DNA of 64,000 nucleotides, from assembly GCA_036898135.1 (NCBI GenBank), contig JBAHVR010000292.1, positions 524,501 to 588,500 on the forward strand, written 5' to 3'. Below, piece by piece: positions 1-64,000 of this stretch. Position 1 is the stretch's first letter, and the number at the start of each line of letters is the position of its first letter. This stretch comes from Oncomelania hupensis. Lineage: Eukaryota > Mollusca > Gastropoda > Littorinimorpha > Pomatiopsidae. The notes beneath the pieces are model-generated. The model was not told the DNA's origin. It did no database searches and saw only the letters and a list, made by a program, of their open reading frames with translations. A program made the position numbers and the translations under genes.

Positions 1-750
1 CATTTTTGTTGGATACCATCTCATTTTGGTTTAAATAATAATGATTGGGCAGACAGGAAAGCAAAGGAAGAGGCAAAAAATCAACACAACGTTAGCCATA
101 TTGACATCCCCTTATTACCAAACAAAATGTATAGTATAATAGAAAAAAACTTATTTCTTTAAAAATAATATATAGTGAAAATTCACAGTATCCTAGAACA
201 ATAACCTCTTTAGTACATCGTCTTGCTTTAAATTCTTGGAGGACAAAATATTGCAAGGATATTGTTTGCATTTGCAATGAGAATGTAACTATTTATCATA
301 TCATTCATGACGGCAGTGTAATAACACAATATATTCCACAGAACATTCCTAATGTTCAAAATAAAAATAGTGAATATTGGATAACCATCGCTTAATCTAT
401 ATTTTATAGTCCTGTAGGACATTTTTAATAAATATTGCAAGTTTATCTTAGTACTTAGCAAATGATAATATCAGAAAACTAACTTTGTGTACATGAACAT
501 TTCACAAGTTGAAAGTATGACATGTCCTAATTGTAATGTTTTTGTAATTTTAAAATATTGTTTGAATACTTAATTTGTATTTAATTTTATTTTATGTTAT
601 GTTGCTGTACTATTGTGTTTAAATGTTATCTCCTTTCCCCCATGCAAGTAGCAAATATCCTTTTTCCCCACCTTCTTTTTATTTTTTAGTCTAAAATCAC
701 TTCGGTGAATAGACGTTAAATGAAATAAACAAACAAATTTATATTTTATG
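1..750 (+). pseudogene. LINE family E fragment: end of RNase H domain and C-terminal finger
   Basis: Frame 1 from base 1 reads FCWIPSHFGLNNNDWADRKAK, the last conserved block of a LINE-type RNase H (WxPSHxGxxxNxxAD). A stop follows near 160. A second frame near 237-310 gives CICNENVTIYHIIHD, which resembles the C-x-C...H finger that ends many LINE ORF2 proteins. The AT-rich remainder to about 750 looks like 3'UTR. The element begins outside the window. Related pieces lie at 25.0-25.2, 30.9-33.5, 40.8-41.1 and 42.3-42.6 kb. The copy is dead, with frameshifts and stops. The domain call is fairly sure; the exact clade is not. Confidence 0.6.
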
Positions 751-1547
751 ATTTACTTGCTAGAAATATAATATTGAAATTAATTTTGTAAATGCATAAA
801 ATATTTTCATAAATTGATAAATGTAATTTTCTGTCAGACCGGAAACGGGATTGCTTCAGAGAAAAATAAGATTATATTATAGTTCAGCTATTTATTATTT
901 TGTTACTCTCTAGGACTTATAGTTTTCTTGAATATAGTTTTCTTGAATTCCGTTTTAACTATTATTCTACTACTTTGAGTGAGAAAGAAGAGAACCATAA
1001 AATTAGCAAAACACATATTGGCGTTGTGTTCCCACTGTTGTATATTTCACGTCTTCAGTGTTTCAACTTTATCTGTCTCAACTTGTGTAATTGTATCAAA
1101 AAGGCCTTTTGATGAATGCGGGTATACGTGAAATTGGAACATTAAAACTGTTTACAAACTAATATCAAGTTTTGTAGGAATCTTCCGAGAATAAAGCAAA
1201 TTATTTTATAATACGCACGAGAAGTTTATGACATAAAGCAGTCTTCTTGCCTGAAAGAAACAGGCAGGCGCAGAGTTATCAAGTCACTGTTTATTTAGGC
1301 TGGAGAAACGGGCTTTCAGTCCTTGCTATAACTGGAGAAACTGGCATTTACTCCTTTTTAATGTATACATACATATAATGGCACTCTAAATGAAGTAACA
1401 AAATGTTGCAATCCGGTGACGTGACAATCACTCAACGTCAGTAGACAAAACATTGCGCAATTGCGCATCATCCTCTCTTTTCAATGTCAGCGATCCTTTT
1501 CAGTAGATTTGCAAGGGTTTAACATGAAAGTAAAAACTGCACTTTAG
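751..1547. other. Unassigned AT-rich sequence, partly 3'UTR of the receptor gene
   Basis: No recognisable coding domain on either strand. The right part (from about 1290) would be 3'UTR of the minus-strand receptor gene if the polyadenylation site at 1290-1295 is used. Confidence 0.4.
1290..1295 (-). terminator. Candidate polyadenylation signal AATAAA
   Basis: The plus strand reads TTTATT, giving AATAAA on the minus strand about 500 bases past the TAA stop at 1794. It is the first perfect hexamer I noticed beyond the minisatellite. A hexamer alone is weak evidence. Confidence 0.3.
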
Positions 1548-1790
1548 GTCATTCTAAACAGTGCCGCAGGTGGGTCATTCTAAACAGTGCCGCAGGTGGG
1601 TCATTCTAAACAGTGCCGCAGGTGGGTCATTCTAAACAGTGCCGCAGGTGGGTCATTCTAAACAGGTGTATCATGCTTAGCAGGAGCAGCGGGTGGGTCA
1701 TTCTAAACAGGTGCAGCCGATGGGTCATTTTTAACAGTGCAGCAGTTTCATCATTTTTCATAAGGCAAAGCAGATCCGTCATTCTAAACA
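1548..1790. repeat. 26-bp minisatellite
   Basis: Units start at 1548, 1574, 1600 and 1626 and are essentially identical. A fifth starts at 1652 and then the array decays to about 1790. The unit core is GTCATTCTAAACAGTGCCGC. The array sits directly downstream of the receptor stop codon, so it would lie in the 3'UTR of that transcript. Confidence 0.9.
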
Positions 1791-1793
1791 GGT

Positions 1794-2257
1794 TTAGGGA
1801 GTCCTCTTTGAAAAGGAAGAGCAGCTGGTTTTCTGTTTCTTCAGTGCAGATTTCTTCAAACATGTGTACGGCTCGCGGTCATCATCATCGTTCAAGGCAG
1901 GGTCAATGGCGTCGTAGTGATTGATCTCTGTGTATTCATTCTGTCCATTCTCACCAGCATTGACAGTAGCGGCACTGCGCTCAGATGGCACAGTATCAAC
2001 GTCTCCGGTGTCGCCAGACATAGGTGGCCTAACTGCAGCGGCAGCATGGTGGCTTACAGGGTGAAGATAGTCACCACCAGAGATAGGACGCTTAACAGCA
2101 GCGGCATTGAGGTATATAGGGTGATGGTAGCCATCGTCACCTTTAGGAATGATTTCGTAGTGAGACTCTTCATCCATGACATCTGCCCTACTTAGGTGAT
2201 CTGATCTGTTGAGGTTATCTCCCCCTGTTAGGTTGTCAGCTCTGCGTACCACATTGC
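1794..2257 (-). CDS. Terminal exon of a receptor-like gene: tyrosine-rich cytoplasmic tail
   Basis: On the minus strand a good acceptor (pyrimidine-rich TTTTTCAG) ends at 2258. The exon then reads in phase 1 to a TAA at 1794, about 154 residues. The translation is hydrophilic and acidic, with no hydrophobic segment. It carries repeated Tyr-x-x-Ile/Leu sites: YEII, YTEI, YDAI and YTCL, plus IYLN. Such sites are typical of tails that bind SH2 or PTB adaptors, as in CED-1/Draper/MEGF10 phagocytic receptors. That family assignment is inference. The phase fits the transmembrane and EGF exons upstream on the same strand, directly or through the small exon at 6867-6925. The open frame continues upstream of the acceptor, so an alternative first exon cannot be excluded. 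Confidence 0.55.
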
Positions 2258-2604
2258 CTGAAAAACATGTATTGACACGGATAATGAAATGCAAAGAGTA
2301 GAATACACAAATTCGCAAGGCAGGCTTTTCATTCATTGGTATTCTGTATAAAATGTAAAAATGCATGCACACATAACACTCTTCAAATCTAAAGCACTCT
2401 TATCTCCCCTTACATACACCTTTCGTTTTATATTATGAAGCTACCATTATTTAACTTAAGAGTGCACATCATATCACATGTAAACATATGCATTACATTA
2501 TAGCAATTGTATCATAAACAAAAGTGCACCAAGTAGCATCCCCTTCACACACACAACCGCTGCAAAACCAATATCTCAATGAGCATAATTGATCAGGGTA
2601 ACTG

Positions 2605-2962
2605 CAGTCATCTCCACCTTCCTATACGCTTGCGAAACATGGACCCTCACAGCAGATCTACAACGAAGAATACAAAGCCTGGAGATGAGGTGCTACAGAA
2701 GACTTCTGGGCATTTCCTATACCCAGCACATCACCAACAACGAAGTCCGACAGACCATTATACAAGCCTTTGGACAACACGATGACATGCTCACAGTGAT
2801 GAAGAAACGGAAACTCCGATGATATGGCCACGTCACCAGAGCATCAGGCCTTGCAAAAAAACCATCCTGCAAGGCACGGCGCAAGAAGGCAGAAGAAGAG
2901 GGAGAAAGAAAAAGAGGTGGGTGGACAACATTCTAGAATGGACTGGTTTGACATTGAAGGAA
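2605..2962 (+). pseudogene. LINE-A fragment (C-terminal part of ORF2)
   Basis: Matches the C-terminal part of the intact LINE-A at 59.9-60.2 kb: FLYACETWTLTADLQRRIQS, then YRRLLGISYTQHITN and HDDMLTVMKKRKLR. There is a stop where the intact copy has RWYGHV. The fragment lacks both the RT core and the (GGATA)n tail, so it is truncated on both sides. RTE-like family; no function retained. Confidence 0.8.
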
Positions 2963-2969
2963 GGGTGTG

Positions 2970-3105
2970 CCGACATTTAAACACACGACCGATAATCACG
3001 CGACCCTTAAACACAGACACTTAATCACGCGTCAGATAAACACAGGGACAGATAATCACTGGATAGATAAACATATGAACAGATAATCACAGCGACAGAT
3101 TAACA
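2970..3105. repeat. Degenerate short tandem repeat
   Basis: Alternating phrases of the type TAAACACAGGGACAGATAATCAC recur about every 17-35 bases with many changes. It lies just left of the MULE relic and could be its degenerate left end, but I found no matching right end. Confidence 0.45.
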
Positions 3106-3239
3106 CTGGAGTTATTACTTGATAAACAGTATTTAATTTTGTATTGGTTATATTGTATTGCATAGTTAAAAAGTCAGTATAGTTCAAAGAAACCTAGTTT
3201 AAATCTAGTAGAGTTGGCAGAGATCAAAGTTACAGATTT

Positions 3240-4440
3240 CAATTGAAAAAGATATTTATTTTCTGGCTACTGGTTGATATGGCGACACACGCAAATTCTG
3301 CCCCTTTTGGTATTTCAACAAAGGGACGTCCAACAGTAATATACAAATATTTTGAGTATGTTAAAGTGAGTGAGAATAAGAATGGATAAATTTATTAGCA
3401 TTGTAAAATGAAACAGAGTTACAAGTGTAATGCTCATTTGAAGACATTAGGAGATCGAATCGTCAGCAACAAAGATCAAGAACACACTCATCAAGGAAAC
3501 CTCGCAACATCACTCGCTCGTCTTGCTGTCGGTCAAATGAAGGAAAAGATGGAAGAAACATCTGCAACGCCGGCTGCAGTTGTAGGAATAGTTTCTCGTC
3601 AACTGGAAAATCATGTTCTGCAGGCGTTACCGAAACGAGCAACGCTCGCTCGAAGTCTTCAACGCCACAGAAAAGCTGCACAGACTGACAACGACGAAGG
3701 AGCTGTTTTGCCGCCTCGTCCATCTGACACAAATTTTGACGTTCTACAACGGTTTGCGGATATGCATGATCCTGTACGACTCTGGAAGAGATGGGGACCG
3801 AGTGCTCATCTTTGGAAGCAACGATTTGCTTGATGGACTTGCACGAGCAAAGTTATGGTTTGCAGATGGAACGTTCAAGGTTGTTCCTTCAATATTCTTC
3901 CAGCTGTACTTTTACACCATCCATTTCGAACTCGTCCCTGGTAACAATGCAGTTGCAGTCTATTGTCTGGTTCAGAATAAAGATCGACGGATGTACGACA
4001 TCATCCTCCAACAACTGAAATGACTAATTCCGGCGGCCAATCCACAACGAATTCTAGTCGACTTCGAGGCGGCTGCGATGTCAGCATTTCAGGCAGCATA
4101 TCCCTGGGCAGTCATCTCTGGCTGCTATTTTCATCTCTGTCAAAGCATGCTAAGGTGAATGAAGTTGGGATGAAGCAGGCCTATGAAACTGATAACGTTG
4201 TTCGTGGAGTAGTCCGATGTATACCTGCATTAGCTCTTGTTCCTGAAGATGACGTCACGGAGGCTTTTGAGCTACTGGCAGATGAAATTGGTGAAGTACA
4301 CGAGGGAATGCCCGAGAGCTTCTGTCATATTTCGAACACACTTACATCCGTGAACGAAGACGGGCTGGAAGACGCGACAATTACGGACCAAGGTTATTCT
4401 CTATCCAACGTGGAATCAACATTAAGCTGCAGCTGACGGT
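3240..4440 (+). pseudogene. Decayed FLYWCH-MULE transposase
   Basis: Read through several frames, the segment gives a FLYWCH zinc finger: STKGRPTVIYKYFEYVKVSE, then a position where Trp has become TAG, then HC, CNAHLKT and EHTHQGN. A MULE (Mutator-like) transposase follows: LFADGTFKVVPSIFFQLY-type residues near 3850-3920 (WFADGTFK), VYCLVQNKDRRMYD, then in another frame FEAAA, YPWAVISGCYFHLCQS and a helical C-terminal part. FLYWCH plus MULE is a common invertebrate transposase arrangement. At least two internal stops and two or three frame changes show the copy is inactive. I could not find its terminal inverted repeats. Confidence 0.65.
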
Positions 4441-4718
4441 ATTGCCCGAACAACAAACTCAGTAGAGGGATGGCACTACGGCCTCCAGTCATTGCTGAGA
4501 ACAGAAACTTTTGAAACTTTGAAACTTGTCTTAATTAGGGATAAAGATTTTAGACTAATGAAACAGTCTAATCTTCCAATCCGTCCCTTAACAAATTAAC
4601 ATAGTAAAGAACCTTTAACTTTAACTTGCAAATCATAAAACTCACACATACACACATGCACTCTAATTTTAGGCAACCAACCCCCTCCCCTCTCCCCTCC
4701 ATACCAAGTACCCTTATA
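4441..4718. other. Unassigned sequence right of the MULE relic
   Basis: No coding or repeat signal recognised. GAAACTTTGAAACTT is a short local duplication near 4505-4525. It may contain the lost right end of the MULE. Confidence 0.3.
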
Positions 4719-4725
4719 ATAATAA

Positions 4726-4805
<80 letters not shown>

Positions 4806-4905
4806 TTATTTTCATTGTTATTATTATGATAAGAATAACAATAACAATCATAACAATTATTGTCATCATTATTACCACCACTATCACCACCACCACCACC
4901 ATCAC

Positions 4906-4968
<63 letters not shown>

Positions 4969-5002
4969 GACAAGAAGTACAATAATAATAATAGCAATAA
5001 CA

Positions 5003-5073
<71 letters not shown>

Positions 5074-5117
5074 AAGAAGAAGAAGAAGAAGAAGAAGAAG
5101 AAGAAGAAGAAGAAGAG
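4719..5117. repeat. Compound triplet microsatellite (AAT, ATT, CAC, AAG)
   Basis: Long AAT run about 4719-4800, mixed ATC/CAC 4800-4907, ATT run about 4908-4968, AAT run about 5007-5042, AAG run about 5043-5115. The open frames here (poly-Ile, poly-Leu, poly-Arg) are repeat artefacts. Confidence 0.95.
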
Positions 5118-6742
5118 AGAAAGATGGAGTACGCTGGTTAAACGATCATCTGTGGTTGTCACAGTCGGACTTCTAGCCCCGGCTCTGCTCGCGGCAATTT
5201 CCCTCTACTCGCCCGCTGACCAAGCGACCCAAGCCCCGCCCCTCGGGATAGCCCCACGTGACTCTAGGACTGGACCCAGGAACAGTTAGCCCTAGGCTCG
5301 TCAGTCTAATTCTGCAAGCCCGAGAGAACGCACTGCCTGCCGAGACACGTCTGCACCCACGTTGCGACCGCTGAGCTCCGCCAATATTCTTGTGTTCCAA
5401 CCCGTTCCTTGGTCAAGGTAAGAGTGGTGACTTATTTCATATCATCTAGCTTCCCCATCACCCGTCGATGATTTCCCCACATGTTCGTAGGTCTTGTAGA
5501 TATTTACGTCCATGTCTGTGGTTTGTCTTGATGTATTGCTTGTGATATACTATTTTGCTTCATGTACCCTTTATCTGTAGTCTGATTGTTGCACATGCCA
5601 TGCTTGTATTTATACATGTATATCCCCATGTCTAGATTCCCGTATAGATCCCCCATGCCATGTTGCCCTGTTATTTAGATTAAAGTACCCCAGTTAATCC
5701 CCCTTGCATATAATCCCCATTGTCCTGTATTTATCCCTTTTGCTTCTCCCCTGATCCTATTGTGTAAATATCCACCCCTGCTGTCCATAACCCCATCTCA
5801 GGCGCCGAAACTCTTATCCATTAGCGGCCGCCAGTAAATTCTCCCAAACCCCAGTAGCCATTGTTGATACAAATAGACAGTTGGAAGACGCCGGTCTTCC
5901 TTGACCAGGCCTTCCACATTCAAAATCTGACTGGCATGCGCGCTGAATGGCGCAGCATCCAGAGCGTGTGTGCACCTCTGATGCTGAGAATACTCATTTG
6001 CAGAACGGGCTCTTGTAAGGGCCACTGCAAGACTCAGCCAAGCCGCGTGCAGCCCATATCCTCTGGCTGTCACTGAAGACGCGTGAAGCAAGACCACCGG
6101 CCAAGTACATATGACCGGTTCCGACCCAAGCCAATTGTTGCACCACCAACTCGACCTAGTGACCTAGACTGGTCCACCCAAGCCATGCTACTGACCAGTT
6201 GCGCAACCGCCATCCAGTCACCTGAGGCTACAACCGCCTACGTTCCTAGCAGATAAGTGTGCACTCTGCGCACACCACAATTCTGCAGATATCTGGCTAC
6301 CCACGCTAAAGCAACCAGACACCCCGTTGCCACATGATGATAGCCGTCCATAATCGCCCCTGTTGACTTTAAATATTCAAACCAGAGCTTCTCCCGGATA
6401 CTCAGTACGATAACAGACTATCACTCGTGACTCAGTCGTAAGCCTACCCACTACGTCTGACCTCCATCAATATAATAAATTGTCTAATATCGTAATATAC
6501 CCCCCGACTTCCCTTGTTCAAGTTTCCACTAGTTTAGTTTGTACTCTTCTCGTCTGTCCGTATAGCTTTCTATAATTCTTTAGCACTCTCAGCGTTATTC
6601 CCCTGAATGTCACCGCAAGTCGGCCTAGGACAAGGGAGGCGACACAGCGCGGGGGAATAATTGCTAACCCTCATCCCCCCAACCCCCTATATTCGTGACA
6701 GTGGTGCCCCAACGACCTTTGAGTTACGGGATAGGATAGGAT
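5118..6742 (+). pseudogene. LINE-A 3' tail, split by a solo LTR
   Basis: Bases 5118-5156 match the last codons of LINE-A (GAAAGATGGAGTACGCTGGT...). The match resumes at 6701-6742 with GTGGTGCCCCAACGACC and the (GGATA)n tail. The break is exactly filled by the LTR at 5157-6700. The copy is extremely 5'-truncated, as is common in LINE insertion. Confidence 0.85.
5157..6700. mobile_element. Solo LTR, 1544 bp, target duplication GTGGT
   Basis: Starts TGTCACAG and ends TTCGTGACA, with TG...CA termini that extend to an imperfect TGTCAC/GTGACA inverted repeat. It is flanked by GTGGT at 5152-5156 and 6701-6705, while uninterrupted LINE-A copies have a single GTGGT at this point. The five-base duplication and termini are those of Gypsy-like LTR elements. 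There is no gag-pol frame inside, so it is most simply a solo LTR left by recombination between two LTRs. The termini resemble, but the body does not obviously match, the Gypsy LTR at 15976. Confidence 0.85.
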
Positions 6743-6866
6743 AACTGCAGTCGGAATGAAACTAGAAGTAGAACGCAAACGAACAGTGCAAGGCAGAGAC
6801 TCAAACAGAGCCAAAGGGTGGATTCCGTTTGTGTTAAAAACGCCATAAGGGAAAAGAAGAAATTAC

Positions 6867-6925
6867 CGTGAGGCGAATCAGGCAGTTCCTGCAGTTCCAC
6901 GGCTCCTTGGTTTTGATCAGTCGTC
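6867..6925 (-). CDS. Candidate small cytoplasmic exon of the receptor gene
   Basis: On the minus strand 59 bases lie between an AAG acceptor at 6926 and the donor GTAATT at 6866-6861. Phase in is 2 and phase out is 1, exactly what is needed to join the transmembrane exon (phase 2 out) to the terminal exon (phase 1 in). It encodes TTDQNQGAVELQELPDSPHG, a hydrophilic, tail-like sequence. Against it: the acceptor is weak (AAG, poor pyrimidine tract), the exon is short, and the joined product lacks a basic stop-transfer cluster. Treat it as a hypothesis supported by phase only. Confidence 0.3.
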
Positions 6926-7386
6926 CTTGTACATTTGAAACGCCAGCTGTCCATAGACACACAACATACAATAGGATGGAATAATAAGAAATACTGATTA
7001 TCGAATACTAATAATGATCATAAAACAATAAACACACAAAATATGAAATGAAACGAATAGTTATTATACATCGCTTTACCAATTCAAAGAGTTGCTGAAG
7101 GTACTCACTGATCGAAACAAAAATCTACCTCAAGGAGCCAACTTACTGCTTAATGCGCACATTCTCACGTTCCAGACAGCTGAGCCATCTCCACAACCCA
7201 ACTAATTATATGGCGTGTAAAATCTGAACCTGTCCCCGAAGTGGGACACGAGTTAACATCAGAATCTGGGATATAATCCTTATGTAATGCTATTCTCCGT
7301 AAATAAGGGTAAAATAGGGAAAGAACGATCCATCTCCTTTCCCCCGGCTACCACAAGTTTGAGTTTGTGGAATTGACCGATACGTA

Positions 7387-7477
<91 letters not shown>

Positions 7478-7638
7478 TATGCGCTTTATATTGACTTAGC
7501 TATAGGTGCCTACATGGGTACAAAACAACTGTAACTATAGAACGGAACGAGGAAAGCTCATGAAATATGAACAGTTATTAACTATTACAGATGGCAATTT
7601 TTCCCTGTGTTTGCATCTCATCAGTGTATGTATGAGAT

Positions 7639-8218
7639 TACATTACATTACATTACATTATTATTGCTTTAGGTCCAGCGGACTCTTCCGAGCCAAATCA
7701 GGACCGGACAACCCCTGATCCGCATAAAAGATCTGCTGAAACAACCCTAGTGGTAAAACTGAAAGCTCTCCACCAGCCAGTCACTTTACAATAAAGACAT
7801 CCCACGCAGGGGACGCTGAGGCTGTACTCTAATTTATCGAACCCCCGTTTACAAAAACAAAATAGAATACAAACATCATTATAAATTATCAACAAAACAC
7901 ATACGTATAAAATGCTTACATTGCTAAATAATAACATCATAGGAAGCCCTAGTGACCACCTGGCAGAAAGCGTCCAATATTCCCAAGCTGATCCAACAGA
8001 CCTCATACACAAATAAGGAGTCTTGTCCCGGAAGAGTTTTCAAGAAAAAAGGTAGGTGACTGGTTCAGCGAAGAAGAAGATAGTATAGCAGATTGATAGA
8101 ACAGAGCAGGAATGAGAAAGAGCAAACAAAAGAGACAGCGACAGTGGGAATTTAAAGCACTAAATTTCCAGAAAGTGGAGATACTATTTATACTGAAATT
8201 CCCAGCACCCCAACGGGG
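7639..8218 (-). mobile_element. 580-bp retroelement with 13-bp target duplication and conserved 46-nt 3' core
   Basis: Flanked by GTATGTATGAGAT at 7626-7638 and 8219-8231. Read on the minus strand it ends with a 46-nt core (7705-7660) followed by a (GTAAT)n tail. The same core ends the full-length LINE-D (45330-45285) and the mini-insertion at 32898. Upstream of the core the sequence is unlike LINE-D, so this is either a SINE or a truncated LINE of another family with the same 3' end. The 5' end reads ACCCCCGTTGGGGTGC, a small hairpin. I see no clear tRNA-type promoter boxes. Confidence 0.75.
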
Positions 8219-8423
8219 GTATGTATGAGATGGGTTTGCTGAAATTCAAGTCAAAGCATAAGAAGACGCCTGTCTGAATGAATTCCTCAGGAAAAAAAAA
8301 ACTTCATGCGAAAAGGATGTCCACAATGTGGCAATTTGACAACAAAAATGGGAAAGAACCTTTTTTTTCACAAAAGAAATTCATTGCCAATTTTAAACAA
8401 AAATCTAGAGTTGAAGTGTAGAT

Positions 8424-8474
8424 GGTTTTGAACAAGGTTTTTGTTTAGAAAGTGACTGTTAGCGAGTTGAACAA
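8424..8474. repeat. About 50-bp dispersed repeat, second copy at 12642-12691
   Basis: GTTTTGAACAA...TTTAGAAAG..GACTGTTAGCGAGTTGAACAA occurs at both places with a few changes, in the same orientation. Element unknown. Confidence 0.6.
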
Positions 8475-8892
8475 GGAAGACACAAAATGTGTATAAAGGC
8501 AAAAGTAGGTGTCTCGCCCAACGGTGTGGGATTGGGTTTATTGAAAGGATCTTGGCAATAGTCCTTATTTGATGCAGTGCTCCGAAAATTAGGGTAAAAT
8601 AGAAAAACTCCATCTCCCCTTTTGCTGCCAGTGGTTTGGGCTTGTTAAATTGTGACATAGATACAGATGGCCATTGTGCTCTCAGCTCGTCAGTGTATTG
8701 GCTGGGCTTGGTAAAAATCACGTGACTGATTCTTTCATAACACGAGAAGGCGCCTGAATGAAATCTTCAGGAAAACAACATCTGCCGGAGAAAAAATTAC
8801 CCACACTGTGGCTGGTTGGCAACAGAAATAGAAAGGAACCTAACATTTTGACAGATAACTCATTGCCATTTGTTTAAAATTTATGGTTGTGT

Positions 8893-11735
8893 GACGGTGG
8901 GTCTATTGTTACTGGGCTCTGCACAATGGAATGCTATCACCCACTCGTCTTTGTCTGCGGGGATCGGCTGGTATAATCACCCTGTGATTAATCTTAATAC
9001 ATTTATATGTTTAGCCCGGTCTGTGTGCGGATAGGGCTATAGCGATAGGGAGAAAATGCTAAAAGTTGTAAAAGAGTCACTGACACACTAGCTCTCACAC
9101 GGCTATGAAACATAGGTAGTCCAGCCACTTGTTAACAGTAAATATCACACATTTATTTCCTCTACTCTATACATAATTCTCTAAACACTCTATTAACTTA
9201 AAGGTACAAATTCACTTCGAATAGTTTGCATCTTGATGGGTCTATGCTGCCACAGTTCTTGATACTTTCTACTGTCTCATCATTGGACTATTTGTTCTGG
9301 TTTGCCTTATGTTCATTTCAGTAGAGTGGACTACCGCACAGTCCTTCTAGAACAGGGTTAGTGCACGTTTTCTGTGTCACTTAGCTGATTCGTTGAGATG
9401 TGGTGATGGTGTCTTGACTATTTGTAACAAACAGACCCGTTTACCCCTCACTATTTGAGCTTTTGCTTGGTTAGCAGTAGTAAAACTTAGAAGGTTACTG
9501 TAGTCTATAGAAGACGATTAAGGTATAACTGATGTGTACACACACACTGCGAGCTGACGCGAGCCGTTTAGTGACGTCCTCGCGGCCTACGATCGAGTTT
9601 TGAACCTTATAAGCACTTAGATTGTTTGAGCCAATCGGGACACAGGTAGAGGGTTAGAACCAGTTCTGGCTGATTCAGTCCAAGCCAAGTATAGGTCAGT
9701 TGTGTGAAAAGCTCTGATCAGTACACAGTTACACTCGAGCAGAGAAATATCTCCACTGATAGAACAGGGAAGCAGAGCTTGTTGAAATTTGGAATTCAAT
9801 CAAGTAGCCACGGGCCTGACATTGTCGAACAGGTAAATGAACATACTTCTGTTTCATCGTGATGTATTTATATTATTGTTGAATTTATGTTTGTGGAATT
9901 TGCTATGCATAGATTTGAATTGTTAGTCCGACTTTGCCTTACCACGTGGAGAATCCGAACACGTGTTAAGCACGACCGGTTTTGACGCCATGTTGTATAC
10001 CTGACGGAACCACTGTTGTTTAACCTATATGTATGCTTGCAGACCAGTGGCTGTACCAGTGAATGTTTATAATATTATTAATTCTTAATGTATATAGTTA
10101 GCCACGATTTATTATATTTATGTACGTATAGGAAATTAGAGTGGAGATTCCAGTGGACCACCGACTTAGCAGAATGTTCGTCGCTTATGTATAGAGATGT
10201 GGAGCTATCACTGAGGGCTACTTTGGCTTTCAGTGAGACGCTCTGCACAGACCTATTATTATTCCGGGTTGTGCAGAATTTCGTCTCATGTTACAGACGA
10301 GCAGGCAGGATATCGTGAGCCCAACTCAACAGAAGAGCAGAACCTAATCTACGATTCGAGTTGGCTGCCGAGGCATCTACAACATCGTGCGCAGATAGCC
10401 CCAAACGTCGTACCAAAAGTCAAAGACTACACGAAGACCCAGCGTGTACCAGAAGCTACCTCAACGCGGCGCTTCACCCACGCATCCATTCAGTTAAGTG
10501 CCCAGGACACAGTGCACTAAAACTGTATCAAAAGGACCACAGTAGTCCACTCTTCATGAACGCTAGTAGCCAGTGCCCTATGAAGAAAAATTAGCTGCCT
10601 AGATTATCAGCGAGCGAACCATTCGCATTGACAATTGAACTTTTAAGTTAGATTCGTACTTCGAAGATCGTGTATAGAGTAGAAGAAATAAATGTGTGAT
10701 TTTGACTGTTATCAAGTGGCTGGACTACATATGATTCATAGCCGTGTGAAAGCTAGTGTGACAGTGATCTTTTACACTTTTTCTATCTATCTATCTCTGT
10801 ACCCCAGCCTTAACACAGACTGAGCTAAACAAATAAATGTATTAAAGTATTCACCGGGTGACTCATAATAATAATAATAATTACTGTATTTATAATGCGC
10901 TTATCTTAAAATAATTATAACTCTAAGCGCGCACTCACAACTCACGCACGCATGTGCACGCTTTAGACAATGACACATGTAACAATTACGCAAAAAATAC
11001 ATTCACTCAAATATACTCATACCACAAACAGACCAGACACTATATGCAAGAGACAGCTGGCGATGGGGTGCGTAGTGAGGTCATAGTGTTAGAACTGCTT
11101 GAAAAGGTAAGTTTTGAGGGCAGACTGGAAGGAGGTGGGAGAGGGTTTCTGACGGAGAGAGAGTGGAAGAGTATTCCAGATGGATGGGCCGTAGACGGAG
11201 AAGGAGCGGGACCCGAACGTGCTGAGTTTGGAGCGAGGAATGCGGAGGCGGAGAGGGTCGGAGGCAGAGCGAAGAGAGCGAGAGGGAATGTATGGGTGAA
11301 GTAAGTCAGAGAGATAGAGAGGAGCGGAGTTGTTGAGGGACTTGTAGCAGAGAGACAAGGTCTTGTATTGAATGCGTTGGGAGATGGGAAGCCAGTGTAG
11401 GGCTTTGAGCAAGGGAGTGACGTGGTCAGATTTCTTCTTTCTGAGGACGAGGCGGGCAGTATTGTTTTGAACGCGTTGGAGAGGGAGAGTGGTGGAGCGG
11501 GGAAGGCCGGAAAGAAGGGAGTTGCTATAGTCGATGCGAGACAGGATGAGGGAGACAGCAAGTTTGGTGGCAGCTTCAGTGGTGAGGTATTTTCTGATCT
11601 GACTGATTCGACGGAGGTGGAAATAGCAGGCCCGGGCGGTTGCAGAGACAAAGCTAGCGGTTCCCATAGATTAGACGTGAGGGTTACAGCATTCCATTGT
11701 GCAGAGCCCAGCAACAATAACACCCTTCCCCCCCC
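8893..11735. repeat. Large imperfect inverted repeat
   Basis: The left arm (about 8978-9395) matches the reverse complement of the right arm (about 10866-10485). Shared landmarks include TTAATACATTTAT, TGTTTAG, CTCACACGGCTATGAA, GTAGTCCAGCCACTTG, CACACATTTATTTC, CTCTACTCTATACA, AGAGTGGACTAC and TTAGTGCAC. Farther out, 8900-8980 matches the reverse complement of 11735-11655, which is L2-like LINE sequence, but the right side has the remaining LINE 3' part between. The centre (about 9400-10480) has no recognisable coding sequence. It could be a foldback transposon or two oppositely inserted copies of one element. Confidence 0.65.
10866..11725 (-). pseudogene. L2-like LINE, 3' part with C-terminal domain of ORF2
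   Basis: From about 11667 to 11089 the minus strand encodes the typical RT-adjacent C-terminal domain of the L2/CR1 group: SRIDYSNSLLSGLPRST, LQRVQNNTARLVLRKK, HVTPLLKALHWLPISQRIQY, SRSLRSAS and GPSIWNTLPLSL. It ends with a normal stop near 11089 (KTYLFKQF). A 3'UTR of about 200 bases follows, with CATTATAAATACAGTAATTA and a TTATTATTATT tail ending near 10866. Everything upstream of the domain is missing (5' truncation). The frame over the last 190 codons is open, so it may be a relatively recent fragment. Confidence 0.8.
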
Positions 11736-12084
11736 CCCCCCCCGTTACACTATTGGACTATCGGAGCTCAGTCCTCAATGTCCCACTGCAGGCCAAATGT
11801 CAGGGTTGATTCTCAGTGGTCTATCTCCTGCCTCGGACCAACGAGCCTGCTAGTGTTTTTGACAATGTCAGGCTGTGGCTATACTGCGATGAATTTAATT
11901 TCACCCGTCACCTGCTAGTCTTATGAGAGAGGTATTTCAGCGTGCGTCCCTCTCCGTTGAGATTTAGACAAAGAATGATCACCTAGCTTTGTGGTCAGCC
12001 AAAGCCCGCGAAACATAGTCATACCAGAGCGCCCTCATGCGGGGGTGGTTGGAACTACGTCAGCAGGCTTATGCTACGGCCTAC
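11736..12084. other. Unassigned sequence
   Basis: A poly-C tract abuts the LINE at 11729-11745, then mixed sequence with no coding or repeat signal I can name. Confidence 0.3.
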
Positions 12085-12330
12085 CAAGTCAATTCAAAAG
12101 CGCTTTATTCCATAAAACCCCTTGGGGCACATCGATACAACGAAAATGAATAAAAATAAACATACATGTAGAATAACCATAAAAATCATAAAATACAATA
12201 TAAAATACATATGTACATATATTACAAAAATAAAAGTTAAATCTTTCACACTCGCATTCTACGAGACATAATAAACATTTACAAAATACACATTCATTAT
12301 TATCACACAACACAAGCATACTACATAAAA
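12085..12330 (-). mobile_element. 3' end of an unidentified non-LTR retroelement
   Basis: The minus strand ends TGTGCCCCAAGG..TTTTATGGAATAAAGCG then TTTTGAATTGACTTGG, a pattern (AATAAA, then a TTGACTTG-like tail) also seen at 51880-51942 and 52970-52999 on the plus strand. The body is AT-rich and non-coding. Confidence 0.45.
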
Positions 12331-13040
12331 CTTATGTCCACACAAGCTGATCACAAATCGCACGCACTCTCTCGCAAGATTGGGTGATAAAGAAGGGGAA
12401 AAGGTGGGAGGTACACACTGGTATTGGGTATTTATATTGTCATTACTGAAAAAAAATCCCTATTATTACTATCATTAATATTACAAATCATTATATTACC
12501 TATGCTTAGCACACAACTGACTTGTGCCGTCTGCTAGCCAGCAACTTTAACTTACATATGGTACAGCAGGCTGAACTATTTTAGGCGAGAAGCCGTAGTG
12601 CAGGGTCTAAATAGCCTATTGTGACAGGTTGCAGTCTTTGTAGTTTTGAACAAAGTTTTTTTAGAAAGTTGACTGTTAGCGAGTTGAACAATAGAGAAGA
12701 AAAGTTTCCGCCTGAATAATCAGGCAGAAAAGGAACTCAAACTCAGCCTCCCCAGGAATATTTCCAGTCAAAATTGACAATATAACATTGCTATATGCTT
12801 CGATGGTCAGGTAGGCAACCTCCTAGCCATTGAAATGTAAAGGCAGCGCGACACTGTCAATATACATGGACCATTTTCACTGCAAGGAATACAGTGTTTG
12901 GGTTCCTTTTCTGCAAGAGAGTTGTTATTTTCAAGCAATTGCGGTCAGTCTAAACATAATTATTTGGTCTTTGGCTAATACTAACCCCGATACGCTCATT
13001 GTGACTGAAACAAACAAAAAAACTCAAGAAAACTACGTAC
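12331..13040. other. Intronic sequence without recognised elements, apart from the 12642 repeat
   Basis: AT-rich. Contains the repeat shared with 8424-8474. No convincing coding exon found on either strand. Confidence 0.35.
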
Positions 13041-13125
13041 ACAAGACAGGCAGCCACATTGGCAGACACCAGCACAGCCAAGGCAGACCCAATGATGGCC
13101 CAAGGTACGGAACTCGGCTCCACAT
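13041..13125 (-). CDS. Candidate transmembrane exon of the receptor gene
   Basis: On the minus strand an acceptor GTCGGCAG ends at 13126 and a donor GTACGT begins at 13040, giving an 85-base exon, phase 1 in and phase 2 out. It encodes VEPSSVPW followed by a hydrophobic run AIIGSALAVLVSANVAACLV, about 20 residues with small and beta-branched side chains as in single-pass receptors. The entry phase equals that of all three EGF exons. An alternative donor GTAGTT just downstream would make the exit phase 0. It lies between the EGF exons and the cytoplasmic exon in the expected order. The call depends on sequence character and phase, with no homology search. Confidence 0.5.
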
Positions 13126-14047
13126 CTGCCGACAAAATTATCACGATCAGATAAACAATAATAACATAAAAGACTAGAGTAGTCACACGAATTTCCGTTT
13201 CCTTTTGTAGTGGTATTGCTTGATAACGAAAGAAACATTGAAATCTGGGATGCAACATCTGTCGCAAAATGTATGGATGGTGAAGGAAAAGTATGCCAAA
13301 TGCGGTAGATCTATCACGCAGCAGTATGCTGAATATTTTTCAAACAAAAGCAGGCTTCCCAAAGACGCAGTAGGCTTATTTTTCCTTCATCTACGCCAAT
13401 TTAGTGCAGCAACTAATTTACCAACAGTAATAGCATTTCCACGTTTCCTACATTTCAATTAACCGATAATCAGATGAATAACATTGATACAAAAATAAAC
13501 TTCAATGCTTCTCTGATTATCAAGCATTAAAGGGGTGATACAGATAACAGATGACGATGTTTCCAGCAAGATGTGAAAAAGATGTTAAATATGTAAGTCG
13601 TAAGAATACAGGACCTACTTTAACGAATCGCTGTCTCTATGCCTATTCTGCAAAGACGGAAAATCCAAACGGTCTTCTAAGACTTGTATTTTGTAAGACG
13701 CGCTAAAACAGTAAGGTTTTATTCCCAAACCGTCACTAATTCACACAAAAAAATGCAGCAACAATGATCTCAAGGAAATGAGGAGTCAAAAGACTAAATG
13801 GACCGATTGAAACAGCAAATGCAACTGGCATTGATTTTTATTAGCTATCTAAGTTAGAGTTGACTGAAGACTAGGCCTACATTTTGAACGAAACGGAGGC
13901 GTTGTTTTTCACTGGTGAAGTCTGGTTGTAGGAACCTGTCATGTGTCACGTTCGGGAGTTCATTTTTCTTTACTCTGTGTATATGTGTAATTGGGCGGGT
14001 GGGTGATTGTGAGGGTGGGTGTATGCGCGTGCGTTTATGTTTGTGTT
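13126..14047. other. Intronic sequence without recognised elements
   Basis: No domain, tandem array or terminal repeat recognised. An 80-codon open frame on the plus strand at 13220-13462 has no recognisable motif and I did not call it. Confidence 0.4.
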
Positions 14048-15975
14048 CCTATCCTATCCTATCCCGTAACTCGGAGGTCGTAGGGGCACCACAGATTATT
14101 GTTTAACCAACGTACTCCAACTTTCTCTGTCCTCAGCAACCCTGATGGCTTCGCTCAGTGTCAAACCAGTCCATTCTCGAATGTTGTCCTCCCACCTCTT
14201 TTTCGGTCTCCCTCTTCTTCTACCTCCCTGCACTGTGCTTTGCAGGAGGGTCTTTGCAAGGCCTGATGATCTGGTGACGTGGCCATACCATCGGAGTTTC
14301 CGTTTCTTCACCACTGTGAGCAGGTCATCGTGTTGTCCAATGGCTTGTGTGATGGTCTGTCGGACTTCGTCGTTGGTGATGTACTGGGTACAGGAAATGC
14401 CCAGAAGTTTTCTGTAGCACCTCATTTCCATGCTTTGTATTCTTTGTTGGAGATCTGCTGCGAGGGTCCAAGTTTCGCAAGCGTATAGGAAGATGGAGGT
14501 GACAAGGGAGCGCAGCATTCTTACCTTGGAATGTAGACTGATGGTCCTGTCTTTCCAAATGGGCTTCAACCTTGCCAGGGCAGCAGTTGTTTGTGCGATC
14601 CTGGAGAGGACGTCCTGTCGAGACCCATTGTCTGATACAATGGCTCCTCAAAATTTGAAGCCATGCCCTGTGTTGAGGGATTGGACTTGGACTTTGATGT
14701 CCATGTTGAAGCCATTGGTATTGTTGGTCATCATTTTAGTCTTCTCTGCACTTATTTCCATTCCATAAGGCTCTGGAGGTGGTGTTAAGCCTCTGTACCA
14801 GCTGTTCAAGGTTCTTGTTTCTCTCCAGCCAATCCATCAATGTCATCCGCAAAACGAAGGTTGGAGAGTGCTCTACACCCTATGCTGACTGTGCCTTCGT
14901 GATCTGCAAGGGCATCTGACATGATGCGCTCTAGGAAGATGTTGAAGAGTGTTGGAGAAAGTAGGCATCCTTGACGCACACCGATTGTTGTTCTGAACCA
15001 GTTTCCGATGGCGCTGTTATGGAGGACTGCACTGGTAGCCTTGTAATGCAGGCTTTTGATGACTTCAATAATTTTAGGGTTAATGTTGTCCACTTTCATG
15101 GTTGCCCAGAGAATTGCATGCCAGACTCGGTCAAACGCCTTCTTGAAGTCTACGAACACACGATATAGATGTTATTGGTGCTGTAGGTATTTCTCGCAGA
15201 TTATTCTGAGGTTGAACATTTGTTCAGTGGTACTTCGCGCTGCCCTGAATCCTGCTTGTTCTTCAGGTATGATTTGTTCAGCTTGGGATTTCAACCTGTT
15301 GAGTTTTATTTTCAGGAGGACCTTGCTGGGATGGCTGAAGAGGCTGATGGTGCAATAATTTTCACACTCCTGAATGTTACCTTTCTTTGGAAGAGTGATG
15401 ATGGTGTCCATGGTGTAGGCCACTCACCACTCTGCCAGATCGTGTTACTGATAACGGTGAGTGCGTATATCATCGCTTCTCTTCCTGCTTGAAGCAGTTC
15501 CGCGAGTATGTTGACCACTTCCGCTGACTTCCCTTTCTTCCGCGATTGCACTGCTGCCTCAACTTCTTCTCGGAGAATTGGGAGGGTTTCTTCTTCTTCT
15601 CTGTTCTCGGGACATGCTAGAACTGATGGGTCTCCGTTTGGTGTGTGGTTGTAAAGTCAGAGCAGTACTCTGTCCAACTGTCCAAGACTTCTTGTTCTTC
15701 TGTAAGACATATGCCAGACTTATTTTGGATCGTGGAGACCTTAGGCTGTTTAACACTTGTCAGACGCTTCACAGTCTGGAAGGCCTTCTTGCTGTTGTTC
15801 TTGTTCAGATTGTTCTCTTTTTCCTGGCATTGCGCTTCTATCCAGTTCTCCTTTGCTGTGCGCATGCCTTTTCGGATGTCATTGTTGATTTTTCGGTAAG
15901 CATAAGCTCCCTCTGAGGTGTTCTTTTTATTTTTCATCTCTCTTCGCTTATCACACAGATCTCAAATTTCAGGGG
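14048..15975 (-). pseudogene. LINE-A copy, 3' portion (RT, thumb, C-terminal domain, tail)
   Basis: The (TATCC)n stretch at 14048-14066 is the minus-strand (GGATA)n tail. Reading leftward from 15975 the minus strand gives a degraded LINE-A ORF2. Landmarks are PAELLQAGREAM, GFRAARSTTEQMFNLRIICE, VDFKKAFDRVWHAILW, GVRQGCLLSPTLFNIFLE, FADDIDGLA (the RT catalytic aspartates present) and the C-terminal RWYGHVTRSSGLAKT...GRRRGRPKKRWEDNIREW. Several frameshifts separate these blocks. The copy continues at 23527-24072, on the other side of the Gypsy insertion. Confidence 0.9.
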
Positions 15976-17668
15976 TGTCACCGCCACGACTCTCCCTGGG
16001 CAGACGCCACAAACAAACAACTTCCACACGCAGACAACCCAGAAAGAATGACGATTTCCCGCAGACGGAAGTGATGAAAAACACAACAAATAATATACAA
16101 CTTTCAAGCTATTTATTCATTCATTCCACACACTCATACACATACAACATTTACACATGAAACGAAGAAATGGTAATGAAACAATCAATGGGTCAATGGA
16201 ACGATGCAATGGTTCGTGGGTGATCGGGGGTCGCTAATCGACCAACGTCCTCAAATCGAACGTGCACAGCCAAAGTCCGAGGCACGTGTTCACAAACAGA
16301 CAGGGGGGTTAAGCGTAGGAGAGGGACAACACAAAACGGGCCCACCTGGCGAAATGCAGTCCCTCGTAAAGTCTCCTCCAACGTGCTCGCCCCCTTCCGT
16401 TGACGTCCAAACGAAGGAGCGTTGCCACCCGTGGTCGCCACTGACGATGATGTTGAAGTGATGATGATGGCGCTGATAACAGGGGACGCGTGGACAATAA
16501 CAGATGGCGATGCTGATGATGTTTGGTCCACTTGACCAAGTGTCGTCGTCGTTGCTGCCTTGCGTTTTCCAGCGACGAACTGGCGGATTGACGAACGTTG
16601 AGCTGCGAACTTCAAACTCGAATTCAGTCCTCAACGACAATCCTCGACGAACCTGTAACATGCTTGTCGCATCGTAAATGTCATGTTCTCGATTCTGTCC
16701 CCCTCCCTCCATCACACTTACCCCCCCCCACACTCTCACTAGCCACTCCACTAAACTTCTGCCACTTGAGGGGTCCAACTGCAGTCTATTTCCCCTGGCC
16801 TTGACTCTCTCTCGCTTTCTACTGTTATCGTCACTTGAATCAAATACATATTATACAATTCAATGAAATCATGGATGCCTGGAATGAACGATGCTGCAAA
16901 TGAATACAAATAACCATCAACACATTATTCATATCAAGCATCCCCAACGACAACAACAGCAACCACTTCCATCCTAGCTTCATCACACTCCACCCCCTTT
17001 CTTCTCCCTCATTCTCCCTCCTTCCGACGCTCTCTTCCTTTCTTCTGCCTCTCCTCAGTGCAACCTTTCTCATCCTTCCTTACCCTTACGTACCAGCTAT
17101 CATTCAACACCCCAACAGCCGGCCCTTGGTTATTGGCACAGTAAGGAAAAACCACCATCCACTCACCCAACGGTTCGCATGAAATTGCACCCCGTAGCCC
17201 TTCTCCACTGCCCACCTACGAAAGTACATCCAATTAGGGTAATCCGGTAGTGTGTAGTTCCCGTAGTAGACAATACCTCGATACTACCTACCACACTACC
17301 ACAGACTTGCTTTTCTACAGCTGCACTCCAACTGAGCGTATCACTTCAGAAATTTGCAATCTTTAAACTAGTATCCTTCTCGGAACCAGATATTATTATC
17401 CGTTAATACCCGTCCCACCCTAATTCCAGAACACAGCAAAAACCACAGAGCACTAGACAAACACCGTCTACACTGTACTGCTGACAAACACGTTCTGACC
17501 ATAGTGAGCAAATTCCTAACCTGGCCTAACCGGCGTATGCTGTTTACCATGCTTTGCACGCTCCCGAGACAACAATAATCACGAATACGGCAACACGCAG
17601 TACCACCCCCGCCCCTACACTCTTCACACACGGACTACATGGCTTTCTTCACGGGCTGCCCTGTGACA
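15976..17668 (-). repeat. 3' LTR of the Gypsy element
   Basis: 1693 bp, TG...CA ended, nearly identical to 21827-23521. It is the 3' LTR because the coding frame is on the minus strand. Contains AT-rich stretches with TTTATT (AATAAA on the coding strand) near 16110-16116. Confidence 0.93.
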
Positions 17669-17684
17669 CACCCCCCTCCCAAGA
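17669..17684 (-). promoter_or_regulatory. Polypurine tract of the Gypsy element
   Basis: Minus strand reads TTGGGAGGGGGGTG directly before the 3' LTR (TGTCACAG). This is the expected position and composition for the plus-strand primer of reverse transcription. Confidence 0.8.
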
Positions 17685-17707
17685 CGAACCTACGGAGAGT
17701 TCAAAAC

Positions 17708-20700
17708 TTAAACTTCCACAGGGTCAGATCTGCTGAGGAAATCCGCTTCAATGTTGTCTGTCCCTGGAATTGGTCGCACTGTGAAGACGTACGCCTGCAA
17801 CTGCATAGCCCACCGAGTGAGTCTGGCACTGTTGAGGTGCGTTCTCTGCAGGTACTGCAGCGGTCGATGGTCTGTCTCCAGCCAAAAGTGCCGTCCAAAC
17901 AGGTATGGTTCGAAACGTTGTACTGCCCACACAACTGCCAAACACTCCTTCTCAATGGTGGAGTAGTTTCGCTCTGCCGGCAGCAGCTTCTTGCTGGCAA
18001 ACCCTACCGGTTGCACACCCTCACCGGTTTCTTGCATCAGCGCAGCTCCTAGCCCTTGCTCGGATGCGTCTGTCCTCAGGATGAACTCCTTGTCCAGGTT
18101 CGGTAACTTGACCACTGGCTCACTGGTCAGCGCTCTCTTCAAGTCATCGAAAGCTTTCTGGCAGTCATCCGTCCAGTCGACCTCCCCCTTCTTCCCTCCT
18201 TTCGTCAAGTTGGTCAGCGGCAGTGCTCTCTCGGCGAAATGTGGCACGAATCGTCTGTAGTATCCGCACAACCCCAAGAACGCTCGGACTTGCTTCTTGG
18301 TTGTCGGTGGACACGTTCGGCGCACCTTGTCCAACTTGTCTCGTTCTGGCTTCATCGCTCCATCCCCCACTTGATGGCCCAGGTAGCTCAGCTCCTTGTA
18401 TCCCAGGAAACATTTGCTGGGTCTAGCGGCGAGATGCACCTCCTGCAGCCTCTGAAACACGGCTCTCAACGCTTGCAGATGCTGCTCCCACGTCTCGGTC
18501 GCGATCATGACGTCGTCCATGAAATTGTCGACGTCAGCTCGGTGCAGTGGTCGTAGCAGTTTCCGCATCATGCGTGAGAAAGTCGCCCCTGCAGTCTTCA
18601 GACCGAACGGCATCGTGGTCCATCTGAACTGGCCCTGCGGTGTCGTAAACGCCGTCTTGTCTCGGTCTTCCTGCTTGACAGGTATCTGCCAATACCCTTT
18701 TGTGAGGTCCAGCTTGCTTAGGTACTTGGCCTTCCCTAGCTTGGCGAACAAGTATTCGATGTCCGGTAGTGGTTCAGCATCGAACTTGACCGCCTTGTTC
18801 AACCCACGGTAGTCGATGCAGAATCGTACCTCCCCACTCTTCTTCCTCACCGACACGATCGGTGCGCTGTACGGCGATGTACAGGGTTCGATAACCCCCA
18901 ACTCCAGCATCGATTCCACTTCACCCTTGACGACTTCCATCTGTGAAAATGGTAGCGGATGCTGACGTATGCGCACAGGGCTGTCGTCGGTCAACACCAC
19001 CTCGCACTCGTCCAGGGTGGTGCGCTGGGGTAAATCCGTCAGCTGACTGGCATACCGTTGACACACTTCCCGTAGTTGGCTTTGGTGAAGTGCAGACAGT
19101 GTCGGGTCGATCTGTACGTTCCCCGGCCCTTCGCTTGCTCGTAGCGGTATCAGTGGTACCGTACCCTGGTAGCTGATGTCTGACATCTCCTCCGTTTCGG
19201 CCTGGTCAATCACCACTGCTACCGTCGTCTCTGGTTCCCCTCGGCGTTCCACATAGCGCTTCAGAAGGTTGGCGTGGTACAACTTCCTGTTCTTGCCGAC
19301 TCTCTGCACTGGTACCTTCTTGGCTCTCCCCTTTGGCGTCGTTCGCTGGCACACGTCGCATGAAGCACAGTACTTTCTCACATCACGGCACATCCCTGGC
19401 CAGTAGAACTCGGCCCACACTCGATCTTGAGTCCGCTTGGCTCCTAGATGTCCAGCCATGGGTGTGTCGTGTCCCATGCGCAGTACCTCCGATCGAAGCT
19501 TGGCTGGTACCACCAACTGGCTGTGATCCACTTTGTCCTGTCCTGTATACTCGCGGTACAACAGGCCCCGCTTCCAGACAAATGCCACTTGCCCCTTGCC
19601 TCGCTTCTCCTTTCCTGCCTTCCGGTCTGCTAGCTGTCGTACTTTCGCAAGCTCGCCGTCCTCCAACTGCAGTTGGCGAATCTCCTTCGGCGTCGCGACG
19701 ACGCTCTTGCTCGGTCCGACCACCACTGGTTCCGCAGCGACTTGGTCCTTGGCTGCCTGCGCTCTGGTTTGCACCGCGCAACACTCTGCGGCTCCCTCGA
19801 CGAACACCGGCAGTGCTGTGTCACCTTGCTGCTCCGTCCTCGCCCAGTTGCCGATCACCACTGGGTAAGTCAAGTCTGGTACCACCACTACCTCCACTTC
19901 CCCGGCGTAGAATGGTGATTCCAACTGCACCCACGCTGTCGGTAGCGACTTGGACAACTGGCGAATGGCGAATCCTACGCGCCGCGTGCGTCCCGTGTAC
20001 TTGAGGTTGGCAACCTCCCCTTCCCGCAAGCATATCAGGTCAGCTCCCGTGTCCCTCATTGCCGTCAGCGGAACACCTTCCACTATCACCTGGCTCTGGA
20101 AACGCGAGTCTCTCTTCGTGCCTGCCTCCTTCTCCTCCTCCAAGACGCGCAACGCTGCTCCAGCTCTCTCGCTGCGTTTCGGGCAATTCCGCTTAAGGTG
20201 CCCTTTCTGCCCGCAACTGTAGCATTCCCGCTTGTCCGGTGAGTTGGGTCGTGGTCCCGCTGGCTTGCGACCCTCGCTCTTATCCCTGGGTGTAAAGGGT
20301 TGACGTGGTGGGAAACGTAGGTTGGTTCCCGCCCTGGCGTCGACGTACTGCTGTGCTAACGTCGCGGCCTCCTCCACCGTTGCTGGGTTGCGCTCGCGCA
20401 CGAACGTGACCAGCTCTGGCGTCAAACCGTTGACCATCTGCTCCATCAGCACTAAGTCCAGTAAGTCCGCATACGTGGCCTTCTTGTTCGCTAGTCCCAT
20501 CCAGCGCTCCAGGAACAACTCTGACTTCCGCAGATACTGTTTGAAAGTCTCCGGTGGCTCCCTTCGTAGCTGGCGAAACTTCTTCCGATATGTCTCGGCC
20601 GTCAGGTTGAAACGCACCAACAACGCTGCCTTCAGGATCTCATAGTCGGCAGAGTCGTCCTCGTTCAAACCAACGTAAACTTCCCTCGCCTTCCCCTTCA

Positions 20701-21445
20701 ACAAGGTCCCCAAGCGAATAGCCCACGTGTCCTTGTTCCAGTCTTGAGCCTTGGCGAATCGCTCAAACTGACACAAGTAGGTCTCTAGGTCGTCCTTGTC
20801 CTCGAAAAACGGTAACCTGAGCTTGACCGTCTCGAACTCGGGTTGATTCCTGCGGTTTCCGGCGCCTTGCGACGTCAGCTGCGCCATCGCTAGCTCGTGT
20901 GCCATCTCTCTCTCCCTCTCTCTCTCTCTCCGGTCTGCATCTTCCCGGCTCGCCCTAGTCGCTTGGTCTATCGCGTAGTCTAACGCTGCCTGACCCTTCA
21001 GTCCTTCGCGCTTAGCGAGCCTCAAGATCCTCTCCATCGGCGTCTCGTCCGCGAACGGTCCTGTCTTCGGCGTCGGTGCCGCCTCGACCTTGTAGATAGA
21101 ACGGTAAGGATTGGTCTCAAACCTCTTCAGCCTCGTTGCATCGCTCAGTCGATCCTGGTCTCCGTAGAAGTCGGCGCCTGTCGACATCCCGCCAGTCACA
21201 CCAAATCCCGTCACAAAAGGGTCACTCACTGTGTTTCTGGCTTCCCACGTCGTCGACTCGTCGTCTGCTGACCCACGACGCGATGACTTGACCGGCGATC
21301 TCCGTTGCTCGATCGCAGAAGGTAGATCGGTGACTCCTGCATCCGCTGCCGACGTCGTCGCCCGCTCGTCCATCGTGACGCCCACGCGAGAACGCGTACG
21401 AGCCGCGATCGGTGACACTCCTTCAGCCTCCTCGTGCGATGCCAT
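17708..21445 (-). CDS. Gag-Pol polyprotein, Gmr1-like order, integrase core missing
   Basis: A single open frame of 1245 codons. I start it at MASHEEAEG because that ATG has a purine at -3 and G at +4; an in-frame ATG 14 codons upstream would add a Leu-rich stretch of repeat origin. Order of domains (residues approximate): Gag with an Arg/Glu-rich helix near 190 and a retrotransposon-gag fold to about 380; zinc knuckle CYSCGQKGHLKRNC near 407-423; aspartic protease with DTGA near 464; integrase H2C2 zinc finger at 655-700 (H...H...CASCDVC); a short KNRKLYHANLLKRY segment; RT with FMDDVM near 973; RNase H with TDAS near 1125, ending DFLSR. Integrase before RT is the order known for Gmr1 elements. 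The integrase DDE core is absent, replaced by a direct join after KKVPVQ. No frameshift or stop is present. Probably a deletion derivative that needs integrase in trans. Confidence 0.93.
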   Translation of the reverse strand: MASHEEAEGVSPIAARTRSRVGVTMDERATTSAADAGVTDLPSAIEQRRSPVKSSRRGSADDESTTWEARNTVSDPFVTGFGVTGGMSTGADFYGDQDRLSDATRLKRFETNPYRSIYKVEAAPTPKTGPFADETPMERILRLAKREGLKGQAALDYAIDQATRASREDADRREREREREMAHELAMAQLTSQGAGNRRNQPEFETVKLRLPFFEDKDDLETYLCQFERFAKAQDWNKDTWAIRLGTLLKGKAREVYVGLNEDDSADYEILKAALLVRFNLTAETYRKKFRQLRREPPETFKQYLRKSELFLERWMGLANKKATYADLLDLVLMEQMVNGLTPELVTFVRERNPATVEEAATLAQQYVDARAGTNLRFPPRQPFTPRDKSEGRKPAGPRPNSPDKRECYSCGQKGHLKRNCPKRSERAGAALRVLEEEKEAGTKRDSRFQSQVIVEGVPLTAMRDTGADLICLREGEVANLKYTGRTRRVGFAIRQLSKSLPTAWVQLESPFYAGEVEVVVVPDLTYPVVIGNWARTEQQGDTALPVFVEGAAECCAVQTRAQAAKDQVAAEPVVVGPSKSVVATPKEIRQLQLEDGELAKVRQLADRKAGKEKRGKGQVAFVWKRGLLYREYTGQDKVDHSQLVVPAKLRSEVLRMGHDTPMAGHLGAKRTQDRVWAEFYWPGMCRDVRKYCASCDVCQRTTPKGRAKKVPVQRVGKNRKLYHANLLKRYVERRGEPETTVAVVIDQAETEEMSDISYQGTVPLIPLRASEGPGNVQIDPTLSALHQSQLREVCQRYASQLTDLPQRTTLDECEVVLTDDSPVRIRQHPLPFSQMEVVKGEVESMLELGVIEPCTSPYSAPIVSVRKKSGEVRFCIDYRGLNKAVKFDAEPLPDIEYLFAKLGKAKYLSKLDLTKGYWQIPVKQEDRDKTAFTTPQGQFRWTTMPFGLKTAGATFSRMMRKLLRPLHRADVDNFMDDVMIATETWEQHLQALRAVFQRLQEVHLAARPSKCFLGYKELSYLGHQVGDGAMKPERDKLDKVRRTCPPTTKKQVRAFLGLCGYYRRFVPHFAERALPLTNLTKGGKKGEVDWTDDCQKAFDDLKRALTSEPVVKLPNLDKEFILRTDASEQGLGAALMQETGEGVQPVGFASKKLLPAERNYSTIEKECLAVVWAVQRFEPYLFGRHFWLETDHRPLQYLQRTHLNSARLTRWAMQLQAYVFTVRPIPGTDNIEADFLSRSDPVEV

Positions 21446-21807
21446 CCTGCTTAAGGAAAGCAACAACAACACCAAAAACAACAACAAGAAGTCAAAAACC
21501 TAACCTTACCTAGCCTAGCCTAAGATACTAACCCACCTAACTAAGCTATCTTCCTTACCTATCACCCACCTCCTCCCACTCAAACAGTGGAAACTGGCCC
21601 GCGAGGTAGCGAACCGGATAGAGAGTGCAACGGCAGCTTCCCCTCACGTGTGGTCGAACCCAGGCCGGCTGTGAGCCTCCGCTAAACAGCGACCTGACTC
21701 CCTCCAACCACCCGCTGGGATGCACACTCTCACCGAATCACGCCTCACACACACGGACACCACAAGACAATCACAAGACAACTTCACGTCTGGGCACACT
21801 CACACAT

Positions 21808-21826
21808 ACCCTGCATCTCCACCATA
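21808..21826 (-). promoter_or_regulatory. Candidate primer-binding site
   Basis: Minus strand reads TGGTGGAGATGCAGGG, starting two bases after the 5' LTR. A TGG-start a few bases inside the LTR is the usual signature of tRNA primer binding. I could not name the tRNA. Confidence 0.55.
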
Positions 21827-23521
21827 TGTCACCGCCACGACTCTCCCTGGGCAGACGCCACAAACAAACAACTTCCACACGCAGACAACCCAGAAAGAAT
21901 GACGATTTCCCGCAGACGGAAGTGATGAAAAACACAACAAATAATATACAACTTTCAAGCTATTTATTCATTCATACCACACACTCATACACATACAACA
22001 TTTACACATGAAACGAAGAAATGGTAATGAAACAATCAATGGGTCAATGGAACGATGCAATGGTTCGTGGGTGATCGGGGGTCGCTAATCGACCAACGTC
22101 CTCAAATCGAACGTGCACAGCCAAAATCCGAGGCACGTGTTCACAAACAGACAGGGGGGTTAAGCGTAGGAGAGGGACAACACAAAACGGGCCCACCTGG
22201 CGAAATGCAGTCCCTCGTAAAGTCTCCTCCAACGTGCTCGCCCCCTTCCGTTGACGTCCAAACGAAGGAGCGTTGCCACCCGTGGTCGCCACTGACGATG
22301 ATGTTGAAGTGATGATGATGGCGCTGATAACAGGGGACGCGTGGACAATAACAGATGGCGATGCTGATGATGTTTGGTCCACTTGACCAAGTGTCGTCGT
22401 CGTTGCTGCCTTGCGTTTTCCAGCGACGAACTGGCGGATTGACGAACGTTGAGCTGCGAACTTCAAACTCGAATTCAGTCCTCAACGACAATCCTCGACG
22501 AACCTGTAACATGCTTGTCGCATCGTAAATGTCATGTTCTCGATTCTGTCCCCCTCCCTCCATCACACTTACCCCCCCCCCCCACTCTCACTAGCTACTC
22601 CACTAAACTTCTGCCACTTGAGGGGTCCAACTGCAGTCTATTTCCCCTGGCCTTGACTCTCTCTCGCTTTCTACTGTTATCGTCACTTGAATCAAATACA
22701 TATTATACAATTCAATGAAATCATGGATGCCTGGAATGAACGATGCTGCAAATGAATACAAATAACCATCAACACATTATTCATATCAAGCATCCCCAAC
22801 GACAACAACAGCAACCACTTCCATCCTAGCTTCATCACACTCCACCCCCTTTCTTCTCCCTCATTCTCCCTCCTTCCGTCGCTCTCTTCCTTTCTTCTGC
22901 CTCTCCTCAGTGCAACCTTTCTCATCCTTCCTTACCCTTACGTACCAGCTATCATTCAACACCCCAACAGCCGGCCCTTGGTTATTGGCACAGTAAGGAA
23001 AAACCACCATCCACTCACCCAACGGTTCGCATGAAATTGCACCCCGTAGCCCTTCTCCACTGCCCACCTACGAAAGTACATCCAATTAGGGTAATCCGGT
23101 AGTGTGTAGTTCCCGTAGTAGACAATACCTCGATACTACCTACCACACTACCACAGACTTGCTTTTCTACAGCTGCACTCCAACTGAGCGTATCACTTCA
23201 GAAATTTGCAATCTTTAAACTAGTATCCTTCTCGGAACCAGATATTATTATCCGTTAATACCCGTCCCACCCTAATTGCAGAACACAGCAAAAACCACAG
23301 AGCACTAGACAAACACCGTCTACACTGTACTGCTGACAAACACGTTCTGACCATAGTGAGCAAATTCCTAACCTGGCCTAACCGGCGTATGCTGTTTACC
23401 ATGCTTTGCACGCTCCCGAGACAACAATAATCACGAATACGGCAACACGCAGTACCACCCCCCGCCCCTATACTCTTCACACACGGACTACATGGCTTTC
23501 TTCACGGGCTGCCCTGTGACA
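21827..23521 (-). repeat. 5' LTR of the Gypsy element
   Basis: 1695 bp, partner of 15976-17668. Differences noted by eye include CATACC for CATTCC, AAATCC for AAGTCC, a longer poly-C run near 22575, GCTACT for GCCACT, CGTCGC for CGACGC, ATTGC for ATTCC and TATAC for TACAC. Confidence 0.93.
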
Positions 23522-23526
23522 AGGCG

Positions 23527-24072
23527 TGATCCACGCCTTGTTCTTTGGTCGGTGTTTGCCAAGGATCTCAGTGGCGGCATCTGTCACAGCTGAGTTGAAG
23601 GTGGTGGTCATGGTGTAGACATTTATTTTACCAGCTCTCAAAATGAGCAGTGGTGCAAATTTCCCTCCAATTGTTGCCTGAAATATTTTTGCCACCTCCG
23701 GGTCTCGCAGTTTGTCCAGGTCGAACTTCAGTCTAGTGCACTTTGCTGTGTTTACTCTCTTCAAGTGGAGCCGGAAAGATATCATCACGAGATCGTGGTC
23801 ACTTCCGATGTCTGCTCCTGGAAAGCAGCGTGTCCTGCCAATATTGATGCTTGATCTGAAGCGTTTCTTGACCATGATGTAGTCGATCTGGTTGTGGTGC
23901 TCCCCGCCGGGACTGTGCCATGTCAATCGTCTGTATTTTTTGTGGAGATTAAGCGTGTTTGTCAGTAACAGATTGATGTATCTGGCAAACTCCTTGAGTC
24001 TCAGACCCCTGTCATTTGTCTCGTTGTTGCAGTGGGGCCCATATGTGTCTCATCAGTTGTGGTGCGCATCTT
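23527..24072 (-). pseudogene. LINE-A copy, 5' remnant (endonuclease end), partner of 14048-15975
   Basis: The minus strand encodes TWHSPGGEHHNQIDYIMVKK, RFRSSINIG and GSDHDLVMISFRL, the last endonuclease motifs (SDHD) of LINE-A. It then runs through the linker to the Gypsy junction at KHRPKNKAWITP. The 5' end breaks off at about 24072 inside the endonuclease domain (5' truncation). Confidence 0.88.
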
Positions 24073-24246
24073 GTGTCCGTGCTGACTAAATGTGAAGGAA
24101 ATCTGATTTTTGGACTATTTTTGGTTGCGCATTCGGATGACATTTTTGTAAAAGCAATGTGTAAAGTGGTCGTTTACGCACATCCTTCTTCTCTAGTCTA
24201 ACTCCGATTCATCTTTTTTCCAATTGAAGAAATTGATACATAAATG

Positions 24247-24387
24247 TTAATCGCATCTTAACCGTAGAATATTAAAAATTGTCACATCTCGATCGAACAA
24301 TATTACGTTCGCGCCCAATGCGCGCTTGTGATTATTGTCCGAACTCGATGTGACAATTTTCCATATCCCACGCCAAGATGCGAATAA
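24247..24387. repeat. Imperfect palindrome of about 140 bp (foldback/MITE-like)
   Basis: The inner arms ATTGTCACATCTCGATCGAACAATA (24278 on) and TATTGTCC..TCGATGTGACAAT (ending 24357) pair across a GC-rich loop. The pairing continues outward through GCATCTTAACC against GCCAAGATGCGAATAAC with mismatches. No coding content. It may be a non-autonomous foldback element. Confidence 0.7.
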
Positions 24388-24399
24388 CGTATAATGTAA

Positions 24400-24760
24400 C
24401 CACAGCCAATGATGTCATGATAAACCAATGGTGTAGTGGCAACTAGTGATGCAACTGCCTGATGATACCACAACCAAAGATGTAATGACGAACCAAATTG
24501 TTTACAGTGGACTGTTACAGCATCTCATTACATAATTTTAAAAAATATTTCTTAGTCATAGGGGAGATAACTCTGATAAACTTCCCGTCGTCTTATGTTT
24601 CCCTTGCTATCTTTGAGAGTTTGGGGTATACGGAAGAATTTTATTGCCAGACAATGTGAAGATTATTTGCCCCAGAACAATTATAGCCTAGCACAGACTT
24701 GCAGTGATACTTCCGGTAGGCCAGAAACCAAAGTGAATTATTTAAATCTCGGATACTCAC
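24400..24760. other. Intronic sequence between palindrome and EGF exon
   Basis: The segment CAGCCAATGATGTCATGATAAACC at 24405 on (runs of about 30 bp) resembles the intron just upstream of the EGF exon at 53.2 kb, so a short shared repeat is present. Nothing else recognised. Confidence 0.4.
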
Positions 24761-24892
24761 TGACGTTGCAGAAGGGAGGCTTAAAGCCAGCTACACAGAT
24801 GCAAGTCCCATACTCCGCTTGGCACTCCTTGTTGCTACACCCTTCTCCGCACTGATACATGCAGCTCACTCCGAATTGTCCTTTAGTACACG
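24761..24892 (-). CDS. EGF-like exon of the receptor gene
   Basis: Minus strand: acceptor GCTTTCAG ends at 24893, donor GTGAGT at 24760-24755, 132 bases, phase 1 on both sides. It encodes an EGF-type module with regularly spaced cysteines: CTKGQFGVSC, YQCGEGC, CQAEYGTCICVAGFKPPFC. The C-x-G-x-F/Y-G-x-x-C start and the G-x-C-x-C-x-x-G-F/W end match the MEGF/scavenger receptor F/Draper type of EGF repeat. The symmetric phase is the usual one for shuffled EGF exons and equals the two exons at 52-53 kb. A CAT microsatellite begins a few bases beyond the acceptor. Confidence 0.75.
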
Positions 24893-24897
24893 CTGAA

Positions 24898-24899
24898 AG

Positions 24900-24975
<76 letters not shown>

Positions 24976-24976
24976 G
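24898..24976. repeat. (CAT)n microsatellite
   Basis: Uninterrupted CAT/ATC repeat immediately upstream (minus-strand sense) of the EGF exon acceptor. Confidence 0.97.
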
Positions 24977-25039
24977 CATCATTGCAATATTAATGAGTTT
25001 ATATTTCATAACTGATTTGACTAGTATTCCTTTAAAAAT

Positions 25040-25215
25040 AACAATCTTTTCTTATTCAAAATCAGCATTATCGGCTTTGTCATCTTGGGTTAGTAAAGAG
25101 AGACAGGAACTGCTAACATAAATAAAGATGTTATGTCATCAAATCATTATCAGGGGATCGGATATTTTATTAATTTGGATACCTAGTCGTTTAAATATAT
25201 TTGGAAATGTAATTG
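25040..25215 (+). pseudogene. LINE family E, RNase H part, left side of the nest
   Basis: Plus strand gives SKSALSALSSWVSKERQELL and then GSDILLIWIPSRLNIFGNV, the RNase H block WxPSHxxxxGN with His changed to Arg. The sequence continues after the LINE-A insertion as NVIVDNIA at 30923 and KSAASSDESSK at 33043. Confidence 0.7.
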
Positions 25216-25442
25216 GAAATGTAACACGGAACGCTTTAGGTATCAGCGAACTGCGCTGGAAAGGCCTAGGTGAAACAACGACAGACAAAGGCCACAAGCT
25301 CCATTTAAGCAGTAGAGATGACAGGCACGAACACGGCGTTGGGTTCTTGGTCCACAAGAACATTCTAGCCAGTCTCCAGTAGACTCATTACCATCCGTCT
25401 GAGAGCAGCCCCTTTCAACATCACCATCACCATCATCCAGGC

Positions 25443-28400
25443 CAAGGACTACTAAATGAAAGGACATGCACGCTCTGTGTTCTGCCTCTGCTAGCGAAGG
25501 CCAGTTTTTGCACCAGCGTAAGAGGCTCTGTTTAGCACTACATCACTTTGCCCTGGCGCAGTGATATGAAGTAAACTATTTAACAAAAAATTGAATACTC
25601 TTTACTACTAAGATGCATTGTATAAATGGTTTATGTCATTTTTAGTTTATGCAATGACAAATGAAGAACTAATAGCCGCTAATACGTTTTTAAATAACCC
25701 AGCATTCTCTCACAATTTTTCAAGGCGTATGTTTAGAACAGAAAAAAGGCGAAGTTTGGTTTCCAACATGGAGGCGTTTTGTTGTGAAATTCCACGTCGC
25801 TGAGATTGTTTTTAAGTTTTCTAGCCTGTATTTCATCAACATACCTAATAAATGTGATATAGTGAAAGTTTTTTTTATCTATGAGAAACATTGGCCTTCA
25901 AATCCTCCCATGATCAAAATCCCAGGTGGTTCCACTCGACCAGCAGTTCCTCCTAGCATCTTTAATGTTCCTTCTTCTTGTTTGCCTACTGCAAAGCCTC
26001 CACCTCGCCCTACAAATCGAGAAGACCAACAACTGAAGCACTTTCTGAGGAAAGATAGGATCACTTCATTTTCTGAATTTGCTCCTGACAAAGAGTTGCA
26101 TAAGAAGTATGATAATTTGATTATTTCTAGATCTGGGGATAAATTTGTTTGTGTTTTCATGACAAAGGAATATCAAGAATGTAAACTGACTGTGATAGTT
26201 GAAAATAAACCAACCTTGTGCTCTCCACTCATATTGTCTGCTTTCAAGAATGGTATCCATGTACCACTTGGCAAAATTCTCAACCCAAATAATGGATTTG
26301 CTTCATATTCACAGTTTTTTGAGGCTGTGCATTTGTCTCAAAATTATGACATTCCTGTGGATGATCTGATTAGGAAAGTTGTGACAATGCTACAGGATCA
26401 AGAACTAAATGAAGAAGACCAAAAAATTATATTTCTTAACGCATCAACTCCAACAGCTAATTTCAAAACACTTTTCAATGAGAGACTATTGCTTTGCTGT
26501 ATAATCATTTCCCAAATGTAATTATGAACTTTTAAGAGAGTATTTAGTGTTGCCATCCAAGAGAAAGCTGTAAGCCATAATATCATCTGTGAATATTGAT
26601 GAATTGTTGAATACAACTTTTCAGAAATTGCAGAAAGATCTGCAAAAGAATGTGTTTTTGTTGGTCGATGAAGTAACAATTCGCCCAACAATTGCATCCT
26701 CTGGGGGGATTTTGAAAGGCATAGCAACAAATGACCATGATTCCAGAGCGACATCAATGCTGTGTGTGATGATGAAATGTCTACACAGGGGACCCAGTAT
26801 CATGATTTCTGTCACACCAGTCCACAAGTTGACAGCTGCCTACCAGTTCAATGTTGTCAAAGCAGCCGCAGCCAAAGTTGAGAAAGCTGGTGGGATTGTT
26901 TTGGGATCCATCACTGACAATCACAAAGTTAATCAGCAATTCTGTAAGCTTTTCTCTCAAATGACTGACTGCTCTTCAACAGCCACCCACCCATTGGATG
27001 AGACTCGTGTCTGGTATCTTTTATTTGACACCGTGCATCTCTTGAAGTGTATCCGCAACAATTGGATCACTGAAAAGTGCCAGAGACTGACGCTGGACAA
27101 ACAGTCTGTTGGATCATTCTTGGATGTAAAGAAGCTGTATGAGGCTGAGAAACACAGTATCTTAAAGACCTCTCCTCTCACTCAAGCGGCAGTCTATCCT
27201 TCTAAACTTCAACTGCAGAATGTTCAGCATGTACTCAAAGTTTTCAATGACAAAGTGGTGGCTGGACTCAAGTTACAAGGGAATCATGAAACTGCTAACT
27301 TTATTCAAACTGTTCTGGATTGGTGGAATATGGTCAATGTTTCAGCAAAAGGACAAGATATCCGCATGAATGATCCACATCGAAGTGTTCAAGACAAACA
27401 ATCAACCAATTTAACTAAATTTTTTCATCAGTTTGAAGCTGCAGATTCAGGGCATGGTGCAGGTCGAGAAGAGTGTCTAACTCATGATACCAAGAAGGCG
27501 TTGGTGCAAACAATGAAAGGATTTGTTTCTGTTTGTAACCACTTAATGACAAATGCAGGATTTGACTATGTTTTGCTGCGAGAAATTCAGAGTGACAGGA
27601 TTGAAGACGAATTTTCAGTGTATCGACAGTCCACAGGAGCAAATGCCTTCATGACATCCAGTGATGTTCTTGCAGCATGTAAAAAACGCCTAGCTAGACA
27701 TGCTGCATCATATCTCCAGTCATTGGAATTCCAAAAGGAGGAAAATAAACACACCTGTGTGGGCTCTATGAATACTGATGATGCTGCTTTCATAGAAAGT
27801 AGCATAGAGAACGTCACTCTGACCACTAATGAAGATAACAGTGCTGCTTATGTGGCTGGATGGCTGGAGCGTAAGTGTGAAGATCAGATCAAGTTTGATG
27901 ATGAAGAACCTTTAGTGACAAGTGAAGTGAAGGACTTTGTAGAGGAAGTATCTAGGGGGTCACTTAAAGTTCCTTATGAATGTACCTATGAACTTGTCCG
28001 AGTTGGACTGACTTTAGTCAAAAATGCAAGGCAGAGCATGTTGTTGCCAAAGACTTGTTGCGATTTTGTCCACAATGCAGCAATTCTATGACATTGGCCC
28101 ACAATGTGAAATATTACTGAGACATTTGGCAAATGTGCTTTTGAGTGGATTACACAATTTAGAAAAAGATCATCAAAAGAATGGACTACTTCTTCAGACA
28201 TCTATCAAACGAGCTCGTCTGCTGGATTAATTCATTTCTGCTGTGCTGGTAAGCTTATTTTGTTTTATACGCTGTTTACATGTTCAACAATAATTTTTAA
28301 TGCAATTTTAAAAACATTAATTTAATACAACAATCATAATGACATGAGTAGTGAAGCTTGTTTAAAAAAAAGTCACAGGTAAGGAGAAAATGAATGGCCT

Positions 28401-28455
28401 TCGCTAGCAGAGGCAGAACACAGAGGGTGCATGTCCTTTCATTTAGTAGTCCTTG
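25443..28455 (+). mobile_element. P-superfamily DNA transposon, 3013 bp
   Basis: The 60-bp terminal inverted repeats at 25443-25502 and 28396-28455 differ at one base; they begin CAAGGACTACTAAATG. Flanking eight-base duplications are ATCCAGGC (25435-25442) and ATCCAGAC (28456-28463), and LINE-A elsewhere has one ATCCAGGC. Eight-base duplications and a THAP/RNase H-like transposase are the marks of the P superfamily. One mismatch between duplications and several frame breaks in the transposase indicate moderate age. Confidence 0.93.
25618..28230 (+). pseudogene. P-type (THAP9-like) transposase, decayed
   Basis: Three frames together cover the protein. Near 25870-25960 is the end of a THAP zinc finger: FIYEKHWPSNPP, where the expected Cys of C-x2-H is Tyr, then the AVPPSIF box. 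The frame runs to 26521, shifts (an intervening segment reads YELLREYLVLPSKRKL), and reopens from 26589 to 28091 with the catalytic RNase H-like part: LVDEVTIRP, GSITDNHKVNQ, LFDTVHLLKCIRNNW, and a C-terminal region with AAYVAGWLERKCE. A last shift gives NVLLSGLHNLEKDHQKNG to 28230. The motif set matches Drosophila P and vertebrate THAP9 transposases. It is inactive as it stands. The upstream part of the THAP finger was not clearly found and may have been split by an intron. Confidence 0.85.
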
Positions 28456-28463
28456 ATCCAGAC

Positions 28464-30919
28464 CTATGCCCCAACATCAGACTATGACGACAGCGAAGTG
28501 GAGGATTTTTATGAAAATCTACAGGCTGTCCTTGACCAAGTGCCAAAAAAGGACATAGTCATAGTGCAAGGCGACTGGAATGCCAAGGTTGGCCAAGATG
28601 CGCACCACAACTGGGGAGACACATGTGGACCTCACTGCAACAACGAAACAATTGACAGGGGTCTGAGACTCTTGGAGTTTGCCAGATACAACAATCTGGT
28701 ACTGGCAAACACGCTTGGTCTCCACAAAAAATCCAGACGATGGACATGGCACAGTCCCGGCGGGGAGCAACACAACCAGATCGACTACATCATGGTCAAG
28801 AAACGCTTCAGATCAAGCATCAACATTGGCAGGACACGCACTTTTCCAGGAGCAGACATCGGAAGTGACCACGATCTCGTGATGATGTCTTTCCGGCTCC
28901 ACTTGAAGAGAGTAAATACAGCAAAGCAAAGTGCCCTAGACTGAAGTTCGACATGGACAAACTGCAAGACCCGGAGGTGGCAGAACTATTTCAGGCCACA
29001 ATTGGAGAGAAATTTGCACCATTGCTCATTTTGGGGGCTGGTGAAGTAGATGTCAACACCATGACCACCACCTTCAACCTAGCTGTGACAGATGCCGCCA
29101 CTGAGATCCTTGGCAAGCACCGACCAAAAAAAAAGCCGTGGATCACACCTGAACTTTTGGATCTGTGTGATAAACGAAGAGAGATAAAAAAGAAAAAGAA
29201 CACCTCACAGGGAGCTGATGTCTACCGAAAAATCAACAATGACATCCGAAAAGGCATGCGCACACCAAAGGAGAACTGGATAGAAGATCAATGCCAGGAA
29301 ATAGAGAACAGCCTGAACAAGAACAACAGCAAAAAGGCCTACCAGACTGTGAAGCGGCTGACAAGTGTTAAACAGCCCAAGGACTCCACGATCCAAAGCA
29401 TGTCTGGCATATGCCTTACAGAAGAACAAGAAGTCTTGGACAAATGGACAGAGTATTGCTCTGACCTTTACAACCATACACCAGATGGAGACCCATCAGT
29501 TCTAGCATGTCCCGAGAACAGAGAAGAAAAAGAAACCCTCCCAATTCACCGGGAAGAAGTTGAGGCAGCAGTGCAATCGCTGAAAAAAGGGAAGTCAGCG
29601 GGAGTGGACAACATACCCGCGGAACTGCTTCAAGCAGGAGGAGAAGCGATGATTGATGCTCTCACCATTATCTGTAACAAGATCTGGCAGAGTGGGGAGT
29701 GGCCTACACCAAGGACCCAGTCGCTTGTCATCACTCTTCCCAAAAAAGGTAACCTTCAGGAATGTGAAAATTATTGCACCCTCAGCCTCATCAGCCATCC
29801 CAGCATGGTCCTCCTGAAAATAATACTCAACAGGTTGAAACCCCAAGCTGAACAAATCATAGCTGAAGAACAAGCAGGATTCAGGGCAGGGCGAAGTACC
29901 ACTGAACAGATTTTCAACCTCAGAATAATCTGTGAGAAATACCTACAGCACCAACAACATCTATATCATGTGTTCTTAGACTTCAAGAAGGCGTTTGACC
30001 GAATCTGGCATGCAGCTCTGTGGGCAACCATGAGAGTGAACAACATCAGCCCTAAAATTATTGAAGTCATCAAAAACCTGTATGACAAGGCTACCAGAGC
30101 AGTTCTCCATAACAGCGCCATCGGGAACTGGTTCAGAACAACAATCGGTGTGCGTCAAGGATGCCTACTCTCTCCAACACTCTTCAACATCTTCCTAGAG
30201 CGCATCATGTCAGATGCCCTTGCAGATCACGAAGTCACAGTCAGCATAGGGGGTAGAGCAATCTCCAATCTTTGTTTTGCGGATGACATTGATGGATTGG
30301 CTTGAGAGGAACAAGAACTTGAACAGCTGGTACAGAGGCTTGACACCACCTCCAGAGCTTATGGAATCGAAATAAGTGCAGAAAAGACCAAAATGACAAC
30401 ACCAATGGCATCAACACGGACATCAAAGTCCAAGGCCAATCCCTCAACACAGTGCATAGCTTCAAATATTTAGGAGCCATTGTATCAGACAATGGGTCCC
30501 AACAGGACGTCCTCTCCAGGATCGCACAAACAACTGCTGCCCTGGCAAGGTTGAAGCCCATTTGGAAAGACAGGACCATCAGTCTACATTCCAAAGTAAG
30601 ACTGCTGCGCTCCCTTGTCATCTCACAGCAGATCTACAACGAAGAATACAAAGCATGGAAATGAGGTGCTACAGAAGACTTCTGGGCATTTCCTATACCA
30701 CCAACGACGAAGTCCGACAGACCATCACACAAGCCATTGGACAACACAGTGGTGAAGAAACGGAAACTCCGATGGTATGACATTCGAGAGTGGACTGGTT
30801 TGACACTGAGCGAAGCCATTAGGGTTGCTGAGGACAGAGAGGGATGGAGTATGCTGGTTAAACGATCATTTGTGGTTTCCCTACGACCTCCGAGTTACGG
30901 GACAGGATAGGATAGGATA
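28464..30919 (+). pseudogene. LINE-A ORF2, right part: endonuclease end, RT, C-terminal domain
   Basis: Blocks in order: VQGDWNAKVGQDAHHNWGD and GSDHDLVMMSFRL (endonuclease); an open frame 28953-30305 with ITLPKKGNLQECENYCT, FLDFKKAFDRIWH, GVRQGCLLSPTLFNIFLE and FADDIDGLA, ending at a TGA right after the RT catalytic motif; then a shifted C-terminal part with a deletion that removes RWYGHV...GRPKKRW. The tail at 30900-30919 is (GGATA)n. Compared with the copy at 57-60 kb it has one premature stop, some frameshifts and a deletion. Confidence 0.9.
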
Positions 30920-30922
30920 GGA

Positions 30923-30945
30923 AATGTAATTGTTGACAACATAGC
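30923..30945 (+). pseudogene. LINE family E sliver between two insertions
   Basis: Encodes NVIVDNIA, the piece of RNase H that follows FGN in other family-E copies. It proves that the LINE-A (left) and the LTR (right) both landed in the same older LINE. Confidence 0.7.
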
Positions 30946-33037
30946 TGTCGCGTCACCCGAACGGGTTCCGCGACGTTCAGCTCAACAGCGAGTGAGGGGA
31001 TAGAAACTCAAACAAAAGAAACTAACACAAAGTGCCAGATGAACAATCACACTCTTTTATTCAACAAAGAAACACGCATACACAGGATAATGGGATACTA
31101 AACCACCCTCATCCCCTATCAAGACCCCCAACCCAATATTTACTGAACAATTACCCCCCCCCCCTCCCCCTTGTCTAACCTGAAACCCCAGAACTGTACA
31201 CAAACAAAATGCCCACAACAATATGCAACAACAACAATAATCAATTTTGCTTCAGATAACTATAATTTCCAGCTGAATAAACCAATCAGCACATCTTAGA
31301 AGTTCAATGGTATCGAATAAGTCAGATTTATGGTTAGTGCCTCCATTCAAAACTTAACTGTATCTTAACTGAGCTCAGAATAAACTATAGTAGTTGATCA
31401 CTGAAGAATGGGTATATGTTTAGGTGCGTGAATGCGAATCTGTATGTGTGTCAGTGTGGTGTAACTGGGATCCTGTAACCCCGATGGAAAGCTCCCGGTC
31501 GTCCAAAGTAACCGGGCAAGTCCCGGCGATGATGTGGGACCACACCCAGCAGCGGCGCCAACGACAACGAAAGATGTGGCAGTGGTGGTGGCGGCAAACG
31601 TCCACACCTCACAGTGGCAATGGCAGAAGTAGAAACAGTAGAAATAGAAAAAGCCCAATCTGTCGACAAATAAAGGTTTTCACTAGTTCATCCACAAAAA
31701 CTTAAACACTACATAACAGAATACGCTTTCCGCCCGTCCGCCATCTTGACCTGTTTATACATGCATCTCAATAATACAATGCAGTTCTTAATTCTAATAA
31801 TTTATATCTCTTCCATAAAACATAGTTGTTTATATAAATATACATGCACTTCCAGTCACATAATACCGATTCATCTCATCCACACCTCCATCTTCATCAC
31901 CCCTCTCCACGTTATAGTACATTCTCTCCCTTCATTCACAATTGTCTCTATCACGCTATAATACAAACCCGCTTCCCTCATATTCATCACCTTCATCACC
32001 CCTCTCCAACACAGTACATTGTCTCCCTTCCTTCACATTCATCATCCCTCTCTCTCTCTTTAACTTGCATACTTCATTGTCACTCTTTGACCCCGTTTTG
32101 GCAACAACATTAACATTTTCCATTTACATGTACAACCAAACAAATAATATTAAAATCATATAAATCATATAAAAATCAATAACCTACTATTTATCAAAAT
32201 ACACCCCTTTCCCCTTCATTCACCATCATTCATTCACGTACGCAGTCTCGGAATGCACAGCCACTAAGGAAATTAGTTACAGAGTTCACACTCACCTTTT
32301 TAAGTCCTCGGCTTGTGACACATGGATACACGTACACAACACAACACAACACCAAACAGTACACCACAGTACAGCACCACACTGGCTATTAGTTGAGAGT
32401 ATCAAGTTCGTTACTGGGCTATTTGCTATGCTATTACTGGAGCATCTCAATACCGATGAGGTACTTGAGCCTTGGAGGGTGCCTAAACAGTAGGCCACAC
32501 AACCTTAAGACAGAACCCTACACTTATTACTTCCCAATAAATGGCGGTTACAGTCCTCCCATGACAGTCTTTTAGTCATTCTTGTCCCGACGAGGGCGCA
32601 AGACCTTGGGTGGTTCGAAACAACGAGACCCTCCCTTACAGCAGCACTTTGCTCTAACCTGACACACAGTCACAAAGTTACTTCTGTCTAAAAGACCGAC
32701 CCCTCGCAAAAGCTTCCAAATTGACTTTGCCAGCTAAATCTTCTACCAATACACAGGACAAGGCATCGAGCTAAGTTCAGTAACCCATTCTACCACTATG
32801 CATTATGCTCTAGGCGTTAAACACGTGAAAATCATACTTACTTATCTTTCATACGCAGTAAAAGAAACTGCCCGTACAGACTGGTACACTGTATCACTAC
32901 ATTACATTACATGATTATTGCTTTAGGTCCAGCGGACTCTTCAGAGCCAAATCAGGACCAACTGTATCACCAGAGATGTGCAACTCTGCACGACATGTAA
33001 CTATCTCTAGTATGTGCTGAAAACTCGTGTCGTCACA
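30946..33037. mobile_element. LTR insertion, probably solo LTR, 2.1 kb, target duplication ATAGC
   Basis: Begins TGTCGCGTCAC and ends GTCGTCACA. ATAGC stands on both sides (30941-30945 and 33038-33042), and the family-E reading frame joins across it (VDNIA to KSAASS). No gag-pol motifs are present in any frame. The length is large for one LTR (about 2.02 kb without the later insertion at 32898), so a non-autonomous LTR element remains possible. TTTATT near 31057 and a strong T-rich region suggest minus-strand orientation, but this is a guess. Confidence 0.75.
32898..32960 (-). mobile_element. 63-bp retroinsertion made of the shared 3' core only
   Basis: ACTGTATCAC flanks it at 32888-32897 and 32961-32970. 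The insert is just the 46-nt core (32959-32914, one mismatch to the other two copies) plus a (GTAAT)n tail. It is an extremely 5'-truncated target-primed insertion, and shows that the core is the true 3' end of the parent element. Confidence 0.9.
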
Positions 33038-33042
33038 ATAGC

Positions 33043-33900
33043 AAAGAGTGCTGCATCTTCAGACGAATCCAGTAAATTATCTTTCAACTTGACAACAAAT
33101 GAAATTAATAATCAAATAAAACGGTTCTCTTGGAATCAGTGGAATGAGAAATACAAGCAAAAGGTAATTGAAAAACATTACTTGGATAATTCACCAGTAT
33201 CCAAAAATGTTATATCTATTTGAAAATCTTTTCATATTAACAGTTTATTTAACAGAATAAGGCTAAATGCTTGGCGTGCTCGTTTCATAAATCCTACAGT
33301 ACTTTGTAATTGTGGTAGCATTTTGAATGTACATCACTTAATATTTGGATGTCAACAAAATTATAACCATTTTCAGCCTTTACTTATTAGATTAACTAAA
33401 TTAAAGCTAGCTATGTCAACCTGAAGTATTGTATATCCAGAAGAACATTCTGATTGGTCATTGAGCGTAATGCTCATAGGTTTAATTAGAAGTCATGAAT
33501 TATTCAATTTCTTCAAAATTTAGTTTTTACTTCTAACAATTAGTCTAGAATTTTTTTTCTCTGTACTTCATTTATTTAATTAAGCATTGTTAGTTTCAAA
33601 AATATGTTTTATTTATTTAATTTTGGATGGGAGTGGGTTGGGTGGGGGGAGTTATTTATTAATTTGTTTTAATTTTGATTGATTATTTTAACATTTTTAT
33701 TTTAGTTTTTTATGGGGAGTGGGGAAGGGTGGAGGGGGTAGGGGCTGGAGGCCCAACTTCAACTTTCTGTTAGACGCAAAATGACATTTATAAGTACTTC
33801 GTTCTTCACAGGTGAAGTTGAAAGGTTCAATTTTCGATTTCTTTTGTTTGTTTCTTAATGTGAACTAATTGCTACAAGGGAATGTATGTTGTTTAAAGTG
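33043..33900 (+). pseudogene. LINE family E, C-terminal ORF2 and 3'UTR
   Basis: Plus strand: KSAASSDESSKLSFNLTTNE to a stop at about 33221, then in frame again KSFHINSLFNRIRLNAWRAR and LCNCGSILNVHHLIFGC, the Cys/His finger that closes ORF2 in RNase H LINEs. Stops interrupt it. The T-rich and G-rich 3'UTR continues to about 33900. Confidence 0.75.
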
Positions 33901-33929
33901 TATATCTATGTCAGTAGTGTGATAATTTC

Positions 33930-35720
33930 TAATGTTTAATGGTACTTTTGCCACCACTGATGAAGAAAAAGCAGAAACATTAAACAACTTTTTTGCAAGT
34001 GTATACGTCAATGAGAATGAAGAGGTGCCAACACTTGGTAAGTGTTCATGGTCTAATGGACAGTATGTTGAGGACATAGTTGTAACACCCGATATTGTGA
34101 GAAAGAAATTAAAAGAACTGGATCAGAATAAGGCCCAAGGGCCCGATGGAATTCCACCTAGAGTGTTGAAAGAATTAGATGAACTCGCAGAGCCACTCTG
34201 CAATCTCTTTATAGCTTCCTTGGAATCTGGTGTTGTTCCACACGACTGGAAAAATGCAGAGGTAAGTGCCATTTTTAAAAAGGGAAATAAGTCTGAAGCT
34301 GGTAATTATCGACCTGTTAGTCTAACTTGTATTGTCTGTAAAGTCTTGGAATCAATTTTAAGAGATAGTATTGTATTGTATTTTACTGAAAATAACCTGT
34401 ATACAGATTGTCAGCATGGGTTCAGGAAGAAGAGATCTTGTGTAACTCAGTTGTTACATGTTATGGAAAATATTACTAAACTATTAGATGATAGAAAACC
34501 AGTTGACGTAATTTACCTGGATTTCAGGAAGGCATTTGACACGGTTCCCCACAAGAGGCTTTTACAAAAATTAGAAGCAAATGGAGTGTGCGGTAAGATA
34601 GCCAGTTGGGTGGGCAATTTCAATTTTCTGTCAGAAAAGTGGTGAGAGTTGGTAATGCAAGGTCTGAAAAGGTAAGAGTATCTTCTGGTATCCCTCAGGG
34701 AAGTATCCTGGGCCCTATCCTGTTTACCATCTTTATAAATGACGTACCAAAGTGTGTGGACAGCATGTGTCAAATCTTTGCGGTACAGAGTATGCAACAC
34801 TGAATGTCCCATCTTTCATATGATTTACATGGGTCTGATAGTGCATGCAAACTTAAATATGAGTTTTATTGGCACCTCAATCATATACGTCTCCTCTCTG
34901 AAAATCCTTAACGGAAAGAGAGGGGACTTTAAACTGATTTAAACAAAAAAAAAAACAAAAAAAAAAACACAGAAACATGGCAATTACATTTTAATGTTGG
35001 TAAATGTAAGGTGCTACATGCAGGTAAAAATAACCCCGAACATGAGTATGTGATGCAGAGAAAGGAAGAACGTTCACGTGTAGAAAGGTGTGAAGTGGAA
35101 AAGGATTTAGGGGTTGTCTTTGACAAGTACTTATCTTTTGATGCACACATCCAGACCTGTGTTAAGAAGGCAAACCGAATGGTCGGATTAATCAAAAGAA
35201 CTTTTACCTATATCGACAAACAGGTATTTGTAAAATTATATAAGGCAATTGTTCGACCCCTCTTGAGTATGGGAACATAATATGGTTTCCAAAACTAAAG
35301 AGACAATCAGTAGCCATTGAGAAAGTCCAAAGACGGGCAACCAAACTGGTTAAGGGGTGTCGTAACATGCGTTATCACGATAGACTTAAGAATCTAGATT
35401 TACACTCTTTGTATGGACGAAGAGTGAGAGGAGACTTGATTCAAACTTTTAAAATGTACCATAAAATTGACGATTTGTACTGGACTGACTTTTTCTAAAC
35501 ACCTAGTTGCTATTCAACGCGAAACGCGGAGGGGAAGATATTTGTAAACCACTGCAGAACAAACACTAAAAAGCTTTCTTTTTCCAATCGTGTTGTTACT
35601 AACTGGAACGAACTACCCATTTCTCTTAAGAATGCACCTTCAATTGACTCTTTCAAAAACCAGTTGGATGAGCTGCCTAAGTACAGAAAAATGTTCTTTT
35701 ACTTTGATGAACGGTAATGC
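33930..35720 (+). pseudogene. CR1-like LINE, reverse transcriptase with destroyed active site
   Basis: An open frame 33932-34645 encodes RT blocks KAQGPDGIPPRVLKEL, AIFKKGNKSEAGNYRPVSLT, QHGFRKKRSCVTQLL and YLDFRKAFDTVPHKRLL. After a shift comes SSGIPQGSILGPILFTIFIND, then CQIFA, where the catalytic F-A-D-D should follow. Instead foreign sequence runs from about 34787 to 34930. RT resumes with NVGKCKVLHAGKNNPEHEYVM, EVEKDLGVVFDKYLSFDAHI and KRTFTYIDKQVFVKLYKAIVRPLL. Shifted remnants continue to about 35715 (RRATKLVKGCRNMRYHDRLK, FKNQLDELPKYRKMFFYFDER). The endonuclease is missing. Confidence 0.85.
34790..34850. repeat. 61-bp perfect inverted repeat, left arm (right arm 35732-35792)
   Basis: GTATGCAACACTGAATG...GTGCATGCAA at 34790-34850 is the exact reverse complement of 35732-35792, which lies just after the LINE C-terminus. 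The left arm sits where the RT active-site codons should be. Confidence 0.9.
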
Positions 35721-36220
35721 GTTCAGGAAAATTGCATGCACTATCAGACCCATGTAAATCATATGAAAGATGGGACATTCAGTGTTGCATACATTTTATC
35801 ATAATGGACATTAAAGATCTTGACTCTCATGTCCTAGACGGGTGGATGCCGGTGACACGAACACCCAGCATGCACGTAGGTCCTTTTTTTTTTACCCCTG
35901 ACTGCGCAGGATTGTGCTCAGTTGTCTGGAGGGTTATTATGTTGCACCCAAAAGGCTGCAAGTTGGCGACTTAAGGCGCTGGCCGATACAGGATCTAACT
36001 GAAGACGCCCAAGTACGGCAAAATTTGTGTGCTATACAAATCTTTAATAATAATACAAATAATTATAAAAGTGGTAGAATGCCAATTTTACATCTGGTAA
36101 AAATTGTTGTATTTACAATACAATGAATATAACTAAAAGTAAAGACGAATAAATAGTATAAACAAAAAATAATTATTGCGGCTGCTTATTAACTTATTAT
36201 AATTGTTTGTTGTTGTAAAG
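35721..36220. other. Sequence after the CR1-like LINE, unassigned
   Basis: Holds the right arm of the inverted repeat (35732-35792) and then non-coding sequence, AT-rich at the end. Confidence 0.4.
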
Positions 36221-36227
36221 CACAACC

Positions 36228-36300
36228 AAGCCTTAAACACACAAGAGCAAGCCTTAAACGCACAAGAGCAAGCCTTAAACTCACACTCGTACATAACACA
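36228..36300. repeat. 24-bp tandem repeat
   Basis: AAGCCTTAAAC(A/G)CACAAGAGC repeated about three times. Confidence 0.85.
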
Positions 36301-36497
36301 CTCGTGCCCGAGTCAAAAACACGCACATGTATACCCATATAGATCTATTGAAATAAAAAAAAATTAAAAGTAGATAAATGTGCGTGTATAACAAATAAAT
36401 ATGAGTTATATCTAGAGATTTTATGATCATGGTTTGAGTCAGAAGAATTCAATATACACCCTTTAAAAAAAAATGTTGCTCTACCATTAATGTTAAC

Positions 36498-36630
36498 ACC
36501 GCCGCCGCCGCCGCAATTAACACAATTAACGCCGCCGCCGCCGCTGTTGCCGCAATTGACGCCTCTGCCGCAATTAACGCCGCTGCCGCAGTAAACGCAA
36601 TTAACGCCACTGCCGCAATAGCCGCCGCAA
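36498..36630. repeat. GCC-rich imperfect repeat
   Basis: Alternating runs of CCGCCG and CAATTAACGCC(A/G)CTGCCG. The minus strand reads as Gly/Ala/Asn-rich, but this is repeat coding only. Confidence 0.8.
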
Positions 36631-36689
36631 CAAACAAACGCCGCACGCAGCCTGTGGCGAAAAACAGGCACACCCATATCCTATAACAC

Positions 36690-37760
36690 GCAAGCCAGTA
36701 CCAAACATGCACACCCATGTCTTAAACATGGACGCCTGTGCACAAAAACAGGCAAGTCAGTACCACCCCCCCCCCTCACCCCCAAAAACCAAACAAAACA
36801 AAACAAAAACAACAACAACAAAACAAACAACCCAAAAAAACAAAAAACAAAACAAAAAAAACATGCACACCCATATTTTAAACATGAACGCCCGTGCACG
36901 AGACCTGCACGCGAAAATATACATATTAATATAGTAAAATGATATGCACACCCGTGCACGAGACATAAACTCCCCGAGACATGAACGCCCGTGCACAATA
37001 CATAAACGCCCGTGCACGAGACCTGCACGCTAAAATATACATATTTATATAGTACAATGATATGCACACCCATACATGAGACATGAACGCCCGTGCACGA
37101 GACATGAACGCCCGTCCACAAGACATGAACGCCCGTGCACGAGACATGAACGCCCGTGCACGAGACATGAACGCCCGCGCACGAGACCTGCACGTGAAAA
37201 TATACATATTTATATAGTAAAATTATATGCACACCCGTGCACGAGACATGAACGCCCGTGATCGAGACATGCACACCCGTGCACGAGACATGAACACCCG
37301 TGCGTGAGACCTGCACGCAAAAATATACAAATTTATATAGTAAAATGATATGCACACCCGTACACGAGACATAAACTACCCTAGACATGAACGCCCGTGC
37401 ACAAGACATAAACGCCCGTGCAGAGACCTGCACGCTAAAATATACATATTTATATAGTAAAATGATATGCACACCCATGCACGAGACATAAACGCCCGTG
37501 CACGAGACATGAACGCCCGTCCACAAGACATGAACGCCCGTCCACGAGACATGAACGCCCGTGCACGAGACATGAACGCCCGTGCACGAGACCTGCACGC
37601 AAAAATATACATATTTATATAGTAAAATGAGACATGTACACCCGTCCACGAGACATGAACGCCCGTGCACGAGACATGAACGCCCGTGCACGAGACCCGT
37701 GATCGAGACATGTACAACCGTCCACGAGACATGAACGCCCGTGCACGAGACATCTGCAGG
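36690..37760. repeat. 21-bp minisatellite with higher-order organisation
   Basis: The basic unit is GTGCACGAGACATGAACGCC plus C. Between one and six units are followed by a spacer of roughly 48 bases (CTGCACGC-AAAATATACATATTTATATAG-TAAAATGATATGCACACC, written here in pieces). Spacers lie near 36904, 37021, 37186, 37311, 37428 and 37590. The 21-base period keeps all frames open on the minus strand over about 1.1 kb, which produces a long spurious reading frame. Confidence 0.93.
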
Positions 37761-38189
37761 CGCTGTCATACAGCCCAAATGGAGATATTAAATACAAGCT
37801 GCATCACACTGATACTTTGTTGTCGCTCCCTCGCCGACCAAATAGAGCTGGATCGGCGGATATTCCGCAGCTCTACGCTGGACCAAGAAATATCAAAAGT
37901 ATGAAATTTCAGCACTTGCAGCAATTGAAAGAAGTTCTCCCAACGGAGTGCCACTCATTCTACGATGCGTTAAACACGATTAATACTTTATTTGCAGTGT
38001 GTATGTGACATTCAGATATCGAGGAAGAGAGTTTATGCAGGAAACATTTTTTTAGTTCACACTCCCATCGCCAGGCAGTCTGAGGATGCACTGACAAGAG
38101 AAATATGTGTGCATTTTAAGTTTTATTTTTTTTTCTATCAGATAACAACATAATTCTGTTGTAATCATATTTGAATCTTGTACTTAAGT
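37761..38189. other. Unassigned sequence
   Basis: No domain, exon or array recognised. Starts abruptly at the end of the minisatellite. Confidence 0.4.
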
Positions 38190-38194
38190 TCATT

Positions 38195-38400
38195 ATTTCA
38201 GATATGTTATGGTAATAACAGTTCATTTAGACTTATGGTAGTAAACGTTCATTTATTATGGTAATAAAAGTTCATTTAGACTTACGGTAATAACAGCTAA
38301 TTTAGACTAGTATGTTAATGAAAGTTATTTTAGACTATTATGTCATGGTAATAAAAGTTCAAATAGATTGTTTATGTTATGGTAATAAAAACTTCACACA
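38195..38400. repeat. About 33-bp degenerate tandem repeat
   Basis: ATGGTAATAAAAGTTCATTT with AGACTTA-like connectors recurs about six times with substitutions. Confidence 0.75.
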
Positions 38401-38529
38401 AGTGTCATGTGTTACTTAACTTACATCTTTTCATTCATTTCACAGGAAATTTCAGAGAAAGGACTGTGTTCTACTTTAAATAGGCTTGTACTGGTCAGAA
38501 GGACTTCATTATGTCAGTGATGAATGCAT

Positions 38530-40812
38530 GTGGTCGTTGAACCTGTAGTAACGTGAGGTTCCTCCGCCCTGGCTGGTGACTTCTGTGTAGAAGACTTTCG
38601 CCCAGTGATGCCGTGCTAACATCACCCCTGTTAGTCGCCTCTTACGACACGCCGGGAAACGTTGGGTCTATTCTATTTAATGCCCGAACCCACAGAGCTC
38701 AGGGCCAAGGCGAGCCACACTGTATTTGTGGATTTTGGCTGTGGCCAACAGCCTGGAGAGGATTGGGCACCGCCAGGTCATTTTTGCCCAAGACACACTA
38801 CATGGTGAAGCTATCCACTAATTCCATACCGGATCGGTCGTCGCCCAGCACAAGGACCGCGCCTTCAGTTGGCCACCAGGACGGAGGTGATAAGTATGCT
38901 AGTGATGGACAAATTAGCAAGATCCGCACAAGAAACAACATCGTCATAGGAACCTGGAATGTCAGGACCCTAACTGCGTAAGGAAAATTAGAAGAACTGG
39001 CCCACGAGCTGGACCACTATCGATGGAACGTTCTAGGTATCAGCGAACTGCGCTGGAAAGGCCTAGTTGAAACAACGACCGACAAAGGCCGCAAGCTCTA
39101 TTTCAGCGGTAGAGATGACAGGCACGAACACGGCGTTGGATTCTTGGTCCACAAGAACATTCTAGCCACTGTCATGGGTTGCCGCCCAGTCTCTAGACTC
39201 ATTACCATCCGTCTAAGAGCAGCCCCTTTCAACATCACCATCATCCAGGCCTATGTCCCAACATCAGACTATGACGACAGCGAAGTGGAGGATTTTTATG
39301 AAAATCTACAGGCGGTCCTTGACCAAGTGCCGAAGAAGGACCAAGTCATAGTGCAAGACGACTGGAATGCCAAGGTTGGCCAAGATGCGCACCACAACTG
39401 GGGAGACGCATGTGGACCCCACTGCAACACCGAGACAAATGACAGGGGTCTGAGACTCTTGGAGTTTGCCAGATACAACAATCTGGTACTGGCAAACACG
39501 CTTGGTCTCCACAAAAACTCCAGACGATGGACATGGCACAGTCCCGGCGGGGAGCATCACAACCAGATAGACTACGTGTAGATAGACTACTGTGTATGTA
39601 TGTGCGCGCGTGTATGCGTATGTATATAAGCATACCGTGTGTGTGTGTAGCCTATGTCTGTGTGTGGGGGGAGAGGAGACTGTATTCAGCTTGCTGCTAT
39701 ACCGATGGAGGGGAATACACATTTCTTGATTATGATTATGATTATGATTATTATTACATCATGGTCAAGAAACGCTTCAGATCAAGCATCAACATTGGCA
39801 GGACACGCATTTTTCCTGGAGCAGACATCGGAAGTGACCACGATCTCGTGATGATGTCTTTTCGGCTCCACTTGAAGAGAGTAAATACAGCAAAGTGCAC
39901 TAGACTGAAGTTCGACCTGGACAAACTGCAAGACCCGGAGGTGAACAATTGGAGGAAAATTTGCACCACTGCTCATTTTGAAGGCTGGTGAAGTAGATGT
40001 CAACACCATGACCACCACCTTCAACTCAGCTGTGACCGATGCTGTAACTGAGATCCTTGGCAAGCACCGACCAAAGAAGAAGCCGTGGATCACACCTGAA
40101 CTTTTGGATCTGTGTGATAAACGAAGAGAGATAAAAAAGAAAAAGAAAACCTCACAGGGAGCTGTCTACCAAAAAATCAACAATGACATCCGAAAAGGCA
40201 TGCTCACAGCAAAGGAGAACTATAGAAGATCAATGGCAGGAAATAGAGAACAGTCTGATCGCACAAACAACTGCTGCCCTGGTGAGGTTGAAGCCAATTT
40301 GGAAAGACAGGACCATCAGTCTACATTCCAAGGTAAGACTGCTGCGCTCCCTTGCCATCTCTATCTTCCTATATGCTTGCGAAACATGGACCCTCACAGC
40401 AGATCTCCAACGAAGAATACAAAACATGGAGGTGAGGTGCTACAGAAGACTTTTGGGTATTTCCTATACCCAGCAATCACCAACGACGAAGTCCGAAAGA
40501 CCATCACACAAGCCATTGGACAACACGATGACCTGCTCACAGTGGTGAAGAAAAGGAAACTCCGATGGTATGGCCACGTCACCAGATCATCAGGTCTTGC
40601 AAAGACCATCCTGCAAGGCACAGTGCAAGGAGGTAGAAGAAGAAGGAGACCAAAAAAAGATGGGAGGACAACATTCGAGAATGGACTGGTTTGACACTGA
40701 GCGAACCAATCAAGGTTGCTGAGGACAGGGAAAGATGGAGTACGCTGGTGAAACCATCATCTGTGGTGCCCCTACGACCTCCGAGTTACGGGATAGGATA
40801 GGATAGGATAGG
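38530..40812 (+). pseudogene. LINE-A copy with inverted 5' end and RT deletion
   Basis: Bases 38530-38695 are the reverse complement of the LINE-A leader at 57001-57163, and from 38696 on (GCTCAGGGCC) the copy runs forward. The endonuclease is readable: NIVIGTWNVRTLTA, then a stop, NVLGISELRWKG, and VQDDWNAKVGQDAHHNWGD, where Asp replaces Gly. A 170-base insertion at about 39578-39750, with GT- and GATTAT-rich ends, splits the endonuclease. At 40253 the sequence jumps from the linker (EIENSL) to IAQTTAALVRLKPIW, so the whole RT core is gone. The C-terminal domain (RWYGHVTRSSGLAKTILQGT) and (GGATA)n tail remain. Confidence 0.9.
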
Positions 40813-41125
40813 AACATATGTGGCAGAAAATGGGTTATTACTATCTGGAGAGAAAACAAGCTTAATGCTTTTCAATAATGGTGAAAACCCTAAAACATTG
40901 TCAGAATTAAAACTGGAAGAAGCAAAAATATTATATAAAGAAAATATTAAAGTTCTAGGTGTATATTTTACTCCCAAAATAAATTGGAAATTTGATATTG
41001 AATATTTAGTTAACAATGCATGACTAAGATTACATTTATTAAAGATAATAAGCGCACGACTTTTAAGCCAAGATATGAACATTTTATTACATGTAGCTAC
41101 TTCTTTAGTAAGATCTAAGTAATAC
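40813..41125 (+). pseudogene. LINE family E fragment, RT thumb region
   Basis: YVAENGLLLSGEKTSLMLFN, then KVLGVYFTPKINWKFDIEYL, stop, and LRLHLLKIISARLLSQDMNI. The layout (GLxLSxxKTxxMLF followed by VKVLGVxF) is the palm-thumb part of an RNase H-bearing LINE. It abuts the LINE-A tail on its left. Confidence 0.7.
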
Positions 41126-41272
41126 AGTCATAAAATTGATTGTATTGCTGCACTGGTACCGTAACAGAGAGAGATGAGGTATAGGTAATGGTCCAAAGAA
41201 CGTTTAAGAAACTTAGTTGTGGTTAACTCCTTTGTCTGCCGAAGTCTCTTGTTGCGGGGGCATCGAGTATAG
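41126..41272. other. Unassigned sequence between LINE-E fragment and GAA repeat
   Basis: Nothing recognised. Confidence 0.3.
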
Positions 41273-41765
41273 GCGAAGAAGAAGAAGAAGAAGAAGAAGA
41301 AGAAGAAGAAGAAGAAGAAGAAGAAGAAGAAGAAGAAGAAGAAGAAGAAGAAGAAGAAGAAGAAAAGAGAAAGAAGAACAAGAGGAGGAGGAAGCAACAG
41401 CAGAAGGAAGAAGGAGAAGAAATAACAAGAAGAGGAAGAAAGAAGAAGAAAACGCAGAAGAAGAGAACGCCGAAGAAGAGGAAGAAGAAGCAGAAGAAGA
41501 AGAAGAGAAGAAAGCAGAAGAAGAACAAGATGGAGGTAGGGAGAACGAGGAGGAGAGAAGAAAACTGAGGAGAGGCGGACAGTGAGGAAAAAGAAGAAGC
41601 GGACAAGGGGAAGAAAGAGGAGGAAGAGAGAAGAGAATCTGAGGAGAGGAGGACGAGGAGGAGCGGAGAAGAAGAGAGGAGATGGAGAAGGCTGGAGGAG
41701 AAGGAGAGTGAGATTGAGAAGCAGAGAAAGAAGACGGCGTAGGCAGAGAAGAGACTAGAGATCGA
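41273..41765. repeat. (GAA)n microsatellite and purine-only tract
   Basis: Perfect GAA from about 41274 to 41365. It is followed by about 400 bases of almost pure purine on the plus strand with GAG/GAA phrases. Reading frames here (poly-Arg, poly-Glu, poly-Ser, poly-Leu) are artefacts. Confidence 0.95.
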
Positions 41766-42304
41766 ACTTAACTACAGTGTGAACGAAAAACGATGCTTAA
41801 CGTCCTATTGCATGAGCGTTAAGGACGATCACCACGTCGCCACCCTGACAACAATGACCATCATCATCATATCAAAAATGAGATCCACTACAGTGTGACT
41901 ATTTATAACTTTCGTTTTCTCTCTCTCTGGCAACGGTGACTGGGAATTGTGTGTTATTTGTGAGTGGTGTATACTCGTATATTTATTCTTTCAACAGATT
42001 TGTTCTGCGAAAAGACGTGAGTAGAAGCAATTGTATTTATTCCATTTGATTCTTGTGGACTCTGTGTTTTGTGCTATTGTACTGATTTATGTTTATGGTT
42101 TAATAGAGGGTATGATAGCTTAGTTTATTGTTACGAGTTAGTGAAGTTGAGAGACGGGAGAACACGCGGATTCACGCATGCAATTACGCAAATTCTGAAG
42201 TACCAATAATCGTTACAACTGTCAATATTTACATTTAAATAATGTGCTATTCTGGACTATATTCTTAACATTTCTCTTGATATATTTAATGTTTAAAATT
42301 GTGT
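41766..42304. other. Unassigned AT-rich sequence
   Basis: No domain found on either strand. It may include part of the family-E LINE between its RT and RNase H pieces, but I cannot show this. Confidence 0.35.
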
Positions 42305-42600
42305 AGATTCTAAAGCAGTGCTCTATTCTTTAAATAATTGGAAAATCGGGAAACGAACTGATCTGATATTTGATATTAAATATCTCGTACATTGTATAAG
42401 AACTAGAGGTACTGAAATTGATTTTTATTGGGTTCCTTCCCATTTAGGTATATATGGCAATGAAGTATTGGACAAATTAGCACAAAAAGGGCATACAAAG
42501 AGCCAATATTCAGTAATAAACTATAATTTACAATTGGCTCTATTTGAGTACTATTCGCTATTGGAAAGACACATACATTTTTTAAAAAATGTATTCTTAA
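42305..42600 (+). pseudogene. LINE family E fragment, RNase H domain
   Basis: DSKAVLYSLNNWKIGKRTDL followed by TEIDFYWVPSHLGIYGNEVL and DKLAQKGH. These are the catalytic Asp (DS) block and the WVPSHxGxxGNExxDxLA block of LINE RNase H. The frame ends at 42713 after sequence no longer LINE-like. Confidence 0.8.
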
Positions 42601-42624
42601 TTATTCTTAATTGCTTCAGCACAG

Positions 42625-42738
42625 GTTGTCACTACATTATTGGTTATCACTACATTATTGGTTGTCATGACATCATTGGCTGTCATGAGTACTACTCTTG
42701 CAGCGTGTGCTGACGGCAGTTACGGCCAAGATTGTAAG
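42625..42738 (+). pseudogene. Partial inverted duplicate of the 53-kb EGF exon with its acceptor
   Basis: GGTTGTCACTACATTATTGG..., ACTCTTGCAG and then CGTGTGCTGACGGCAG to AAGATTGT match the minus-strand intron end and first 31 or so bases of the exon at 53213, now on the plus strand. Homology stops at GATTGT and CAT repeats follow. It is a broken exon copy and cannot encode a full EGF module. Confidence 0.8.
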
Positions 42739-42741
42739 GAG

Positions 42742-42918
42742 ACATCATCATCATCACTTCTCCTTCTTTCACATCATCATTATCTTCGAAATGGTCATAA
42801 CCATCAGTGTGCTCTTCTTCTTTCGCCTTCTTTATCATCATTATCCACATCTTGGTCATCCACATAATCAACTTCAATATCATCATCGTTACCTTTCTAT
42901 TCCTCCTCCTCCTCTTCC

Positions 42919-42978
<60 letters not shown>

Positions 42979-43025
42979 CATCCACAGAAAAAAGTATTCA
43001 TCATCATCATCATCATCATTGTCGC
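42742..43025. repeat. CAT/TCC-rich simple sequence
   Basis: Long CAT runs at about 42918-42975 and 43000-43020, with mixed CTT/CAT before them. Confidence 0.93.
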
Positions 43026-45254
43026 GAAAATATGCGTCTCCTCTATCAGCAACGGTGCATCGTTTGTTTTGTTTTTCTTGTTGTTCATAATATTAATAAC
43101 AATGTTTTGGGTACTTTTAAAGTCTTCAGTCTTGATAGAATTCCTAAGTCTGTGTTTTGACGTCGGCGTATCATACGTCATAGACCGATTGCGTCATAGT
43201 AGACGTAAACAAAAAGACTTCACTGAGAGAAGAGCTTGTGACTCAGGGAGACATCGCTACCTCAGACATTCAACGCGGCATAACAAGTGCAAGGCACACC
43301 AGTTGAAAAAATCGATCAAGGAGGATACTGAGAAGTACCTTAGGTGCACTGTGAGTCAGCCGGAACGTACGGGAGGTGGGGGGGGAGGGGGGGGGGAGTG
43401 ACCATCAGCTTTCACTGACTCAGAGGTCCAGTGACCAAGGTCGTCAACCGGCCGTTACCGTGGGGGAGGCCATTTGCTTTCACGAACCGTTGGGTTCAAT
43501 TTTTCATGCGCCACCGTGGGTACGTGTTCAGCTAGGCTATACTAGGCTAACAGATGCCAGATAGATAGCTATATAGGTAAACATAAACAATAATAACAAT
43601 GTATTTTAATTTTTTTTATTCCATGTTAGTTAGTTTATTTTCGTGTGAAATAAGTGTAACTTTTCCATCACTGTTTCTATATTTTTAGCCTCAGCGCATT
43701 CTAGACCGATTCTTAGATCTTTTAGACTTCATCGCACAGATAGATATATGTTTATGTTCAGATTTAGATCTCTTGCAGAGGATCCGGTTTGGAGAGCACT
43801 TGGCAGAAGTGTTTGTTTATGTCATTGCATGTAAGGGATGAAAGTGGAAGCATGGAAGAAGGATCATCAGTCATCTCATCTATCATTCATTATCAACTAT
43901 CGTGTGTTAAAATTATACAACATTGTATACTTTTTAATGCTTCGACGAACGAAGAACATTACACTATACTTGTGGTTCGTTATGGACAATTCATATCTGG
44001 GACATTAGGTCACCACCTGATCGTTTCAGGCGCAACAAATGCAGGCCGGGAGTTGTGTGAAAGTCAACAAATGCAGGCCGGGAGTTGTGTGAAAGTCGTC
44101 GGGGGACAACATCAAGGTGTCCAGAACATCACGGCAAAACCAACGACAAAAGAGCAGTAAAAGAGACAGTGACCATATAACCTCAACGTTTATCATCATT
44201 GGAAACGAGAACATTCGTATCTGTACTCCAGTTTCGCTACTAAAGATAAGTAGCCTTTTGTTTTATTTCATCATGAACAGCAGATGGGACAACCCTGGAT
44301 TGTCAGTCCGAATACAATTCAATCATATTTGACTATATCATCGTTCTCATCATTCATAAACATCATCATTGTGAGTGGGTGGGTGGTGAGATATGGGGAA
44401 GTTAATGAGTTAGGCTATATAAAAGTGATTAAATAATAAATAAATATTCTGTGTGCCAGTATTTTATACATGCAATGTGCTGTCCTAGGCTTCTATGCTA
44501 AGGTGTGTGTATGTGTGTATATGTGTGGGTGTCTGTGTTTGTGTGTTTTCCTTGCTTTTTTAAAGCTTGTATTATTATGCATGAAGTATACATGTGTGTG
44601 TAGGAGAGTGGAAATGAATGTTTGCAAGGGGTGGGGGGGGGGGAGGAAAGACAAGTATTTTAGTGTGGATATGAGCCCAATTTATAATCTAAGTTACATG
44701 GTGTACATGCACCAGATGTAAACATACCAACCACTGATGGGCTAACCTACTTTTTAATTGACTTTTCATATTATATTCTGACAAGTAGTTTTACACACTT
44801 TCAGTTGTGGAAAATGTAAATGTTTGAAGACTACCATGCCTAATATGATCAATGTTGTGCAATTTTTTGCTAGGTTAGCCATGCTTCACAACAACCACTT
44901 AAAATTATTTTTTGTGCTGCTTGTAGTCTCATTTTTACTTTTAGTACTATTTATTTTATTATTTTATTATTATGATAGAATATAGATCCATTAGACTTTG
45001 TAGCCACTGTGATAAATTCGTTTATAAATTTATAAATGTGTGTGGTACATTTCACTGTTTTAATTATTATGCCCTATCTGTTTTTAAGTGCATGTTTATG
45101 ATATTGGAATGAAGTGTGTCCTGTGTGGCGGCTCTGCATGTGTGTAGCGACAGACATGATCATGCAACACGTACCTTCTGGTTCTTGCCCTGCGACCCTT
45201 TCTTTGAGTCTCCATTACTCTATTAGTACGCTCCCTCTTCAAATAATCCTTTCT
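43026..45254. other. About 2.2 kb without recognised genes
   Basis: Contains a poly-G tract (43374-43398), a perfect 32-base tandem duplication AACAAATGCAGGCC... at about 44034-44098, GT-rich stretches near 44500-44620 and AT-rich sequence. No splice-supported exon found. Confidence 0.4.
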
Positions 45255-45599
45255 ATTTTCAATTTCAATACAATACAATACAAGATTATTGCTTTAGGTC
45301 CAGCGGACTCTTCCGAGCCAAATCAGGACCAGAGAGACGTTATCTTAAAATATTATAAAATCTTTCAAATCTTAAAAAACAAGCCTGTTACACTTAAATA
45401 CTCAAACAAACTTTCACATGACACCTCTTTAAAAGTCGTCTTTAAAACTGATGTATTAAAAATATGTTCTCTTTCTTCAATCAAATCACTAAATTCAGTC
45501 CAATCAATAAAATCCAAACTACACAAAACATGTCGATATGATTTATATGCGATAAAACAAACCAACATCATGTAAAAATTGAAACAGATGTTGACCATT

Positions 45600-48500
45600 A
45601 CATACTTTAAAAATCTCTTTGAAAGGTATTGAACCAAAATAGGTTTCTCTTTCCTCTATTAGATCAGCACCCTCAGACATGAAATGGCGAACGGAAAAGG
45701 ATTGATCACATGCAAAGCACCGTGGTGGTTCTTCTCCTTTTAAAAGGAAACTGTGGGTGACATAAGTATGCCCAATATGAAGGCGAGATAACACTGTTTC
45801 TTCTTTGCGAGTGGATGCAAAGCCAGGCAAAGAAGCGGACAAATCGGGAAGAATTTGAAATAATTTGTTGTTGATAGGTTAGACCAGTCAATCTGCCACA
45901 GTCGTTTACAATAAGATCCAGTCATACAACGTAGGTCAGAATAGGACACAAACTGGAAAATCTCTGGAGGGAAATCGAGATGCAGAGCATCTTTAGCCGC
46001 TTTGTCCACTGCAATGTTGCCGCGGATGCCCATGTGACCAGGGACCCACATAAAAACTATCTTTTTACCCTCAGAAACAAGTTGTGTATGGAGGTCATGG
46101 ATCTCTGCCAGGAAAGGGTGTGATATCTTTCTCGTGGAAAGAGCCTGGAGTGCTGACAGTGAATCGGACATGATTAAAAACGAGGTTCCTTTGGATTGAT
46201 AAACTTGTTTCAGAGCGAGATGAATTGCCTTGAGCTCAGCTGTATAAACAGAACAAAAATCAGGTAAACGCTGTTGCAAAGGCTGGTCTAAGTGTCTCCC
46301 AGAGACCGACGCAGCAGCAACTGAATCACCTTTCTTTGACCCGTCTGTAAAAAGTTTTTCATATCCTGGGTATAAGGCACACTGTTCAAAATAAAGTTGG
46401 TTATATACGGTTTCAGATGTATTGTTTTTGAGAAAAGCGGACAACTGCCAATTAATGTTTGCGGTACATAATTTCCATGGGGGAACTTCAGTCCGAAGTT
46501 CATCGTCGTTGATGGAAGCAACATCAATGCCTGCTTTTTTCAAATGAGCTTGCATTCTGATGCCAAACGGAGGAATTGTGTTAGGTTTGGCTTCAAATTT
46601 CTGAACAAAATCTGGGTTGAAAACACAGTCTGTCATAGGCGGGGTTCATAGGATCAGTTTTTAATTTTAAATAGTAATTCATTGACAATTTTGTACGTCT
46701 CAGCTCCAGCGGGGGTTCGTTAGCTTCCACGTAAAGGCTTTCACAAGGGGAGGTGCGAAACGCACCCAAAGCAATGCGTAGTGCCTGATGGGCAACTGGA
46801 TCTAACATCTTAAGATTTTCTAGCAGAACCATAAACAATGCAACCATAGTCTAACTTGGATCTAATTAAAGAACGATATAACAGCAATAAAGTTTTCTTG
46901 TCAGCACCCCAGTCTGTACCACTGATAACCTTGAGCAAATTGCAGGCCTGTTAACATTTAGTTTTCAAAATTTTCAGATGAGGAATGAAGGATAGCCTTT
47001 GATAAAAAATAACACCCAAAAATTTGACTTGTTGGACCGCCTTTATTGGAGTTTTATTGAGGGTAATATTAGGATCTTGAATAATTCCCCGGTGCTTGGA
47101 AAAGTGAATACATTCAGTTTTTTCTCCAGAAAATTTAAAACCATTTCGTAAAACCCAGTCTTCAACGGCCTTGACACATAACTGTAGCTGACGTTCTGCA
47201 GATGCCAAAGTTTTACCTTTGGCTACCAATGCAAAATCGTCGACAAACAAAGAATTGTCAATTCCCCGTTTAACGGAACGAACAATGTTATTTATTTTAA
47301 TAATAAACAGCAAGGGAGACAAGATGCTACCCTGAGGCACTCCCATCTCCTGTTCTCTCGTATCTGACAAAGATCCCCCAACCTTAACCTGAAAAATTCT
47401 GTCTGTTAGAAAATTGGATATAAACAGAGGTAAATGTCCCTTCAAACCTATTTCTTGTAAATCTGAAAGAATGCCATATTTCCATGTGGTAGTACGGTAC
47501 CATAGGCTTTTTCCAAATCAAACATGATGGCAACGACATGTTCACCCTGGACGAACGCATTACGGATAAAAGTTTCCAGTCGCACCAGGTGGTCAACAGT
47601 ACTTCGACCACTTCGAAAGCCACACTGAGTGTTGGATAAGATATTATTTGTTTCTAGATACCACAGTAAACGAGAATAAACCATTCTTTCCAGCGTCTTG
47701 CATAAGCAAGACGTTAAGGCTATTGGTCTATAGTTTGTTGGGTTAGTATGGTCTTTGCCAGGTTTGGGAATGGGTACAATAATGGCCTTTCTCCAAGAGG
47801 GAGGAAAGGTGCCAGTGATCCAGATCTGATTGAAGTTGTCCAGCAGTTGAGACCGTGAGTACCTTGTTAAATATCTGAGAAATTGATAATGTACATCATC
47901 CGGTCCAACTGCTGAATCTGCACTTTTGTTAATTGAATCACCAAGCTCGACTAATGAGAACGAAATGTTGTAATCTTCAGAATTATCAGAGGTAAAATTT
48001 AACCGTTGTTTTTCTTTACGTGCTTTAATTGTTTGAAAACAGACGGAATAATTTTCAGAGGAAGAATTTGCAGCAAAGGAAGAGGCCAAAAGATCAGCTA
48101 CTAGTTTTTTTATCACCGATTACGTCCCCCTGCACAGTAAGGCATGGGCTCACCTGTTTGTTACTTTTATTTTTGAGTTTGCGGACCACTTTCCAAACCT
48201 TTGACAGCTTTGCTTTCGAATTTAGCGTGGAGCAGAAACCTCTCCACGATTCTCTTTTCTTACTTTTGAAGAGCTGTCGGCATTGCGCTCGCAAACGTTG
48301 GTGGTTCTGTTTATTTTCAGAACTTGGATGCAGATACATCATTCTTAAAGCTTTTTTACGGGCTTGCTGAAGTTTTTTACATTCATCATCAAACCAGGTT
48401 TTTTTTAATTGTATACGGTTTTGATGAAGTTTGCGGGATGGGCTCCTTAGCACTGTTTATAACTATGTCAGTGTAGAGCTGTATTGGATCTATGGCGTTC

Positions 48501-49269
48501 GAAAATTCCTGTTTCTTAGCACGTAACTGAACCTCAGACAGGTTAGAAAACATACTCCAGTTAGCTTGTTTCAGTTTCCACCTGCCATGAGTTTGCTCAA
48601 GGTTGTCTGAATCATGTTTTAATAAAACCGGAAAATGGTCGCTACCATGGAGATCTTCTAAAACTGTCCATTTAAAATCCAAAAGTAAGGAGGGATCACA
48701 GATCGATATATCAATGTGGGAGAAGGAAGCGGTTCTTGAACAGGAAAAAGTTGGAGCACCCTCGTTCAAAGTTACTAGGTTCAACGAGTCTAAAATGTCT
48801 TCAATTATTTTCCCCTGAGAATCGGTACGATCGCTACCCCACAAGGGAGAGTGTCCATTAAAATCTCCCAACAACAAAAAAGGGTAGGTAACTGTTGGAT
48901 CAAATTCTCAAGTTCACTTTTATTGACATTTATTGATGGTGTCAAATATATAGAACAAACTGTGAGGGATTTAAAAAGAGATACTCTGGCTGCAACTGCT
49001 GGTAAACTTGTATTAAGTGAAATTGGGTTAAATGGGACGTTTCTATGAATAAAGAGTGAAACGCCTCTAGAAGATGTACAATCTAGAGACGAATAACCAG
49101 TAATATCTATAAGCTGTTTCTCTGATAAGAGAGTTTCCTGAATGGCTAACACCGCAGGTTGATGTTCCGTCAGCAGACAGCAGAGCTCCTCATAATTTGC
49201 CCTTATCCCTGGGATATTCCATTGTAAAATGGCCATAAAAATGAAGTAAAAGAATGCTAAAATTTTCAT
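45600..49269 (-). pseudogene. LINE-D ORF2: endonuclease, reverse transcriptase, RNase H
   Basis: Endonuclease from about 49240: ILQWNIPGIRANYEELCCLL, AIQETLL, LLGDFNGHSPLWGS, HIDISICD and GSDHFPVLL, with the catalytic Asp and His present. RT: VPIPKPGKDHTNPTNYRPIA, QCGFRSGRSTVDHLVRLE, FDLEKAYGT, GVPQGSILSPLLF and FVDDFALVAKG as the catalytic VDD. RNase H: LFTDGSKKGDSVAAAS, YTAELKAIHLALKQV, IMSDSLSALQAL and FMWVPGHMGIRGNIAVDKAA. At least five frame changes (about 48860, 48440, 48100, 47446, 46850) separate the blocks. The C-terminus fades out near 45600. Confidence 0.9.
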
Positions 49270-49481
49270 CTCTGAAAGAACAATTACGTATCTTTATCTT
49301 TCGGACCCTCGTCCATCTCTTCATGGTCCATCAACCCCCCGAAACGGTTCTCCGTCTCGAGAGGCTGATGGTGCTTGGAAGAAAGGGGTCCGGGCCTTTG
49401 ATTTTTTGTCAAAGCCCCGGAACCCGAACTGCCAGCCGACTTCCTCCCCTTCTCCCCAGCAACGGACTTTATAGCTTCCCT

Positions 49482-50739
49482 CTACCCCTCACCCCTTCCA
49501 ACCTTTCCCTCTCCTCTGACGCTCTTCTGCTGAGCAACTAGAATCTTAGCCGCCTCAGCAATGACCCGGTCGCTAAAACCGGTCGTTGCTGGTGCGGCGG
49601 CCTGAGGCCTAGCCTCCTTTGCAGCAGGTGTGACGGCTTTAGACACGGCCGTCTGCGTGTTGTGGGTGACGGTTGGGGACGTGCCCGTCGGCACGTTCTC
49701 CAGTGGAATCGATGGGGCTGGAGAACCCCCCTTTTGAGAAAACAACGTGAGCATTTTTCTAGAGCATCCATCCGTCTGCACAACGTTTCCAAGATCTGCG
49801 TTATTTTATTCATGGCGGTGTCCATTGTCGGGTGTGCGCTAGGTTCCACATGAGATGTGGAACCCGCCACAGACGCAAAGGACCTCTCTTTAAGAACCGG
49901 CCTACTTTCAAGTACTTTTTTCCTTGCGTCTCCGAAGGAGCAACTTTCAGTGGCCCGCACCTTTTGGATTTCCAGCTCCAGCTGCCACTGAGGACAATCT
50001 TTGGAGCTGGAAGAATGATTCCCGGCGCAATTCACGCAGCAAATCGGATTTTTGCATTCGTTTTCATGTTTTTCTTTAGCACAATCACGACATATTTCTT
50101 TGCTTTTACAGGTCTTGCTACCGTGACCAAACCTTTTGCAACGGTAGCATCGCAACGGTGACGGTACGAACGGCGTCACCTTCACCCTAAGGTACCCCAC
50201 CTTGAGTGACTCCGGCAACTTGGCCATAGCGAAGGTCACAAAAAGTGTGTTCGTGGGATACGTTGGGGTCCTTTGGTGACGAAGACCCGCTGTACTGCTG
50301 TGACCCCCTGGCTGGAGAGCTCATCTCGGATTTCCAATTCCGACATGTTGATCAAATCCTGACATCGGATGACTCCCTTGGAGGAATTCAACCGTCCATG
50401 CACAGAAACTTTGATTTGTTTGTCAACAAATACGGTCAAATTCCTCTTTAGAAGACAATCCGATGCCCTTTTGGTTGAGCACTCCACCAGGTAGGCCCCT
50501 GATCTCAGTTTTTTCACATCTTTGAACCCGATTGTGCAGACGGATTGGAAACCCTTCTGGATGGTGAACGGAGACAGCTTGCCTAGTGGCATAGCCGGAT
50601 CCGCCCCCTCTACAACCAAAAAACGAGGCCAGGCCCCTTCCACCCCCGATGCACAAGCTTTTTGTCTCGTCTCCATGTCACTGTCCGTATCCGTGTCAGA
50701 GTCGTCACCATGAAGTCGTTTTTTTTTTTTGGAAGCCAT
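49482..50739 (-). pseudogene. LINE-D ORF1: Gag-like RNA-binding protein
   Basis: Starts MASKKKKRLHGDDSDTDTDS at 50739, with a basic then acidic N-terminus. It continues with an RRM-like domain region (FLVVEGADPAMPLGKLSPF, VTAVQRVFVTKGPQ) and shifts frame near 50239. Three CCHC-type knuckles follow: CYRCKRFGHGSKTC, CRDCAKEKHENEC and CCVNCAGNHSSSSKDC. A low-complexity Ala/Pro/Thr tail then runs on in another frame near 49781 and ends about 49482. This is the standard ORF1 design of I and Jockey group LINEs. At least two frameshifts. Confidence 0.85.
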
Positions 50740-51372
50740 GTTATTAATTTATGATTTTATCCCCCCTGCTCCCCACCCACCACGGAGTCCAACAAGGGGA
50801 TGCGTCCAAGCGGAAAATCCAGCAAGGGGGGCGCACCAGGGCTACAGGAGGATATACACCCAGACAATCCCGCACTGCCACTACGGTTTTGTTCAAGTTT
50901 GACCCATGAGCCGCAGCCTTCTAGCAGAGCTAGGGCAATACACGACCAGCTGCTTGACTGACGCGGGCCACGCCAGCCTCCCGTCTAGGAGAAGTCCGGG
51001 CCAAAGAGGTGTGTTGGCGTGAGGGACCGCAGTCTCTCAGTGACCTCAACCTCCAGGATCCCATTCTCCCCCGACACGGGTTGCCCTGCACGGCAAACGC
51101 AAGGGGCCAAGAGAAGGCCACAGAGAAAAAGAAGGGTAGAAAAAGAAGGAATGATGGGGAAAAAGAAGACAGGGAGAGTCCGGTAAGGCAGAAGAAAGGG
51201 AGTCAAAACTGCATAGTATACTGGGAGAATTTAAGGGTGAAAGGACCAATAAGACAGAAACAAGACAAAAGAGAAGAAAAAGGGGTAGGCAACTTTGTCA
51301 CCCAGCCAGAGAGAGGCATGGGGTCCACCCCCGGCGCGCGGAGCCGAGCCCGTGGGGGCATTTTCAATTTCA

Positions 51373-51591
51373 CAGTTTCTTAAAGTCTATATCTCGCACA
51401 GAACAAATTCTTCGGTTTTACATCGAACTACACCGCGTTACGCGTGTGTTTGTGTGTACTGCTAGCCATGGACAGAGCGACCTTTGGCCTTGACCCCTTG
51501 ACCTCAACCTCTGCATACGGTTTTCGCGGTGGCTCATGGGTGTGGTTCTGTCTGTCGTGCTTGCATGCAGTATGTTGGCTCGTGTGCGAAC

Positions 51592-51641
<50 letters not shown>

Positions 51642-51796
51642 TGCGTGTGCGCGCGAAAGCTTTTGGGTTCTGGCCTATTATAGATGTTCGTTTTAAGGAA
51701 AAGCTCGTATAATTTTTAGAAAAGTTGTATAGTAACATAGTCACTTGAACTGTAATTCTGTAGCCCACTGCCTGTCTTAGCTTGCTACATGTGTGC

Positions 51797-51844
<48 letters not shown>

Positions 51845-51870
51845 GTTTGTGTGTGTGCGTGCGTGTTATC
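51373..51870. repeat. GT microsatellites in unassigned sequence
   Basis: (GT)n runs at about 51596-51640 and 51797-51862, both ending in GC-rich GT phrases. No gene signal between. Confidence 0.85.
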
Positions 51871-51874
51871 TCGA

Positions 51875-51942
51875 TTCTAAGACATATTCCTGGTGTTTTA
51901 TCTTGGCAATAAAATTATTTGACTTGACTTGACTTGACTTGA
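51875..51942 (+). mobile_element. Retroelement 3' end with (TTGAC)n tail
   Basis: GGTGTTTTATCTTGGCAATAAAATTATTTGACTTGACTTGACTTGACTT: an AATAAA-type signal followed by four or five TTGAC units (split here at 51900-51942). Similar tails occur at 52970-52999 (plus) and 12085 (minus). Confidence 0.6.
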
Positions 51943-52253
51943 TCATTGAGTGAATAAGTTGATTTGTATCACCATCATCCTCAGAGTGTACGCGTTTATG
52001 GTGCAAGTGCGCGCGTGTTCTCGTCTTTGATGCTGTGGCTCTGTCCTCAATTGCACACACCGCCTATTTATTAAGAACACAGAGGCAACCGCGGCAGGTG
52101 GTGCGACACCCCCCTGAAATCATTGCGTATTTTGGGGTAAGGGCCGCATAAGGATCCTCCCGTGCGTTGACAATCATCATCATCAAAAAACATGCGTAAC
52201 ATGTGGATGCTTGCCTGACTGGCTGCCTGCAGGCTGGCAATACATGTACTTAC

Positions 52254-52385
52254 CACTACATAGGGGAGGTTGGAATCCTTCCTGACAAGGTGAAGGACAG
52301 TATCCAGTCTCGAAATCACAGGTGCCATTCGCGCAGTTTCCACACAGCCAGCTACAGTTGGTGCCATAGAAACCTGGGTCACATT
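52254..52385 (-). CDS. EGF-like exon of the receptor gene
   Basis: Minus strand: acceptor GTCTTTACAG ends at 52386, donor GTAAGT at 52253-52248, 132 bases, phase 1 both sides. It encodes CDPGFYGTNCSWLCGNCANG, then TCDFETGYCPSPCQEGFQPP and LC. Cysteine spacing (C-x-x-G-x-Y-G-x-x-C, then a C-x-C-like pair before G-F-x-P-P) is that of the MEGF/Draper EGF type, and the ending FQPPLC parallels FKPPFC in the 24.8-kb exon. Strong splice sites and matching phase make this a confident exon. Confidence 0.8.
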
Positions 52386-52399
52386 CTGTAAAGACAGAA

Positions 52400-52562
52400 A
52401 TTATCATCATCGATCATCATCACCATCATCATGCATTACCATTACCATCGTCATCATGCATAACTATCACAACAATCATGCAGCATCATCATCATCATCA
52501 TCATCATCACCACCACCACCATCATGCATCATCACCATGCATCATCAAGCATCACCATCATC
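52400..52562. repeat. CAT-rich microsatellite
   Basis: Interrupted CAT/CAC repeats directly upstream (minus sense) of the EGF exon, as also seen beside the exons at 24.9 and 53.2 kb. Confidence 0.9.
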
Positions 52563-52689
52563 ACCCCCTTATTTCCTATGAGAGTATAAACCGAGGTCTA
52601 ATCTGTGCATGCATGCATTCCATCGCACGGATCCTAGTATTATAGTCATAGTATTATTATATATTCTAGTTTAAGCATCAGCCGCCGCA

Positions 52690-52999
52690 GGCTAACTACA
52701 TTTTACTGTTATCATACACAACTCTTAAAAATACGCTCCCAACGGAAGGAGTAGTTTACGTCTCAATAGCTTTCACAGTGTTAGGAAAAATTGGTTCCAT
52801 ACTTGGTCAAATGATTCAGTGATTCGGGCGGCTTCAGTTAATTGGCGCCTTGAGCAGCCCTTGAGCATGAAATGAGCTATATAACAAAGATAACATAAAA
52901 CAGCACATCTCATTTCATGCTCCAAATCTGTGGACATTTCTGTTAACAAAACCTAATAGTGTGGTGGTTATTTCCAATAAAGTCTTTGCTTGACTTGAC
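52690..52999 (+). mobile_element. Retroelement 3' end with hairpin and TTGACTTGAC tail
   Basis: Ends TTTCCAATAAAGTC then TTTGCTTGACTTGAC. Inside, 14-base arms GAGCATGAAATGAG (52863-52876) and CTCATTTCATGCTC form a perfect inverted repeat with a loop of about 32 bases. No coding sequence. Left boundary uncertain. Confidence 0.45.
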
Positions 53000-53075
53000 A
53001 GTGTAGAATTTAAATTCCATCGAAACTATTTTGTGTCATACATTCGCAAACATGCTCCCACATAGTGGAACTCAC

Positions 53076-53213
53076 TTTCATCACACATGCCGTTGCCTGG
53101 CTTCCATCCCGCCTTGCAGGTGCATTGTCCGGTGGCTGTGTCACAGCGACTTCCGTCACATCCATCACCACACATATTCTGACAATCTTGGCCGTAGCTG
53201 CCATCAGCGCACG
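53076..53213 (-). CDS. EGF-like exon of the receptor gene (most 5' found)
   Basis: Minus strand: acceptor ACTCTTGCAG ends at 53214, donor GTGAGT at 53075-53070, 138 bases, phase 1 both sides. It encodes CADGSYGQDCQNMCGDGCDG, SRCDTATGQCTCKAGWKPGN and GMC with Asp-Glu. This is a complete EGF module with the G-x-C-x-C-x-x-G-W ending of the MEGF/scavenger receptor family. It lies 0.7 kb upstream of the exon at 52385. The signal peptide and any earlier exons are not visible to the right, where TEs and satellite fill the window, so the gene probably starts beyond it. Confidence 0.82.
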
Positions 53214-53269
53214 CTGCAAGAGTAATGACAGCCAATGACGTCATGACAACCAATAATGTAGTGACAACC

Positions 53270-56250
53270 AATGATGATGATGATGATGTAGACTTGTATA
53301 GCGCAGGTATCCACGATTACCACGTTTCATGCTCATTGCGCTTGTGGAGAGGAAACAAGAGATTAAGATGTGGCCATCAGACAAAAACTATGTACAGCTG
53401 ATTTCTTAAACGTCTATTTGGTAGATGTGAAAAAGAGCGTTTTCAAGGCTCTCTTAAAAACCGCCACAGAGTTGGATTGTTTCAAGGTCATGGGAAGACC
53501 ATTCCATACCATTGGAGCTGTGTTGGAGAAGGCCCGATAGCCAAATGTTTTCTTATTGGTGTTGCCAGACTTCACGCTTGGAAGTCTTAACCGTTGTTGT
53601 GAGGAAGAACGAAGACAACGTTGGGGTTCGTGAGGGGAGACGAGTTCTTTGAGATAATGGGGAGCGGAGTTGTTCGTACAATTGTACACAATGGTGAGGA
53701 GTTTGTGGTCAATTCTTTTCTTGACAGGGAGCCAGTGAAGATCTTTCAGCAATGGCGTAATGTGGTCGGTCTTTCGTTTCCGAGTCACAACTCTGGCAGC
53801 AGTGTTTTGTACACGCTGTAGCCTACTTAGATCACTCTTTGAGATGCCCCAAAGGCAGCTATTGGCATAGTCTAGTCTTGACAAAATCATTGACAAAGCC
53901 ACAGAGTTTGCAGTTTTCTTGTTAATGAGAGGACGTAATTTTCCAATTGTACGCAGATTAAAATATCATGATCGAATGACGGAACTGACGTGCTCAGACA
54001 TAGTCAGATGGGTGTCTAAGTGTAGTACGAGACTTCGAACTGAAGCTGACACTGGGATGCTAGCCTCACCAACCTGCACTGCCTTCACAGACACTTTTTC
54101 AAGGGCGAACTTTGAGCCACTCAAGAGCACTTCAGTCTTGTCATCATTCAGCTTGAGCCTGTTTTCTAACATCCATGCCTTCACTTCCAAACAGCAGCTC
54201 TCAATGTCTAACAGTGCTTCTTGTGTGGATTGTGGGTTTGGTTGGAACGAGCGATACATCTCTGTATCATCAGCAAAACTTTTGCGAAGGAGACCATGCT
54301 TTTCAATGATGCGGCCAAGCTGGGTTGTGTACAGGGAGAACAAAATTGGCCCCAGAACAGATCCTTGAGGTACCCCACACTGTAGGGGAATTTTTCTTGA
54401 AGAGGCCTGGCCAACAGAAATGTATTGAAAGCGATCACTCAGATACGAATGAAACCCCTTTAGCATAGGCCCTGTGATTCCTACTTCAAACTGAAGGCGA
54501 TGCAGCATTCTGTCGTGATCAATCATGTCGAACGCAGCGCTCAAGTCCAGCTGGACCAGGAGTGTCACATTTCCTGCGTCAGCGTTGCAAAGAAGGTCAT
54601 TGACCAGACGCAGAAGAGCAGTTTCACAGCTGTGCTTGGCTCTGTAGGCAGACTGAAATGTGTCCAGCAGATAGTTGCTTTCCAAGTGTGCGGAGAGCTG
54701 TGAAGCAACTACACGTTCCAAAAGCTTGGAGACATATGGCAAGTTTGATACTGGCCTGTAGTTTTTGTGAACATTAGGGTCCAGGTTGTTTTTTAAGAAG
54801 AGGCTTCACGACAGCACTTTTAAAGGCTTTGGATGAAAACAGGCTGCAGTTTATGATGTTCACAAGAACAGGGAGAAGTAGGTCTAGACTGTCCAAGATA
54901 ACTTGTGTGGGAATGGGGTCTACCAATGAAGTGGTGGGGGAACACTTTTTGATGATTTTCTCCAGATTGTCTGGGGTAACTGCCTGAAACTCAATCAACT
55001 GGGTTCCGCCGAAGGGATTAGAACATGGTGGTATCTCCATGGCAGGTCCAAAACTGCTGTGTATCAATTTGATCTTGTTCTCAAAGTAGTCAAGGAGGGC
55101 ATCGGCAGCAGACTGATTGTCCAATGATGGCAGGACGGGCGGTGAAAAGTCCCTACCGAGAAGACCATTTACAATGTTGAACATCTTCCTGGGATCTGAA
55201 GTGGCAGAGTTGAGCTGCTCTGTGATGTGCTGAGCTTTGGCCTTCTCCATTTCCCGTCTACATCGGTCTCGTGCCTGGCAGTACAGTTGACGATCTACTT
55301 CCAGGCGTGATGCTCGCCATTTCCTCTCGGTAAGGCGTCTGGCTTTCTTAGCTGTCCGCACGCTGCTGGTGTACCAGGTGGTGTCTGGCCGCTCGACAAT
55401 ACACGTTTGGGTTTGAGGGGCGTACTTGTCCAGCAGAGTCAGTAGCGTCGAGTTGTACAAGGACGCCAGCAACTCGATATCATTAGGGGGTGACGTAAAC
55501 AACTGTGAGGTCTGAAGGTCCTGCCTAAATGCCTCAACATCCATACCCTTGATGTTGCGGGTGGTGACCACCTTGACGAGGCGAGCAGGTCGCTGCAAGA
55601 CAGTGGCGACAGTCAACAGGTAGTGGTCTGACACTTGCAAATGCTCCACTTCCACAGACTTGACAAGGACAGGACTGAGACTACCACCAGAGATCACCCA
55701 GTCCAATGTGTGACCTCGCTTCTGAGTGGGCACCTTCACATGTTGTACGAGGTCCAGAGATTGCAGCACCTGAGATACTTTTTTGTGTCTGGATCTGAAG
55801 GATTGTCAATGTGAATGTTAAAATCACCCAGAATAAGCCAGTATTTGGCTGAAGTTGCAAGAGAAGTAAGAACTGGTATAATCTCCTCGAGAAACATAGC
55901 ATTAGTGACTCTGAAGTTTTTGGAGTATGGCGGATGGTACACACACAACACCCGTACAGTAACTTTGCCACAAATTAAAGTCAAATTTAAAGCTTCAAAT
56001 GTTTCATAAGTTTCATCTCCCAATACAGCAACAGATAAAGTTCTTTTGTAGATGACAGCGATGCCACCACCTGATCTGGCTTGTCTGGCTTTGTGCACAC
56101 ACACATAGCTAGGAGGGGTCATCTGTGTTATCACTGTCTCATCGCCTTTCTCTAAAAGCCATGTCTCTGTGATCACAAGAACATCCAAGTCTTTCTCTAT
56201 GATAATATCTTGAATGTCATAACTTTTCTTGGATGTGGACAGAGCATTAA
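53270..56250 (-). pseudogene. L2-like LINE, nearly complete ORF2
   Basis: Starts in the endonuclease near 56250 (NALSTSKKSYDIQDI, then LDVLVITETWLLEKGDE) and continues GGGIAVIYKRTL, WLILGDFNIHIDNPSD and, after a shift at about 55760, HTLDWVISGG with SDHYLL. The middle helical region is followed by RT: NLPYVSKLLERVVASQL, QSAYRAKHSCETALLRL, LDLSAAFDMIDHDRML, CGVPQGSVLGPILFSLY and SFADDTEMY as the catalytic motif. The C-terminal domain has SRLDYANSCLWGI, HITPLLKDLHWLPVKKRID and MVWNGLPMTLKQ, ending near 53414. The 3'UTR has TTGTATAGCGC-type sequence and a (ATC)n tail near 53275. Three frameshifts. L2/CR1 group. Confidence 0.88.
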
Positions 56251-56254
56251 ACTA

Positions 56255-56998
56255 TGGGGCGCACTGTGTCCATTTATTCTATGTGACCATTCTATACATA
56301 GAATAAATTCTATGCACATAGAAAGCATTCTATGCACACAAAAAGCATTCATTAGTTGAAATTCCATTTATAAAAAAGAAAACAATATTGTAAGTAATAG
56401 AATAAAATTCTTTGTATAGAATAACATTCTATAATATAGTGTAAAATTCTATGTCCATAATAAAATTCTATGTATAGAATAACATTTTATAATAGAGAAT
56501 AAGATTCTATGTATGTAATACAATTGTATATTATAGTATGCATAGAATTATATTCTATAACATAGAATGAATTCTATTACAAAGAATGAATTCTATAACA
56601 TAGAATGAATTCTTTAACATAAAATAAATTGCATGACATAGAATGAATTCTATGACATAGAATTTATTCTATAGCATAGAATGAATTCTATAACATAGAA
56701 TGAATTCTATAGCATAGAATGAATTCTATGTGCATAGAATAAATTGTATAACATAGAATGAATTCTATAATAAAGAATGAATTCTATATGCATAGAATTA
56801 ATTTTATAGCATAGAAGGAAGTCTATGACATAGAATTCATTCTATGACATAGAATGAATTCTATAGGCATAGAATGAATAGTATAACATAGAATGAATAA
56901 GATGACATAGAATTAATTCTATGACATAGAATTAATTCTATAACATAGAATTAATTCTATAACATAGAATGAATTCTATAGCATAGAATGAATTGTGC
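56255..56998. repeat. TAGAAT satellite, left array
   Basis: Near-palindromic 19-bp phrases of the type ATAGAATGAATTCTATAAC, with ACAT or GCAT connectors, repeat through the interval. The first 300 bases are more degenerate. The array runs up to the 5' end of LINE-A. Confidence 0.92.
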
Positions 56999-59900
56999 TC
57001 TGTGGGTTCGGGCAAATAGAATAGACCCAACGTTTCCCGGCGTGTCGTAAGAGGCGACTAACAGGGGTGATGTTAGCACGGCATCACTGGGCGAAAGTCT
57101 TCTACACAGAAGTCACCGGCCAGGGCGGAGGAACCTCACGTTACTACAGGTTCAACGACCACGTGCTCAGGGCCAAGGCGAGCCACACTGTATTCGTGGA
57201 TTTCGGCTGTGGCCAACAGCCTGGAGAGGATTGGGCCCTGCCAGGTCTTTTTTTTTGCCCAAGACACAACACATGATGAGGCTATCCACTAATTCCATGC
57301 CGGATCGGTCGTCGCCCGGCTACACAAGGACCGCGCCTTCCGTTGGCCACCAGGACGGAGGTGAAAAGTATGCTACTGATGGACAAATTAGCAAGATCCG
57401 CACGAGAAACAACATCGTCATAGGAACCTGGAATGTCAGGACCCTAACTGCGGAAGGAAAATTAGAAGAACTGGCCCACGAGCTGGACCACTATCGATGG
57501 AACGTTCTAGGTATCAGCGAACTGCGCTGGAAAGGCCTAGGTGAAACAACGACTGACAAAGGCCACAAGCTCTATTTCAGCGGTAGAGATGACAGGCACG
57601 AACACGGCGTTGGATTCTTGGTCCACAAGAACATTCTAGCCACTGTCATGGGTTGCCGCCAAGTCTCCAGTAGACTCATTACCATCCGTCTGAGAGCAAC
57701 CCCTTTCAACATTACCATCATCCAGGCCTGTGCTCCAACATCAGACTATGAAGACAACGAAGTGGAGGATTTTTATGAAAATATACAGGCGGCCCTTGAC
57801 CAAGTGCCGAAGAAGGACATAGTCATAGTGCAAGGCGACTGGAATGCCAAGGTTGGTCAAGATGCGCACCACAACTGGGGAGACACATGCGGACCCCACT
57901 GCAACAACGAGACAAATGACAGGGGTCTGAGGCTATTGGAGTTTGCCAGATACAACAATCTGGTACTGGCAAACACGCTTGGTCTCCACAAAAAATCCAG
58001 ACGATGGACATGGCACAGTCCCGGCGGGGAACATCACAACCAGATCGACTACATCATGGTCAAGAAACGCTTCAGATCAAGCATCAACATTGGCAGGACA
58101 CGCACTTTTCCAGGAGCAGACATTGGAAGTGACCACGATCTCGTGATGATGTCTTTCCGGCTCCATTTGAAGAGAGTAAATACAGCAAAGTGCACTAGGC
58201 TGAAGTTCGACCTGGACAAACTGCAAGACCCGGAGGTGGCAAAAATATTTCAGGCCACAATTGGAGGGAAATTTGCACCACTGCTTATTTTGGGGGCAGG
58301 CGAAGTAGATGTCAACACCATGACCAATACCTTCAACTCAGCTGTAACAGATGCCGCCACTGAGATCCTTGGCAAGCACCGACCAAAGAAGATGCCGTGG
58401 ATCACACCTGAACTTTTGGATCTGTGTGATAAACGAAGAGAGTTAAAAAAGAAAAAGAACACCTCACAGGGAGCTGATGTCTACCGAAAAATCAACAATG
58501 ACATCCGAAAAGGCATGCGCACAGCAAAGGAGAACTGGATAGAAGATCAATGCCAGGAAATAGAGAACAATCTGAACAAGAACAACAGCAAGAAGGCCTA
58601 CCAGACTGTGAAGCGGCTGACAAGTGTAAAACAGCCCAAAGTCTCCACTATCCAAAGCAAGTCTGGCATTTGCCTTACAGAAGAACAAGAAGTCTTGGAC
58701 AGATGGACAGAGTACTGCTCTGACCTTTACAACCATACACCAAATGGAGACCCATCAGTTCTAGCATGTCCCGAGAGCAGAGAAGAAGAAGAAATCCTCC
58801 CAATTCTCCTGGAAGAAGTTGAGGCAGCAGTGCAATCGCTGAAGAAAGGGAAGTCAGCGGGAGTGGACAACATACCAGCGGAACTGCTACAAGCAGGAGG
58901 AGAAGCGATGACTGATGCTCTCACCATTATCTGTAACAAGATCTGGCAGAGTGGGGAATGGCCTACACCATGGACCCAGTCGCTTGTCATCACTCTTCCC
59001 AAAAAAGGTAACCTTCAGGAGTGTGAAAATTACCGCACCATCAGCCTCATCAGCCATCCCAGCAAGGTCCTCCTGAAAATAATACTCAACAGGTTGAAAC
59101 CACAAGCTGAACAAATCATAGCTGAAGAACAAGCAGGATTCATGGCAGGGCGAAGTACCACTGAACAGATTTTCAACCTCAGAGTAATCTGTGAGAAATA
59201 CCTACAGCACCAACAACATCTATATCATGTGTTCATAGACTTCAAGAAGGCATTTGACCGAGTCTGGCATGCAGCTCTATGGGCAACCATGAAAGTGTAC
59301 AACATCAGCCCTAAAATTATAGAAGTCATCAAAAGCCTGTATGACAAGGCTACCAGTGCAGTCCTCCATAACAGCGTCATCGGGAACTGGTTCAGAACAA
59401 CAATCGGTGTGCGTCAAGGATGCCTACTCTCCCCAACACTCTTCAACATCTTCCTAGAGCGCATCATGTCAGATGCTCTTGCAGATCACGAAGGCACAGT
59501 CAGCATAGGGGCAGAGCAATCTCCAATCTTCGTTTTGCGGATGATATTGATGGATTGGCTGGAGAGGAACAAGAACTTGAACAGCTTGTACAGAGGCTTG
59601 ACACCACCTCCAGAGCTTATGGAATGGAAATAAGTGCAGAGAAGACCAAAATGATGACCAACAACACCAATGGCATCAACACGGACATCAAAGTACAAGG
59701 CCAATCCCTCAACACAGTGCACAGCTTCAAATATTTAGGAGCCATTGTGTCAGACAATGGGTCTCGACAGGAAGTCCTCTCCAGGATCGCACAAACAACT
59801 GCTGCCCTGACAAGGTTGAAGCCCATTTGGAAAGACAGAACCATCAGTCTACATTCCAAAGTAAGACTGCTGCGCTCTCTGGTCATCTCCATCTTCCTAT

Positions 59901-60335
59901 ATGCTTGCGAAGCATGGACCCTCACAGCAGATCTCCAACGAAGAATACAAAGCATGGAGATGAGGTGCTACAGAAGACTTCTGTGCATTTCCTATACCCA
60001 ACACATCACCAACGTTGAAGTCCGACAGACCATCACACAAGCCATTGGACAACACGATGACCTGCTCACAGTGGTGAAGAAAGAAACTCTGATGTATGGC
60101 CACGTCACCAGATCATCAGGCCTTGCAAAGACCATTCTGCAAGGCACAGTGCAAGGAGGTAGAAGAAGGGGGAGACCGAAAAAGAGGTGGGAGGACAACA
60201 TTCGAGAATGGACTGGTTTGACACTGAGCGAAGCCATGAGGGCTGCTGAGGACAGAGAAAGATGGAGTATGCTGGTTAAGCGATCATCTGTGGTGCCCCT
60301 ACGACCTTCGGGTTATGGGACAGGATAGGATAGGA
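56999..60335 (+). mobile_element. LINE-A: near-full-length RTE-like retrotransposon
   Basis: Leader begins CTCTGTGGGTTCGGGC at 56999 and includes the conserved CGTAAGAGGCGACTAAC at about 57046. The 3' end is (GGATA)n at 60318-60335, with essentially no 3'UTR because the stop lies within the tail. Simple-repeat tails and a single endonuclease/RT protein without RNase H fit the RTE clade. It is inserted inside the TAGAAT satellite, which hides the target duplication. Confidence 0.9.
57270..60328 (+). pseudogene. LINE-A ORF2: AP endonuclease and reverse transcriptase, one frameshift
   Basis: The frame is open from 57231 (Met candidates at 57231 and 57270) to 59633, about 800 codons, then needs a one-base shift near 59511 to enter the frame that runs to 60328. 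Relative to residue 1 at 57231: endonuclease GTWNVRTLTAEGKLEELAHE near 64, VQGDWNAKVG near 198, DYIMVKKRF near 275, GSDHDLVMMSF near 299; RT SLVITLPKKGNLQECENYRT near 583, FIDFKKAFDRVWH near 667, GVRQGCLLSPTLFN near 725; FADDIDGLA lies just after the shift. The C-terminal domain has FKYLGAIVSDNGSRQE, IFLYACEAWTLTADLQRRIQ and GRRRGRPKKRWEDNI. The shift corresponds to one missing base in a G-run relative to the copy at 30.2 kb. The most intact copy in the window. Confidence 0.92.
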
Positions 60336-60632
60336 TAGAATTTATTCTACAGCAGTGAATGAATTCTATGTTACAGAATGAATTCTATGTCATAGAATTC
60401 ATTCTATGCTATAGAATTCATTCTATGTTATAGAATTCATTCTATGCTATAGAATAAATTCTATGTCATAGAATTCATTCTTTGCTATAGAATTCATTCT
60501 ATGTTATAGAATTCATTCTATGTCATAGAATTCATTCTACGTCATATAATTCATTCTATGTTATACTATAAATTCTATGCTATAGAATTCATTCTATGTC
60601 ATAGAATTCATTCTGTGTTATAGAATGAAATC
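60336..60632. repeat. TAGAAT satellite, middle array (opposite orientation)
   Basis: GAATTCATTCTATGTTATA, 19 bp, repeated. The asymmetric connector (GTTAT) is the complement of the connector left of LINE-A (ATAAC), so the two arrays are inverted relative to each other. Confidence 0.9.
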
Positions 60633-60701
60633 AATATATACACTTTTTTTAAAATAGTAAAAATTGGGGCACTGCCAAGGTATAGAGAACATTTTTTATG
60701 G

Positions 60702-60757
60702 CATGGGACTGTATTGCAGAGAGATACGCATTGCCACATCCCATCACCACACCACAT
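60702..60757. repeat. About 55-bp inverted repeat, partner 62279-62333
   Basis: GACTGTATTGCAGAGAGATA and the following 35 bases match the reverse complement of 62333-62279 with one difference (C/T). The partner directly abuts the tail of the minus-strand LINE-A at 62335. Confidence 0.9.
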
Positions 60758-61205
60758 CACTCTACATCAATGGCTGACGTACGTTCCTAATGCTATTATG
60801 CTATCCATTTTATTAACGGAAGGAACTATACATAAATGTGGGTGTTCTCACAAAGGGGGGCCAAATTCGCAACAGAGCTATTTAGCTGAAAATAGGTGAC
60901 GGGGGGCCACCTGGGGTGAAATAGATTTTTTGCAATAATCAGCTTTATGAACCTTTCATTTATTATGTCTCAGAGTTGTATAGCAATATTCGACCTTTAA
61001 ATATATTAATTATTGCATTTTATGAGTGTAAAGTATGGTTATTTCTTCGGTATTGAGCGAAAAAAAAAAGATTATTTAATTAGATTTTGTCACTATAAAC
61101 CCTTACAGAACCTCAGCACATTGTAATGAAAAAAGGCAAGCACGCGGAGGGGGGAGGGAGGGAGGGGTGACGTCAATTATTTTTAATGCTACGCGATCTA
61201 CTCAC
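60758..61205. other. Unique sequence between satellite arrays
   Basis: Contains G-rich tracts near 60856 and 61146-61167 and a CRE-like TGACGTCA at about 61168-61175. No coding domain recognised. Confidence 0.35.
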
Positions 61206-61352
61206 ACTACCAGCGAAGTCGTCCGCATCAAGAAACCTAAATGCTTGTTCGCGAAATCCCGGTTTGATGTCTGATAAAGCCCGCAGAAACGCTTGGTACG
61301 TAAGCCATTTCTTCAGTTTTCGCGCGCGTGCAAGGGGGCGCCACATGTCCAT
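61206..61352 (-). CDS. Candidate first coding exon of an unknown protein
   Basis: On the minus strand an ATG at 61352 opens 49 codons that end at a strong donor GTGAGT (61205-61200), phase 0. The peptide begins MDMWRPLARARKLKKW and goes on LTYQAFLRALSDIKPGFREQ then AFRFLDADDFAGS. The composition is balanced and helix-like, with a basic start, unlike the surrounding repeats, and the local CpG content is high (CGCGCGCG, GGCGCC). I do not recognise a family. No signal peptide is visible, so it is unlikely to be the start of the EGF receptor. The frame runs on only briefly past the donor. A chance frame remains possible. Confidence 0.3.
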
Positions 61353-61374
61353 TTATTCGTCCGAGCCTCGTTTG

Positions 61375-61775
61375 ATATAGAATGACCTAGTTGCACATAG
61401 AATGAACATTCTATGCTATAGAATGGATTCTATGTTATAGAATGAACATTCTATGTTATAGAATGGATTCTATGTTATAGAATGAACATTCTATGTTATA
61501 GAATGGATTCTATGTAATAGAATGACCATTCTATGTTATAGAATGAACATTCTATGTTATAGAATAGATCCTATGTTATAGAATGAACATTCTATGTTAT
61601 AGAATGAACATTCTATAACATAGAATGCATTCTATGTGCACCAAATGTTAAAAAACAATTCTATGAAAATAGAATTTATTCAGTGTTACGAATAAAATCC
61701 ATTTTATGTTAAAAAAAGGAATTTTATGTCATACAATTCTTGCTGTGTTATAGAATTAATTCTATATACAGATAA
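61375..61775. repeat. TAGAAT satellite, right array
   Basis: Alternates TAGAATGAACATTCTATG and TTATAGAATGGATTCTATG, a 35- to 38-base composite related to, but distinct from, the two arrays at the left. Degenerates after 61640. Confidence 0.9.
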
Positions 61776-61849
61776 TTCCTTTCATTCACATATAATTAAA
61801 AAACACAACTAATAAATTATAACAAAATTTAGAATTAAAACAAAGATAT

Positions 61850-62334
61850 TGTATGACACATCACCACATCGCATCATCACCACATCGATCACATCATCAC
61901 ATCACATCACTGCATCACATTGCTTCATCACCATCATCGTGAAAACGCACCACCACATAAAATCACATCACATCAACAAATCATCACATCACATCAGCCG
62001 ACATCACAGCAGCAGCACATCTTCACATTGCAGCAGACAGCACATATCATGGCATCAGTGAATCACATCACATAATCTAATCACCCCACCCCTCCCACCC
62101 ATCACATTTGTGGTGCAGTGTGGTGTGATTTAGAGTGATGTGGTGTGATGTGATGTGGTAATGTGTATGTATGTATCTGCAATACAGTTCTATTATGCCT
62201 TATAAGCGAGTGAATCAGACCACATCATCACATCACCTAATCACTCCACCCCACCTACCCATCACATTTGTGGTGCAGTGTGATGTGGTGTGGTGATGGG
62301 ATGTGGCAATGTGTATCTCTCTGCAATACAGTCC
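61850..62334. repeat. CATCA/TGTGG simple sequence with an internal duplication
   Basis: CATCACATCA-type repeats to about 62080. Then two direct copies (about 62075-62190 and 62218-62334) share ATCACATTTGTGGTGCAGTG and GTGTAT..CTGCAATACAGT. The second copy ends at the LINE-A tail. Confidence 0.8.
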
Positions 62335-64000
62335 CTATCCTATCCTATCCTGTCCCGTAACCCGAAGGTCGTAGGGGCACCACAGATGATCGTTTAACCA
62401 GCATACTCCATCTTTCTCTGTCCTCAGCAGCCCTGATGGCTTCGCTCAGTGTCAAACCAGTCCATTCTCGAATGTTGTCCTCCCACCTCTTTTTCGGTCT
62501 CCCTCTTCTTCTACCTCCTTGCACTGTGCCTTGCAGAATAGTCTTTGCAAGGCCTGATGATCTGGTGACGTGGCCATACCATCGGAGTTTCCGTTTCTTC
62601 ACCACTGTTAGAAGGTCATCGTGTTGTCCAATGGCTTGTGTGATGGTCTGTCGGACTTCGTCGTTGGTGATGTGTTGTGTATAGGAAATGCCCAGAAGTC
62701 TTCTGTAGCACCTCATCTCCATGCTTTGTATTCTTCGTTGGAGATCTGCTGTGAGGGTCCATGCTTCGCAAGCATATAGGAAGATGGAGATGACAAGGCA
62801 GCGCAGCAGTCTTACTTTGGAATGTAGACTGATGGTCCTGTCTTTCCAAATGGGCTTCAACCTTGTCAGGGCAGCAGTTGTTTGTGCGATCCTGGAGAGG
62901 ACTTCCTGTCGGGACCCATTGTCTGATACAATGGCTCCTAAATATTTGAAGCTATGCACTGTGTTGAGGGATTGGCCTTGGACTTTGATGTCCGTATTAA
63001 TGCCATTGGTGTTGTTGGTCATCATTTTGGTCTTCTCTGCACTTATTTCCATTCCATAAGCTCTGGAGGTGGTGTCAAGCCTCTGTACCAGCCAATCCAT
63101 CAATGTCATCTGCAAAACGAAGATTGGAGATTGCTCTACCCCCTATGCTGACTGTGCCTTCATGGTCTGCAAGAGCATCTGACATGATGCGCTCTAGGAA
63201 GATGTTGAAGAGTGTTGGAGAGAGTAGGCATCCTTGACGCACACCGATTGTTGTTCTGAACCAGTTCCCGATGGCGCTGTTGTGGAGGACTGCACTGGTA
63301 GCCTTGTCATACAGGCTTTTGATGACTTCTATAATTTTAGGGCTGATGTTGTACACTTTCATTGTTGCCCATAGAGCTGCATGCCAGACTCGGTCAAACG
63401 CCCTTCTTGAAGTCTATGAACACATGATATAGAAGTTGTTGGTGCTGTAGGTATTTCTCACAGATTATTCTGAGGTTGAAAATCTGCTCAGTGGTACTTC
63501 GCCCTGCCCTGAATCCTGCTTGTTCTTCAGCTATGATTTGTTCAGCTTGGGGTTTCAACCTGTTGAGTATTATTTTCAGGAGGACCTTGCTGGATGAGGC
63601 TGATTGTGCGGTAATTTTCACACTCCTGAAGGTTACCTTTTTTGGGAAGAGTAATGACAAGCGACTGGGTCCATGGTATAGGCCACTCCCCACTCTGCCA
63701 GATCTTGTTACAGATAATGGTGAGGGCATCAATCATCGCTTCTCCTCCTGCTTGTAGCAGTTCCGCGGGTATGTTGTCCACTCCCGCTGACTTCCCTTTC
63801 TTTAGCGCTTGCACTGCTGCCTCAACTTCTTCCCGGAGAATTGGGAGGATTTCTTCTTCTTCTCTGTTCTCGGGACATGCTAGAACTGATGGGTCTCCAT
63901 TTGGTGTATGGTTGTAAAGGTCAGAGCAGTACTCTGTCCATCTGTCCAAGACTTCTTGTTCTTCTGTAAGGCATATGCCAGACTTGCTTTGGATCGTGGA
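62335..64000 (-). pseudogene. LINE-A copy on the minus strand, running off the window
   Basis: (TATCC)n at 62335-62352 is the tail. Leftward reading from 64000: YCSDLYNHTPNGDPSVLACP, GVDNIPAELLQAGGEAM, SLVITLPKKGNLQECENYRT, GFRAGRSTTEQIFNLRIICE, VFIDFKK, GVRQGCLLSPTLFNIFLE, FADDIDGLA, then an open 256-codon frame from 63115 to 62345 with the complete C-terminal domain (RWYGHVTRSSGLAKTILQGT...GRPKKRWEDNIREW). Frameshifts lie near 63590, 63405 and 63080, the last a deletion after FADDIDGLA. It shares EAWTL with the 57-60 kb copy, so the two are close relatives. The 5' part lies outside. Confidence 0.9.

Follow-up and report, generated by a model that had tools for sequence, protein, structure and literature searches.

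How does a retrotransposon come to lack the catalytic core of its integrase while its frame stays open from Gag to RNase H, and is such an element one dying copy or the member of a lineage? The question is raised by a Gypsy element in a 64,000-nucleotide stretch of the Oncomelania hupensis genome (hereafter the window). Here, we propose that it is, very probably, one copy of an old, amplified and non-autonomous Ty3/Gypsy lineage of integrase-first (Gmr1) order, explained by deletion, recombination and integrase that would be supplied by a complete sister.

The window element

The LTR-flanked Ty3/Gypsy element spans window positions 23521-15976 on the minus strand, and its one open frame has the order Gag(SCAN)-CCHC-PR-H2C2-tail-RT-RNase H (Table 1). 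This agrees with the original prediction, made from the letters of the DNA, of an uninterrupted Gag-to-RNase H frame with the H2C2 finger before RT. The Ty3/Gypsy hallmarks present are TG...CA LTR ends, a primer binding site (which we take to be tRNA-Ala-like), a polypurine tract, and Gypsy-type Gag and RT-RNase H; the best solved relative of the protein by sequence is the Ty3 polyprotein. The LTRs are nearly identical, as predicted (1686 identities, 7 mismatches, 2 gaps), and their flanking pentamers agree at 4 of 5 bases. The element sits inside a LINE-like repeat, with uninterrupted homologues of the repeat near 29144 and 58403.

The DDE integrase core typical of Ty3/Gypsy, and present in the complete sisters described below, was found neither in the window frame (no rve match, PF00665, up to E 1 in Pfam) nor elsewhere in the 64 kb (tblastn with three rve-carrying relatives as queries), and its predicted absence is borne out. 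One enzyme has been removed from the middle of the frame and the remainder kept.

Table 1. Features of the core-less Gypsy element, in window coordinates
Feature	Position	Strand	Detail
5' flanking pentamer CGCCT, probable target-site duplication	23522..23526	-	
5' LTR	21827..23521	-	1695 bp; begins TGTCAC, ends GTGACA
Primer binding site TGGTGGAGATGCAGGG	21809..21824	-	
Single open frame	17708..21445	-	1245 aa; sole stop is the frame end
SCAN/capsid part of Gag	20333..20596	-	aa 284-371; PF02023, E 5.7e-12
CCHC zinc knuckle (zf-CCHC)	20177..20227	-	aa 407-423; PF00098, E 1.5e-5
Aspartic protease region, DTG motif	19916..20092	-	aa 452-510; PF13975 gag-asp, E 0.042, weak (below Pfam cut-off)
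Integrase H2C2 zinc finger, retained	19334..19510	-	aa 646-704; PF17921 Integrase_H2C2, E 3.3e-22
30-nt linker deletion point, GTACCA/GTG	19309..19310	-	
771-nt integrase-core deletion point, CAGAGA/GTCGGC	19300..19301	-	
Retained integrase C-terminal tail KNRKLYHANLLKRYVER	19244..19294	-	
Reverse transcriptase, RVT_1	18368..18850	-	aa 866-1026; PF00078, E 1.9e-33
RNase H	17789..18097	-	aa 1117-1219; PF17917, E 6.2e-39
Polypurine tract GGGAGGGGGGTG	17669..17680	-	
3' LTR	15976..17668	-	1693 bp
3' flanking pentamer CCCCT, probable target-site duplication	15971..15975	-	

A lineage and its complete sister

Taken alone, the window shows one copy, as would be seen if an ordinary genomic deletion had removed the core from one complete element already inserted, and such private deletions do occur, one core-less copy (L005) having a different join that was found at a single site. 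However, the common join occurs at 482 sites in the host genome (reversed-pattern control, 1), and it is common to 19 of 20 fetched core-less loci, which are spread over many contigs at differing divergence. For the window join, single-copy deletion after insertion is refuted, since unrelated target sites with duplications carry the same join, and we consider this explanation vanishingly improbable. Since the same join recurs across the host genome, the loss of the core very probably founded a lineage, one that is old, amplified and non-autonomous, and the original proposal of many copies with one join holds.

The expected complete relative is also found in the same genome. The corresponding boundary in complete elements occurs at 100 sites (83 of them exact; control, 0), and joins outnumber complete boundaries by almost five to one. 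Of 17 interrupted (complete-type) matches, 16 have frames 1527-1560 aa long, although a single one of these 16 has an in-frame stop in one piece, and the complete sisters L022-L025 have integrase ahead of RT. Frames free of a stop or frame break were found in 16 of the 20 core-less loci, a proportion overestimated by the choice of these loci as the best-scoring ones.

Several core-less copies were copied recently in their deleted form, as had been proposed: LTR overlaps are without mismatch in 8 of the 18 measurable copies and differ by 0.10-0.45% in 8 more, and five of six copies checked have perfect 5-bp target duplications, different in each, beside intact TG...CA ends. Spread without integrase, by segmental duplication or repair-mediated capture of cDNA, would suit the sixth copy (L014), where no target duplication was seen and a primer binding site follows the LTR, an arrangement expected of tandem or recombined copies; set against the duplications of the other five, such spread is extremely improbable. 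The duplications indicate integrase-type insertion, whatever the source of the integrase.

The deletion

Compared with the core-less form, complete copies in the host genome have 771 nt extra between GTSGGC direct repeats, and the in-frame deletion of this segment takes away the entire DDE core. A separate 30-nt linker deletion lies between GTRCCA repeats and is present in 18 of the 20 core-less copies examined; of the 19 with the common join, L016 is core-less without the linker loss and the other 18 have both. The original prediction was right that the core is missing without a frame break, with the correction that the gap reflects two deletions. The deletion would have arisen as a jump between direct repeats during reverse transcription.

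Could splicing instead have removed the core as an intron, followed by reverse transcription of the shortened RNA? The left edge (AGA/GTGGGC) does begin with GT, but the right edge ends in CAA and not AG in all four complete copies, and a repeat is present at the join. A codon test, for which the window contexts had been guessed from relatives until host DNA replaced them, also took in the core-less oyster and scallop proteins described below: the oyster GHM class formally fits a GT-AG intron (8 placements) and one AT-AC placement is possible for the GQM class, whereas no GT-AG placement exists for the GQM class or the scallop join. We consider splicing very improbable.

Recombination and the source of integrase

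In early RT, 15 of the 20 core-less copies lie within 1.5% of some complete copy, but every one of the 20 is at least 6% away from complete copies immediately to the left of the join. A tree of residues 561-712 splits 17 complete-type from 20 core-less copies by one change (91/90), a split that is not strongly supported and for which the bootstrap had not settled, and in the RT-RNase H tree four complete copies fall among core-less ones. Windowed distances put the switch between histories near the join (codons 713-715, which the linker deletion leaves ambiguously aligned, were not counted among unshared sites). These patterns show that the core-less and complete forms recombine; their RNAs therefore probably share particles. 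Core-less and complete copies exchange sequence as a single pool, with separation maintained chiefly around the join; a pool of this kind offers a natural test of how cheaters survive among retrotransposons.

Which integrase, then, inserts the core-less copies? Our best reading, drawn from sequence comparison, is that it would be supplied in trans by the complete sister: core-less RNA would be packaged together with complete RNA and undergo reverse transcription inside that common particle, after which the complete element's integrase would insert the cDNA. Integrases can act on similar LTR ends, and the enzyme might instead come from another Gypsy family in this host. Against this, the complete sister shares the primer binding site motif (seen in complete L023 and L024 as well as in 19 of the 20 core-less loci), is near-identical to core-less copies in RT-RNase H, and recombines with them. 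Compared with core-less LTRs, that of complete L024 is 98.6% identical over 422 bp and those of L022 and L023 about 93%, with no LTR match for L025. We thus regard integrase from another family as unlikely, and supply by the complete sister as the preferred reading.

Conservation of the remaining frame

Core-less subfamilies reach dS values of about 0.4 with dN/dS of 0.10-0.19 (17 of the 20 core-less copies; L005, L013 and L021 left out), and the orphan H2C2 finger has a pN/pS of 0.12, with the HHCC residues intact in 24 of 24 copies. Conserved sequence imported by recombination with complete copies could mimic selection on core-less ones. The rest of the frame has been kept far longer than the age of the examined insertions. 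The age of the lineage, its sequence conservation and its recombination with the complete form go beyond what had been claimed for this element.

What might the role of the retained finger and tail be? They may still act in a mixed complex, and one tentative option, which we think less probable than its opposite, is that they function as a mini-integrase: lacking catalysis, this subunit would associate with complete integrase on core-less cDNA, or would hinder the integration of complete copies. If so, both the conservation of the finger and the almost five-to-one excess of joins would be explained, and the deletion would be a selfish gain by which core-less RNA takes over the helper's particles. 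The lineage is also a natural test of what the integrase zinc finger does without a catalytic core.

Known systems

In the open-access papers searched we found no integrase-core-less Gypsy lineage. The nearest known kind is the mouse IAP IΔ1 subfamily, described as internally deleted LTR elements with a fused frame that need proteins in trans from complete elements and give rise to most new insertions (PMC7411935). In both, many copies have one deletion in common, and the genome also harbours a complete helper from their own family. However, IAP IΔ1 is an endogenous retrovirus whose deletion in the gag-pol region yields a Gag-Pol fusion, whereas the window lineage is Gypsy and loses the integrase core only, with Gag, PR, RT and RNase H staying in frame.

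Plant LARD, TRIM, TR-GAG and BARE-2 elements are defined by little or no coding capacity, by Gag only or by the lack of Gag, and the window lineage is unlike them in having Gag, PR, RT and RNase H in one open frame. All are described as LTR elements missing domains needed for mobilisation (PMC10025401). For Onsen, an Arabidopsis Copia family, pairwise recombination among family members during transposition is reported, in an account whose relevant parts do not describe a core-less lineage exchanging sequence with a helper (PMC5668417).

The Gmr1 clade of Ty3/Gypsy is described as defined by integrase ahead of RT (PMC6238403, PMC8220671). The window element resembles it in this order and in its SCAN-type capsid, and differs from complete members, which have the DDE core. 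Among the 120 relatives listed from 2293 hits, the H2C2 finger precedes RT in all 120 and rve is present in 119, as expected from the integrase-first order originally proposed. The Gmr1 order is found in these 119, in complete L022-L025 and, by finger and tail, in the core-less lineage; RT trees held relatives and Ty3 only, and the assignment to Gmr1 here is by domain order.

Similar losses in bivalves

In Crassostrea/Magallana oysters, 39 protein records lack the DDE core between finger and tail, all with the join at one position, and a complete relative (P0213) accompanies them, much as in the window lineage. The core was lost independently in oysters, by a different deletion of 261 residues (known here from protein records), and perhaps in a scallop too, where the gap is an identical 261 residues in a gene model marked low quality (P0219). 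Tree labels change four times, with core-less and complete oyster rows identical or nearly so, and we claim three losses. With integrase ahead of RT, as in the Gmr1 order, RT survives loss of the core only if the loss is in frame, and this may account for the similar losses in the snail, in oysters and perhaps in the scallop.

From protein relatives, the left break of the window element had seemed to share its codon with the oyster and scallop breaks, a reading dropped once host DNA put the core break about a dozen residues rightward. G-x-M flanks both sides of the core in 13 of 139 complete relatives parsed, P0213 and P0223 among them, and hints weakly at repeat-driven loss in bivalves. Two Haliotis gene models (P0190, P0197) and one from Babylonia (P0029), used as yardsticks in the codon test, each admit one GT-AG placement, and we treat them as annotation introns instead of core-less elements; partial losses in Batillaria (P0079), Nucella (P0138), Littorina (P0055, P0098) and others were set aside. 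No relatives were found in the viral contigs searched; a search of genome contigs returned one complete element, within a bacterial bin.

The element and its join

In Oncomelania hupensis, a Ty3/Gypsy lineage shares a deletion of the integrase DDE core (rve) at many sites, with recent insertions bearing integrase-type duplications, complete sisters, and recombination between the two forms. The RNAs of core-less and complete copies probably occupy shared particles, with core-less copies probably integrating by means of the complete sister's integrase, a mode matched by mouse IAP IΔ1 elements (PMC7411935). The available parts of two mollusc surveys (PMC6238403, PMC10294476) do not mention the core-less lineage.

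The window copy (L002) has an intact frame of 1245 residues in the order SCAN/capsid, CCHC, protease (a weak match), integrase H2C2 finger, LYHANLLKRY (the retained integrase C-terminal tail), RT, and RNase H. A domain search of this frame found no integrase core up to E 1, and tblastn across the 64 kb with three rve-carrying relatives matched this element only. The enclosing LTRs are 1695 and 1693 bp long (1686 identities, 7 mismatches, 2 gaps), and the element carries a polypurine tract and a primer binding site (PBS), the latter presumably of the tRNA-Ala type. It is inserted in a LINE-like repeat, and uninterrupted homologues of the site are present in the window; several copies of this family, about 90-95% alike, have endonuclease and RT domains. 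The window also holds an open frame whose product matches the TNP-like RNase H N-terminal domain (PF21787, E 5.3e-10) and which we take to be a relative of P-element-like transposases, an open frame directly upstream that matched no family, and tandem arrays of a palindromic unit (roughly 19-21 bp around ATAGAAT...ATTCTAT).

Coordinates of the element, neighbouring features, and individual loci (window positions unless a contig is named)
Feature	Position	Strand
Core-less element (L002)	23521-15976	minus
Frame of L002	21445-17708	minus
LINE-like copy	14047-15977	
LINE-like copy (same family)	23522-24073	
LINE-like copy	28456-30624	
LINE-like copy	38690-40815	
LINE-like copy	57159-60338	
LINE-like copy	62331-64000	
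TNP-like frame	26574-28091	plus
Frame without family match	25694-26521	
Palindromic array	56397-56994	
Palindromic array	60363-60626	
Palindromic array	61397-61637	
L005, core-less	G000:C11:40466984-40473682	
L046, partial core loss	G000:C2:114874634-114875260	
L037, 3' side of L014	G000:C8:57730900-57731328	

Across the four fully read complete copies (L022-L025), the left edge reads CAG AGA GTG GGC ATC GAC and the right edge GTC CAA GTC GGC AGG AAC; apart from small variants, the core-less join is CAG AGA GTC GGC A(A/G)G AAC. By arithmetic from this comparison, the deletion between two GTSGGC repeats removed 257 codons (771 nt). A further 30 nt were lost between GTRCCA repeats in 18 of the 20 core-less loci (L002-L021), and this linker is kept in core-less L016. 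The deletion may have arisen during reverse transcription, which the repeats at the joins fit, or in chromosomal DNA. A GT-AG intron is not supported, because all four complete copies have CAA at the end of the right edge. The join of L005 differs, lying at an AGGAAG repeat, and this join occurs at a single site genome-wide. The LTRs of L005 are free of mismatches over 869 bp and its 5-bp duplication is perfect; the locus also has an in-frame stop.

Copies in the host genome

Our search covered 1.45 Gb (428 contigs) and scored the best candidates, so locus numbers are lower bounds: at least 20 places match across the join, at 91-100% protein identity, and in at least 17 the match stops at residue 715-716 and restarts at 715. 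Frames of 1527-1560 aa occupy 16 of these 17 interrupted places (one piece of one of them contains an in-frame TAG), in support of the complete relative proposed in the original reading. The seventeenth, L046, is otherwise complete-type with a 1334-aa frame, its core partly removed in frame by another join, between ...MPVMED and TCQLAQEH.... With up to 2 mismatches allowed, a 23-base pattern spanning the join occurs at 254+228 sites against 0+1 for the reversed-pattern control, and a 23-base pattern over the left edge of the complete core at 54+46 (83 exact; control 0), both being counts of sites, not proven intact elements, which diverged copies escape. The join is thus common to many sites; many copies with one join would, on the original reading, mark a successful non-autonomous lineage.

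The mapped frame is free of stops and frame breaks in 16 of the 20 core-less loci, a best-scoring set that overstates intactness, and is broken in L005, L011, L013, and L021. LTR overlaps of 352-1120 bp are comparable in 18 loci (L015 and L016 have none): eight show no mismatch, eight 0.10-0.45% divergence, L011 0.91%, and L017 1.83%. Among the outer flanks of six core-less copies, five carry perfect, different 5-bp target duplications (AGGCG, CCAGC, CTCTC, GATGC, ATCCT), and the sixth, L014, has LTR then PBS instead. The mismatch-free overlaps and perfect duplications agree with the predicted recent copying of the deleted form.

On the 3' side of L014, its own PBS follows the LTR end, a pattern seen in tandem or LTR-recombined copies. 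Of the 20 core-less loci, 19 contain the PBS motif, as do complete L023 and L024; the L022 and L025 stretches start too far inside to contain it. Both LTRs of L004, L007, and L021 lack about 513 bp (window LTR positions 506-1017), forming an LTR subfamily.

Recombination, age, and selection

We sorted 17 of the 20 core-less copies into four groups, labelled A to D here. In residues 561-712, one change splits 17 complete-type from 20 core-less copies (support 91/90; recovered in 90% of 200 bootstrap trees; none of 500 shuffles gave as few changes), on a branch that is not starred and with a bootstrap that is not settled, and the RT-RNase H tree places the four complete copies among A and B copies. 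Distances from each core-less copy to the nearest of those four are at least 6.0% for all 20 in residues 631-712; in residues 718-780 they are 0-1.6% for seven A and 5.8-18.5% for seven B copies; in residues 861-950 they are 0-0.4% for the seven B copies and within 1.5% for 15 of the 20. Codons 691, 694, 698, and 711 are the clearly alignable sites with no base common to the 14 A/B and four complete copies. These comparisons indicate that core-less and complete copies recombine. Use of two RNAs in one particle as templates explains the switch in distance along the element; such exchange between copies is reported for Onsen in Arabidopsis (PMC5668417).

Between groups A and C, whole-frame dS is 0.37, and dS for residues 600-712 is 0.46; within C, dS is 0.35. 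In the 25 codons left of the join, copies L002 and L011 are separated by 9 synonymous and 4 other codon changes, and in the 25 to its right by 7 and 2. Since group divergence extends up to the join, these estimates indicate that the core-less lineage is far older than its dated insertions. Over the frame, core-less groups give dN/dS values of 0.10-0.19, and complete copies give 0.13. The HHCC residues of the finger are retained in 24 of 24 copies, and finger pN/pS is 0.12 in eight disjoint core-less pairs (21.5/1192 vs 54.5/368; Fisher P 2.6e-19, treating sites as independent), a low value to which exchange with complete copies could contribute. It is 0.06 in two complete pairs, and the short tail is less constrained than the finger (0.26).

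Relatives and parallel losses

Among the 120 matches listed, of 2293 in the first protein search, all 120 have the H2C2 finger before RT and 119 contain rve, bearing out the proposed integrase-first order; P0079, the one without rve, is a gene model from which other parts are missing too. In the 54-row RT-RNase H tree, a six-row clade (support 100/98) unites the window element with its sister group of five rve-carrying relatives, among them one from Littorina saxatilis. Integrase-first order is the mark of Gmr1 (PMC6238403, PMC8220671), which is listed as spanning several phyla (PMC8556966); in this order the window element resembles Gmr1.

Complete integrase-first Gypsy elements also appear in bacterial symbiont bins (L001, JAQRGB010000044.1, and protein P0237; Thiodubiliella, Thiodiazotropha), probably as host DNA inside those bins. 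In gene models from Haliotis (P0187, P0197, P0198), Babylonia (P0029), and Littorina (P0098), pieces of integrase are missing from one common aligned Val (GTN) codon onward; these are likely annotation introns able to mimic integrase loss, the codon test having been applied to P0197 and P0029 only.

A join-region query gave 196 matches and an oyster-hit query 388, with 120 listed for each, and queries containing a join favour joined proteins, so no loss rate is derivable. Among the matches listed, both recovered Crassostrea/Magallana proteins without rve, and at least 39 oyster records have a common join position (GQM in 26, GHM in 13), which are not 39 loci, since they span two species and multiple annotations. 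P0213, a complete relative, has about 99% identity to the oyster core-less proteins in the common part and is 261 residues longer there. The same 261 residues are missing from P0219, a low-quality scallop gene model that pairs with Pecten P0223 at 100/100. Because core-less elements each group with complete relatives in trees, at least three losses would be needed, provided the scallop model is correct.
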